A stretch of 64,000 nucleotides of DNA, from positions 8,804,614 through 8,868,613 of the forward strand of contig NC_089273.1 in the NCBI RefSeq assembly GCF_963678975.1, in the 5' to 3' direction. This stretch comes from Dysidea avara (Eukaryota > Porifera > Demospongiae > Dictyoceratida > Dysideidae). The translations under genes were made by a program, and so were the position numbers. The notes beneath the pieces were generated by a model that was given only the letters and a program-made list of their open reading frames with translations, did not search any database and had not been told where the DNA came from. Below, in pieces: positions 1 through 64,000 of this stretch. Each line of letters begins with the position of its first letter. Position 1 is the first letter of the stretch.

Positions 1-538
1 CATCCTGTAGAGAAGAAGTTACCTTGTAGAGAGTTCAGCTACAAAGAAACCATCATGTAGGGAGTTCAGCTACAAAGAAACCACCATGTAGAGAGTTTAG
101 CTACAAACAAATCACCTGTAGAGAGTTCAGCTAGAAACAAATCACCCCGTAGAGAGATCAGCTGGACGAAGTCACCTTGTAGAGAGTTCAGCTACAAAGA
201 AACCATCATGTAGAGAGTTCAGCTGCAAACAAATCACCCTGCAGAGAGTTCAGCTGCAACAAATCACCCTGTAGAGAGTTCAGCTAGACGAAGTCACCTT
301 ATACAGAGTTCAGCTACAAAGAAACCATCATGTAGAGAGTTCGGCTACAAAGACACCACCATGTAGAGAGTTTAGCTGCAAACAAATCACCTGTAGAGAG
401 TTCAGCTAGAAACAAAATACCCTGTAGAGAGACCAGCTAGAAGAGGTTACCTTGTAGAGAGTTCAGCTACAAAGAAACCATCCTGTATATAGTTCAGCTA
501 CATTTCAAGTCACCCAGTAGAGAGATCAGCTGCAAAAA
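1..538 (+). repeat. 30-31 bp minisatellite array (tail of composite copy D)
   Basis: Tandem units of 30-31 bp built on GTAGAGAGTTCAGCTACAAA followed by a variable 10-bp end (such as GAAACCATCAT or CAAATCACCCT). Variant monomers (AGCTACAAAG, AGCTGCAAAC, GATCAGCTAG) alternate, giving a loose higher-order pattern. The array runs off the left edge and leads rightward into the linker and palindrome, the same order as in complete copies A and B. Confidence 0.95.
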
Positions 539-1070
539 AATATCCTGTGGGGAATAATGGGCATGTAATAAATATATGTATATAATTTGTATAATTACTA
601 ATAAAATCAAAAATAATTGAAGTACTAAAATTCTTCTTTAAGTTCTTTTCTTCTTCCTGTAGTAAAGAAAAAAACACATGGGTTAAAAAAGCCCCAAAGC
701 CAGCCATAGGCCGGCTTTGCAGTATACAAATACAAAAAGAAGTGATATCTAATCAAAAACAGCCAAGCTGTAAAAAAAGGTGCGGCCCCCAAAAAGGCCA
801 TGGTGAAAAAAGATGTGAAATCCAAGGTGGCGGCCAAGAAATGGCTGTGATGGTAGGTTAATGGTTACATTTTAATAACAACAATTCAGGTGAATTTTGT
901 GCCGCTTGGTCTTGGCACCAAATTCACCTGAATTGTTGTTATTAAAATGTAACCATTAACCTACCATCACAGCCATTTCTTGGCCGCCACCTTGGATTTC
1001 ACATCTTTTTTCACCATGGCCTTTTTGGGGGCCGCACCTTTTTTTACAGCTTGGCTGTTTTTGATTAGAT
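539..1070 (+). mobile_element. Linker plus palindromic end of composite element (copy D)
   Basis: An AT-rich linker (539-746) contains a GC hairpin (AAAGCC..GGCTTT around 695-720). It leads into a 324-bp palindrome (747-1070) that begins ATCTAATCAAAAACAGCC and ends with the reverse complement GATTAGAT. The two arms are about 155 bp each with a short loop near 905-918. Just inside each end is a small hairpin, ACAGC-TTG-GCTGT. The linker matches those of copies A, B and C almost base for base. Confidence 0.93.
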
Positions 1071-1294
1071 CTCCTTTAACAAGAGTAATCTGAATATTAA
1101 GTCTGCCCCAGTCAAGCCCACATTTAATTATTATTTTTGTTGAGGATCACATGAAATACCAAAATTAAAACTATGCAGTTAAGGGAAATCATTTTAGGTC
1201 ATATTTAAAGCCTGTCCAGCCTACTCTGGACAAATCTTAAATACTCACATGCTCCATTTTTGCATACCCAGTTATGTAGCTAATGATTATGAAA

Positions 1295-1967
1295 TGTGAC
1301 CCTATTTTGGAAAACCAAATATACATTTTGGAAAACCAAATATACAATTTGGAAAACCAAATATACATTTTGGCACATTGGCCAAATTTCTGTTTTATTG
1401 CTAAACCGAAGCACTGAGTGGTTATCTACCTTGTGTGAAAATTTTGCAATGATACAATGAAGCATTCCAAAGATATGGCTGATTTACTGTCTAATACATA
1501 ACAAACTAACTTTTCAATATCAGTTTATAGTACTGTATAGTGATCAGGTGAGACAAATTGATGACAAATCACTTTGTTGACAGATTTCCATTCCTACAAT
1601 CTAAAATGGATAAAAAGAGATCCTAGATAGTTTAATCATGTGCTTTTAGTGTTTTACTTCAATTAAATCACATGTATTATGGTCTAAAGAGAAAAAATGT
1701 TTGGTTTTATAGATGAAAATAATCACCCAATTTGTAAGTTAATTGTTATCCCACACAATGTGAAACTGCTACATAGTCTGATATAATTAAGTGTATCTCC
1801 TAGATAAAAGAAGCTATGGGTGTGAAACTTCACAGCAAGAAGGCTTAATAGTTGCTTCATCAGAATGTCCAAAAAAGTAATTTTAAAAAATCTCTGAAAT
1901 TTTCAATTGAGTTTTTCCACAAATTTTACTTGTGCCCAAATGTATGGTTTTCCAAAATATGGTCACA
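1295..1967. mobile_element. TIR element of the TGTGAC family (non-autonomous)
   Basis: The ends are inverted: TGTGACCCTATTTTGGAAAA on the left and its diverged reverse complement (TTTTCCAAAATATGGTCACA) on the right. An AA dinucleotide flanks both ends, compatible with a 2-bp target duplication. The interior aligns in the opposite orientation with the element at 53655-54283 (shared stretches around GCTGTGAAGTTTCA and GGGATAACAATTA). No transposase frame is visible. Confidence 0.75.
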
Positions 1968-2156
1968 AATACAGTGTTTGTGAACACTATAATAATTATT
2001 AGTTAATTATTGATATTGATGTATATGTTTCATTTCTGAGCTTGACTCCAATGTAGTGTACTTTAAAGAATTGGTATGTTCTTCATTACATGGAACACAT
2101 TTTAGTGATTTGTAGTGTGTTCTTGTATGTGCTTTGAGTTAAATTTGAATAATCAT

Positions 2157-2162
2157 TTTATT
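2157..2162 (-). promoter_or_regulatory. Poly(A) signal of FReD-1
   Basis: AATAAA on the minus strand, about 155 nt past the FReD-1 stop codon. It lies in a 3' flank conserved in the other FReD copies. Exact counterparts are at 24565-24570 (FReD-3) and 33787-33792 (FReD-4). Confidence 0.6.
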
Positions 2163-2317
2163 CAGTTAAATAACAATAACACTAGCTAATAATGCTAAAT
2201 GAAAATGTGGTACAACTGTACTGAAATACACTACCAGTTTATAATGTACATGATGTGATTACAATACTAATAGCTACATGATAGTCAGTCAAATAACACA
2301 CATCATCACTGATGAAG

Positions 2318-3061
2318 TTAAATGATGCAATTCTTTGGTCTGATTTTGATTTCTATAAATGGTAGAGGATGATACTTGCCATTGAGGTATATTGTTTGCT
2401 TGTGATTGTACTGATGATTGAGATATAGAACAGAGCAGTGATTGTACCACCATCCACCACCATTGCCACCTTTATTAGCTACTGCACAATTTCTACTCCA
2501 TCTATCATTATCCCTATCCCTTGTTGTGAATTTCCGACCATTTAATGACCAACTGAAATCAGTTGTAACTGTATAAAATAGATCAGTTGTAACTCCATCA
2601 AATCCTGATATGGTTAACGGATACTGTTCAGTGGCTGGTCCTACTCTAAAGTTACTGTATGACAGATAACCTTTTATTCCATTAGTAAATGTATAGTCAA
2701 TACGTAGCTCCCACTGTCCTTGACTGGTAAGACAATGGATGGCATGTAGTCCATACCAAAATTCTCCAGCCAGGCTACCAAATCCCATCTCATACTCCCA
2801 CCAAAATCTATTGAAATCTTCAGAGCCATCTTTCCTCCTCTGAATAACCAGCCATCCTCCACCATCAGTGACAGTGTCACAATATCCTTGTACTGTAGTT
2901 CCTTGTCCACACAAGTCAATGATGGTGTATACTCCTGAGGTGTTCTTGTTGATAGAGAAGTAGTGATCTTTAACAGCAATATTACAGCAGTTCTTTATAG
3001 CAGAAGTATCAGCTACCACTACTCCTAGAAGCAGCATTGTCATAATAATAGCAATGATCAT
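2318..3061 (-). CDS. FReD-1: secreted fibrinogen-related protein (intact)
   Basis: A 247-residue single-exon protein. Residues 1-16 are a hydrophobic signal peptide, followed by a short spacer with a CC pair (25-26). A fibrinogen C-terminal domain spans about 43-243. Family hallmarks visible are GVYTI (43), YCD (60), GGGWLVIQRRKDG (67-79), GFGSLAGEFW (93-102), the calcium-site motif DRDND (182-186) and GGWWYNHC (202-209). There is no collagen or coiled-coil region, unlike ficolins or angiopoietins. Family knowledge suggests a secreted lectin-like or recognition protein; the ligand is unknown. An upstream in-frame ATG at 3106 exists, but it lies only 18 nt below the TATA box, and FReD-2, -3 and -5 all start at the position equivalent to 3061. 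The gene is intact, with no frameshift or premature stop. Confidence 0.9.
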   Translation of the reverse strand: MIIAIIMTMLLLGVVVADTSAIKNCCNIAVKDHYFSINKNTSGVYTIIDLCGQGTTVQGYCDTVTDGGGWLVIQRRKDGSEDFNRFWWEYEMGFGSLAGEFWYGLHAIHCLTSQGQWELRIDYTFTNGIKGYLSYSNFRVGPATEQYPLTISGFDGVTTDLFYTVTTDFSWSLNGRKFTTRDRDNDRWSRNCAVANKGGNGGGWWYNHCSVLYLNHQYNHKQTIYLNGKYHPLPFIEIKIRPKNCII

Positions 3062-3123
3062 TGTAGACTTGTCAATGCTGTAAACTGTATAAACTGTATT
3101 GATCATAGCACATCAGAACACTC

Positions 3124-3130
3124 TTTTATA
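3124..3130 (-). promoter_or_regulatory. TATA box of FReD-1
   Basis: TATAAAA on the minus strand, 63 nt upstream of the chosen ATG, within a block (AGAGTAGTATAAAA) shared with FReD-2 and FReD-5. A start site 25-30 nt downstream would give a 5' UTR of about 35 nt and would exclude the more upstream ATG. Confidence 0.6.
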
Positions 3131-3242
3131 CTACTCTGTATTTCCTTATATGGTGACATGTTTCAATGTTTTATTGTAATGCAAAATTACCAAACATAGT
3201 ACCAATTCTATGTCATGACATTATTCACAAGATCACTTATCC

Positions 3243-3402
3243 TTATTAGGTAATGTGCTAGTGTGTTATTGTAATGTGGTTACTACCCCACATCTATGAA
3301 TATATCATATACCAATCAGCCTATATACACAATCCTGTAATGTGTACACGACTGATGAATATCATGTCCTAATATGGTAACCATTCTATTGCAAGTCGTC
3401 CA
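3243..3402 (-). promoter_or_regulatory. Conserved FReD upstream block (FReD-1)
   Basis: About 160 bp nearly identical upstream of all five FReD copies, starting about 180 bp before the ATG here. It includes GTGGTTACTACCCCACATC, a CCAAT motif at 3312-3316 in ACCAATCAGCC, and TGTGTACACGACTGATGAAT. It is more conserved than the sequence between it and the TATA box. I read it as a proximal promoter or enhancer; no factor can be assigned with certainty. Confidence 0.6.
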
Positions 3403-4475
3403 AATTATATATGATACACCCCAGTAGTACAGTAGTCCAGTACAAATACTGTACATGTTATAGTATTTAACAGCACAGTCAGCACCAGTTCAGTTGTAAA
3501 GTCATACTACAATTTGGTCTGTAATCATACAACAGAGCTATAAAGTTGTATACCTGACCCCCTCCTAGCTACACAGGCTTTCTGTAGCCTTCTTTGATGG
3601 TCCCTTGTGGTGTGCTATGTAGCAAAAATTTTCCAGTAGGTTACATTAATGATTTGAAGTATATTGAGTTGTGACCAAATTACATCTCAAATTTTCCACA
3701 TAGCTATGGTAATAATGCACAGTATAATATAGCTAGCTAATGTAATAACAGAACTAAAGGGACAACACATGATAAAAATGTCTTGGAAATCCTCACAAGT
3801 GTTAAGATAATGCTTTGTTCTGTTTATTCATAGAAACCTCTTACTGACATATGAACAGTAGCTTGGCTATGGCATTTCTATAATAGTTTTAAACTTTTAA
3901 CCAGCATGTGAACATTAGTTTGTCACTACTCCCAGGGGTGTGCCACAGCAACCAACATATAACTGTGTTGATTACAATAATATCTATATATAGTAGTTCC
4001 ATTGTACACTGTAGCTACATTAAATTTTAGCTTTATAGTGGAAGTACATTTGAATGAGAGATGGTACGGTTGTTAAGTTACAATCATAGTGCAGTCTTCA
4101 ATTAGATAAAATTTAACATTTTAGTAAAACTTTATCTTAATAAATTGCTAGCTATAAGTAAATTTAACACTAAACGGGTGCAATTATTAACTAATTAATT
4201 AATTATTACTTAATTAATTAATTGCTCATTTAGTATGAAATAACCTAGTACACAATAGTAATTGGTTTCTATCCATCTGTACACCTGTAGCTTCCAAAAT
4301 GTACATTAGGCCATGCAGCTTATTCCGTTGAATGACAGTGACACTAATAATACTAAATGAAAATGTGGTACAACTGTACTGAAATACACTACCAGGTTAT
4401 AGTGTACATGATGTGATTACAATACTAATAGCTACATGATAATCAGTCAAATAACACACATCATCACTGATGAAG
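3403..4475. other. Intergenic DNA between FReD-1 and FReD-2, no gene
   Basis: AT-rich, with no supportable reading frame. A TTAA-type simple repeat lies at about 4187-4222. The last 155 bp (about 4320-4475) are the 3' flank of FReD-2, homologous to 2200-2317. The poly(A) hexamer position there reads AATAAG. Confidence 0.6.
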
Positions 4476-5235
4476 TTAAATGATGCAATCCTTTGGTCTG
4501 ATTTTGATTTCTATGAATGGAAGTGGATACCACTGGTCATTGAGGTATATTGCATACTTGTTGTACTGATGGTTGGGATATAATTATATTGGAGCAGTCT
4601 CTGTACCACCATCCACCAGAATTATCACCATTAACATGTATTGCACAATTGTATGTACCTTCTAGTAGATCATTGTCCCTATCCCTTGTGGTGAACTCCA
4701 TTTCAATAAGTGAGCGTGGTGTTGTAAATGGATCAGTTGTAATTCCATCAAATCCTGATATGTTTAACGGATACTGTCCAGTGGCTGGTCCTATTCTAAA
4801 GTTACTGTATGATAGATAACTATTTGTTCCATTAGTAAATGAATAGTCAATACGTAGCTCCCATTGTCCTTGATTGGTCAAAATATGCATTCCACGTAAT
4901 CCAAACCAAAATTCTCCATTCAGGCTCCCAAATCCATCTCCATAATCTATCCAGTCTCTGTTAAAGTCAACACTTCCATTTTTTCTTCTCTGAACAACTA
5001 ACCATCCTCCTCCTCCAGTGGTAGTATCACAGTATACTCTAGTGTTGGAACACTTCACTCCACCAAAGTTACCAATAGTGTAGACACCTGGACTCTTTGC
5101 ATTGAAATGAGTATTATTGTAGCCAAGACAACAGCAGCTTTCAATGGGTCCACCATTAGTTTGACACTCTCTGTCAACCAGTACTATTCCTATAGCACTA
5201 ACCACTAGTATTGAAATAGTGATAGTATTGATCAT
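4476..5235 (-). pseudogene. FReD-2: fibrinogen-related gene with 3' frameshift
   Basis: The start is the ATG at 5233-5235, eight codons inside a longer open frame that lacks an earlier ATG. A signal peptide (MINTITISILVVSAIGIV) and CCC motif precede a fibrinogen domain with GGGGWLVVQRRKNG, DRDND and GGWWYRDC. After GGWWYRDCSN the frame shifts (near 4575-4590) and stops at 4537. The expected C-terminus (NHQY...LPFIEIKIRPKDCII) continues in another frame to a stop at 4476-4478. Promoter features are intact. It is either a recent pseudogene or an assembly error; if translated as is, it loses the last 30 or so residues including the final cysteine. Confidence 0.85.
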
Positions 5236-5292
5236 TGCAGACTTGTCAACACCGATCAACTGTAAACTGCTGATAGCACATCAGAGCAGTAT

Positions 5293-5299
5293 TTTTATA
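5293..5299 (-). promoter_or_regulatory. TATA box of FReD-2
   Basis: TATAAAA on the minus strand, about 58 nt upstream of the ATG, in the same AGAGTAGTATAAAA context as FReD-1. Confidence 0.55.
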
Positions 5300-5401
5300 C
5301 TACTCTGTATTTCCTTATATAGTCAAGTTAGAACATTACTATTGCAATGTAAAATTACCGAATATGGAGTTTGCTCTGTATTAACCTCAAGATTACCCAT
5401 C

Positions 5402-5560
5402 CTTATTAGGTAACATAATAGTGTGTTATTGTAATGTGGTTACTACCCCACATCTATGAATATATCATATACCAATCAGCCTATATACACAATCCTGTAA
5501 TGTGTACACGACTGATGAATCACATGTACTAATATGGTAATCATTACAAGTCATCCAATC
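5402..5560 (-). promoter_or_regulatory. Conserved FReD upstream block (FReD-2)
   Basis: Almost identical to 3243-3402 through the CCAAT motif (5472-5476) and the TGTGTACACGACTGATGAAT segment. It starts 167 bp upstream of the ATG. Confidence 0.6.
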
Positions 5561-5827
5561 AACATCTGAACACAAAGTTTCTTATTGGATGTACAATTTA
5601 ATATTAATGATGTGATGATGATATTTATGATTATGGGATATTGTGGATATGATTTAAAATTTTAGTGTATGGGCAGGTTTGAGGTACTAGTTTGCATTGC
5701 ACATGCTGGTAAGTCCTTTACAAAGATAATATACTTCAAAGCATCAGTGCTGGGAGTAATGCGTTACATAAGTAACACGTTACATAATATTATTACTTTT
5801 GTGGTATATACCTAAGTAATATTATAT

Positions 5828-5942
5828 AGTTATACAACGGCCACGAGTGCTCTGCCTGATATAAACGCACGAGCCTGAGGGCCGTTAGGCCCGAAGGCAA
5901 GTGCGTTTATACAGGCAGAGCACAAGTGCACGTTGTATAACT
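5828..5942. repeat. 115-bp foldback element
   Basis: Terminal AGTTATACAACG is inverted perfectly at the right end (CGTTGTATAACT). Arms of about 40 bp share GTGCTCTGCCTG and ATAAACGCAC around a GC-rich loop. It can form one long hairpin. Confidence 0.8.
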
Positions 5943-5945
5943 GTT

Positions 5946-6640
5946 ATGTACCACTCACCTAATAGGTGGGGAGAGTCGTACAAGACAGCTGTAACACTTA
6001 TAAAGGCCAGGTTTCTAACATCGATTGTGGGTAACCAAGCCAGAAGTTGCGATGACGTTCCCCCTGCAGTACTGAGATATTAAAAGCTAGTACGCTATGG
6101 GTTATATCACTAACCTGCATTTGCTGTTCGACTCTCATCATGTAGTGCTCAGCATGCCAGCGTGCCATATAGAATAAGCACCAGACTAATCACCATAGTG
6201 ATTCTCTCGAGCGAAAAAAAAAACAGCCAAATAGACGGTTTAAGTAAACAAAACCTAACTACTAAACGATACTAGTCTAATTCTTACTATTTACACTGGC
6301 TAAACTCGAATCTGGTGGCATGACAAAACTGGTTCCCACAACCGAACGTAAAGGTTAGTATTATTTAGAATATATTTGTTTTATTGAGTCATTGTCGAAG
6401 TGGACTACAGTTTAATCTGGGCTAAGATGGCACCAGACTAGTAAGGTGTATAAGTACGTTTATATATGTACACTAGAGTTGTGGCCACCCGCGTTGGCTT
6501 TTTCAATCGCCATTGGCTGCTTGAAAACATTATACGTATTGGTGACGTTAAGGCCCACAATCGACCTTTACATGTCAGGCTATAAAACAATTCGAGTGAT
6601 CTGTGAAGTGTCTTTCCACCTATTAGGTGAGGTGTCGTAG
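5946..6640. repeat. Degenerate inverted-repeat element
   Basis: CTCACCTAATAGGTGG near 5955 is inverted near 6615-6632 (CCACCTATTAGGTGAG). CGATTGTGGG near 6020 is inverted near 6555. The arms are otherwise diverged and there is no coding frame. Ends are approximate. Confidence 0.45.
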
Positions 6641-6659
6641 TGGTCTTCGCCACCGGCAC

Positions 6660-6835
6660 TTGTGCTACGCTGCACAAAACCGCAGCCAGTGCAATATCTG
6701 TATATTGCACTGCGATCGGTGCATTATAACTTATAATGCACTCGTTGTGGTCTACAAAACCGCAACCAGTGCATTATAAGGTATAATGCACTCGCTGCGG
6801 TCTGCAGCAGTGCAATATACAAATTATGGCACTGG
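6660..6835. repeat. Cluster of tandem AT-core hairpins
   Basis: Three successive perfect inverted repeats lie in about 150 bp: AGTGCAATAT..ATATTGCACT, GTGCATTATAA..TTATAATGCAC, and GTGCATTATAA..TATAATGCAC. They are separated by repeats of ACAAAACCGCARCCAGTGCA. A fourth half-site lies near 6807-6835. Confidence 0.7.
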
Positions 6836-6859
6836 CGGTGCCTTTGAACTGCCCACGCA

Positions 6860-7490
6860 GAGTGGTAGAGCAGCTCATGTATTTTCGACCCCCATGAGTT
6901 TTAGGACGCGATATTTCCTAGAAGAAAAATGAAAGCCGATCATTTATGGCACTATTATGAAGACCTATCACTTTAACCTCCATGTATAAAATTTGAAAGG
7001 ATTTGGTTATATCGTGTGGCTGCAGTGACCTTCGAAAGCCACTGTCCAAAAAAAATGGATGCTCGGACAAAGTAACGTTCGTTAGGACTCCTCCATCTCT
7101 ACCCTTCCCATGCAACTTATATGCTATTGTGTGGTAGTGATTGGTAGAGCTATCCTTGAGCTATCCCGTGATATAAGCAGATTAGATTTTTATCAGCTAC
7201 AATTGCAGCTATCGCCTTTTTCTCAGACGTGGTAACTTGAAGAATCGTCGAACACAAAATTGCAATTATAATTCCGGACACAGCAACTTATTTCGATTAC
7301 TTTGGCATTTTTTGAGTTTAAGTATAGTACTAGCTAAGAAACATTTGAAAACAGCTATTTAGGCACATGTGTAGAGGGATTTTTTTATCAATTCGAGATG
7401 GAAATAGTAGCTACCTCATTTAGCTACAATACATTAGGTCTAGAATAGCTACATAAAATTGCTCAAACTTAGTAATTTTATATATCAAGA
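6860..7490 (+). repeat. Left inverted arm inside the hAT-like unit
   Basis: Reverse-complementary to 13703-13769, 14477-15001 and 20530-20690 once the mariner-like MITE and the 5.5 kb insertion are removed. Shared landmarks include TGGACAGTGGCTTTCGAAGG, TCCGGAATTATAAT and GGAAATATCGCGTCC. No reading frame is credible on either strand. It supplies the uninterrupted version of two insertion sites. Confidence 0.85.
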
Positions 7491-7495
7491 CACAC

Positions 7496-8357
7496 GGTAG
7501 TGTGTCGTGCGGCCCAAGAAGACGGCGCGCCACACCGTGAGTATATTGACAGGAAGAACGAAAACGTCATTTTCACACCTTTGTATCTCGGTGATCACTT
7601 ATCTGATTGGAACCAAATTTGCTACACAGTTGCCCGCCAGCTAAGGGAGTCTACAATCCAAATTTGAAGGAAATCGCTCCAGCCATTTCCGAGATACGAG
7701 CTGCCAAAGTTTCGTTTTTTTTCCTTCGTTTTTATTTCTTCTACTTCTTCGTCTTTTCGCACACTTGCAAAAATTGCTGTAACAAGCAAACGCGTACTCC
7801 GATCGCCTTGAAATTTGGCACACAGAAAGGGAGTCCAAAGGCGAATCCTAGCATCAAATTTGGTACAAATCCGATTAATGGTTCAGGAGTTATGACCGAT
7901 TATTCGCGTAAAACAAGATCGATTTGTTGTCACGCCTACAGGGTAAACCGCTTCATGGAATGAGTTGAAAATTGCTATGTAGATGGAGTAACCATCGTAG
8001 GAGTTCCTTTTGGTGGTTTGAAAGGAACCGAGATAAAGACCAAGGAGATATGACACAAAACCCAACCTGTGTCACAATTACGCGATCGATTTTTATGAAT
8101 AAAAAAGTATTAGTTTTCACGCCTACTAGGCAAACCGCTTAGAGCAATGAGCTGAAAATCGGTGTATAGCTGGAATAATCTTCATTGAAAGTCCTTGCAG
8201 TAGTACAGAAGAATCGGATTACGAACCACTAAGTTATGATTCGAAAGCCAACTCCGTGTAGCAAATGCGAGATCGAGATACCCTAATAGAACAGTCACCC
8301 TAATAGAGCATTCGGCTAATTTATTTATTCCATTATAGAATTTTATTACATCACAAG
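7496..8357 (+). repeat. 5' module of composite A
   Basis: About 860 bp, more GC-rich than its surroundings, closely matching 35129-35997 and the reverse complement of 32561-33399. It begins with the terminal hairpin, then GCGGCCCAAGAAG and GGCGCGCC. It is internally built of degenerate repeats of about 155-190 bp carrying TCATAACTC-type cores. Open frames of about 116-118 codons (7607-7963) recur in copy B but hold a pyrimidine-tract-derived F-rich segment and match no family I know. It ends with GAGATACCCTAATAGAACAG and CCTAATAGAGCATTCGGC just before the array. Confidence 0.8.
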
Positions 8358-11300
8358 TTATTCTGTAGGGAGTTCAGCTGCAAACAGTTAATCTTATAGA
8401 CAGTTCAGCAAGAAGCAAGTCACCATGTGGAGAGTTAAGCAAATATATCACTATAGAGATTCAGAACATTACAAGTCACACTGAAGAAAGTTCAGCTATA
8501 AACAAGTCATGCACTGTGTATAGAATTCAGCTACAATTAAGTCACTCTCTAGAGAATTCAGTTACACAGAATTCAGCTACACACAAGTCACTGTGGAGAG
8601 AGTTCAGCTACAAACAAATTACCCTTTAGAGTGATCAGCTACAAACAAAACACTTTGCAGGGTGTTCAGCTGCAACAAATCAACCTTTAGAGCGATCAGC
8701 AATGAACAAATCAACACAAATCTACCTGTAGAGAGATAAGCTAGAAACAAATCACCGTATAGAGAGTTCAGCTACAAAAAATCACCCTGTAGAGACATCA
8801 GCTAGAAACTAGACACAATGTAAGGAGTTCAGCTACAAGCAATCACCCTGTAGAGAGTTCAGCTAAAACAAATCAACCTGCAGAGAGATCAGCTACAAAC
8901 AAATCACCTTATAGAGAGTTCAGCTACAAACAAATTACCCTATAGAGAGATCGGCTACAAACAATCAACCTGCAAAGAGATCAGCTACACACAAATCAAC
9001 TTGTAGAGAGTTCAGCTACAAAAAATCACCCTGTAGAGACATCAGCTAGAAACTAGACACAATGTAAGGAGTTCAGCTACAAGCAATCACCCTGTAGAGA
9101 GTTCAGCTAAAACAAATCAACCTGCAGAGAGATCAGCTACAAACAAATCACCTTATAGAGAGTTCAGCTACAAACAAATCACCCTGTAGAGAGTTCAGCT
9201 AAAACAAATCAACCTGCAGAGAGATCAGCTACAAACAAATCACCTTATAGATAGTTCAGCTACAAACAAATTACCTTGTAGAGAGATCGGCTACAAACAA
9301 ATCAACCTGCAGAAAGATCAGCTACACACAATTCAACTTGTAGAGAGTTAAGCTACAAACAGATTACATGTAGAGAGATCGGCTACACACAAATCAACTT
9401 GTAGAGAGATCAGCTACAAACAAATCACCCTGTAGGGAGATCAGCTAGAAACTAGACACAATGTAAGGAGTTCAGCTACAAGCAAATCACCGTGTAGAGA
9501 GTTCAGCTACAAACAAACCAACCTGTAGAGCGATCAGCTAGAAACAAATTACCCTGAAGAGAGGTCAGCTACAAAAAATCACCTTGTAGAGAGATCAACT
9601 ACAAACAAAACATTTTGCAGAGAGTTCAGCTACAAACAAATCAACCTTTAGAGCGATCAGCAACAAACAAATCAACCTGTAGAGAGATCATCTAGAAACA
9701 AATCAACCTACAGAGTTATCAGCTACAAACAAATCAGCTTGTAGAGAGATCAGTTACACACAAATCAACCTGTACAGAGATAAGCTAAAAACAAATCAGA
9801 GTTCAGCTAAAACAAATCAATCTGCAGAGAGATTAGCTACATACAAATCACCTTATAGATAGTTCAGCTACAAACAAATTACCTTGTAGAGAGATCGGCT
9901 ACAAACAAATCACCCTGCAGAGAGATCAGCTACACACAAATCACCTTATAGAGAGTTCAGCTACAAACAAATTACCTTGTAGAGAGATCGGCTACAAACA
10001 AATCACCCTGCAGAGAGATTAGCTACATACAAATCACCTTATAGATAGTTCAGCTACAAACAAATTACCTTGTAGAGAGATCGGCTACAAACAAATCACC
10101 CTGTAGAGAGATCAGCTAGAAACTACACACAATGTAAGGTGTTCAGCTACAAACAAATCACCCTGTAGAGAGATCAGCTACAAACTAGACACAAAGTAAG
10201 GAGTTCAGCTACAAGCAAGTTACCCTGTAGAGAGTTCATCTACAAGCAAATCAACCTACAGAGCAATCAGCTAGAAACAAATCACCCTGAAGAGAGGTCA
10301 GCTAGAAACAAATCACCCTGAAGAGAGGTCAGCTACAAACAAAACACTTTGCAGAGAATTCAGCTACAAACAAATCAGCTTGTAGAGAGATCAGTTACAC
10401 ACAAATCAACCTGTAGAGAGATAAGCTAGAAACAAATCACCCTGTAGAGAGTTCAGCTACAAGCAAAACACCCTGTAGAGAGTTCAGCAACAAAGAAACC
10501 ACCATATAGAGAGTTCAGCTGCAAACAAATCACCTTATAGAGAGTTCAGCTACAAGCAAATTACCCTGTAGAGAGATTAGCTAGAAACTAGACACAGTGT
10601 AAGGAGTTCAGCTACAAGTAAATCAGCCTGTAGAGAGTTCAGCTAAAACAAATCAACCTGTAGAGAGATCAGCTACAAACAAATCACCTTATAGACAGTT
10701 CAGCTACAAATTACCTTGTAGAGAGATCAGCTAAAAATTAATCAACCTGCAGAGAGATCAGCTACACTCAAATCAACTTGTAGAGAGATTAGCTACAAAA
10801 AAATCACCCTGTAGAGAGATCAGCTAGAAACTAGACACAATGTAAGGAGTTCAGCTACAAGCAAATCACCCTTTAGTGAGTTCAGCTACAAACAAATCAA
10901 CCTGCAGTGAGATCACCTACAAAAAAGCACCTTGTACAGAGTTCAGCTACAAACAAATTACCCTGTAGAGAGATCGGCTACAAACAAATCAACCTGTAGA
11001 AAGATCAGCTACACACAAATCAACTTGTAGAGAGATCAGCTACAAACAAATCACCCTGTAGAGAGATCAGCTAGAAACTAGACACAATGTAAGCAGTTCA
11101 GCTACAAGTAAATCACCCTGTAGAGAGTTCAGCTAAAACAAATCAACCTGCAGAGAGATCAGCTACAAATAAATCACTTTATAGACAGTTCAGCTACAAA
11201 CAAATTACCTTGTAGAGAGATCGGCTGCAAATTAGTCAACCTGCAAAGAGATCAACTACACACAAATCAACTTGTAGAGAGATCAGCTACAAACAAATCT

Positions 11301-12853
11301 CCCTGTAGAGAGATCAGCTAGAAACTAGATACAATGCAAGGAGTTCAGCTACAAGCAAAATCACCCTTTAGTGAGTTCAGCTACAAACAAATCAACCTGC
11401 AGTGAGATCACCCACAAAAACGCACTTGTACAGAGTTCAGTTACAAACAAATTACCCTGTAGAGAGATCAGGTAGAAGAATTCACCTTGTAGAGAGTTCA
11501 GCAACTAGGGACCCGCCGATTATGCTCATAATTTTACCTATTATGCTATGCTGCACTGCTCAAAAATTTACCTATTATGCTTAAATTTATGCTCAATACT
11601 TACACATTATGCTCAAATTATGCCCAATTATTTATGCCTCAGTTCTCATGCTCTGCTAATAATTTCCAATTTATGGATAAATAATAAGTGGCTGAAGCAC
11701 AAACTTACTTGTCAAAATGCATATCACAGAAAGGATCGATATACTCTAATAGAACAGTCAGCTATTTGATTGTTCTATTAGAGTATATCGATCTTTCTGT
11801 GATAGCTATTTTGATAAGCAAGAATTCATACTATTACACAAATATTCTACCTATTATGCTAGCATTATGCTCAATGCTTTCAGACACCTATTATGCTCAT
11901 AATTATGCCAGCATAATCGGCGGGTCCCTATCAGCAACAAAGAAACCACCATGTAGAGAGTTCAGCTGCAAACAAATCACCCAGTAGAAAGATCAGCTAG
12001 AAGAAGTTACCTTGTAGAGAGATCAGTTACAAAGAAACCATCATATAGAGAGTTCAGCTACAAAGAAATTACCCCGTAGAGAGTTCAGCTAGAAGAAGTC
12101 ACCTTGTAAAGAGTTCAGCTACAAAGAAACCATCATATAGAGAGTTCGGCTACAAAGAAACCACCTGTACAGAATTCAACTACAAACAAATCACCCTGTA
12201 TAGAGATCAGCTAGAAGAAGTTACCTTGTAGATAGTTAAGCTACAACAATTCACCCTGTAGAAAGATCAGCTAGAAGAAGTCACCTTGTAGAGTGTTCAG
12301 TTACAAAGAAACCATCATGTAGAGAGTTCAGCTGCAAACAAATCACTCTGTAGAGAATTCAGCTACAATGAAACCGCCATGTAGAGAGTTCAGCCTCATA
12401 CAAACCACCTTGTAGAGAATTCAACTACAACAAATCACCCTGTAGAGAAGAAGTTACCTTGTAGAGAGTTCAGCTACAAAGAAACCATCATGTAGGGAGT
12501 TCAGCTACAAAGAAACCACCATGTAGAGAGTTTAGCTGCAAACAAATCACCTGTAGAGAGTTCAGCTAGAAATAAATCACCCCATAGAGAGATCAGCTGG
12601 ACGAAGTCACCTTGTAGAGAGTTCAGCTACAAAGAAACCATCATGTAGGGAGTTCAGCTACAAAGAAACCACCATGTAGAGAGTTTAGCTGCAAACAAAT
12701 CACCTGTAGAGAGTTCAGCTAGAAACAAAATACCCTGTAGAGAGACCAGCTAGAAGAGGTTACCTTGTAGAGAGTTCAGCTACAAAGAAACCATCCTGTA
12801 TATAGTTCAGCTACATTTCAAGTCACCCAGTAGAGAGATCAGCTGCAAAAAAA
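8358..12853 (+). repeat. 4.5 kb 30-31 bp minisatellite array (composite A)
   Basis: Units of GTAGAGAGATCAGCTACAAA plus CAAATCACCCT type. Higher-order blocks are visible; for example the block at about 8787-9028 is repeated from about 9029. A recurring multi-unit motif contains ACTAGACACAATGTAAGGAG. The array is interrupted by a hAT MITE at 11506-11930. No frame is open across it. Confidence 0.95.
11506..11930. mobile_element. hAT-type MITE inside the minisatellite
   Basis: Perfect TIR TAGGGACCCGCCGATTATGC at both ends, flanked by a perfect 8-bp duplication TCAGCAAC (11498-11505 and 11931-11938) made from the minisatellite. The interior has repeated CCTATTATGCTC-type motifs. A nested foldback at about 11722-11804 has arms ATCACAGAAAG and ATCGATATACTCTAATAGAA. 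It is non-coding and related to 47798-48233. Confidence 0.93.
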
Positions 12854-13384
12854 ATATCCTGTGGGGCATAATGGGCATGTAATAAATATATGTATATAAT
12901 TTGTATAATTACTAATAAAATCAAAAATAATTGAAGTACTACAATTCTTCTTTAAGTTCTTTTCTTCTTCCTGTAGTAAAGAAAAAAACGCATGGGTTAA
13001 AAAAGCCCCAAAGCCAGCCATAGGCCGGCTTTGCAGTATACAAATACAAAAAGAAGTGATATCTAATCAAAAACAGCCAAGCTGTAAAAAAAGGTGCGGC
13101 CCCCAAAAAGGCCATGGTGAAAAAAGATGTGAAATCCAAGGTGGCGGCCAAGAAATGACTGTGATGGTAGGTTAATGGTTACATTTTAATAACAACAATT
13201 CAGGTGAATTTTGTGCCGCTTGGTCTTGGCACCAAATTCACCTGAATTGTTGTTATTAAAATGTAACCATTAACCTACCATCACAGCCATTTCTTGGCCG
13301 CCACCTTGGATTTCACATCTTTTTTCACCATGGCCTTTTTGTGGGCCACACCTTTTTTTACAGCTTGGCTGTTTTTGATTAGAT
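12854..13384 (+). mobile_element. Linker and palindromic end of composite A
   Basis: The linker 12854-13060 is nearly identical to 539-746. The palindrome 13061-13384 has ATCTAATC/GATTAGAT ends and arms of about 155 bp. Confidence 0.93.
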
Positions 13385-13702
13385 TTGAACTTACTTGAGA
13401 CAAGGGAGGTAAGAAATAAACCGCAACAATACACAGGAGGTTGCCACTGCTTTATAGCCTTAGTGACTGTTCTATTAGAGTATATTAAATGCTATATTAA
13501 TTAAACTTCATTAATTGCATCCATAGTATAATTTTATGCATATGCAGACTATCTAAGGGTGTATTAGTGCGAAAACCAGTTTTAAAACTGCGTTAAATTA
13601 ATATACTCTAATAGAACAGTCACTAAGGTGATAAAGCAGTGGCGACCTCCTGTGCATTGTTGTGGTTTATTTCTTACCTCCCTTGTCTCAAGTAAGTTCA
13701 AA
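13385..13702. repeat. 318-bp foldback adjoining composite A
   Basis: Arms of about 105 bp, TTGAACTTACTTGAGACAAG and its reverse complement. They include TTCTTACCTCCCTTGTCTCA and the dispersed ACTCTAATAGAACAGTCA motif. It begins at the base after the composite palindrome ends. Confidence 0.88.
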
Positions 13703-15001
13703 TATATAAATTATTTTAAGTTTAAGCAATTTTATGTAGCTATTCTCGGCCTAATGTGTTGTAGCTATACACTGTAAATTCAAATGGGTACAAATGACCC
13801 AAAATTTTGGGTTGTTTTACCTGCAATTCAAACCACTGATTTTTTGGTAGTAATGACCCAAAGATGTATTGGTTTATTTTAACTTTGTAAGATACAGTCA
13901 TATTACCCAGATGCTCTATAGTCTCTTCAACCTCAAGCCAGGTGTATGAAATAACCTTGCCATCATGGTCATTTTAACCATCTGTGGTAAAATTAACCCA
14001 TGTCACAAAAGATTTGTTTGTTTGTTTACATTAATTAACAAGTCAGTAATAACATACATTAATCTATCTATGACACATATTCACAATAATTGTTACATAC
14101 TGCACATTAATACTTTAAACATACCTGGTCTTAAAGAGTTTTCAAATTGTATTTAAAACCTATGTTCTCCATGTTCACTTTTGATTGTGGGATGTAACAC
14201 AACTGTTATAATGGCCAGTTGTACTGTAAATTTAACCATGTAGCTGGTCATCTAAACTTTACCATAGCAGACTTGACAATTCACACTCAAATTACCAAAA
14301 TATGTTATTTCAACATCTTAAGTGAACAGTTGTATTGACCTTCCCTGGTTATTTTGACTGATTTAGTTCAAATACCTACTCGGGTTACAATCACTTTTAG
14401 ATGGTCATTTTAACCAAAACTTCTGCAGTTTAAATTTACCCATGGAGGTCAAATTGATCCATTTGAATTTACTGTGTATGAGGTAGCTACTATTTCCATC
14501 TCGAATTGATAAAAAATCACTCTACATAGGTGCCTAAATAGCTGTTTTCAAATGTTTCTTAGCTAGTACTATACTTAAATTCAAAAAATGCCAAAGTAAT
14601 CGCAATAAGTTGCTGTGTCCGGAATTATAATTGTAATTTTGTGTCCGACGATTCGTCAAGTTACCACATCTGGGAAAAAGGCGATAGCTGCAACTGTAGC
14701 TGATAAAAATCTAATCTGCTTATATCACGGGATAGCTCAAGAATAGCTCTACCAATCACTACCACACAATAGCATATAAGTTGCATGGGAAGGGTAGAGA
14801 TGGAGGAGTCCGAACGAACTTGAAATTAGGTTAGGTAATCCTAAGGCTGCAGCACATGCTGCTGCAGACCTTCAGTGCTGGTCACTGTAAAGCATTAATA
14901 CAATAATACAACAATACAATAATACAACAATACAATACGAACGTTACTTTGTCCGAGCATCCATTTTTTTGGACAGTGGCTTTCGAAGGTCACTGCAGCC
15001 A
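13703..15001 (-). repeat. Right inverted arm inside the hAT-like unit (first part)
   Basis: Reverse complement of about 7017-7490, interrupted by the mariner-like MITE 13770-14476 and by about 120 bp at 14818-14938. That short extra segment ends in an ACAATA/ACAAC simple repeat (14897-14938). No gene. Confidence 0.85.
13770..14476. mobile_element. Tc1/mariner-type MITE with TA duplication
   Basis: Ends CACTGTAAATTCAAATGG and reverse complement CACAGTAAATTCAAATGG, flanked by TA on both sides. The uninterrupted site is visible in the inverted arm near 7425-7440 (GTAGCTACCTCATTTAGCTA). Its 707 bp hold no transposase. Confidence 0.85.
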
Positions 15002-15003
15002 TG

Positions 15004-15150
15004 TTCTATACCATATGCGTATTTTGTACCGTACGCGTATGGTATGTACCATACGCGTATGGTACATACCATACGCGTACGGTACGATTTTCCGTACCAT
15101 ACGCGTACGGTATAGGCATACGCGTATGGTACGTACCATATGCGTATTAT
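15004..15150. repeat. Palindromic ACGCGT-centred tandem array
   Basis: About eight copies of a unit close to the 20-bp palindrome GTACCATACGCGTATGGTAC with C/T-for-T changes. Both strands read almost the same. A second block lies at 17892-17972, and the right end 20505-20529 is a further partial unit. Confidence 0.9.
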
Positions 15151-17891
15151 GCCTTTTCTCAGTGTCTTCTAGCCTTGCCATCACCTAGCTACAATGGGCT
15201 ATCTTTACAAACATTTCTAGCTTTTGCACTGCTTGTGCAAAGCTAACAACTTGACAAATGAACTTTGTAAGTGTTATCAGTTGTGCAACATGGCCCCTCA
15301 CTGTCTTTACATCTTTATCTATTATATACACTCTTCTTCTTTTGAGGATCCAATTTATGTTTGCGTACTTTTCTTGTTTGTACATACTGTAAGTAGTACC
15401 ACCACTCACATTCATCACACTGGACCTACAGCACAAATTAACGTGGATGTTGTTAACTTTAAGGAGTATAGCTATACATTCAGATAAGAGTAGCTAAACA
15501 CATTGTCCCATCCACAGTAAGTAGTGAGTGGTTACAACACACTTAACAATTAAACAATGCCAGATAACATATAAATACATACATTCGTTACTGAAATATT
15601 CATTAGAACTCATAAACTCACCATAAAATCTCTGCCATGTTATGTTTTCCTCAGTAGGCAATGTGCATGCCTCATTCAATAGCAAAGATTCAGTTTAAAA
15701 AGAATTTGTTGCACATGCAATTAATTATGCTAATAATGCTACGCTACAGCTAGATTTACATTAATTTGCAAACTGGAATATTGCTTTCTCTACAGTAAAA
15801 TCTCTTTGCTACCTCCCTCGATGTTATTGTATCAGAATTCTCCAGATCTTCCTCTGTTTGAGCAATCATTACATTGTACTTCTCGAGCTCATCTGATTAA
15901 AATTGTCTGCTCAACACTCCTTTAGTGTGTGCCATCAGGCATAAATATCCATTTTTAAGTGGAAGCTATAGTGTACTAACAAATTAAAGCTAAACAATAG
16001 ATTATGTAACAACAATAGAATAAAATATTTAATGAAATAATATACATATATGTGACTGTAAAAAATTGGCTATATTTTCCAATGGATGCAAATTAATTAA
16101 TATGGCTGCTATCACATATTGTGGGTATTGTTCTATAATTGTAGGGAAGTGTAGGCTCTTGGGCAAATCTTTTATAAGCAGAACAGACCACTGTATATAA
16201 TATTATTCATCAATAATTGAAAGCACACAATAACAACTATAACTCTTACAACTACTGCACACAATATTAATATTACAAGTATATGCATAATGAATTATTA
16301 CATCATGTCACATCATTACATTACATCATAAACTCTATTACAGGTATGAAGGAGGAGTAGCATTATGTAATAATGGCCTGATTTTTGAATTTTCATTATA
16401 TCAATTAAACAATGGATCATGAATCCAATAGGAAGTAATATATGTGTAGCAATTGCAGCCACAATGTACTGCGTGGAAGAAGAAATAAAAATTAAAATTT
16501 ACAATGCGTTTTCAGTGTATATGGTTGCTATGCAACAGCTAGATAATTAACTTGACTATTCTAAAGAACATACATTACTATAGTATACCAGCTTGTGTAC
16601 TTTCAAAGTAATATATAGCATTTCCACTGTGGAGAAAAAAAGCACTTGTGCATTCAGGAGTGGAAGGGTAGAATGTGACAGCTTTATTATCAAAGTCAAC
16701 CACTCATCATAGTATTATTGTGAAATATTACATCATCTGCAGTTTCACAATTGGTGTAACATTCCTGGAATGTCAACAATCTACAAACAGTACACAACAC
16801 TATTAGTCAGTCAGCAACTTACTGCTTTCCAATTCGAAACATTGTTTCAAAATGTATAATAAGCCTATATCACCAAGCCTGGAGTTTGATTGTGGGTTTA
16901 ATTTCACTCAGCTGAAGCTACCTTAAGATATGTATGGGCCCCCACTGATTATCTTTTTCATCTCTCTACTGTTCACTGGATTAATCTAATGGAAATTCTA
17001 TGAGTTAATGTTAATCAAGAGTTTTACTCTTGGTTGATGCAAATTGGTTACTTTATTGATACAAACATACTGGCTTTGTTCATCGACTTGAACTGTCACT
17101 ACAATAAATGTGTTTTTGTGCAAATCACGCACACACACACACATCACATACTTCAGCGAAGTATGTGATGTGTAGGAGATGATGGTCCACATTTGCTAAC
17201 TAATCGACAAATGGGTTCATATTTGCTAACTAATGGACAAATGTGGACAATCATCTCCTACACATCACATACACCACAGGTGCATGTGCATGCTATGTAC
17301 AGCACATTTAGGGCATACCACATAATTATGCCCGAATACACATTTTATTGTAGTGTGTCTGTGTAATGGCTTAGCACAAAATAAGTTTATTTATAGCACA
17401 TAAAAATTGAAGCTTTTCTATACATCCTACTACCTCTAAATGATACAGGATGCCATGTACACCAATATACAGTCACACTGCTTGTCTTGTATGCTTCACA
17501 CACTATATCCTGAAAGTGTGCCTGCACCCAAAGGGTGTGCTGCTGGTTAAGTGTGCTATGCACCACCTCAGTTTTAACAGTGTAGGTTTGCATCATGCAG
17601 TAAAGCAAATTATATCTTAATTACAGTAAAGCAAAATACATCTCAGCTCTAGAGAATAGAATAGCTAATCAGACCAAAATATGATTGCTTTATAGAGGTA
17701 TATACCTAGCTAGCTCGATCTTGACTGAATTACAGAAACTGCTAAGAGACTAGCCGGGCCCCTTCCCACTCCCTCTTCCCCAAAAAGAAATGAAAGCAGA
17801 GTGCCATCCGGCATAGTCAATAGGTACGACAGTGTAAAAACCTTCTGCTTGATATTATATACAAAGCAGGTTAGCTATAGCCTATACTCAG
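15151..17891. other. Non-coding stretch within the 5.5 kb insertion
   Basis: No frame above about 89 codons and no recognisable protein. It contains a CA simple repeat (17127-17145) beside a perfect hairpin CATCACATACTTC..GAAGTATGTGATG. It also contains a foldback with arms GTATGTGATGTGTAGGAGAT (about 17161-17197 against 17232-17272). Confidence 0.6.
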
Positions 17892-17972
17892 ATGGTACGA
17901 TTTTCCGTACCATACGCGTATGGTTGTACCGTACGCGTATACGCATATGGTATGTACCATACGCGTATGGTA
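17892..17972. repeat. Second palindromic ACGCGT block
   Basis: Units of GTACCATACGCGTATGGTAC type, sharing the spacer GATTTTCCGTACC with the block at 15084-15100. It immediately precedes the nested foldback. Confidence 0.85.
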
Positions 17973-17983
17973 CAAAATAAAAA

Positions 17984-20504
17984 TAGGTGGGGTCTATTCT
18001 ACGGAACGGAACGGAACGGAACGGAACGGAATGATGGACTAAACTACGGAACGGAATGCTTTCTCAGATTGAAGCTTGCAGCTTACCATTGCTGTACAAG
18101 TTATCAGTGGCACTTCCAGCAGGTAATCAAACGTACCCCAAGAAAGATAAAACGAATTTAAGGATCGATTGTGGGTTCTTGTTGGTTGTCATTAGTAACG
18201 AAGTACTAATTGTGGGAATAGCTGACTCAGTGTGTTCATCTTCGGATATATCAAGTAGGGAACTTAATGCATGACTTGTTTTTACTAGTATGTGAGTTAT
18301 TTTTACTTACTTGACTTTAGAATGTACAGTCTGAGGCCCAGCCTTTCTAATCGGCATAAATCAGTATGTGTATAGCTACACTACAAAGGAAACAAGTATG
18401 GTGACAAGCTGAATCAACTCAGTCTAAGCAGAATCTAAAGGAATTTTGTGCAGTGTGTGAGGAGCAAACATTCAGATACCTCAAGGAGGCTATATTGTGT
18501 GAACATCAATGGTTCATTAACAGAGTAGTGGACTATTGTCAGATATCTCAGCCTGAGTACTGAGTTGAATTCTGGATGGGGTCTATTTTACAGAATGGAA
18601 TGCTTTCTGAATCAACTTGCAGCTTGGCTAGCTGCTATCATTGCTGAAATTGCATTTTATCAGTGGAACCTCCAGGAAAATGGAATAGGATAATTATAAA
18701 ACATTAATTAAGTGATTGTTTAGGTAATCATGACTTTATTCAGTCTAATAAACAGAATATATGGTTGATTGAGTGAGGTATCACTTTCAGAATGTTCAGA
18801 CGACCAGTGATGAGATGCATGGATTCATCGAATTTTTGTTGTGGTTGGTGACATTAAATATCCAAAAGCAAACTGACTGTATAATATTAATTCACTTTCT
18901 TTATATTTCTCAATTTTGAGCCTGTATACAAATAATTGAATTTTCCTTGTCAATAGAAATCCTAGAATAAGATGGGAGAGAAACTTATCTTTGTTTACCT
19001 ATACTGTACAACCAAGAGTTCGTAATACTGATTTGTATGGGGGAGAGTGTCTAACTCTCAGTATGGCCTGTACAAACACCCTACGTAAAGTTCACCTTTC
19101 ATCAAATCAACACATTTACTGGGGGATAGAAAACTGTTGATTAGTGTTGCTGAAGAAGGTAAAGCCTTTGTTCTGAAATAAGGCCGAGGTGTTACTTTAA
19201 GCAGGGTGTTTGGTGAATGCATTCAAGTTAGACACTCGATCTCCACCTTATTATGAACTCTTGGTACAACTTCAAAGGAAAATGAAGAAAACATACAGAT
19301 GAATCAATAAAATCACTACAGTAAGGTGAATTACAGACTAGTGAGATCTTGGTTAATTAATGACAGTGGTTGGAGATTAAGTGTGGTAGCTTCTTGTTCT
19401 TGAATATGCAAAGTGGAAGTACAAATCAAAATGGGATATCAATTTCATTATGAAAATTTGTATACATAAATAATCTAGCATTACTATTTCATTTGTCCTC
19501 CACTTAAACATGCTACAACAGTACTAGTGTCAGTACATTGGCAGTGAGTCTACCTTGAAATTTCAACTCTAGAGTAGATCCAACACAGGACAGCCCGCAC
19601 TGTAACAAATACATGTGATCCCATTGTAATTTCATGGACCAGCTGGACTGGGAATCACTTGAAAATAGACGAACAAATTTAACCTGTTTTGTTTGAAGTA
19701 AAGCATGTGAAATGTTACACTTAAGAAATCCTAGGATTCTTAGGTGGTATGTAATTAATGTGAGTGTTCCTTTTCAGGTCTGACTAGATACATTGAAATT
19801 ACACACACATCCTGGTCCAAATCACGTTTGCCTGGTGGCTACGGGCATGGTTTCACATGCGGCTTATAATAGAGATTTGGCTGATCTTGGAGTTTTGGCA
19901 TTTAGCCTGATTCAAGGCTAGCAGTCAGACACATCCTTGAATTGTGCAACAGATAAAATCAGCTCACTATTGAATACGGCATTAGTCCACTGCACCAGCT
20001 GTTAATATATAAATAACTCCATGCATACACTTCAGTGATGTTTGCAGAATATACCCTCCTTGCGGTCTGCCAAAATATTTGCTCCTCACACACTGCACAA
20101 AATTCTTCAAGTTTTAATTCAGCTGGCTCTTTCCTGTTACCAGTATCTTCCTGCTTGCTTTATTTATACACTGACTTATGACTTGAAAGACCGGCCCAGA
20201 CTGTTTTCTAAAGTCTAAATAAGAAAAACAGCTCACATAAAGTTCCCTTCAGTATGGATGAACATCACTGATACAGCTCATCCCACAATAATACTTCGTT
20301 ACTAATGACAACCAACAAAAACCCACAATCGATCCGTTAATTCTTTTTATCTTATGTTTAATCACCCACTGGAGATGCCACTGCTAACTTATAAGGGAAA
20401 TTTCAGCAATGGTAAGTTGCAAGCTTCAATTTGAGAAAGCGTTCCGTTCCGTGGTTTAGTCCATCATTCCGTTCTGTTCCGTTCCGTAGAATAGTCCCCA
20501 CCTA
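17984..20504. mobile_element. 2.5 kb foldback element with GGAAC pentamer ends
   Basis: Terminal TAGGTGGGG followed by TCTATTCTACGGAACGG, then tandem GGAAC pentamers. The right end is its reverse complement (CCGTAGAATAGTCCCCACCTA). The TIRs extend about 280-300 bp (18000-18290 against 20220-20500), sharing TTGTTGGTTGTCATTAGTAA. The centre has a further inverted pair around 19010-19060 and 19225-19265 (ACCAAGAGTT). No coding frame. Confidence 0.75.
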
Positions 20505-20689
20505 CAAAATACGCAAATGGCATAGAACAGCCACACGATATAACCAAATCCTTTCAAATTTTATACATGGAGGTTATAGTGATAGGTCCTCATAATAGTG
20601 CCATAAATGATCAGCTTTCATTGCTCTTCTAGGAAATATCGCGTCCGAAAGCTCATGGGGGTCGAAAATACATGAGCTGCTCTACATAA

Positions 20690-21124
20690 CGAAATAAGAT
20701 ATAAAAATGGGTAATATAACTCAAGTTACTTTACTTACAAATGTAACGCATTATCTAAATAATATAGTTACTGTAACGAGTCTAATATCACCTAATATTA
20801 TTACTACAAGTAAAGAAGTTACTAATCTCGTTAGTTATCCTCTGAGTAACACCTAGCCACAACGAAGTAATGAAGCCTACTGAATGAAACTTATTCGCCA
20901 GCTTCTTACTTATAACCAAGATTTGCACATTGTCTAACAACGCAATCATGTCATGTGATAAAGTGGTAGTTTCACATGTGACAGTTTAAAGCTGTGGACA
21001 CAAAGTATTATGTAATATTATTATAGTTGCCTTATTTTATGGGTAATATGTAACTGTAACTAAATAGTTCAGTAGCAAGTAATATGTAATAAGTTACTTT
21101 TACAAAGTAACTTGCCCAACACTG
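20690..21124. other. Right terminal region of the hAT-like unit
   Basis: AT-rich and dense in GTAAC/GTTAC motifs, typical of the inner side of CAGTGTTGGG-ended elements. No gene. Confidence 0.6.
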
Positions 21125-21187
21125 CAAAGCATTGGTGATACCTACCACAAAGTTGTTTTCATGTAATATTTGTGTAGTGATAATAAA

Positions 21188-22517
21188 ATCTAATCCAAAA
21201 CAGCCAAGCTGTAAAAAAGTGTGCAGTCCTCAGAAAGGCTATGGGGAAAAAAGATGTGAAATCCAAGGTGGCGGCCAAGAAATGGCTGTGATGGTAGGTT
21301 AATGGTAAAAATTTTAATAATGACAATTCAGGTAAATTTTGTGAAGTGGCACAAAAATTCACCTGAATTGTCGTTATTAAAATTTTTACCATTAACCTAC
21401 CATCACAGCCATTTCTTGGCCGCCACCTTGGATTTCACATCTTTTTTCACCATAGCCTTTCTGAGGGCCGCACACTTTTTTTACAGCTTGGCTGTTTTGG
21501 ATTAGATTTCATTTCTTTTTGTATTTGTATACCCCAAAGCCGGCCTATGGCCAGCTTTGGGACTTTTTGAACCTATGTTTTTTTTCTTTACTACAGGAAG
21601 AAGAAAAGATGAAGTAGATGTACTTTAAATATTTTATCAGTAAATGTACAAATTATATATATAATACATATGTGACCGGATTTGCGAAAAGGGGCCTTCC
21701 ACACACATCCAATTTGCCAACTTCGACAACTGATAACTTCAGATTGGAAAGAGCTATTGCCTTGAAATTTGGGCAGTGGTGATTTCTTTGCAGCTGAACT
21801 CTCTACAAGGTAATCGTTTCTAGCTGATCTCTCTACAGGGAGATTTGTTTGTAGCTGAACTATCTACAAGGTAACTTCTTCTAGCTGATCTCTCTACAGG
21901 GTGATTTGTTCGTAGCTGAATTCTGTACAGGTGATTTGTTTGCAGCTGAGCTCTTTACATAAATGGTTTCTTTGTAGCTGAACTCTCTACAAAGTAACTT
22001 CTTCTAACTGATCTTTCTACAGGGTGATTTGTTTGTAGCTGAACTATCTACAAGGTAATTTCTTCTAGCTGATCTCTCTACAGGGTGATTTGTTTGTAGC
22101 TGAATTCTGTACAGGTGATTTGTTTGCAGCTGAGCTCTTTACAGAATGGTTTCTTTGTAGCTGAACTCTCTACAAGGTAATTTCTTCTAGCTGATCTCTC
22201 CACAGGGAGATTTGTTTGTAGCTGAACTATGTACAAGGTAACATCTTCTAGCTGATCTCTCTACAGGGTGATTTGTTCGTAGCCGAATTCTGTACAGGTG
22301 ATTTGTTTGCAGCTGAGCTCTTTACAAAATGGTTTCTTTGTAGCTGAACTCTCTACAAGGTAACTTCTTCTAACTGATCTTTCTACAGGGCAATTTGTTT
22401 GTGGCAGAATTTTATACAGGGTGATTTCTTTGCAGCTGAACTCTCTACATGGTGGTTTCTTTGTAGCTGAACTCTCTACAAGGTAACTTCTTCTAGCTGA
22501 TCTCTCTACAGGGTGAT
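21188..22517 (-). mobile_element. Composite element copy E (reverse orientation, truncated)
   Basis: Palindrome 21188-21507 (subfamily ATCTAATCCAAAACAGCC), linker 21508-21670, a TGTGAC-family fragment from 21676 to about 21780, then a minisatellite array to 22517 in reverse orientation. The module is absent. Array breakpoint and inserted fragment suggest decay. Confidence 0.88.
21781..22517 (-). repeat. Minisatellite array of composite E
   Basis: About 24 units in reverse orientation (TTTGTAGCTGAACTCTCTAC). Blocks of about 180 bp repeat, each containing AATTCTGTACAGGTGATTTG. Confidence 0.95.
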
Positions 22518-23505
22518 TAATTCAGAAAAAGGCATTTGGGTCAAACCTATTCATTTATACATCCATGTGTCTACTGTAGTTCTAGCATGATAAATAAGAT
22601 TTTTTAACTGTATCAACAAATATTCAAAAAGTGGTCACATGACCAAAAATTCCATAGTGGCTACATTGCAGGTCCTGTGGAATAGTTCTGTTATTGCTTC
22701 AGGTGATTTTCACACAGACTGACCTTTAAGATTAAACAAGCAAGTGCTAATTTATTATTATAACTTCAAACATTACTTTTAATATCAGTGTAGTTTAACA
22801 AGCATATAATTAATATCCAAAAGTAGTCACACTGCCAACAATCACATGTTAACTATATCGTGCATGGTATAGCACCACCAAGTACTATAGATGTAGAAGT
22901 CTGCATTTACGTAAGAATCGCAATAACATTGTGTCATATAGATCACCCTAAAATAAAATCAACAATTTTGAAATAGGTGGAAATAAGTGTCAAATGTAGC
23001 TATGATAAGTTTTTTGGTCACAAGACCACTTTTTTGGATATTATTTTTTACGTGTGCATGTGTTAAAAGTATGCTGATATCGAATTCTACAACAATCTAA
23101 TAATAAATTAGCACTTGTTTGCTCTATCTGAAAGAAATCTGCATACTACTAAAGAATTACTAAAGAAAGAATAAAGAATAGTTGTAAGGTTACCCAACCC
23201 ATTATATAAGATTACCCAACCCTACTAAAGAATAAATGTAAGATTACCTTGAAAGTTGAAAGAATGATTATCAACTGTAAATCTTGAGATATTCATTTTA
23301 AATATGGAGAGCAATATAATAGTACCTGACCAGCCACAAATCATGGTTAGTAGGATTTGAAGGCATAGGCTTACAGGACTACACTGACACCAGGAACAGG
23401 AATTATGCATTCACACTGTTTTCAGAAGTACAGAATTCCGTGGGGCATGGGCAAATAGAAGACTACATTTATAAATGCACTTGGTTAGCTAAATAGCTCT
23501 ATAAA
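22518..23505. other. Non-coding DNA with a duplicated segment
   Basis: About 22855-23425 is homologous to 44010-44735. Shared stretches include GTGCATGGTATAGCACCA, TTTTTGGTCACAAGACCACT and TACACTGACACCAGGAACAG. No gene is supported. Confidence 0.7.
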
Positions 23506-24131
23506 TGTGACCAGATTTTACAGAACTGATCCAAATCGCACATCAGGCAAAATCAAACTAACACAACCAGTGGATAGCTACACTATCGTACTACAAGTTT
23601 TGATCAACCCTCAGCACTACTCAAACTACACGAGGCTGGTTTTTACACACGTCTTTTCTGGGTGGTGTGGAGTGCTCAAATGGTGGTTTCAAGCCTTGTG
23701 AAGGACCTGGCTTGGCAAGAATCAGTGGTTTACTGGTGGACAGCCTTATAATGTTGGCCAGACGTGTTCTCTGTTGATTTTGCTACATATCAGCCACTAA
23801 GGAGCCAGCGCAGCCCTGTAATCTCGTGTCTGGACTCCAATCGTGGTCTGCCTCCCCGCCACCCCCCAGCCTCCACCCCTTTGTGAGCACTCGTGATACT
23901 ACTTCGCTCGTCCAACTGCTCAGATTTTCTATCTTATTTGGCGGGAAACTGTACAAGCAGCTACAAGCACTGGAAGTGGCTAGAAAGGTAACAGGTTGAT
24001 GCATATTTTGTGTAAATTTCATACGCGTGCTTGCTATCCTTGGAGAGTTATGCTGGCTTCAATTCTTTAAAATCGTTTATCTCGAAACTTCTAATGTGCG
24101 ATTTGGATCGTTTTTCCAAAATCCAGTCACA
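23506..24131. mobile_element. TIR element of the TGTGAC family
   Basis: TGTGACCAGATTTTACAGAA at the left. TTTTTCCAAAATCCAGTCACA at the right is its diverged inverse, with inner CCAAATCGCACAT inverted as ATGTGCGATTTGG. AA flanks both ends. 626 bp, non-coding. Confidence 0.78.
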
Positions 24132-24564
24132 AATATCAAATCTAGGAAGTTAAAATTTTCTCAGAAGATAGTATTCCTTTCATTCGAATTCATCCAACTA
24201 TACCAAACAACATTATGCAAATGAATATAAATAATTGTGTACTAGAATTACATTCTTCTCCAACTTAGTGCAATAAACACTGTTATATTCTAAAACTTCT
24301 TCCTCTCCCCCATAACAGTGTCTCCTAGATCTGCCTATGCTTGAAGGGAACATGAAATATATTATCCATGAAATCATAAGTTTAGTAAAGCTTCAATCAG
24401 CAGCTATAGGGGCTGCACCCTAGACCAATATTTCCTGAGAAATAGTGTACTTTGAAGAATTTGAATTTTGTTTATAATACAGTGTAGTGCATGTACGTAG
24501 TAAATTTAGTTAGTGATCTGTGGTGTATTCTAATGTGTGCTATGAATTAAATTTGAATAATCGT

Positions 24565-24570
24565 TTTATT
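24565..24570 (-). promoter_or_regulatory. Poly(A) signal of FReD-3
   Basis: AATAAA on the minus strand, about 155 nt past the stop codon, in the same context as in FReD-1. Confidence 0.55.
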
Positions 24571-24723
24571 CTGTTGAATGACATGACACTAATAATGCTA
24601 AATGAAAATGAGATATAACTGTACTGAAATAAACTACCAGGTTAATATAATGTACATGAAGTGATTACAATACTAATAGCTACATGATAATCAGTCAAAT
24701 ATCACACATCATCACTGATGATG

Positions 24724-25463
24724 TTAAATGATGCAATCCTTTGGTCTGATTTTGATTTCTATAAATGGTAGAGGATGCCACTGGCCATTGAGGGCTATTG
24801 TATACTTGTGGTTGTACTGATGGTTGAGACCAATGTGGGAGCAGTAGTTGTACCACCATCCACCTCCACCATAATTTAGTGCACAATTGTGTGTACTTCC
24901 TGAACGATCATTGTCCTTGTCCCTTGTGGTGAACTTCATTGCATTGTTGTATGAAAATGGATCAGTTGTAACTCCATCAAATCCTGATATGGTCAATGAA
25001 TAGTGTTCAGTGGCTGGTCCTACTCTAAAGTTACTGTATGATAGATAACCTTTTGTTCCATTAGTAAATGTGTAGTCAATACGTAGCTCCCACTGTCCTT
25101 GGTTGGTAAAAGTATGCATCCCACTTAATCCAAACCAAACTTCTCCATTCAAGTTACCAAATCCATCTTCATAATCTATCCAGTCTCTGTTAAAGTCCAC
25201 ACTTCCATCTTTTCTTCTCTGGATAACTAACCATCCTCCTCCTCCAGTGGTAGTATCACAGTATACTCTAGTGTTGGAACACTTCACTCCACCAAAGTTA
25301 CCAATAGTGTAGACTCCTGGACTCTTTGCATTGAAATGGGTATTATTGTAACAAGACAACAGCAATTTTCAATGGGTCCACCATTAGTTTGACACTCTCC
25401 ATCAACCAGTACTATTCCTATAACACTAACCACTAGTATTGAAATAGTGATAGTATTGATCAT
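24724..25463 (-). pseudogene. FReD-3: fibrinogen-related gene with early frameshift
   Basis: The ATG at 25461-25463 starts a signal peptide nearly identical to FReD-2 (MINTITISILVVSVIGIV). After CCCL the frame is lost near 25350: FReD-2 reads CTTGGCTACAAT, while here one base is missing (CTTGTTACAAT). The rest of the fibrinogen domain is open in the next frame to 24724 with GGGGWLVIQRRKDG, DKDND and GGWWYNYC. Apart from the missing base it would be a full-length secreted FReD. The TATA position is degenerate (AGAATAAAG at about 25521). Recent pseudogene or sequence error. Confidence 0.85.
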
Positions 25464-25650
25464 TGTAGACTTGTCAACACTGATCAACTGTAAACTGTTG
25501 ATAGTACATCAGAGCAGTGGCTTTATTCTACTCTGTATTTCCTTATTAAGTCAAACCGTATACAATGTTTTTGTTGCTGATGCAATGCAAAATTACCAAT
25601 TATGGAACTTGTTCTGTACCATAACATTAGCTACAATATTGTTTATCCCT

Positions 25651-25812
25651 ATCAGGTAACATACTAGTGTGTTATTGTAATGTGGTTACTACCCCACATC
25701 TATGAATATATCATATACCAATCAGCCTATATACACAATCCTGTAATGTGTACATGACTGATGAATATCATGTCCTAATATGGTAATCATTCCAATACAA
25801 GTCATCCAATCA
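25651..25812 (-). promoter_or_regulatory. Conserved FReD upstream block (FReD-3)
   Basis: Matches 3243-3402 including the CCAAT motif (25718-25722). It starts 188 bp upstream of the ATG. Confidence 0.6.
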
Positions 25813-26119
25813 ACATCCAACATAATTATGAGTGGTACAGCAAGTTACATCGTTGCATGTTATATGTGAATATCTCTAGAGTGAACTGGTGTGGTAGCTA
25901 CAGAAACAGACACATTATGTGTCTAGCTGTTGAACTATTGTTTATGATGTTTAGGTAGCAAGTCATTCAGTATATAACAGATGAAAACTTACACTCTAAC
26001 CAAAGTAATATTTTATATTTTTCTATAAAGAAATGTACATATGTATAGGGCTGGGAGATTATATCAATTGTGGAATTAATTGTGATTGTCTTTGAACATC
26101 GTGATGTTGATATAATTAT
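25813..26119. other. Outer flank of FReD-3, duplicated near FReD-4
   Basis: Homologous to about 34650-34975 (shared CAGAAACAGACACAT and GATTGTCTTTGAACAT). The homology stops at the palindrome of composite C. No gene. Confidence 0.7.
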
Positions 26120-26655
26120 ATCTAATCAAAAACAGCCAAGCTGTAAAAAAAAAGGTGCGGCCCCCAAAAAGGCCATGGTGAAAAAAGATGTGAAATCCAA
26201 GGTGGCAGCCAAGAAATGGCTGTGACGGTAGGTTAACGGTTACATTTTAATAACGACAATTCAGGTGAATTTGGTGCCAAGACCAAGTGGCACAAAATTC
26301 ACCTGAATTGTCGTTATTAAAATTTTTACCATTAACCTACCATCACAGCCATTTCTTGGCCGCCGCCTTGGATTTCACATCTTTTTTCACCATGGCCTTT
26401 TTGGGGGCCGCACCTTTTTTTACAGCTTGGCTGTTTTTGATTAGATATCACTTCTTTTTGTATTTGTATACTGCAAAGCCGGCCTATGGCTGGCTTTGGG
26501 GCTTTTTTTAACCCATGTGTTTTTTTTACCACAGGAAGAAGAAAGAACTTAAAGAAGATTTTTAATGCTTCAATTATTTTTGATTTTATTAGTAATTATA
26601 CAAATTTTATACATATATTTATTACATGCCCATTATTCCCCACAGGATATTTTTT
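26120..26655 (-). mobile_element. Palindrome and linker of composite C
   Basis: The palindrome carries a Lys/Ala-rich open stretch in each arm (AVKKGAAPKKAMVKKD, in the consensus) ending at TGA. The linker is the reverse complement of those at 539-746 and 38322-38525. Confidence 0.92.
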
Positions 26656-28534
26656 TGCAGCTGATCTCTCCACTGGGTGACTTGAAATGTAGCTGAACTA
26701 TATACAGGATGGTTTCTTTGTAGCTGAACTCTCTACAAAGTGACCTCTTCTAGCTGGTCTCTCTACAGGGTGATTTGTTTCTAGCTGAACTCTCTACAGG
26801 TGATTTGTTTGCAGTTAAACTCTCTACATGGTGGTTTCTTTGTAGCTGAACTCTCTACATGATGGTTTCTTTGTAGCTGAACTCTCTATAAGGTGACTTC
26901 GTCCAGCTGATCTCTCTACGAGGTGATTTGTTTCTAGCTGAACTCTCTACAGGTGATTTGTTTGCAGCTAAACTCTCTACATGGTGGTTTCTTTGTAGCT
27001 GAACTCCCTACATGATGGTTTCTTTGTAGCTGAACTCTCTACAAGGTAACTTCTTCTCTACAGGGTGATTTGTTGTAGTTGAATTCTCTACAAGGTGGTT
27101 TGTTTGAGGCTGAACTCTCTACATGGTGGTTTCTTTGTAGCTGAACTCTCTACAGAGTGATTTGTTTGCAGCTGAACTCTCTACATGATGGTTTCTTTGT
27201 AACTGAACACTCTACAAGGTGACTTCTTCTAGCTGATCTTTCTACAGGGTGAATTGTTGTAGCTGAACTATCTACAAGGTAACTTCTTCTAGCTGATCTC
27301 TCTACAGGGTGATTTGTTTGTAACTGGACTCTCTGCATGATGGTTTCTTTGTAGCTGAACTCTCTACAAGGTGACTTCTTCTAATTGATCCCTCTACAGG
27401 GTGATTTATTTGTAGCTGAACTCTCTACAAGTGATTTATTTGCAGCTGAACTCTTTATGTGGTGGTTTCTTTGTAGCTGAACTCTCTACAAGGTGACCTC
27501 TTCTAGCTGATCTCTCTACAGGGTGATTTGTTTCTAGCTGAACTCTCTACAGGTGATGTTTTGCAGCTAAACACTCTACATGGTGGTTTCTTTGTAGCTG
27601 AACTCTGTACATGATGGTTTCTTTGTAGCTGAACTCATTACAAGGTGAATTCTTCTAGCTGAACTCTCTACGGGGTAATTTCTTTGTAGTTGAACCCTCT
27701 ACATGGCGGTTTCTTTGTTGCTGAACTCTCTACAAGGTGAATTCTTCTACCTGATCTCTCTACAGAGTAATTTGTTTGTAACTGAACTCTGTACAAGTGC
27801 ATTTTGTGGGTGATCGCACCGCAGGTTTGATTTGTTTGTAGCTGAACTCACTAAAGGGTCATGCTGAACTCCTTGCATTGTGTCTAGTTTCTAGCTGATC
27901 TCTCTACAGGGTGATTTGTTTGTAGCTGATCTCTCTACAAGTTGATTTGTGTGTAGCTGATCTTTCTACAGGTTGATTTGTTTGTAGCCGATCTCTCTAC
28001 AGGGTAATTTGTTTGTAGCTGAACTCTGTACAAGGTGCTTTTTTGTAGGTGATCTCACTGCAGGTTGATTTGTTTGTAGCTGAACTCACTAAAGGGTGAT
28101 TTGCTTGTAGCTGAACTCCTTACATTGTGTCTAGTTTCTAGCTGATCTCTCTACAGGGTGATTTGTTTGTAGCTAATCTCTCTACAAGTTGATTTGAGTG
28201 TAGCTGATCTCTCTGCAGGTTGATTAATTTTTAGCTGATCTCTCTACAAGGTAATTTGTTTGTAGCTGAACTGTCTATAAGGTGATTTGTTTGTAGCTGA
28301 TCTCTCTGCAGGTTGATTTGTTTTAGCTGAACTCTCTACAGGCTGATTTACTTGTAGCTGAACTCCTTACACTGTGTCTAGTTTCTAGCTAATCTCTCTA
28401 CAGGGTAATTTGTTTGTAGCTGAACTCTCTATAAGGTGATTTGTTTGCAGCTGAACTCTCTACATGGTGGTTTCTTTGTTGCTGAACTCTCTACAGGGTG
28501 TTTTTCTTGTAGCTGAACTCTCTACATGGTGATT
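26656..28534 (-). repeat. Minisatellite array of composite C, distal part
   Basis: Reverse-orientation 30-31 bp units with alternating monomer types. It stops exactly at the inserted TGTGAC element and resumes after it. Confidence 0.95.
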
Positions 28535-29175
28535 TGTGACTGAATTTGACAAAACAAGGCTTCGACGCACAAAGCTTTGTTAGGAGATATGGCGATTTTA
28601 AGGAATCATTGTGTAATAACTTCCCAGTGCCTACAGCTGTGCAAACAAAATTTGCACCAATTGTTCATCTGTTCACTGGCTATCACTGAGTGGGTGTATA
28701 CATTTCTGATACCCAAAATTTGCCCTGTTTTGAGCAGCTTTTTTCGAGCGGATAATAATATCACAGATGGTAGTACTAAGGGTGGGAGGGTGGGGGTGAA
28801 CGGTGGTCTTAATATACGGGTATAAAATGGAGTAAGAAGACGATTGGAGTCCAGAGGCCAAGTTTGGGCTCTCCATGGCCCTCCATGGCCCTCAAATTAC
28901 TCCAAATTGACTGAGAACACTATTGGCGAGCTCTCTGTGAAGTCCCAGCTCACTACACACCATTATCACAAAGCCATGGCCATTTAATGGTGCCAATCTC
29001 ACAATCGTGGCTTTGACAGGGTCGGAAGAATGCTGCTACAGAAACCAGACTTGCCAGTGCTGAAGCAAGTACAGTGTGAAATATGATAGTGTATTAGACC
29101 AGCTATCCATTTCTGGTAAAATCGTAAGTTTGATTTTGTGTGCGTGGAAGCCTTGTTATATGAAATCCGGTCACA
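28535..29175. mobile_element. TGTGAC-family TIR element inserted in the minisatellite
   Basis: TGTGACTGAATTTGACAAAA on the left; right end CTTGTTATATGAAATCCGGTCACA on the plus strand. Inner GGCTTCGACGCAC is inverted as GTGCGTGGAAGCC. The array reads GGTGATTTGTTT when the element and one TT are removed, so the target duplication is TT. 641 bp with no credible gene. Confidence 0.85.
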
Positions 29176-32100
29176 TTTGTTTCTAGCTTATCTCTCTACA
29201 GGTTGATTTGTGTGTAACTGATCTCTCTACAAGTTGATTTGTTGTAGCTGAACTCTCTGTAAAGTGTTTTGTTTGTAGCTGACCTCTCTTCAGGGTGATT
29301 TGTTTCTAGCTGATCTCTCTACAGGGTGATTTTTTGTAGCTGACATGTCTTCAAGGTGATTTGTTTCTAGCTGATTGCTCTACAGGTTGATTTGTTTGTA
29401 GATGAACTCTCTACAGGATAATTTGCTTGTAGCTGAACTCCTTACGTTGTGTCTAGTTTGTAGCTGATATCTCTACAGGGTGATTTGTTTGTAGCTGATC
29501 TCTATACAAGTTGATTTGTGTGTAGCTGATCTCTCTGCAGGGTGATTTGTTTGTAGCCGATCTCTCTACAAGGTAATTTGTTTGTAGCTGAACTATCTAT
29601 AAGGTGATTTATTTGTAGCTGATCTCTCTGCAGATTGATTTGTTTTAGCTGAACTCTCTACAGGGTGATTTGTTTCTTGCTTATCTCTCTACAGGTTGAT
29701 TTGTGTGTAACTGATCTCTCTACAAGCTGATTTGTTTGTAGCTGATCACTGTGTAGGTTGATTTGTTTCTAGATGATCTCTCCACAGGTCGATTTGTTTG
29801 TAGCTGAACTCTCTGCAAAGTGTTTTGTTTGTAGTTGATCTCTCTACAAGGTGATTTTTTGTAGCTGACCTCTCTTCAGGGTGATTTGTTTCTAGCTGAT
29901 CGCTCTACAGGTTTGTTTGTTTGTAGCTGAACTCTCTACAGGGTGAATTGCTTGTAGCTGAACTCCTTACATTGTGTCTAGTTTCTAGCTGATCTCTCTA
30001 CAGGGTGATTTGTTTGTAGCTGATCTCTCTACAAGTTGAATTGTGTGTAGCTGATCTCTCTGCAGGTTGATTTGTTTGTAGCTGATCTCTCTACAAGGTA
30101 ATTTGTTTGTAGCTGAACTGTCTAAAAGGTGATTTGTTTGTAGCTGATCTCTCTACAGGTTGATTTGTTTTAGCTGAACTCTCTACAGGGTGAATTGTTT
30201 GTAGCTGAACTCTTTACAAGGTAATTTCTTCTAGCTGATCTCTCTACAGGGTGATTTGTTTGTAGTAAAATTCTGTACAGGTGATTTGTTTGCAGCTGAG
30301 CTCTTTACAGAATGGTTTCTTTGTAGCTGAACTCTCTACAAGGTAACTTCTTCTAACTGATCTTTCTACAGGGCAATCTGTTTGTGGCTGAATTTTGTAC
30401 AGGGTGATTTCTTTGCAGCTGAACTCTCTACATGGTGGTTTCTTTGTAGCTGAACTCTCTACAAGGTAATTTCCTCTAGCTCATCTCTCTACAGGGTGAT
30501 TTGTTTGTAGCTGAATTCTCTACATGGTGTTTTCTTTGTAACTGAACTCTCTACAAGGTAACTTCTTCTAGCTGATCTTTCTACAGGGTGATTTGTTTGT
30601 AGCTGAATTTTGTACAGGTGATTTGTTTGCAGCTGAGTTCTTTACAGAATGGTTTCTTTGTAGCTGAACTCTCTACAAGGTAACTTCTTCTAGCTGATGT
30701 CTCTACAAGGTATAGTTTATAGCTGAACTCTCTACATGGTGGTTTAGTTGTAACTAAACTCTCTACAAGGTGATTTCTTCTAGCTGATCTTTCTACATGG
30801 TGATTTGTTTGTAACTGAACTCTCTACAAGGAAACTTCTTCTAGCTGATCTCTCTACAGGGAGATTTGTTTGTAGCTGAACTATCTACTAGATAACTTCT
30901 TCTAGCTGATCTCTCTACAGGGAGATTTGTTTGTAGCTGAACTCTCTACAGGTGATTTGTTTGCAGCTGAACTCTCTACATGATGGTTTCTTTGTAGCTG
31001 AACTCCCTAATACAAGGTAACTTCTTCTAGCTGAACTCTCTACATGGTGGTTTGTGTGTAGCTGAACTCTCTACAAGGTGACTTCTTCTAGCTGATCTTT
31101 CTACAGGGTGATTTGTTTGTAGATGAACTATCTACAAGGTAACATCTTCTAGCTAATCTCTCTACAGGGTGAATTGTTTGTAGCTGAACTATCTACAAGG
31201 TAACTTCTTCTAGCTGATCTCTCTACAGGGTGATTTATTTGTAACTGAACTCTCTACATGATGATTTCTTTATAGCTGAACTCTCTACAAGATAACTTCT
31301 TCTAGCTGATCTCTCTACAGGGACATTTGTTTGTAGCTGAACTCTCTACAGGTGATTTGTTTGCAGCTGAACTCTCTACATGATGGTTTCTTTGTAGCTG
31401 AACTCCCTAATACAAGGTAACTTCTAGCTGAATTCTCTACATGGTGGTTTCTTTGTAGCTGAACTCCCTAATACAAGGTGACTTCTTCTAGCTGATCTTT
31501 CTACAGGGTGGTTTGTTGTTTGTAGCTGAACTATCTACAAGGTAACATCTTCTAGGAGCTCTCTCTACAAGGTGAATTGTTTGTAGCTGAACTCTCTATA
31601 GGGTTATCTGTTTGTAATAGAACTCTCTACAGGATAGTGTCTTTGTAGCTGCTCTCTCTATGGGGTGACTTGTTTCTAGCTGATCTCTCTGCAGGGTGAT
31701 CTGTTCGTAGCTGAACTTTCTACAGGATGATTTGTTTGCAGCTGAACTCTTTATATGATGGTTTCTTTGTAGCTGAGCTCTGTACAAGGTAACTTCTTCT
31801 AACTGATCTCTCTATATAGGGTGACTTGTTTGTAGCTGAACGATCTGCAGAGTGATTTGTTTGTAGTTGAACTCTCTACGGTGATCCTTCTAGCTGATCT
31901 CTCTACATTATGACTTTTTCTAGCTGAACTCTCTACAGGGTGATCTGTTCATAGCTGCACTGTCTACAGGGTGATATGTTTGCAGCTGAACTCTCTACAT
32001 GGTGGTTCTTTTGTAACTAAACTCTCTATAAGGTGATGACTTGTAGCTGATCTCTCTACTGGATGACTAATTGTTTCTAGCTGATCTCTCTATAGAGTTA

Positions 32101-32560
32101 TAACTTTCTCTATAGAGTTATAACATGTTTGTATAGCTGAACTCTTTACAGAGTGGTTTTTTTGGTTGGTTGCTGAACTCTCCAGCTACACGGTGACTTG
32201 TTTGTACTACAGAGTGACTTGTTTGTAGCTGAAGTCTCTACAGAGTGACTTACTTGTAACTGAACATTGCATAAAGTAACTTGTTTGTAGCTGATCTAGA
32301 TGAACTCTCTGCTGGGTAGCTATTTTGTAGCTGAACCCTTTACGCAGTGACTTGCTTGTAGCTGAATTCTCTACAGAGTGACTTGTTGTCTCTACAAGGT
32401 GACTTGTTTATAGCTGAATTCTCTTCAGTGTGACTTATAATGTTCTGAATCTCTACAGCAACATATTTGTAGCTGAACTCTCTACAGGGTGACTTGCTTG
32501 TAGCTGAATTGTCTATAAGATTAACTGTTTGTAGCTGAACTCCCTACAGAATAACTTGCA
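29176..32560 (-). repeat. Minisatellite array of composite C, proximal part
   Basis: Over 100 reverse-orientation units. Regular in 29200-31560, increasingly degenerate toward 32560 next to the module. Confidence 0.94.
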
Positions 32561-33399
32561 ATGTCATATAATTCTGTAATGGAGTAAGTTATATACGTAG
32601 CTGAATGCTCTATTAGAGTGACTGTTCTATTAGAGTATCTCGATCTCGTATATGCTACACGTAGTTGGCTTTGGAATCATAACTCAGTGGTTTATAATCC
32701 GATTCTTCTGTACTACTGCAAGGAATTTCTATGATAATTATTCCAGCTACACACCGATTTTCAGCTCACTGCTCTAAGTGGTTTGCCTGGTAGGCGTGAA
32801 AACTAATAGTTTTTTTTCATAAAAATCGATCACGTAATTGTGACACAGGTTGGGTTTTGTGTCATATCTCGATGGCCTTTATCTGGATTCCTTTCAAACC
32901 ACAAAAGGCACTCTTACGATAGTTACTCCATCTGCATAGCAATTTTCAGCTCATTCCTTCAAGCGGTTTACCCTGTGGGCGTGAAAGACCTTCGACCTTA
33001 TTTTACGCAAATAATTGGTCATAACTCCGTGAATGTTCATCGGATTCCTACCAAACATGATACTGAGATTTGCTTTAATGAGCCCTTTAAGTGTACCAAA
33101 TTTCAGCCCGATTGGAGCACGAATTCACGTTTTATGGCGGATTTTGCAAAGTGTGCGAAAAGAAGAAGAAAAAAAACCCTAACTTTGGCCTCTCGTATCT
33201 CGGAAATGGCTGGAGCGATTTTCTTCAAATTTGGAATGTGGACTCCGCGACCTAGCCGGCACTTCTGTAGCAACTTTAGGTTCAATCGAATAAGGAATCA
33301 CGGAGCTACAAAGGTGTGAAAATCGCTTTTACTTTCTTCCTGTAAATATACTCACGGTGTGGCGCGCCGGCTACTTGGGCCGCACGACACAGTGTCTTG
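32561..33399 (-). repeat. 5' module of composite C
   Basis: Reverse complement of the modules at 7496 and 35129. On the plus strand an open frame of 159 codons (32840-33319) contains a basic patch CAKRRRKK. A matching antisense peptide fragment occurs in the other copies, but frames are not conserved end to end. The tandem internal repeat shows as CATAACTC-type cores at about 32675, 32862, 33018 and 33190. Terminal sequence ...GTGTCTTG. Confidence 0.8.
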
Positions 33400-33942
33400 A
33401 TTCCCTTCATTCGGATTTATCCAGCTATACCAAACAACATTATGCAAATGAATATAAATTGTGTACTAGAATTCCATTCTTCTCCAACTTAGTGCGATAA
33501 ACACTGTTTTATCCTAAGACTTCTTCCTCTCCCCCATAACAGAGTCTCCTAGATCTTCCTATACTTGAAGGGAACATGAAATATATTATCCACGAAATCA
33601 TAGGTTTAGTAAAGCTTCAATCAGCAGCTATAGGGGCTGCACCACCCTAGACCAATATTTCCTGAGAAATAGTGTACTTTGAAGATTTCGAAGTTTTTTA
33701 TAATACAGTGTAGTGCGTATAGTAAATTTAGTTAGTGATCTGTGATGTATTCTAGTGTGTGCTCTGAATTAAATTTGAATAATCGTTTTATTCTGTTGAA
33801 TGACATGACACTAATAATGCTAGATGAAAATGTAGTGCAACTGTACTGAAATACTCTACCAGGTTATAATGTACATGCTGTGATTACAATACTAATAGCT
33901 ACATGATAATCAGTCAAATAACACACATCATCACTGATGAAG
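33400..33942 (-). other. 3' flank of FReD-4
   Basis: Homologous to about 24167-24723 downstream of FReD-3, including the AATAAA signal at 33787-33792 and TTCTCCAACTTAGTGC. No other gene. Confidence 0.75.
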
Positions 33943-34415
33943 TTAAATAATGCAATCCTTTGGTCTGATTTTGATTTCTATGAATGGTAGAGGATGCCAC
34001 TGTCCATTGAGGTGTATTGTTAACCTGTTGTTGTAGTGATGGTTGGGATTTATGCTGGCACAGTTATTGTACCACCATCCACCAGCATTACCACTCCAAC
34101 CTGTTGCACAATTGTATGTATTTCGAATTCCAGCCTGATCATTGTCTCTGTTCCTTGTGGTGAACTTCATTGCATTGTTGTATGAGAATGGATCAGTTGT
34201 AACTCTATCAAATCCTGATATGGTCAACGAACAGTGTTCAGTGGCTGGTCCTACTCTAAAGTTACTGTATGATAGATAACCTTTTGTTCCATTAGTATCA
34301 TGTATAGTCAATACGTAGCTCCCACTGTCCTTGGTTGGTCAAAGTATGCATCCCACGTAATCCGAACCAAACTTCTCCATTCAAGTTACCAAATCCATCT
34401 TCATAATCTATCCAT
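33943..34415 (-). pseudogene. FReD-4: 5'-deleted fibrinogen-related relic
   Basis: Only the C-terminal two thirds of the fibrinogen domain remain: WIDYEDGFG..., then a frame break near 34300 (ATACATGATACTAATG against ACACATTTACTAATG in FReD-3), then an open frame to 33943 with NRDND and GGWWYNNC. At 34415 the coding sequence joins directly to upstream DNA equivalent to 25585, so about 400 bp are missing. The lost part covers the N-terminus, signal peptide and TATA region. It cannot make a secreted product. Confidence 0.88.
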
Positions 34416-34490
34416 ATATAATCTATGCAAAATTACTAATTATGGAGCTTGTTCTGCGCCATAACATTAGCTAAAATATTGTTTATCCCT

Positions 34491-34645
34491 ATCAGGTAAC
34501 ATACTAGTGTGTTATTGTAATGTGGTTACTACTCCACATCTAGAATATATCATAATTATACCAATCAGCCTACACATTCCTGTAATGTGTACATGACTGA
34601 TGAATCTCATGTACTAATATGGTAATCATTACAAGTCATCCTGTA
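34491..34645 (-). promoter_or_regulatory. Conserved FReD upstream block (FReD-4, orphaned by deletion)
   Basis: Same block as at 25651-25812, slightly diverged (CATAATTATACCAATCAGCC), now about 75 bp from the truncated coding remnant. Confidence 0.55.
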
Positions 34646-35128
34646 AACATCCAACATATGATACACACCAGTGGTACAGCAAGTTACATCATTACTTGTT
34701 ATAATTTATGTGAATATCTCTAGTGTGAACTGGTGTGGTAGCTACAGAAACAGACACATCATGTGTCTAGCTGTCGAACTAGTGTTTATAATGTTTAGGT
34801 AGCAAGTCATTCAGTATAATATTATAACAAATGATAACTAACACTCTATAACCAAAGTGATATTTTATATTTTTCTATAAAGAAGTGTACATACGCTATA
34901 GGGCAGGGAGATTATACATATCAAATGTGGAATTGATCGTGATTGTCTTTGAACATTGTGATGTTGATATATATTATAAATAATCGTGACGCTATGTAAA
35001 TGTATATCAATAATGGTGGCACATACACGACCAGGAAAACAAGCCCGATACAGTTCATTGTGTGAAGAAATCTTACTGCATAGTTAAAAGCATACCTGTT
35101 AGAAACCATTCAATTCTAAAGATACTAT
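34646..35128. other. Outer flank of FReD-4, no gene
   Basis: To about 34975 it matches the flank of FReD-3 (25813-26119). The last 150 bp before composite B are unique and non-coding. Confidence 0.65.
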
Positions 35129-35997
35129 CAAGACACACGGTAGTGTGTCGTGCGGCCCAAGAAGCCGGCGCGCCACACCCGTGAGTATATTGACAGGAAG
35201 AACGAAAACGTCATTTTCACACCTTTGCATCTCAGTGATCACTTATCCGATTGGAACCAAACTTACAACACAATTGCCCGCCACCCAGGGGAGTCTACAT
35301 TCCAAATTGGAAGGAAATCGCTCCAGCCATTTCCGAGATACGAACTGCCACAGTTTCGTTTTTTTTCTTGGTTTTTTTTTTCTTCTTCGTCTTTTCGCAC
35401 ACTTGCAAAAATTGCTATAACAAGCAAACGCGTACTCCGATCGCCTTGAAATTTGGCACACAGAAAGGGAGTCCAAAGGGGAATCCTAGCATCAAATTTG
35501 GTACACATCCGATGAATGATTCAGGAGTTATGACCGATTATTCGCGTAAAACAAGATCGATTTGTTGTCATGCCTACAGGGTAAACCGCTTCATGGAATG
35601 AGTTGAAAATTGCTATGTAGATGGAGTAACCATCGTAGGAGTGCATTTTGGTAGTTTGAAAGGAATCGAGATAAAGACCATGGAGATATGACACAAACCC
35701 CAACCTGGGTCACAATTACGCTATCGATTTTTACGAATAAAAAAGTATTAGTTTTCACGCCTACTAGGCAAACCGCTTAGAGCAATGAGCTGAAAATCGG
35801 TGTATAGCTGGAATAATCTTCATAGAAAGTCCTTGCAGTAGTACAGAAGAATCGGATTACAAACCACTGAGTTATGATTCTAAAGCCAACTCCGTGTAGC
35901 AAATGTGAGATCGAGATACTCTAATAGAACAGTCACCCTAATAGAGCATTCGGCTAATTTATTTACTCCATTATAGAATTTTATTACATCACAAGTT
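35129..35997 (+). repeat. 5' module of composite B
   Basis: Almost identical to 7496-8357. A 116-codon frame (35251-35601) matches the 118-codon frame of copy A. Its phenylalanine tract comes from a polypyrimidine run, so I do not call it a gene. Confidence 0.8.
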
Positions 35998-38321
35998 ATT
36001 CTGTAGGGAGTTCAGCTGCAAACAGTTAATCTTATAGACAGTTCAGCAAGAAGCAAGTCACCATGTGGAGAGTTAAGCAAATATATCACTATAGAGATTC
36101 AGAACATTACAAGTCACACTGAAGAAAGTTCAGCTATAAACAAGTCATGCACCCTGTAGAGAATTCAGCTACAATTAACTCACGCTCTAGAGAATTCAGC
36201 TACACAAAATTCAGCTACACACAAGTCACTGTGGAGAGAGTTCAGCTACAAACAAATTACCCTGTAGAGAGATCAGCTACAAATAAAACACTTTGCAGAG
36301 TGTTCAGCTACACCTGTACAACAAATCTACCTTTAGAGCGATCAGCAATGAACAAATCAACACAAATCTACCTGTAGAGAGATAAGCTAGAAACAAATCA
36401 CCGTATAGAGAGTTCAGCTACAAAAAATCGCCCTGTAGAGACATGAACTAGAAACTAGACACAATGTAAGGAGTTCAGCTACAAGCAATCAACCTCTAGA
36501 GAGTTCAGCTAAAACAAATCAACCTGCAGAGAGATCAGCTACAAACAAATCACCTTATAGAGAGTTCAGCTACAAACAAATTACCCTGTAGAGAGATCAG
36601 CTAGAAACTAGACACAATGTAAGGAGTTCAGCTACAAGCAAATCACTCTGTAGAGAGTTCAGCTAAAGCAAATCAACCTGCAGAGAGATCAGCTACACAC
36701 AAATCAACTTGTAGAGAGATCAGCTACAAACAAATCACCCTGTAGAGAGATCAGCTAGAAACTAGACACAATGTAAGGAATTCAGCTACAAGCAAATCAC
36801 CCTGTAGAGAGTTCAGCTAAAACAAATCAACCTGCAGAGAGATCAGCTACACACACATCAACTTGTATAGAGATCAGCTACAAACAAATCACCCTGTAGA
36901 GAGATCAGCTAGAAACTAGACACAATGCAAGGAGTTCAGCTACAAGCAAATCACCCTTTAGTGAGTTCAGCTACAAACAAATCAAACCTGCAGTGAGATC
37001 ACCCACAAAAACGCACCTTGTACAGAGTTCAGTTACAAACAAATTACCCTGTAGAGAGATCAGGTAAAAGAATTCACCTTGTAGAGAGTTCAGCAACAAA
37101 GAAACCACCATGTAGAGAGTTTAGCTGCAAACAAATCACCCAGTAAAAAGATCAGCTAGAAGAAGTCACCTTGTAATGAGTTCAGCTACAAAGAAACCAT
37201 CATGTACAGAGTTCAGCTACAAAGAAACCACCATGTAGAGTGTTTAGCTGCAAAAAATCACCTGTAGAGAGTTCAGCTAGAAACAAATCACCCTGTAGAG
37301 AGATCAGCTAGAAGAGGTCACCTTGTAGAGAGTTCAGCTACAAAGAAACCACCACATAAAGAGTTCAGCTGCAAATAAATCACTTGTAGAGAGTTCAGCT
37401 AAAAATTTATTCCCCTGTAGAGGGATCAGCTAGAAGAAGTCACCTTGTAGAGAGTTCAGCTACAAAGAAACCATCATGTACAGAGTTCAGCTACAAATAA
37501 ATCACCCTGTAGAGGGATCAGCTAGAAGAAGTCACCTTGTAGAGAGTTCAGCTACAAAGAAATCATCATGTAGAGAGTTCAGTTACAAATAAATCACCCT
37601 GTAGAGAGATCAGCTAGAAGAAGTTACCTTGTAGATAGTTCAGCTACAAAAAATTCACCCTGTAGAAAGATCAGCTAGAAGAAGTCACCTTGTAGAGTGT
37701 TCAGTTACAAAGAAACCCTCATGTAGAGAGTTCAGCTGCAAACAAATCACTCTGTAGAGAGTTCAGCCTCAAATAAACCACCTTGTAGTGAATTCAACTA
37801 CAACAAATCACCCTGTACAGAAGAAGTTACCTTGTAGAGAGTTCAGCTACAAAGAAACCATCATGTAGGGAGTTCAGCTACAAAGAAACCACCATGTAGA
37901 GAGTTTAGCTGCAAACAAATCACCTGTAGAGAGTTCAGCTAGAAACAAATCACTTCGTAGAGAGATCAGCTCGACGAAGTCACCTTGTAGAGAGTTCAGC
38001 TACAAAGAAACCATCATGTAGAGAGTTCAGCTGCAAACAAATCACCCTGTAGAGAGTTCAGCTACAAAAAAATCACCCTGTAGAGAGTTCAGCTAGACGA
38101 AGTCACCTTATAGAGAGTTCAGCTACAAAGAAACCATCATGTAGAGAGTTCAGCTACAAAGAAACCACCATGTAGAGAGTTTAGCTGCAAACAAATCACC
38201 CTGTAGAGAGACCAGCTAAAAGAGGTCACCTTGTAGAGAGTTCAGCTACAAAGACACCATCCTGTATATAGTTCAGCTACATTTCAAGTCACCCAGTAGA
38301 GAGATCAGCTGCAAAAAAATA
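35998..38321 (+). repeat. Minisatellite array of composite B
   Basis: About 75 forward-orientation 30-31 bp units. The first 400 bp are degenerate in the same way and order as the start of array A (8358-8750), and the last 700 bp parallel the end of array A. Confidence 0.95.
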
Positions 38322-38857
38322 TCCTGTGGGGAATAATGGGCATGTAATAAATATATGTATATAATTTGTATAATTACTAATAAAATCAAAAATAATTGAA
38401 GTATTACAAATCTTCTTTAAGTTCTTTTCTTCTTCCTGTGGTAAAGAAAAAAACACATAGGTTAAAAAAGCCCCAAAGCCAGCCATAGGCCGGCTTTGCA
38501 GTATACAAATACAAAAAGAAGTGATATCTAATCAAAAACAGCCAAGCTGTAAAAAAACGTGCAGCCCCCAAAAAGGCCATGGTGAAAAAAGATGTGAAAC
38601 CCAAGGTGGCGGCCAAGAAATGGCTGTGATGGTAGGTTAATGGTTACATTTTAATAACGACAATTCAGGTGAATTTTGTGCCACTTGGTCTTGGCACCAA
38701 ATTCACCTGAATTGTCGTTATTAAAATGTAACCATTAACCTACCATCACAGCCATTTCTTGGCCGCCACCTTGGATTTCACATCTTTTTTCACCATGGCC
38801 TTTTTGGGGGCCGCACCTTTTTTTACAGCTTGGCTGTTTTTGATTAGATTATTCTTT

Positions 38858-39187
38858 ACAAGTATAAGAAAAAATAGGAATTTTAAACTAGATTAGGGAT
38901 CAACTAGAATATATTGCACCAATAAAAGTACTGAAACAAGCTTGAGTTAGTATTTTATGACAGCAAACAATTGCTGTAACACACAAAGAAGTGAATATCC
39001 ATACTGTGCTGTGGAGTTTCTGTAATTGAAATACACTGTAGGAATATTCATTTCTTCTTGTGTTACAGTAATTTGCTGTCATTATATACTGACTCAAGCT
39101 TGTTTCAGTACTTTTTATTGGTGCAATATATTCTAGTTGATCCCTACTCTAGTTTAAAATTCCTATTAATTTTTTTCTTATACTTGT
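38858..39187. repeat. 330-bp foldback element beside composite B
   Basis: Arms of about 140 bp: ACAAGTATAAGAAAAAATAG and its diverged inverse, with shared TATATTGCACCAATAAAAGT. It starts within 10 bp of the composite palindrome. Confidence 0.85.
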
Positions 39188-40113
39188 TTGTGTTCATTTT
39201 ATAAAACTGGTGATCAATCTGCGTAACTAGTTTGTTTCATAAAGATGAATTGATGTAGCTATGGGAAGTCAATCAAAGAAGACACCATTATTTTTTCATT
39301 GATAATAAACTGTAATTTTTCCATAAATTGGTGTACTGATATTCTAAAACAATAATATTGATTTAATTGATTGATTTATGTGTCTTATAGTTTAAGACAG
39401 GGGCAGAGAACAGTACTCAAAAGTGTGTGTGGAAGGGAGTCATGTGGGATGCCTGTAAGTTACAAAGTGTTTTAAAATCATTAACTATACCTTAGTGTGC
39501 AAAGCAGACTAGCATGCTTTGTGTGTGCAACACTAACATGCTTTGTATACAGGCCCACAGGAAAATCTTGAGGTTTGAATGCTTTGAGATTGAATCTGAG
39601 AGAATTTTCAGTGGTACATGTGTACTTGAATATGATACTCCTATAATAATATGTCTGACCGATTATGTCAATGACTATCACTATGATAATACTGTATAAC
39701 TAGATAGCTACATCAGCAAAATAATAAAGACATTTCAGATAGACGCGTGCTTTTGAATGTAGGTGTTAATGGAGATAAATAGAAATTAATTGCATAGCAG
39801 AGACAATCATAATTATTTGAAAGTGGTCTGACACTTTGTCGGTCCATACAAAAAATTGATCTGACTTAGTATCATGATGGTCAGACATGACAGGGGAGGT
39901 GCATAAGCATGCAAAGCATGTCTTTTCTAGGTGTCTGGGAGCATGCTCCCCCCCCCCCCTCAAGGGAAATGTTTGAAAAATAAGTACTGTAAGAATGATG
40001 TTGGCATATTATTAATAGTAAGTCAGTCATTTTCATACAGTCGTGCAGCTGGACCCAGCACACCATGTCTGTTCTCAAGTTATATAATTGCAGGGTATTT
40101 GGCAAATGAGATC
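39188..40113. other. Unique non-coding stretch
   Basis: No frame above about 75 codons. A C homopolymer of about 11 lies near 39949. GTGTGTGCAACACTAACATG and similar short repeats at 39490-39560. I see no gene or element boundary. Confidence 0.5.
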
Positions 40114-42556
40114 AGAGATCAGCCAGAAGAAGGTTCCTTGTAGAGAGTTCAGCTACAAACAAATCTCCGTGTAGAGAGATCAGCTAGAAGAAGTTTCCAT
40201 GTAGAGAGTTCAGCTACAAACAAATCACCCTGTAGAAAGATCAGCTAGAAGAAGTTACCTTGTGGAGAGTTCAGCTACAAAGAAACCATATTGTAGAGAG
40301 TTCAGCTGCAAATAAATCACCTATAGAGAGTTCAGCTACAAACAAACCTCCCTGTAGAGAGATCAGCTAGAAGAAGTTTCCTTGTAGAGAGTTCAGCTAC
40401 AAAGAAACCAACATGTAGAGAGTTCAGCTGCAAATAAATCACCTGTAGAGAGTTAAGCTACAAACAAATCTCCCTGTAGAGAGATCAGCTAGAAGAAGTC
40501 ACCTTGTAGAGAGTTCAGTTACAAAGAAGCCATCATGTAGAGAGTTCAGCTGCAAACAAATCACCTGTAGAGAGTTCAGCTACAAACAAATCTCCCTGTA
40601 GAGAGATCAGCCAGAAGAAGTTTCCTTGTAGAGAGTTCAGCTACAAACAAATCACCCTGTAGAAAGATCAGCTAGAAGAAGTTACTTTGTGGAGAGTTCA
40701 GTTGCAAAGAAATCATCATGTAGAGAGTTCAGCTGCAAACAAATCACCTGTAGAGAGTTCAGCTACAAACAAATCTCCCTGTAGAGAGATCAGCTAGAAG
40801 AAGTTTCCTTGTAGAGGATTCAGCTACAAACAAATCACCCTGTAGAATGATCAGCTAGAAGGAGTCACCTTGTAGAGAGTTCAGTTACAAAGAAATCATC
40901 ATGTAGAGAGTTCAGCTACAAACTAGTGACCTTGTAGAGACATCAGCTAAAAGAAATTACCTTGTAGAGAGTTCAGCTACAAAGAAACCATCATGTAGAG
41001 AGTTCAGCTGCAAACAAATCACCTGTAGAGAGTTCAGCTACAAAAAAATCTCCCTGTAGAGAGATCAGCTAGAAGAAGACACCTTGTAGAGAGTTCAGTT
41101 ACAAACAAATCACCCTGTAGAAAGATCAGCTGCAAACAAATCACCTGTAGAGAGTTCAGCTACAAACAAATCTCCCTGTAGAGAGATCACCTAGAAGAAG
41201 TTACCTTGTAGAGAGTTCAGCTACAAAGAAACCATCATGTAGAGAGTTCAGCTGCAAACAAATCACCTGTAGAGAGTTCAGCTACAAACAAATCTCCCTG
41301 TAGAGAGATCAGCCAGAAGAAGTTTCCTTGTAGAGAGTTCAGCTACAAACAAATCACCCTGTAGAAAGATCAGCTAGAAGAAGTTACTTTGTGGAGAGTT
41401 CAGTTGCAAAGAAATCATCATGTAGAGAGTTCAGCTGCAAACAAATCACCTGTAGAGAGTTCAGCTACAAACAAATCTCCCTGTAGAGAGATCAGCTAGA
41501 AGAAGTTTCCTTGTAGAGGATTCAGCTACAAACAAATCACCCTGTAGAATGATCAGCTAGAAGGAGTCACCTTGTAGAGAGTTCAGTTACAAAGAAATCA
41601 TCATGTAGAGAGTTCAGCTACAAACTAGTGACCTTGTAGAGACATCAGCTAAAAGAAATTACCTTGTAGAGAGTTCAGCTACAAAGAAACCATCATGTAG
41701 AGAGTTCAGCTGCAAACAAATCACCTGTAGAGAGTTCAGCTACAAAAAAATCTCCCTGTAGAGAGATCAGCTAGAAGAAGACACCTTGTAGAGAGTTCAG
41801 TTACAAACAAATCACCCTGTAGAAAGATCAGCTGCAAACAAATCACCTGTAGAGAGTTCAGCTACAAACAAATCTCCCTGTAGAGAGATCACCTAGAAGA
41901 AGTTACCTTGTAGAGAGTTCAGCTACAAAGAAACCATCATGTAGAGAGTTCAGCTGCAAACAAATCACCTGTAGAGAGTTCAGCTACAAACAAATCTCCC
42001 TGTAGAGAGATCAGCTAGAAGAAGTTTTCTTGTAGAGGGTTCAGCTACAAACAAATCACCCTGTAGAAAGATCAGCTAGAAGAAGTTACCTTGTAGAGAG
42101 TTCAGCTACAAAGAACCATCATGTAGAGAGTTCAGCTGCAAGCAAATCACCTGTAGAGAGTTAAGCTACAAACAAATCACCCTGTAGAGAGATCAGCTAG
42201 AAGAAATTACCTTGTAGAGAGTTCAGTTACAAAGAAACCACCATGTAGAGAGTTCAGCTTCAAAGAAATCACCCTGTAGAAAATTCAGCCACAAACAAAT
42301 TGCCCTGTAGAAAGATCAGTTAGAAGAAGTTACCTTGTAGAGAGTTCAGCTACAAAGAAACTATTCTGTAAAGAGCTCAGCTGCAAACAAATTACCTGCA
42401 CAGAATTCAGCTACAAACAAATCACCCTGTAGAGAGATCAGCTAGAAGAAGTTACCTTGTAGATTGTTCAGCTACTAACAATTCACCCTGTAGAAAGGGC
42501 AGCAAGAAGAAGTCACCTTGTAGAGTGTTCAGTTACAAAGAAACCACCATGGAGAG
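40114..42556 (+). repeat. Minisatellite array F with a 702-bp tandem duplication
   Basis: 30-31 bp units. The segment about 40510-41211 is repeated as 41212-41913. The landmarks AGCCAGAAGA (40609 and 41311) and GACATCAGCTAAAAG (40939 and 41641) are both exactly 702 bp apart, and the copies differ at only a few bases. Confidence 0.93.
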
Positions 42557-43066
42557 TTCTGTAATAAATATATGTACAGAATTATATATATAATTACAGA
42601 TAAAATCAGAAATATTTAAAGTACATCTGCTTCATGTTTTCTTCTTCCTGTGGTAAAGAAAAAAAAGACAGGTTAAAAAAGTCCCAAAACCGGCCATAGG
42701 CCGGCTTTATGGTATACAAATACAAAAAGAAATGAAATCTAATCCAAAACAGCCAAGCTGTAAAAAAAAACAGTGCGGCCCTCAAAAGGCTATGGTGAAA
42801 AAAGATGCAAAATCCAAGGTGGCGGCCAAGAAATGGCTGTGATGGTAGGTTAATTGTAAAAATTTTAATAACGGCAATTTAGGCAAAATTTTTGCCAAGA
42901 CCAAGCGGCACAAAATATCACCTGAATTGTTGTCATTAAATTTTTACCATTAACCTACCATTACAGCCATTTCTTGGTCGCCACATTGGATTTCACATCT
43001 TTTTTCACCATAGCCTTTTTGAGGGCCACACTGTTTTTTTACAGCTTGGCTGTTTTTGGAATAGAT
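40114..43066 (+). mobile_element. Composite element copy F (no module)
   Basis: Array 40114-42556, linker about 42557-42736, palindrome 42737-43066 of the ATCTAATCC subfamily, with more arm mismatches than A-D. The left end lacks the module. The right end abuts the orphan FReD upstream block. Confidence 0.87.
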
Positions 43067-43069
43067 CAT

Positions 43070-43172
43070 TATATACTAATCAGCCTACACATTCCTGTAA
43101 TGTGTACATGACTGATGAATCTCATGTACTAATATGGTGATAATTCCATTACAAGTCATCCGGTCAACATCA
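43070..43172 (-). promoter_or_regulatory. Orphan FReD upstream block
   Basis: CTAATCAGCCTACACATTCC through CATTACAAGTCATCC matches the FReD-4 block (34560-34645). The part that would lead to a gene is missing: composite F begins where the TATA side and coding sequence should be. Confidence 0.7.
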
Positions 43173-44078
43173 AGGGGTACAATAGTCCACCTTTCATATA
43201 AAGGACTATTTTAAGAGCACAGCATAAATGCTGTAGTATGGTTTCAGTTCAAAGTTCAAGGGGTCTGGAGTTGTTATCTTTGTTCTTCATAGTTTAAGGG
43301 ACCATCCATAATTTTCAGTCTTTATGCAAGCGTACAAAGAGTACTCTTTTTTCTAATCCCCTCCTTCCTTCACAAAGCATATTGTATAAATGTTGATACT
43401 ATGTAAAGTATATACTGTACATGATGATTATTCATCATTTTATAAGTGTACGTGTGATTTAACCCCCTCCCCCCTAGCATACTCTTTGAACTCTTGCGTA
43501 ACGGCTGAAAATCATGGATGACCCCTAAACAATTTTAATGATGAATGTTCTATTAGAGTAATTGACTGTTTTATTAGAGTATTTTAATGTTTAGCAGCAT
43601 TTGTTTAGCAGTTTACCCCTGAAATATAAATTTGATCCCCCTTGTTGATTTCTAGCAAAGATCATCTCTTCTCTTCTCACTTTATCCATGTTTTCATTGC
43701 CCATGTATGCTTTAGATACAACTGCACCTGTACTGTAGAATCTCAAAGAAGGTGTTTCCTGGGGTTCCAGAAATTTTGATTTGTAGGATTGCAGCAGGAA
43801 CACCAAGCAGCACAAATATACCAAATAAATGGGAGCAGGGAAGTACAGTCTAATAGGAAACTTACATTAATTCCTCACAAGTGGATTAAGGGAGAACAAG
43901 TGTAGCTAGTTATGATTTGATAATTAAATATCTACTGAGGATACTGTAATAGAGCAGTCAGAAGTATCCTACTAGAATACACATAACAGAATAATAATGG
44001 CTATATAGGATGTGCTTGTGCATGGTATAGCACCAATGCTTACTAGATGTAGAAGTCTTCATTTAGGTAAGATATATA
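43173..44078. other. Non-coding stretch with a foldback MITE
   Basis: 43305-43528 is an inverted-repeat element: AGGGACCATCCATAATTTTC on the left and the inverse of AGGGGTCATCCATGATTTTC on the right, with inner CAAAGAGTAC/GTATGCT arms. Two ATTAGAGTA motifs at 43548-43582. A 77-codon frame at 43591-43824 has no recognisable features. Confidence 0.65.
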
Positions 44079-44329
44079 TGTGACTGGGCCTGCGAAAATA
44101 GGGCATGTGGGCACATGATTTTTGCCTACTTTTTCAAACGTTCATCACTCATAACTTTTTGTACCATTATGTTATGGCAATGCAATTTTGAGCATCTAGT
44201 AAGAATTTAATTGGCTCTATGATGCAAGTAACAAAATACAAATATTCTGTTCCAGCACTGAGATATGACCTGTAGAGTGACGCAGTGTAGTTTGTGCCCA
44301 CATGCCCTATTATCGCAGGCCCGGTCACA
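44079..44329. mobile_element. 251-bp palindromic MITE of the TGTGAC family
   Basis: TGTGACTGGGCCTGCGAAAA at the left and TTATCGCAGGCCCGGTCACA at the right. The inverted arms continue through GGGCATGTGGGCAC. TA flanks both ends. It splits the duplicated segment that is uninterrupted at 22915-22950. Confidence 0.87.
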
Positions 44330-44762
44330 TATATACATATACAATAAATGTGCTTTATAGATCACCCTAGAATACAATCAATGATTGTTAAATAGGGGCA
44401 ATTAGTGTCAAATGTAGCTATGATGGGTTTTTGGTCACAAGACCACTTTTTGGATATTAATTTTATACGTGTTAAAACTATACTGATATCAGAATTAATG
44501 CTGCAACAATCCAATAACACATTAGCACTTGCTTGCTCAATCTGAAAGAAATTTTAATTATGGAGAGGGTTAATACCTGACCAGCTGCAAATCATGGCTA
44601 GTACACCCTGTAGTACTTGAAGGCATAGGTGGATTTGTAGGAGGGGCAAGATAAGGGGTTGCCCCTAGCCTTCTAATGCCCTTCTCGGACTTACAGGTCT
44701 ACACTGACACCAGGAACAGGAATTGTCATTAGAGAGATCAGCTACAAAGATCAAATAGATAC

Positions 44763-46700
44763 ATGGTCTTGGCACAAAATTCACATGAATTGTCATTATT
44801 AAAATTTTTAGCATTAACCTACCATCACAGCCATTTCTTGGCCGCCACCTTGGATTTCACATCTTTTTTTCACCATAGCCTTTTTGAGGGCCGCACACTT
44901 TTTTTACAGCTTGGCTGTTTTGGATTAGATATATTTTATCAGACCAAAATCTATTTATATAACTCACGAAAACTACATTTTACCACCATTTATTTCAAAC
45001 TCACCTGAATTCAAAGTTTAAAAAGGTTAAAAAGCAGTCAGATTGTCATCCGGCATACTAAGTGCCTCTAAAATAATTATCGTATTGCTGGTGTTTAGGA
45101 CTTTCAGTAGTTTTATAACTTTATTAAGACTTCACAACCATCTGTAAAGGCCATAATGATAAAAATCAACCTACTAAGGAGTGATCATTGCTGTTAAAAA
45201 AAACCAACTAGCAGGAGAATCTGCTCTCCCCAACCACCTATAACTTAACCTGTTTGTGTCCCTCCCCTTGCCAGCTCCTGGATCCACCCCTGCTTTCTAC
45301 AGGGTAGCTGATACTTAGCTCAGGGTGACTTGTAACTTGGCTGAACTCCGTACATGATGATTTGTAAATTTAGCAAGTGCATAGGTGGCGAAAGAGTAAC
45401 TATTATACTGCACCCTTAATTCAAATCTGTACTACACAAGAGTCATCATGGAATCTCCTATAGGGTTTCCAGAAACTGGTCAATTAAGATTGAGATGTAT
45501 CAATATAGTGGTAGCCCCAACTGTGCAGTCACCCTAATACAACAGTCACGCATGTGATTAACTGCTAAAACCAATGAAAATGCAATCTCCTGACACCAAA
45601 TTCCCACATTTTTCAGGGGACATGCTTCCAAGCCTAGAATTATCATATTTGGTGTTCACACTATTTAAATTCCAACTCCAACACACTGCTAGCTGCCTCC
45701 TATGTAATTATGTTACTGAACTCTTACAGGGTGACTTATAACAAAAGTGAATTGTGTTCAAGGTGTCTTGTAACATAGCTGAACACTTCAATAGAGCATT
45801 TTATTTCTTGGTTCTAAGCGGTTTGCTGGTAGGTGCAGTAAGTACAGTAGGCAAGTAGATCTACATTTTTAATAACGTAACATGTGACTTGATTTGACAA
45901 AACCAGGCCTCCACACACACATTTAACTCTTCACTTGTTACTTGTATGCTATTCACCTACAATTCTCTCTTTATTCCATAACAGGTCAAAATTTGAAAGT
46001 GATCACTTACTCCTACAGTACATTGAGTTATGGTCCTCTAAAGTCACAAATATGGATGAGTGTGGAAGCCAGGTTTTGTCAAATCCAGTTACATATCTTA
46101 ATTGCGTGACTGTTACTTAGTGCTGGCTTTTGCTCTGTATCTTCTAGTTTGATTTCTTCCAAAGTACAAAAAGATGAGGTTTATTTAATAGTTAATCTAT
46201 CCATGTACCAATTTTCACTACAATGCAGCTTGCTTTGCAGGAATGACAACATATTGGTGTTATCTTTCATAAATAATTGTTAATACCTCCACAACTTTTA
46301 ATCATATTCCAACCAAACTTGGTGCTGAGATTTACCTTTAAACCATCTTAATGTGTGTCAAATTTCAAGGTAATAGAATCATGGTTTTGTGATTTACAGC
46401 AAGTTTTGTAAGTGTGCAAAAAGAAGGAAATAAGAAAACAAAGCAAATTTTGAAGTCTCAAAAGTCTCAGGAATACTTGAAGCAATTTAGCTCTAATTTG
46501 GTGTGTGTGGTCTACTGAAGGTGACGGAAATTTCTACAGCAAATATAATATCATTTTGTAAAGGCAGCACGGAAATCTCTGCAGCAAATATAATATCATT
46601 TTGTAAAGGCAGCATGGAGATACATATGTGTGAATATTGCATTATTGTTGTCCCTGTAAATAGCACACTGGTATGACATGCCAGATTCTTGGGCTATACA
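44763..46700 (-). mobile_element. Decayed composite element (copy I, reverse)
   Basis: A half palindrome (44763-44930) is followed by non-repeat DNA, a degenerate minisatellite remnant (45297-45790, with CTGAACTC and TACAGGGTGACTT still visible) and a strongly diverged module (about 45795-46700). The module is recognised by TAAGCGGTTTGC, by CAAATTTCA and AGTGTGCAAAAAGAAG, and by an end resembling the inverse of GCCCAAGAAGCCGG (CCAGATTCTTGGGC). The order matches copy C. Confidence 0.65.
45883..46093. mobile_element. 211-bp TGTGAC-family MITE inside the decayed module
   Basis: TGTGACTTGATTTGACAAAA at the left; the inverse at the right (TTTTGTCAAATCCAGTTACA). Inner GGCCTCCACACAC is inverted as GTGTGGAAGCC. 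Confidence 0.85.
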
Positions 46701-47797
46701 ATACATTACCATGCATCTTGATACATGTGCATTGTCTATTGTCATGTAAAGTGGAGGTTATGTAGTGGCATTAGTAAGTCTTTCAAAGACCATTTGTTAG
46801 TGTTGGTCTTTTTCAAGAGTTTTCCCATTTTGCTTCTTAAATGATTTTTGATGTTTAATGCATTACTCTTCTGCATAGTGGTATATTTTGTTGTGCAAAC
46901 TATACAATTCTATGATGATTCTTATAGTGATTAAGGGACTCTACTTTTCTTTGAAGGATCACTATTCTACAGTAGTATACCATTCCATTTTGCATGTACA
47001 TATATAATTGTAATTCTATACTGCAGTATTAAGGAGTAATTATGCAGTTAACTTGTCCACATCTTGAGGGCATGGTTCCTAACACACTTTGATAATGGTA
47101 TCATTTCATATGGGTATATATAAGTGGAGTCATTGTGGAATTGGGTATGTCATTTTAGAATCATCATACAGAATGTTAAAACATACCGAGTGTGCAAGGC
47201 TGAGCATGCTTTTGTTAAAGAGCTGGAGAAATCGAACCTCACACCTTATCACTGCTTCTTTTGTAAACGTAAAAGTAGAACTGGGAGAAGTGTTATAGTG
47301 AAGTACACAACTAAGTATTAATAAGAAAAGTCACAAGTCATTGAGTTACAGCAGTGTGAAGAACAGGTATAATAGAAACTGTTACAGTTCAAAAACAAGG
47401 CTTGAGTGGATAATGTTATTAAGAGTTGTTGCTGGCTTATAGTGGTGCCACAGCAGAGTGCTACAGTATGCACAGTAATATCAGGCATGATGTCTATTAT
47501 GGACCACACCCACATAATAACCATTGTTTACTGACCTAGGTCTTTGTACACTTCACCAACCAATAGTTTAATAGAAGATGAAACAGGTATACTGTAAAAC
47601 ACATGCACTCTAAATAGAATTTTCTTATATCTCTAGATTTACCCGTTCATTGTAACAATGCAGCTACTGTACAATGTTAGACTCCACTTCCCATCATTGG
47701 ATTCTTTTAGGCATGCTTATAGAAGCAATGCAGTTGCTAAATTTGGGTGACTGGTTACTTGCTGAGGGCTATTTGCTTGCAATTTCCCAATTATAAC
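46701..47797. other. Unique non-coding stretch
   Basis: No frame above 83 codons, no strong repeat. Short frames at 47089-47321 include a CFFCKRK-like string but nothing I can assign to a family. Confidence 0.45.
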
Positions 47798-48233
47798 TAG
47801 GCATGCGTCTATTGTGCCGGCATAATTTCGGGAATAATAGGTACTGAAAAGCATTGGGGAATATTCCGGAATAATCGGATGAATTCTAAGAATAATTGGT
47901 ACAAAATTATAAGTTTTTGTTGTGGTGCTGTGTAAAAATCCTTTAGATTTACTACCAAAACAGTACAAGCATAAAAATGGTGAAAACGATCGAGATACTT
48001 TAATAGAGCAGTCACTTACTCTAATAGAGCAGTCAACTTCGAGTCCATAATTCTAATAGAGCAGTCACTTGTTTAAAAACCCTAACAAAAGTACTAATTT
48101 GGCACACATATTTGGGAATAATTTGAGAATAATAGGTTGACTCAGGAATAATTTTGAGCATAATAGGTGAATAAAAAAAGAAGTGCCAGAAAGAATAATA
48201 GGAAGACTTTAGAGCATAATAGACTTAAGCCTA
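47798..48233. mobile_element. hAT-type MITE
   Basis: Left end TAGGCATGCGTCTATTGTGC; right end reverse complement TAGGCTTAAGTCTATTATGC. Perfect 8-bp duplication ATTATAAC at 47790-47797 and 48234-48241. The interior has many GAATAATAGGT-type repeats and three copies of CTAATAGAGCAGTCA (about 48000-48070). Related in design to 11506-11930. Confidence 0.92.
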
Positions 48234-48544
48234 ATTATAACATTATTCTACGTGATCATGACTTGCTAGCTACATAACCTCTATCATCCTAATCATAGTA
48301 CCACCACATACGTAGCTACTGTAAGTTGTGTGATTCAGGTGGATCAAGTTTGTTACTATTTTACTATCCAAACGGAAATACTGGCTTAAATATTCTGTAA
48401 AGTTGTCAAACTAAATGCATGTACTTTGCTACAGTTGGAAAGTGACCAATCTCAGTTAGAGTGATCCCCCTGTCGACAATAATTCCAAGAATATACCAGT
48501 TAAAGCACCACAGTGAGTGCAATATGGATAGATACAGTGTAGCA

Positions 48545-48620
48545 CAAGAGTGTGGTCAAGAGGCCTACATAACACTAGGCTAGGTCAACTGTTACATTGG
48601 GTTCAAGTCCTTGCCCACTG
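48545..48620 (+). other. Possible tRNA-derived (SINE-like) promoter remnant
   Basis: GGTTCAAGTCC at about 48600 fits a pol III B box, and GTGGTCAAGAGGCC about 45 bp upstream resembles a tRNA-Leu/Ser A box. The flanks do not fold into a clean cloverleaf, so this is not a functional tRNA. A chance match is possible. Confidence 0.25.
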
Positions 48621-48739
48621 AACTGAGTGTTATTTTCCCATTGATATTGCATGGATTACCTAGTTTACAAGGACGTAACCAGGCTATTAAAAAGAGGGAT
48701 TCCACTCTGGAACATGTTCATTGCTTCATTCTAGCTATA

Positions 48740-48961
48740 TGTGACCAGGCTTGCAAAAACAGGGCATGTGGACATAAAAATTGCCTACTTCTTCAAACTT
48801 TGATGTGTCACAACTTTATATTCCATTATTACTTGGCCATGAAATTTTCAGCACTTATCAAGCATTTAGTTAGTAGCTTTACAATACAATTCACTGAATG
48901 AAAATATTCTATCCCAATACTAAGATATGAGATGTTATGCATCGCTGGGTATTGTTTGTGC
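48740..48961. mobile_element. Truncated TGTGAC-family MITE
   Basis: Begins TGTGACCAGGCTTGCAAAAA and GGGCATGTGGACA like 44079-44329. The opposite end stops at about TTGTTTGTGCA and lacks the terminal inverted repeat. Confidence 0.65.
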
Positions 48962-48969
48962 ATTTGCAA

Positions 48970-50413
48970 CAACATCTACATTTACCTCCAAAGCATGAAT
49001 TCCATTACAGACTTTTTGCTGACTTTTGATGTATGAAAACAACCTTTTAGTTGCATGATTTGACACTGGATTTATCAAATTTGTTGAATAATTATCAAGT
49101 GGTGTTTGACATTCAAGTTGGGCTAACTTTTTAGCTGTGTAGTAAGCATTCCAATCTTCTGTAGAGCCAGATGATCGAGCATGGTTAATAATTGTTTCTT
49201 TTTTCTAATATAGTTGTTTTGTGTTGATTGTTATCCATGATTCACTATTGTCTCTTTGTAATAAGCCTAGATGGCAGTGGCGTAGCCAGAAAAAAAATTT
49301 TACCGAGGCAAAGTAAGTTATACATTGACGTAATTGAGAGGGTTTGCTTGTGACTCAACTGATTCACAAACAGTTTCAAGCATGGGTGGTACAGCATTTG
49401 CAGGTTGATTCTCTGGTTGGATGGAAGAAACTGTTTCAGAAGACTCTGAGTATTTTTCTACATGTTATGCTCCAGCTTAGTTAATGCAACAGTATACCAT
49501 GCTTCAATTATTAGACTAGTTTAATTGTACTCAACACAAAAAAAACTGACTTACTCTGGAGATGTTTTGAGTGGTCAGGCCATCCATGGACTGCAACAGA
49601 AGTCATAGTCATGCACACTATACTTTTTATTGATCCGATATGATATTTAAGTCAGAGATATCTCTTTCATGTGGTACTCAACTACATGTGCTAAGTATGT
49701 CAAGCTAGGGAGTATGGGGGCATGCTCCCTCAAGGAAATTTTTGAAAATATATGCTTTGAAATGGCATGTGGAGGCTATTTTCATGATATACATGCATGA
49801 TCAATGGGCTCAATGCAATGCCATGCAGTTGATTCATTGGAACACTTTTGAAAAGACAATTAACAATGTAAATGATTTAGACCAAGCAGTGTAAGAGCAC
49901 TTGCTATAATTTACACTGAATGCTCTATTAGAGTATATTACGATGACTGCTCTATTAGAGTATCTCGATCCTTTTCCGCATACAAATTCAAGTAGCTGAA
50001 AAGTGGTCCAGGACTATGTCACCATGGGCTCCGGCCTACTTAGTACTACAGCCATAGATTCTATTGTGTGTGGTACAGTAATGCTGTATAGTAACATTTG
50101 AGTAGAATATTCAAGGTGCCAAAACTCAGGCCTGCTCAGTGCTCAGCCTGAATTGTTGAGCTTTTTTTACCGAGGCAGCTGCCTCGGTTGCCTCAATGGT
50201 AGCTACGCCACTGGATGATATATACTGTATTAAGTTGACACATTCCAAACACATAACTTTAAACTCTTCCCACATCAGTTCTACTTGAGAAGCTGGAGAA
50301 TACTTCCTTAAAAATGTGCGGATAAAACTATCGATAAAGTCTTTTAGTTGATTTATAGTGACTTTTGACCACAATGCCTTTCCCCAATTACCTATTTCAT
50401 ATCTATGAAACAA
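48970..50413 (-). pseudogene. LINE ORF2 fragment, split by a DNA element
   Basis: Two minus-strand pieces (50413-50214, then 49269-48970) encode the endonuclease-to-reverse-transcriptase linker of a non-LTR retrotransposon. The first piece reads FLRKYSP...ELMWEEFKVMCLECVNLI; the second reads ESWITINTKQL, then HARSSGSTEDWNAYYTAKK and RLFSYIKSQQK. These resemble the W..FK..C.EC, PW.t...k.l.r.K and FW.YIKs positions of CR1/L2/Jockey-like elements. Frameshifts and stops (for example near 49235 and 49205) show it is dead. The reverse transcriptase core is missing. Confidence 0.7.
49274..50213. mobile_element. 940-bp TIR element inserted in the LINE
   Basis: GCAGTGGCGTAGCCAG on the left, and the inverse of CAGTGGCGTAGCTACC on the right. 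The 4-bp duplication GATG is at 49270-49273 and 50214-50217. Removing the element and one GATG restores continuity of the LINE frame. The interior carries inverted copies of the CTCTATTAGAG motif (49920-49970). Confidence 0.8.
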
Positions 50414-51086
50414 TTACGCTAAGTGTTTGTCACATTTCCTATAATGTTCTTAACTATTGTAGCTACAGCTATTACTGCACAGCTAATTCATGTTGTATTG
50501 TTGCTGTATACTTAACAATGCAGTTGATGTTTCAAAGCTTGTCAGCTATCTTCATGAATACTAAATTTAATAATTTATATTTTACTGTTATTCAATTTAT
50601 GCCCAAAATATTCCATATTCTATCTCCACCAAAATTATCAAAATAAACCCACCATTCCCACTATACTATTAATTCAATAATGCAGGTGAATTGGGGATTA
50701 ATATACATTATGTAGCTAATAATGATTTCAACACCTGATCATTAGTTTACCAGTTTGATTTTATATACTGGTGTACTTGTTTAACTTCTGAGCTTGACTA
50801 CAATTTCCTGAGAGAAATGGTGCACTTTGAAGAGGTTGAATTTTCTTTACATACAGCATATTGCGTTGAGCACATTAGTTAATGATATGTAGTGTGTTCT
50901 TGAGTGCGCTTTGAATTAAATTTAACAATCATTTCACTCTGTTGAATGATAATGACACTAATATTGCTAAATGAAAATCAGGTACAACTGAACTGAAATA
51001 CACTACCAGGATATAATGTACATGGTGGGATAATACTAATAGCTGCATGATAATCATTCAAATAGCACACATCATCACTGGTGAAG
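50414..51086. other. Non-coding DNA leading into the FReD-5 3' flank
   Basis: AT-rich. From about 50870 it is homologous to the 3' flank of the other FReD genes, but the poly(A) hexamer position reads GTGAAA instead of AATAAA. Confidence 0.6.
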
Positions 51087-51863
51087 TTAAATGATGCAAT
51101 CCTTTGGTCTGATTTTGATTTCTATAAATGTTAGAAGAAGATGATTGCCATTGAGGAGTAACGTACACCCTTTGTTGTACTGATTGTTAAAAAATACTTG
51201 GCTACAACGATTGTACCACCATCCACCATTATTACCAACACAACCATTGCTAACAGCACAATTAATAACCCACTGATCATTGTCCCTGTCCATTGTGGTG
51301 AACTTCATCCCATTCAGTGAGTGTGAACCAGTAATTGGATCAGTTGTAACTCCATCAAATCCTGATATGGTTAATGGATACTGTTCAGTGGCTGGTCCTA
51401 CTCTAAAGTTACTGTATGATAGATAACCTTTTGTTCCATTAGTAAATGTATAGTCAATATGTAGCTCCCACTGTCCTTGATTGGTAAGGCAATGAAGGGA
51501 GTACAGTCCTATCCAAAATTCTCCTGTGGTAGCTTTATCATCAACTGGTAGTGTACCAAATCCATCTTCATAATCTACCCAGAGTCTGTTAAAGTTGACA
51601 CTTCCATCTATTCTCCTCTGAACAACAAGCCATCCTCCTCCAGCAGTGATAGTGTCGCAGTATACCTTAGTAATAGTTGATCGATTGTTGCCACAGAAAT
51701 TCCTCAGTTTATATTGTTTAGGCTTGTTAGTAATCTCACTGAATATAGAAGGTCTAAATCCGAGATCACAACAGTTCTCAATGATGACATCATTGTTAGT
51801 ATCTTGAGCCACAACACCAACTAGTATTACTAGTAATACTACGATAGTTGTAGTAGTAGTCAT
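51087..51863 (-). CDS. FReD-5: secreted fibrinogen-related protein (intact)
   Basis: 258 residues, single exon. The ATG at 51861-51863 is the only start; the upstream in-frame TTG is not used in eukaryotes. Signal peptide about 1-19 (MTTTTTIVVLLVILVGVV), CC at 31-32, fibrinogen domain about 50-255. Visible motifs are YCD (68), GGGWLVVQRRIDG (75-87), GEFWIGL (114-120), DRDND (192-196) and GGWWYNRC (213-220). An insertion PVDDKATT after GFGTL and two extra cysteines (208, 233) separate it from FReD-1 to -4. Probably a secreted recognition or lectin-like protein by family analogy. A TATA box lies at 51949-51955 and the conserved upstream block at 52062-52225. Confidence 0.9.
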   Translation of the reverse strand: MTTTTTIVVLLVILVGVVAQDTNNDVIIENCCDLGFRPSIFSEITNKPKQYKLRNFCGNNRSTITKVYCDTITAGGGWLVVQRRIDGSVNFNRLWVDYEDGFGTLPVDDKATTGEFWIGLYSLHCLTNQGQWELHIDYTFTNGTKGYLSYSNFRVGPATEQYPLTISGFDGVTTDPITGSHSLNGMKFTTMDRDNDQWVINCAVSNGCVGNNGGWWYNRCSQVFFNNQYNKGCTLLLNGNHLLLTFIEIKIRPKDCII

Positions 51864-51948
51864 TGTAGACTTATCAACACTGATCAACTGTAGCTAGTTC
51901 ACTGTTAGTAGACAATTTTGCGATATTGACAGTACATCAGAAGAGTGT

Positions 51949-51955
51949 TTTTATA
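51949..51955 (-). promoter_or_regulatory. TATA box of FReD-5
   Basis: TATAAAA on the minus strand about 86 nt upstream of the ATG. The spacing is longer than in FReD-1 and -2 because of about 30 bp of extra sequence at 51893-51925. Confidence 0.5.
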
Positions 51956-52061
51956 CTACACTGTATTTCCTTTTATGGTCATGTTATGACATTGTTGTTG
52001 TGATAGTCAGCTACCAAATATGGCACTGGTTCTGTGCTATAACATTAGCAATGAGATAATG

Positions 52062-52225
52062 TATCCTTATTAGGAAACTTACTGATGTGTTATTGTAATG
52101 TGGTTACTACCCCACATCTATGAATATATCATATACCAATCAGCCTATATACACAATCCTGTAATGTGTACATGACTGATGAATATCATGTACTAATATA
52201 GTAATCATTCCAATACAAGTCATCC
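52062..52225 (-). promoter_or_regulatory. Conserved FReD upstream block (FReD-5)
   Basis: Matches the other blocks including the CCAAT motif (52136-52140) and GTGTACATGACTGATGAATA. It starts 199 bp upstream of the ATG. Confidence 0.6.
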
Positions 52226-53394
52226 AATCAACATCCAATATTATGATAAACACCAGTGGTACAGTTGTTACATCATTACATGTTATATGTGAATATCTCT
52301 TGTGAAGGTAGCTGCAATAGTTACTTTTAAATAGATCTAGACATCATATGTAAGTCAATGTGTATACATCTATATTGAAAATTAACATGGCCAGACATAG
52401 CTAAAAGGCATAGGTCACAAAAGTGTTAGAAAGTAGGCAATCATCATGTTTTCACAGACCAGTTCAGATTATGGGTATACTAGATAAGGGACATCACTTT
52501 TTACATGCCAATTGGTATTACAGTGGAACCTTGATTATCCGAACTAAATGAGTGGAAAGGGTGTTCATATAATCAAACAGTACATAACATCAAACTTCCA
52601 TACATTTATATACAGAGCGACAGAGGAAGAAAAGCTGCATTTCAGGTATTCGGAAATCCACAGCAAATTTACAGAAATTCCATGTCTCTGTACATTTCCG
52701 GTGTTCATGAAATTTGCACATTTCCTTGTCATTTCCTGAAGTAGTATAGGGCACAATTTCTATGAAATTTCCTAATAGCATTATTGATGGTATTTCTTGA
52801 CATTTCCTAATGCAGGATAGATGAAATTTACTGACATTTGTGGAACACAGGAAAGATCAAATTTTCATAAATTTCTTTACATTTCCTGCACCAGGATAGG
52901 TAGTGTCAAAATACAAATTTCCTGTCTAGGAAATGTCAATAAATGTCATGTGTCAACACATTTCCTAAGCACAGTATGGATGGGGGACAGTATGGTACCA
53001 AGTGTGCATTACCCTCTCCACCAGTTCAGGACAAATTACATTTCATGACATTTATGGACATTTATGGACATTTCCTAAATGGCAAGGAGCAAGCAGCATT
53101 AGTACATTACAACTATATATAGCTAGTTTACCTACTTTAACAGAGTTTGCAAAATGTATAAGAAACCTATATTACCAAGGTATTATTTCATTGTGGGTTT
53201 GGGTTACCACATTTCCTGTTAATGTAGGAAATATCCAGTAAATATGATATTTCTTGAAATTTACATGACGTGTCCTTGGCATTTATAATGTACCGTATAT
53301 ATTGCATTTAGGTTACACCAAGACCTTATCCTAATCTGTAAAGTGTTACAGTAGTCAGGTATGACAGCTGCTGGAGTGACAATCTCGGACTAAA

Positions 53395-55485
53395 ATTTCA
53401 CTACATGCCATGTGTCCTTGACTTGGGAAATCTCATTGAAATTTCTGAATAGTACAGGAAATCTCGCTGCATACCATGTATCCTTGAATAAGGAAATCTC
53501 ATATAAATGTCAAATTTCTGGATAGTGTAGGAAATATCACTGCATGCCATGTGTCCTTAAATTAGGAAATCTCATGTAAATGTCAAATTTCTGAATAGTG
53601 TAGGAAATGTCACTACATGTCATGTGTCCTTGACTTAGGAAATATAATGTAAATGTGACCGGATCTTGGAAAAACCTACCTTTTGGGCACAAGCAAACTT
53701 TTTGAGAAAACTTAAATGAAAATTTCAACACTTTTTTTAAAGTTCATTTTTTTACACATTTGGATAAAGCAACTATTAAACCTTCTTGCTGTGAAGTTTC
53801 ATCCCCATAGCTTCTTTTTCCTAGGAGATATGGATTATTATATCAGACCATGCAGTAATTTCACATGCGTGGGATAACAATTACCTTACAAATTGGGTGA
53901 TTTGTTCAGCTGCTGAAATGGCTAAAACTTAGTCTTAGACAATGATACATGGAATTTAATTGCTGAAAAGTACCAATACTACTTCAATAATCTATTAGAA
54001 ATGTATTTTAAAGTATTTTAGATGACAACAATGAAGTTATTGGTAAACAAAGTGATTTGTCACCATTTGTCGCCCTTAATCACTCACAGAATTCAATACA
54101 TTACCATAAAAGTTAGCTTGTAATGTACAGGATAGAAAATTGGCCATATCTCAGGAATACTTCAAGATATTAAGCTGAAATTTTAACATAAGATAGATGA
54201 GCACCTATAGTACCTCATTTAAACTATAAAACAGAAAATTGACCAATGTGCCAAAAAGGTAGGTTTTCCAAGATCAGGTCACAAATGTTAAATTTCTGGG
54301 TAGTGTTGGAAATGTCACTGCATGCCATGTGTCCTTGACTAAGGAAATCTCATGTAAATGTCAAATTTCTGAATAGTGTAGGAAAGGTCACTGCATGCCA
54401 TGTGTTCTTGAATAAGGAAATCTCATGTAAATGACAAATTTCTGCATAGTGTAGGAAATGTCACTGCATGTCATGTGTCCTTGAATAAGGAAATTTCATG
54501 TAAATGTCAAATTTCTGCATAGTGTAGGAAATGTCACTGCATGCCATGTGTCCTTGACTAAGGAAATCTCATGTAAATGTCAAATTTCTGATTAGCGTAG
54601 GAAATTTCACTGCATGCCATGTGTCCTTGACTAAGGAAATCTCATGCAAATGTCAAATTTCTGAATAGTGTAGGAAATGTCACTGCATGCCATGTGTCCT
54701 TGAATAAGGAAATCTCATGTAAATGTCAAATTTCTGGATAGTGTAGGTAATGTCACTGCATGTCATGTGTCCTTGACTAAGGAAATCTCATGCAAATGTC
54801 AAATTTCTGAATAGTGTAGGAAATGTCACTGCATGCCATGTGTCCTTGAATAAGGAAATCTCATGTAAATGTCAAATTTCTGATTAGTGTAGGAAATGTC
54901 ACTGCATGTCATGTGTCCTTGACTAAGGAAATCTCATGTAAATGTCAAATTTCTGATTAGTGTAGGAAATGTCACTGCATGCCATGTGTCCTTGAATAAG
55001 GAAATCTCATGTAAATGTCAAATTTCTGGATAGCGTAGGAAATGTCACTACATGCCATGTGTCCTTGACTTAGGAAATGTAAATGTTAAATTTCTGGATA
55101 GTGTAGGAAATGTCACTGCATGTCATGTGTCCTTGACTAAGGAAATCTCATGTAAATGTCAAATTTCTGATTAGTGTAGGAAATGTCACTGCATGCCATG
55201 TGTCCTTGACTAAGGAAATCTCATGTAAATGTCAAATTTCTGATTAGTGTAGGAAATGTCACTGCATGCCATGTGTCCTTGAATAAGGAAATCTCATGTA
55301 AATGTCAAATTTCTGGATAGCGTAGGAAATGTCACTACATGCCATGTGTCCTTGACTTAGGAAATGTAAATGTTAAATTTCTGGATAGTGTAGGAAATGT
55401 CACTGCATGCCATGTGTCCTTGACTAAGGAAATCTCATGTAAATTTCAAATTTATGAATATATGCAGGAAATCTAACAACACGTC
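53395..55485. repeat. 73-bp satellite array
   Basis: About 20 units of 73 bp, with TAGGAAATGTCACTGCATGC, CATGTGTCCTTGACTAAGGA and CATGTAAATGTCAAATTTCT as successive parts. TTGACTAAGG and TTGAATAAGG unit types are interspersed. The outer flanks (52600-53390, 55485-55640) hold degenerate GGAAAT/ATTTCC motifs in both orientations. Confidence 0.93.
53655..54283. mobile_element. TGTGAC-family element nested in the satellite
   Basis: TGTGACCGGATCTTGGAAAA on the left, inverse on the right (TTTTCCAAGATCAGGTCACA). Inner CCTACCTTTTGGGCAC is inverted. AA flanks both sides and the satellite phase resumes after it. Homologous to 1295-1967 in inverse orientation. Confidence 0.88.
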
Positions 55486-55794
55486 AAATTTTTGGCAGAG
55501 GAAATGTACAGACACATGAAATTTCCAATGTTTAAGGAAATGTCATAACATGGGACATTTACAGTATACAGGTTTACTCCAGGTTTGATATAGTAAATTC
55601 AACAGTTGCATTTCCTGTACATTTTCATGCTGACTTTTGGTCCGGAAATGTGACTTTTTTTCCTGTGAGCTTTGCTCAACTACTCTAATAAAGTATACAC
55701 TTGTTGACAAATATGCTAATTGAGCAGTCAATTTGGTGTTCAGATAATCAAAATTTTGGCTAATTAGTGTTTGGATAATTGAGGTTCTACTGTA

Positions 55795-57242
55795 TGTGTT
55801 CTTGCTTTGAAAATGTGATTTAAATCTAGGAAATAACAACCATAATAATTATGTTTTTACTGGCTTGTAAAGGCCTACATGTTATGCAGGTGTGCAACTC
55901 TTGAAGCATCGTGGATAAACTTTCTGAAAGATTTCTACTTGTGATTACTTTATATACAACAACAAAATTAATATGTTATGCTTTACGCCATATGTCAAAA
56001 ATAGTTTTTTGCTTGTAATCACTTTGCACTTTGAAGCCTTTACAATCTTTTAGTTTTTGAAGTATATACATTAGAAGTCTATAATGTGTGCAATCACACT
56101 TGTAAAATCAGTTTGGCTTCACAACAGAACTTTGTCTTTACTAGATTATTACACATTTGTATCACGTGTCACACACAGATGTGGAAAACAGCATGCAAAA
56201 GGCACATCTGAGGCTAAACTAATGTCTAACTGTTGCAAAACCAACCTGAAATGTTAACCAGACTTGAGGACTAGCATGAATATTTAATACTTTAAATTAA
56301 TTTCTCTAATAAAACAACCAATCACTGCCTGTCAAAAATCCTAATTGAGCAGCGCAATTTGAAAATTGCTCAAAAATTGTTATAATAGACCAACACCTAA
56401 CACCAGTAAAGAAGTCAGCAATTGGCTGTTTCGGCGCTTCTGTAAACCATGCAAGAGCAAAGGTAGTTAAGTACAGCAGTAATACAGCTGCTATTACTGT
56501 TATTCACTTACTGGCTAACTTCAGCATAGAATTCTTCACTCACTTGCCTAGACTACTAGGCAGATGCTAGCAGCATCATAGGGCGAGCCTGAAGGGAATA
56601 AGTGTTTTATGTTATTATCTTTGTGGTTGTATAGCTTGTAAATATCTCATGTACCTCTAGCATTTTTTTTTTTTTTAATTTAGAAGCTATGGCTAGGTAA
56701 TATGTTGTGGGTAATTCATTTATTGATGATTATTATAGTTTTACAGGTAATGCTGCTTGGAGTATAGGTCATAATTGAATGTTGGTCTTATTATCTAGCC
56801 ATTCATGCTAATGGAAGATAAGCACATTATATAAAAGTACGGGGTTGAAATGTGGTTTGAGCACCAGTAGGAAAAGGACAGGAAAAGCACAGGTAATGTA
56901 CCATTCACATTGGAATTCATTTAAGGGATTTTTTCCTCTGGCTGGCCATGTTACTGTAGTTGATTGCAATGAATGTTTGATATTTTGCTCCTCGGTCATG
57001 GTCTGAGGAATGGTTGGAACAAAAGTTCTACGTACGTATATCTGGGTTGTTGTGATCTTCTGTTATGTTTGTAGGTGAATCAGGTTGCTTTACATGTGTA
57101 GGTCAGATGGCACGGATACTGTAGGTACATTTGTAAGATGATCATTTTCAGGTAAAGCTAATATATTATCATGATTGATTGTAATATTACTGAAGTATAC
57201 ATTATTTGTTATCAACCACTGCAAGGCAGTCAGTATTTTTGA
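55795..57242. other. Unique non-coding stretch
   Basis: No frame above about 63 codons and no repeat family recognised. A T homopolymer of about 12 lies near 56667. Confidence 0.5.
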
Positions 57243-57677
57243 TCATCGCACACGTATAACTGGTGCAATTAACATTTGTTCTACTTTTGACAATCCCTAC
57301 AAAAGGAAGTATTAAATGGTTATTAGACATCATGTGTGAGAGGAACATAACTTACAATAAGTTCTGGACCAGGATCCATATTATTAGCAGCAGAAAATAG
57401 CTTTGGGACATGGCTATCATTGTGACAACGCCTACAGGTACTTATGTCAATTATTGAAATGCTTGGGAATTTTTCAAGACATATTGAACAGTGCCAATTC
57501 AGCATGAAATTCTGTAATCTTGGCAATGAATGCAGGGTCACTAATGTCAACTGGCACATGACGTTTGACATGTTGTGATTGGTCCACATTCACATCAGTA
57601 TTTGCTACTACAAACACTATCAATATAAACAAATCATGAAAATGAGTCACAATAGTTATTGTTAGTGTGATATGCAC
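57243..57677 (-). pseudogene. Helitron-type protein fragment (DUF6570-like region), frameshifted
   Basis: The minus strand encodes HVKRHVPVDISDPAFIAK and ITEFHAELALF. A frame change near 57490 follows, then CSICLEKFP, CRRCHND and KLFSAANNMDPGPELI. A 59-bp intron with GTAAGT donor at 57355 and TTTTGTAG acceptor ending at 57297 joins in phase to GLSKVEQMLIAPVIRVR, then a stop. The CxxC pairs, the F/YSxxNxMDPG string and LxxVEqMLIA are what I recall of the region upstream of the Helitron helicase-like domain in Pif1/Helitron proteins. The Rep and helicase parts are absent. A relic. Confidence 0.65.
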
Positions 57678-57787
57678 ATATAAACCATCTGCAAGAATGT
57701 GGTAGTGAATTTAGACCATAATCAGTTATATTTTTTATCAGTTGTATAGGATTCAGTTTAATATTTTATGAACAGCAATTACTAATC

Positions 57788-58076
57788 TATTATGCGCATA
57801 TCAATGTTTTGCCCCTGAACACGGGCAGAGGTGGGGGATAGGTGGGGATTTGACATCTAAAAATTCTTATCCCCACTACCTGGGGCTACTTTTGATGTCG
57901 AATCCCCACTTATCCCCAGTAAAAGACCACGAAACACTCGCTACGTGCCCTCGTAGCATCAAATATCCCACCACCTGGGGCACGGTTTGAGGTCGATTCC
58001 CCTACTAATCCCCGCCTAACCCCCACTTCTGCCCGTGTTCACAGTAGTGGGGCAAAACATCGATAGGTGCATTATA
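57788..58076. repeat. 289-bp foldback MITE
   Basis: TATTATGCGCATATCAATG on the left; reverse complement TATAATGCACCTATCGATG on the right. Both are followed by TTTTGCCCC, GAACACGGGCAGA and GTGGGGATT-type G runs. Confidence 0.85.
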
Positions 58077-59497
58077 CTCAAATATTTTTGTGAGTTTTAC
58101 AAATTTATATATAACAAACGTACTAATCCTGCCTTCTCTGCTGTATGATTGCGTCCCTTTACTCTTGTGTAAATTGAGCACGTCTTCTCTGATATTCAGT
58201 TTCTCCTTCGTCTTTCTTCTGCTACCTGTGAAGTTTCTCGATCTCCTCTCAATCTATACTGCTCTCTTCTCTAAGGCGTTCTTCCCTATCCATCAGGGAC
58301 AACGAAGTTTATTTCATGGCGTGGTAGACGAGAGGAGCAGTGCTATAATCTACGCCGTTTTTTTCCGTGACATGGTCGATGACACGAGCATGTATGGAAG
58401 TGCTGTAATCTTCGCCGTTTACTTTACCGTGGCATGGAGTATAGTGGGCATCAATTCGGTAAGTTTCCGATTTCTTTTGTAATTGTTTGTGCATGGTTGA
58501 TGACACGAATTTACGTAGGCGACTCCCTAGTGTGGGACTCTCTCAGGCTCGTCCCAACAAGCTGTCTAGCACAATCAAAAATGGCAATTCCGTGACCACT
58601 CTTCGGCTAATATATTTTGATGATTGATTTCACTTCTTTGAGTCATTTATTGAAAATTTAGCTCCCAGGTCCCTCCCAAAAGTCCCGGCATTTTTGCTAT
58701 GGCGCGAAATTAAATATGTTTGCTAGTGCAACCTAAAATCGGGGTATGCTGCGTACAATAGTCCACCAAGACATCGTTTAGGATAAATAAACCTCACTGA
58801 TTCCAACTCTGTCATCAGTTTCATGCTATGACCTTTATTAGACCCAATGATAGCTTCAACTGGAGGAGAGAAAAAACAACATAAAATCTAGGTAGATGCT
58901 TCAGTATATATATGTAGAAACTTGCATAAGACAAGATGAAACTTGCACATTTGATAAGGTAGCAGTATATGCAGGAATATCAAGTGTGTCGTGTGGCCTT
59001 AACAAAATATTTGGTCCGGGTGTATAAACGGTCCGGCCGGACCGCATATGTTCGACATAAATGGTCCGGCCGGACCAGCTTTGACAGCAAAAATGGTCCA
59101 ACCCGAGCAAAACTGGTCCTGGTTATAAATGTCAATGCTATTAAAGCTAAGCCACTCGATACTACTTGTTGTGATTAGCTATACTGAGCTACAAAACTGA
59201 TAATTCAACCGAGGCTAATACCAACTTAACCAAAGTCAAAGGCTAGAGACAGTTCGTCCTCAGCACTGAGTTAGCGAATACTGGTGGAGTACCATCTTCG
59301 CATTGTAGCTACCTTCACAAAGTTACAGACAGTTGCTGAAGAAGTTGGCGCCTAGCAAACTATAATATTGCTAACTTATAGCTAGCTATTACTGCACACA
59401 GTTTCATTCGCGTCTCTTTCCCGGACAGAGGCGTAACTAGCCAGAACCCGGGCCACTTGGGTCCCAGGCCAGGCGGCATCAATTATTGTACACTAAA
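58077..59497. other. Non-coding stretch with GC-rich palindromes
   Basis: A 130-codon frame (58090-58482) is hydrophobic and partly built from a duplicated segment of about 65 bp (GTCGATGACACGAGCATG type); I do not call it. Two copies of the palindrome GGTCCGGCCGGACC lie at 59029-59080 with further GGTCC motifs. GAGGCGTAACTAGCCAGAAC at about 59427 resembles the GTGGCGTAGCCAG end at 49274. Confidence 0.5.
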
Positions 59498-60268
59498 ATC
59501 CCATCCAAAAACAACTTATAGCTGTAAAAAAAGTGCGCATCCAAGTAAAGCAGAGTTAACTGCAACAAAAAGTAATTATATCATAATGCGGCCATGTGCG
59601 AGGTGTGCAAGTTGTAAAATTAATATTAGCTAATCACATAATACAATGTTATTGTTAAAGTGTTAATGAGAACTATGTGATGCTGCTAGTTTTTAAGTGT
59701 GTGAGCATCTTCATAAATGCCACACAAATTTAATTCTCAATAAAACAATGTGTATAGATTCTCTGATAGCAATAAATAGTTTGAGTTTGGCCACCTTTCC
59801 TGGCTTATTAAAGTATTAATGAGAACTATGTGATGCTGCTAGTTTTTACGTGTGTGAGCATCTTCATAAATGCTACAAAAATTTAATTCTCAATAAAGCA
59901 ATGTGTATAGATTCTCTGATAGCAATAAATAGTTTGAGTTTGGCCACCTTTCCTGGCTACGAACAAAGGAAAGGTGGCCAAACTCAAACTATTTATTGCT
60001 ATCAGAGAATCTATACACATTGCTTTATTGAGAATTAAATTTGTGTAGCATTTATGAAGATGCTCACACACTTAAAAACTAGCAGCATCACATAGTTCTC
60101 ATTAATACTTTAACAATAACATTGTATTATGTGATTAGCTAATATTAATTTTACAACTTGCACACCTCGCACATGGCCGCATTATGATATCATTACTTTT
60201 TGTCGCAGTTAACTCTGCTTTACTTGGCGCGCACTTTTTTACAGCTATAAGCTGTTTTTGGATGGGAT
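59498..60268. mobile_element. 771-bp foldback element with internal duplication
   Basis: Ends ATCCCATCCAAAAACA and inverse. Inside each end is a hairpin of ACAGCTATAAGCTGT type (degenerate on the left), then AAAAAA-GTGCGC. A segment of about 145 bp (containing CTATGTGATGCTGCTAGTTT) occurs twice directly (from about 59666 and 59815) and once inverted (to about 60105). Nearly identical 62-codon frames on opposite strands (59850-60038, 59883-60071) are a by-product of the palindrome. Confidence 0.85.
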
Positions 60269-61094
60269 TTCAATACTTTTTGTTAGAATAAGTAATGCAC
60301 TGTTGATAACAGTAGGTGAGTTTCCATGGTTTTGACAGAAATCCTAGATAACAGTGACAGAATATTAAAATATAACTAATTTTAGTGGCCATGGCCGCCC
60401 ACATGGGGGGTAACTGGGGTTTTTTCCCCCGGCCCCAGCCCGAAAGGGGCCCCTTGAATACCTGTTTAAAGAAAGATCGATATACTCTAATAGAGCAGTC
60501 AGGATCTAGACCCTTCCTTGCCATTGGGCCCCTCTTTAACTCTTTTCCCTGGGCCCCCTAATTTCTCGGGGCGGCCCTGTTAGTGGCATGCAACTGCAGT
60601 CAACTAACACCCATTTTAACTAGTAAACCCTTAATAACACTTTGCCTTTCATCTTGTACTGTATTAAAACGATCAAGATACTCTATTAGAGCAGTCACAA
60701 AACAGTTGTAACACAGCAATCAATATTTAACATAGTTACAACTTCTGCTTAGCATCAGATTGTATACTTTAAATTACTGTTTTTTTAGGCGTGTTAGATC
60801 GTGTTCGTAGCTCCTAAAAACGCTAAAGAATTCTCTCCGCTTTCCTGACTTACAGGGAAAGCTTTCGTGCTTTGTTCCTTGATTCTTCGACTACAGTGCA
60901 GCGGAGTCGTCATCTATACCATAGAGGTTATCGACGAACAATGCCCAAGCATGGACAAAAAACGGGGGTGTCTATTTTACGGACCCGACCGGACCGTCGG
61001 ACCGGAAGTTTCTGCTTAGCAAGCTAGGTGTTTAGCAGGTATATTTTACGGACCAGACCTGAAGAGTTATAATTAAGGCATGCGTGCACGTGGA
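60269..61094. other. Non-coding stretch with a GC-rich inverted repeat
   Basis: About 60385-60600 has GTGGCCATGGCCGCCC and inverse-like GGGGCGGCCCTG ends around G/C runs. ACTCTAATAGAGCAGTCA motifs at about 60484 and 60679. TCTATTTTACGGACC near 60972 and TATTTTACGGACC near 61042 recall the ends at 17984. No gene. Confidence 0.5.
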
Positions 61095-62550
61095 TAGGGT
61101 CCGCAATCCGAAAAATCAACTTCTACAAATCAATTCCCCTACCATTGTGGGATGTTCATTGTAGTATCCCATTGCTTGATCCACCATGAAACTGGTGGCA
61201 CGATTGTTGTCTTTACAGAAATATCGTTTTCAGTATCTCGCAAGATGCAAAATTTATTTTTTAAATTTCGTGCTCCACACAAAGGACCGGATGAGTTGTT
61301 GTAGTTGAAAAGTACGTAAAGAAATAAGTAAATGATCTGCTGGGTGCCCGGCACAGGGTTGTTTTCTTTGAAAAAACAGACAGAGATACAAAGTTTCGAA
61401 TTCAAACTGCCCTACCACTCAGGGTAAGAGAAGCCAACTCTTCCTCATAGTGTTTCGATACGGTTGGGTACATAGTCTGTCTATGCTGTTAGTTTGGAAA
61501 AGATCTGAGACTTCTCACCATCTGGGTGACGAGCGTCAAATTTTTCTGCAGCATCAAAGAATTGTGTCGCGCTTTCTAGCCATTTCCAGTGCTTCTGCAG
61601 CCACAACAATCATCAATTATAAACTAAAACTATGGCAAAAGATGTCCCTGAACGTTTGGTAGCAGCGGTTGTCAATTATTATTTCATCCACGGCTTCCAC
61701 GCCTCGCTCTAAGCTATGCATCCAGGGAGGCAGCAAAATCGTCCAAATTTGACTTCACCCCTCACGCTCCACAGCAGCTTCAAGTTTTCACTAGATCACC
61801 CTACATCACCATTATGCTGCAAAACATCCAAAACAAACCGAAAAAAGCACAAAATCTTTCATTTTTGATTCGAGCTGGGTGGAGCTCCTGGTGAGCTGCT
61901 GGTATACTGCACCATATGAAATCACAGAAACACCAACTACTACTACTACCAAACGTTTTGATCCATCATTTATCATCATTCTAAACAAAATTAAGTGACC
62001 AGTGTGTCATCAGAAGTACTGGAAAGCACTTTGGTACCATTGAGAGAATCCCTTGAAATGACGCACGAAAATTTTGACGTTCTTCACCCAGATGGTGAGA
62101 AGTCTCAGATCCTTTCTAGACTAACAGCATAGACAGACTATGCATCCAACCTTATCACATCACTATGAGGAAGAGTTGGCTTTTCTTGTCTTGGCTGGTA
62201 GGGCAGTTTGAATTCGAAAATTTGTGTTTCGCTCTCTGCTTTTTGAGAGAAAGCAACCCTGTGCCGGGAACCCAGTGAACCATTTGCTTATTACTGTGCG
62301 TACTTTTTAACTACATAAACTCTAGATAATACCTAGCTAAGTAGCAAGTTCTATCCTGTTCTTTGTGTGGAGCACGAAATTTAAAAAATAATTTTTGCAT
62401 CTCACGAAATACTAAAATCGATATTTCTGTGAAGACAACAATCGTGCCTCCGGTTTCATGGTAGATCTAGCAATGGGATACTGCAATGAACAACCCACAA
62501 TGGTAGGGGGATCGATTTGTAAAAGTTGATTTTTCGGATTGCGGACCCTA
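61095..62550. mobile_element. 1.46 kb foldback element with hAT-like features
   Basis: TAGGGTCCGCAATCCG at the left and its perfect inverse at the right. Arms of about 450 bp (61095-61545 against 62080-62550) share GTGTGGAGCACGAAATTT and ATCTGGGTGA. ACGTGGA flanks both sides (61088-61094, 62551-62557), a 7-bp and possibly 8-bp duplication. Non-coding. Confidence 0.82.
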
Positions 62551-63295
62551 ACGTGGATCGATATTTCCATGATCGTGAGTGTTTTTTAAATTCCGTGTGC
62601 AAAGCTCTAAATAAAGGCTGAAAGCTTGTGAGAGGTGATATTTTCCGGCCTCATCAGAGCTAGTGGAGTTCGGTAGCTATCTCAGCATAATGTAGTGTGT
62701 CATTGTTTCGAAGTAGACAAGAATGAAGATTTAGCCGCACACGAAGTCGTAAGACTGGTTAATTTAAAGCTTTAGTGCAGGCGAGTGCAGGTGATTCGGG
62801 GACGGAGATTGCAGATTAGCTATGTAGGTTTAAGATTAGATAGCTACTGGAAAGTCAGCTCAGCTGGTTTTCCCAGGGGGTGAAAATCCCCAAAAGGTAC
62901 AATCACATGCATACTGTACATTCTATTAAACTAATAATTAAGATTAATTAAGTAAGTGTGCAAGGCCATGTGTGACTTCTCTGGGGAGGCATATTTTTAA
63001 GCCTATAAGAGTGTAATCCACGAAAGTAAACTCCCACTGTAGTTATTTGTTGCTAGTTGTGTGTCTCTGAGCTGCTGAGCAGTCTGAGCAAGAAATTTTT
63101 CAGAAGGACAGTTAGTTATTGCTGCATCCCAGAGCCAAAACATTGTTGCAGTGTGTAACCAACGGCAGACTGATCCAGCATTGATTAGCACTTTTTCTTC
63201 TGATACAGATCAAGGAAAATTGGTCAGTCAAAAATAATAGCTATGGCCTTTTTTATAATACTTGCAATTGTGTTTTACGTACGTAGCTATAGCAT
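62551..63295. other. Unique stretch, no assignable gene
   Basis: A 62-codon minus-strand frame (63003-63191, VCRWLHTATMFWLWDAA) extends upstream to an AG at about 63205 that could be a splice acceptor, but no family is recognisable and no donor is convincing. Confidence 0.35.
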
Positions 63296-64000
63296 GTAGA
63301 GAGTTCAGCTACAAAGAAAGCACCATGTAGAGAGTTCAGCTGCAAACAAATCACCCTGTAGAGGGATCAGCTAAAAGAAGTTACCTTGTAGAGAGTTCAG
63401 CTACAAAGAAACCATCATGTAGAGAGTTCAGCTGCAAACAAATCACCTGTAGAGAGTTCAGCTACAAACAAATCTCCCTGTAGAGAGATCAGCTAGGAGA
63501 AGTTTCCTTGTAGAGAGTTCAGTTACAAAGAAACCACCATGTAGAGAATTCATTTACGAACTAGTGACCCTGTAGAGACATCAGCTAGAAGAAGTTACCT
63601 TGTAGAGAGTTCAGCTACATAGAAACCATTCTGTGAAGAGCTCAGCTGCAAACAAATCACCTGTACAAAATTCAGCTACAAACAAATCACCCTGTAGAGA
63701 GATCAGCTAGAAGAAGTTACCTTGTTGATAGTTCAGCTACAAACAAATCACCCTGTAGAGAGATCAGCTAGAAGAAGTTACCTTGTAGAGAGTTCAGCTA
63801 CAAAGAAACCATCATGTGGAGAGTTCAGCTGCAAACAAATCACCTGTAGAGAGTTCAGCTACGAACAAATCTCCCTGTAGAGAGATCAGCTAGGAGAAGT
63901 TTCCTTGTAGAGAGTTCAGTTACAAAGAAACCACCGTGTAGAGAATTCGTTTACAAACTAGTGACCTTGTAGAGACATCAGCTAGAAGAAGTTACCTTGT
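63296..64000 (+). repeat. Minisatellite array (copy H, continues past window)
   Basis: About 23 forward 30-31 bp units starting abruptly after unique DNA, with no module. A longer block (AATCACCTGTAGAGAGTTCA through ACATCAGCTAGAAGAAG) repeats at about 63440-63590 and 63838-63990. The order resembles array F. Confidence 0.94.

Follow-up and report, generated by a model that had tools for sequence, protein, structure and literature searches.

The composite repeat that occurs in three complete copies in the analysed stretch of Dysidea avara DNA is probably a high-copy, non-autonomous Helitron-like (HUH-type rolling-circle) transposon with an unusual right end. This stretch, hereafter the window, comprises 64,000 nucleotides of contig NC_089273.1. 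All complete elements of the family, which measure 3.2-7.6 kb, follow a single plan, consisting of a 5' module, an array of a 31-bp minisatellite, a linker and a 322-bp terminal palindrome. They move as a unit with sharply defined, unlike ends and insert between A and T without a visible target duplication. The arms of the palindrome change together, and its centre seems to have been inverted more than once, although exchange between copies could also account for the flipped centres.

Organization and mobility of the composite element

Table 1. Coordinates of copy A, its parts and the other copies in the window (a caret marks an element border or insertion point)
Feature	Position	Strand	Description	Basis
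Copy A, complete element	7485..13383	+	5899 bp; A^TCAAGACAC...GATTAGA^T	Flanks; empty site at window 13767-13598
5' terminal hairpin, copy A	7489..7506	+	GACACAC-GGTA-GTGTGTC	Sequence and DNA fold
5' module, copy A	7485..8350	+	Without long reading frame	
Array, copy A	8522..12853	+	31-bp minisatellite, interrupted by MITE	TRF
Nested MITE in array of A	11507..11932		426 bp, terminal inverted repeats, 8-bp target duplication TCAGCAAC	
Linker, copy A	12854..13061	+		
Short linker hairpin	13011..13033	+	AAAGCCAGCCATAGGCCGGCTTT, 29 bp before CTAA^T	6/7 aligned copies
Terminal palindrome, copy A	13062..13383	+	322 bp, 10-nt loop	Starts A^TCTAATC, ends GATTAGA^T
Copy B, complete element	35128..38848	+	3721 bp	Flanks
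Copy C, complete element	26121..33400	-	7280 bp, more diverged, module 83%	Flanks
Partial copy	13..1069	+	Array, linker and palindrome, truncated by window start	
Diverged module-less copy	21189..22518	-	Array, linker, palindrome with shortened loop	
Diverged module-less copy	40114..43065	+	Palindrome loop in inverted orientation	
Deletion remnant	44764..44929	+	Single palindrome arm, scrap of array ahead	
Array	63295..64000	+	Reaches past window end	

The complete copies A, B and C share the order and polarity of their parts, as stated in the original prediction, and their boundaries lie within about 11 bp of those given there; the partial copies, of which at least four had been announced, are also present (last five entries of Table 1). 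The 5' hairpin, which had been ascribed to the repeat in general, is preserved in full in A and B, whereas C has a reduced form (GACACTGTGTC). The ends are asymmetric as described, and the long palindrome of A, previously put at 325 bp, measures 322 bp and folds into a single stem with a 10-nt loop (DNA fold). The array of copy A shows higher-order periods, e.g. 61, 92 and 153 (TRF), and the MITE nested in it was absent from the earlier description. Reading frames resembling fibrinogen-related proteins can be recognized by eye, as would fit an animal genome, and no Rfam family of structured RNA reaches the gathering threshold in the window.

The abundance of the family in the assembly (GCF_963678975.1; 550.8 Mb, 108 contigs) is far above chance. 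At least 40 matches to the 5' module reach an identity of ≥96% (best 40 of 2252 first-look candidates, copy A ranking first), with an identity of ∼96-98% between these listed matches, and the linker plus palindrome has at least 40 matches at ≥98% (best 40 of 2440); the totals 2252 and 2440 are first-look candidates, 40 of each being scored, rather than verified copy numbers. Stretches of 10 kb around the module matches of ranks 2-21 (loci L009-L028) were fetched for comparison; as best matches to one module, these 20 loci are biased toward young, complete copies.

The composite repeat moves as a whole unit, as had been proposed. Module, array, linker and palindrome follow one another in one order and polarity in 18 of the 20 module-selected loci (17 of 19 distinct loci, L019 and L025 being a segmental duplicate; the first bases of the L010 element fall outside the fetched stretch). 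Two loci deviate: in L015 the module passes into other DNA, and in L024 a copy in the opposite orientation comes next. A nested MITE of 426-462 bp is found in the arrays of A, L014, L016, L019/L025, L020, L022, L023 and L028, and its junctions and 8-bp duplication are identical in eight distinct copies and one segmental duplicate. Since these elements sit at different genomic places, the MITE must have entered a common ancestor in a single event and subsequently travelled with the unit to eight places. The anticipated co-occurrence of module and palindrome thus holds from the module side but is weaker from the palindrome side: three of the seven window palindromes are associated with a module, three are not and one is truncated by the window start, from which it follows that old, incomplete copies are frequent. 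The window and the retrieved loci contain no clear solo palindrome, short fragments in L019/L025 and L022 aside; the arm at 44764 is a deletion remnant.

Differences in array length between copies are internal gaps. From the left end to about position 1800, L014 and L022 are 97-100% identical per 150-bp window; beyond this point they are 95-100% identical in a register shifted by 1.9 kb, with a single switch inside the array. One array gap therefore separates these two copies, and array length changes within otherwise faithful copies.

Termini, target site and coding capacity

In the window and L009-L028, 25 5' ends read TCAAGACAC...TCGTGCGGC (24 distinct flanks); each of the 25 is preceded by A, and in all palindrome ends listed T directly follows the last A. 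The 5' terminus is TC, as in Helitrons, whereas the 3' terminus, TAGA^T, differs from the CTRR of Helitrons. The two ends are not mutual inverted repeats (5' TCAAGACACAC versus 3' TCTAATCAAAA), and comparison of the 5' end with the reverse complement of the 3' end (TCTAATCAAAAA) reveals no terminal inverted repeats as in TIR/DDE transposons or MITEs. Nor were subterminal inverted repeats detected between the first 74 bp and the palindrome arms, for which the best score, 18, coincides with the 95% point of a distribution from 500 shuffles; for the rest of the module, the comparison with the arms had no shuffle control. A motif common to the 5' end and the palindrome, GTGCGGCCC, was discarded as being no better than in shuffled sequence. 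An exact pattern of the 5' end has no match in viral contigs.

The target site was examined by comparing the joined 200-bp flanks of 19 elements with the window and all retrieved loci. Matches across the joint are present for five of the 19, and are clean for A, L016 and L017. A interrupts a foldback element, the second arm of which supplies its empty site (window 13767-13598); L016 has two empty sites (window 6307-5920 and L020 3087-3420), with a 4-bp difference 5 bp past the joint; and the empty site of L017 (L028 9424-9752) matches at 77% identity. All three elements inserted exactly between A and T with no visible target duplication; the empty sites fit equally well with a 2-bp AT target duplication and an element CAAG...GATTAG. 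L012 is located within the array of a further copy and gives no clean joint, and L026, matched at 65-72% only, was left out of this evidence. The original prediction could not place the repeat in any described class with confidence, yet the A^T insertion without visible duplication, the TC 5' end, the unlike ends and the 3' palindrome together form the Helitron pattern, with CTRR missing.

Among 100 end matches in the window and all retrieved loci (38 of the 5' end and 62 of palindrome arms, a total that also counts inner arms and overlapping loci), two pairs of neighbours within 60 bp are arranged head to tail, and none head to head or tail to tail. The join in L005 reads TTTAGA^TCAAGACAC, without a spacer. 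Head-to-tail joins are also reported for Helitrons (PMC2267711, PMC5876387). The last A and the T after it also make up a regular A^T target, so that the joins are equally likely to reflect successive insertion and a concatemer.

Among 21 complete elements no ATG frame exceeds 101 amino acids, the length of the longest, and the elements thus encode no transposase. Helitron genes are plentiful in the assembly: Helitron_like_N has at least 150 scored matches, and more than 30 of these have frames over 1000 amino acids; the frame in L036 contains, as judged by eye, HUH-like (LPHAHF), two-tyrosine-like (YVLKY) and Walker A motifs. A comparison of 81 of the 150 listed Helitron matches with the element ends by map distance yielded no autonomous partner: one of the 81 has a module among the 40 listed within 15 kb, being situated 3.6 kb upstream of it, and none has any of the 40 listed 3' ends within that distance. 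Two candidates were rejected. DDE_3-like and weak DUF927-like frames in L015 begin past the point where the module abruptly breaks off in the first array unit, and the 8.6 kb beyond the module contain no match to array, linker or palindrome; because of this break and the lack of a 3' end, the DDE_3-like gene looks like neighbouring DNA. In L043 a Helitron gene lies beside an 84% module copy in the opposite orientation, at a place where the gene-family alignment breaks, and this arrangement is read as a nested insertion.

Inversion and co-change in the terminal palindrome

The palindromes were aligned for 25 of 29 linker-associated cases, leaving out L014 1027-1349 and three of L026. With the duplicate L025 excluded, the centre is inverted in 7 of 24 palindromes and not inverted in 15; L013 and window 21189, whose loop is shortened, were left uncalled. 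In each of the six young flipped copies, inversion affects a block made up of the loop and the unlike bases flanking it (L022 lacks one such base); for the diverged copy at window 40114, the call of a flipped centre rests on the loop and one adjacent base. The centre of L026 is doubled and contains parts in either orientation.

A first tree was built from module, linker and arms without the centre, L026 being counted as flipped; here five flipped copies form one clade with support 100/96, and L021 is unresolved. In a tree of the last 1.45 kb, from which the centre and L026 were excluded, the clade of five has support 100/99 and the flipped L021 is the sister of the unflipped L009 with full support; neither tree includes the duplicate L025. 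On the second tree a single clade for the six flipped copies, and with it a single flip event, is rejected (AU p 5.7e-5). A random flip at each transposition is rejected as well, because the five flipped copies share one supported clade, and the orientation is therefore inherited within a lineage. The orientations are clustered in clades, rather than random as in a rolling hairpin of the parvovirus type. The end seems to have inverted at least twice independently among the young copies and to have been inherited otherwise; misalignment of the tandem arrays may inflate the difference, and a flipped centre could also be transferred by exchange between copies.

Outside the centre, 126 arm pairs were compared, as derived from the fold of one copy. 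Differences from the consensus in both arms number 21, and all 21 are complementary; they fall at eight pair positions, several being common to related copies, while one-arm changes occupy 48 cells. In a control with partners slid by 1-3 positions, 0-7 two-arm cells are found, the slide by 2 columns still giving 7 two-arm changes, of which 5-7 are complementary. The diverged copy E_b (L005) lacks 8-9 bp from both arms at mirror positions, which makes base-by-base selection on pairing hardly the cause. The co-changes and the mirror deletion point to the copying of one arm from the other, probably through the hairpin.

Possible origin of the right end and comparison with known systems

Canonical Helitrons end in CTRR^T after a hairpin that is closer to the end than here. 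In the present family, the inner border of the palindrome carries CTAA in all seven aligned copies, with T next in six, and the 23-nt linker hairpin precedes CTAA^T by 29 bp in A and is present in six of the seven. The right end may have originated by read-through of an older CTAA^T terminus, followed by fold-back copying. Experiments with Helraiser gave read-through past such an end and new 3' ends (PMC4778049). By eye, one frame of the palindrome arm resembles a lysine-rich, histone-H1-like tail, a reading that would fit captured gene sequence.

A Helitron-type mechanism would proceed as follows. A trans-acting protein of the RepHel type would nick at A^TC at the left end, one strand would be peeled off through the array up to the palindromic GATTAGA^T, and the strand, or a circle, would be inserted between A and T, the array and its nested cargo travelling along. 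Read-through of the older CTAA^T terminus into flanking DNA would, by fold-back copying, have created the giant palindromic terminator. As the strand can fold at this end, hairpin-templated copying would occasionally recopy one arm from the other and sometimes invert the centre. In a further-reaching version the right end would act as a giant hairpin that primes its own copying and is occasionally resolved in the manner of a parvovirus telomere. Second-strand synthesis on the 5' arm would then start from the 3' arm, and nicking at the inner A^TCTAATC, which is the outer end sequence on the other strand, would allow the hairpin to be opened and refilled with its centre inverted. We regard this version as unlikely.

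Among other explanations for the unit itself, a derivative of a cut-and-paste DDE transposon, with a 2-bp AT target duplication and a palindrome that is a coincidental foldback, has a rather small probability. The empty sites agree as well with an AT duplication as with A^T insertion without duplication, and in L015 a 5' module is followed by a DDE_3-like frame (E 5e-5, below the Pfam cut-off); however, TCAAGACACAC and TCTAATCAAAA are not inverted repeats of each other, and the L015 module stops in the first array unit, next to what looks like neighbouring DNA. A non-autonomous Helentron (HINE, like DINE-1 or oyster Cg_HINE) would explain the same plan of a 5' block, central tandem repeats and a 3' palindrome, since HINEs are characterized by these last two features together with subterminal inverted repeats and insertion at TT or T-rich sites (PMC4067079, PMC7492417). 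This assignment is contradicted by the A^T site and by the comparison of the first 74 bp with the arms, which scores within the shuffle range, and it is very improbable. Hardly any credence can be given to two further explanations. SVA elements have a similar module-VNTR-module plan, but a composite retroelement of this kind, inserted by target-primed reverse transcription, is at odds with the clean empty sites without target duplication beyond a possible AT, the lack of a 3' poly(A) tail and the sharp 5' ends. A chance adjacency of several independent repeats would account for the module-less copies (window 21189, 40114 and 44764), but conflicts with the single order of complete units in 18 of 20 module loci and is refuted for the young copies by the shared nested MITE and the whole-unit empty sites.

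A more serious alternative concerns the palindrome only, and is otherwise compatible with the Helitron-like reading: its changes could result from ordinary gene conversion and inversion, with no role in transposition. Arm-to-arm conversion is known in large palindromes, and the inheritance of orientation in the flipped five-copy clade, with no turn at each transposition, would agree with it. On the other hand, arms 10 nt apart appear too close for conventional recombination between them, and the doubled centre of L026, in both orientations, is what template switching at a hairpin would give. We consider this alternative a real contender, somewhat short of an even chance.

On the Helitron-like reading, the family would be a natural case of a Helitron-type right end that has turned into a 322-bp palindrome while the family is still widespread (more than 2000 first-look candidates). 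The mirror-image changes, the mirror deletion and the inverted centre would then form a sequence record of end copying, relevant to the unsettled question of how Helitrons recognize and remake their 3' end. The spread of tandem arrays and nested transposons as cargo, in turn, bears on the dispersal of satellite-like DNA.

Like the non-autonomous forms of canonical Helitrons (e.g. derivatives of Helibat/Helraiser), the element has a TC 5' end, A^T insertion with no visible target duplication, unlike ends, a 3' palindrome, head-to-tail junctions and no coding capacity. It differs in its 3' TAGA instead of CTRR, in a 322-bp palindrome at the very end instead of a 16-20 bp hairpin 10-15 bp upstream, and in the inversion and arm co-change of this palindrome. 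As its 3' end, GATTAGA^T, is not CTRR, it encodes nothing and no partner was identified, we do not file it as a canonical Helitron. In the Helitron literature surveyed, mostly in the form of abstracts, no report of a long inverting terminal palindrome was noticed, which is no proof of absence. With the HINEs, DINE-1 and Cg_HINE the element shares a 5' block, central tandem repeats in fixed orientation, a 3' palindrome and a high copy number, but its palindrome is far longer, and insertion at A^T instead of TT precludes filing it as a Helentron or HINE. SVA-type elements differ by their poly(A) tail and target duplication. Parvovirus genomes have two unlike ends and a terminal hairpin in flip and flop forms; the present palindrome likewise occurs in two orientations in an element with unlike ends, but its orientation is inherited by clade and only one end carries a long palindrome. 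Foldback elements and MITEs, finally, also contain long self-folding palindromes, whereas the palindrome described here forms one end of a larger element.

A 17-mer carried by unlike mobile elements

The 17-mer CTCTAATAGAACAGTCA occurs 19 times in the window when up to two mismatches are allowed, compared with 0 occurrences in 100 shuffles. It is carried by the end of the 5' module of the Helitron-like elements, by the MITE nested within element copy A, by the foldback element that copy A interrupts, and by further repeat types; it is a motif common to unlike mobile elements. This foldback element is larger, with one of its arms interrupted by copy A; the remaining arm constitutes the empty site of A.

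Positions of the repeats and reading frames in the window
Feature	Positions	Strand	Remarks
17-mer CTCTAATAGAACAGTCA	8281, 11744, 11767, 13464, 13606, 32602-32635, 35919, 43542-43579
17-mer CTCTAATAGAACAGTCA, further sites	43944, 45532, 47998-48067, 49917-49960, 60485, 60681
Foldback element interrupted by copy A	about 7420-7484 and 13384-13767
Tandem repeat, 73 bp	54283-55472		16.4 copies, 91% matches
Short self-complementary repeats	15009-15147 and 17912-17968		TACCATACGCGTATGGTA type
Fibrinogen-related-like reading frames	2318-3112, 4537-5280, 24724-25368, 33943-34338, 51087-51893	minus	by eye

Other repeats and reading frames

The window also contains short self-complementary repeats and a 73-bp tandem repeat, the unit of which is unlike that of the 31-bp minisatellite. 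Five stretches hold reading frames that, as judged by eye, resemble fibrinogen-related proteins. The segments 25600-26118, adjoining copy C, and 34420-34970, adjoining copy B, likewise by eye, resemble a local duplication.

Element cluster and Helitron genes at other loci

Three elements are arranged head-to-tail in L005 2340-3605 and L012 1-9949 (C2, about 10.81-10.82 Mb), with a fourth element residing inside the array of the middle one. The Helitron genes of loci L029-L048 are about 96-99.7% alike in most of the 60 pairs listed (lowest 94.3%), and because of this high sequence similarity these Helitrons have probably been active recently. The frame at one of these loci, L036, has a tandem RDTAARREARLDPVTRNEEQ-like repeat close to its start.
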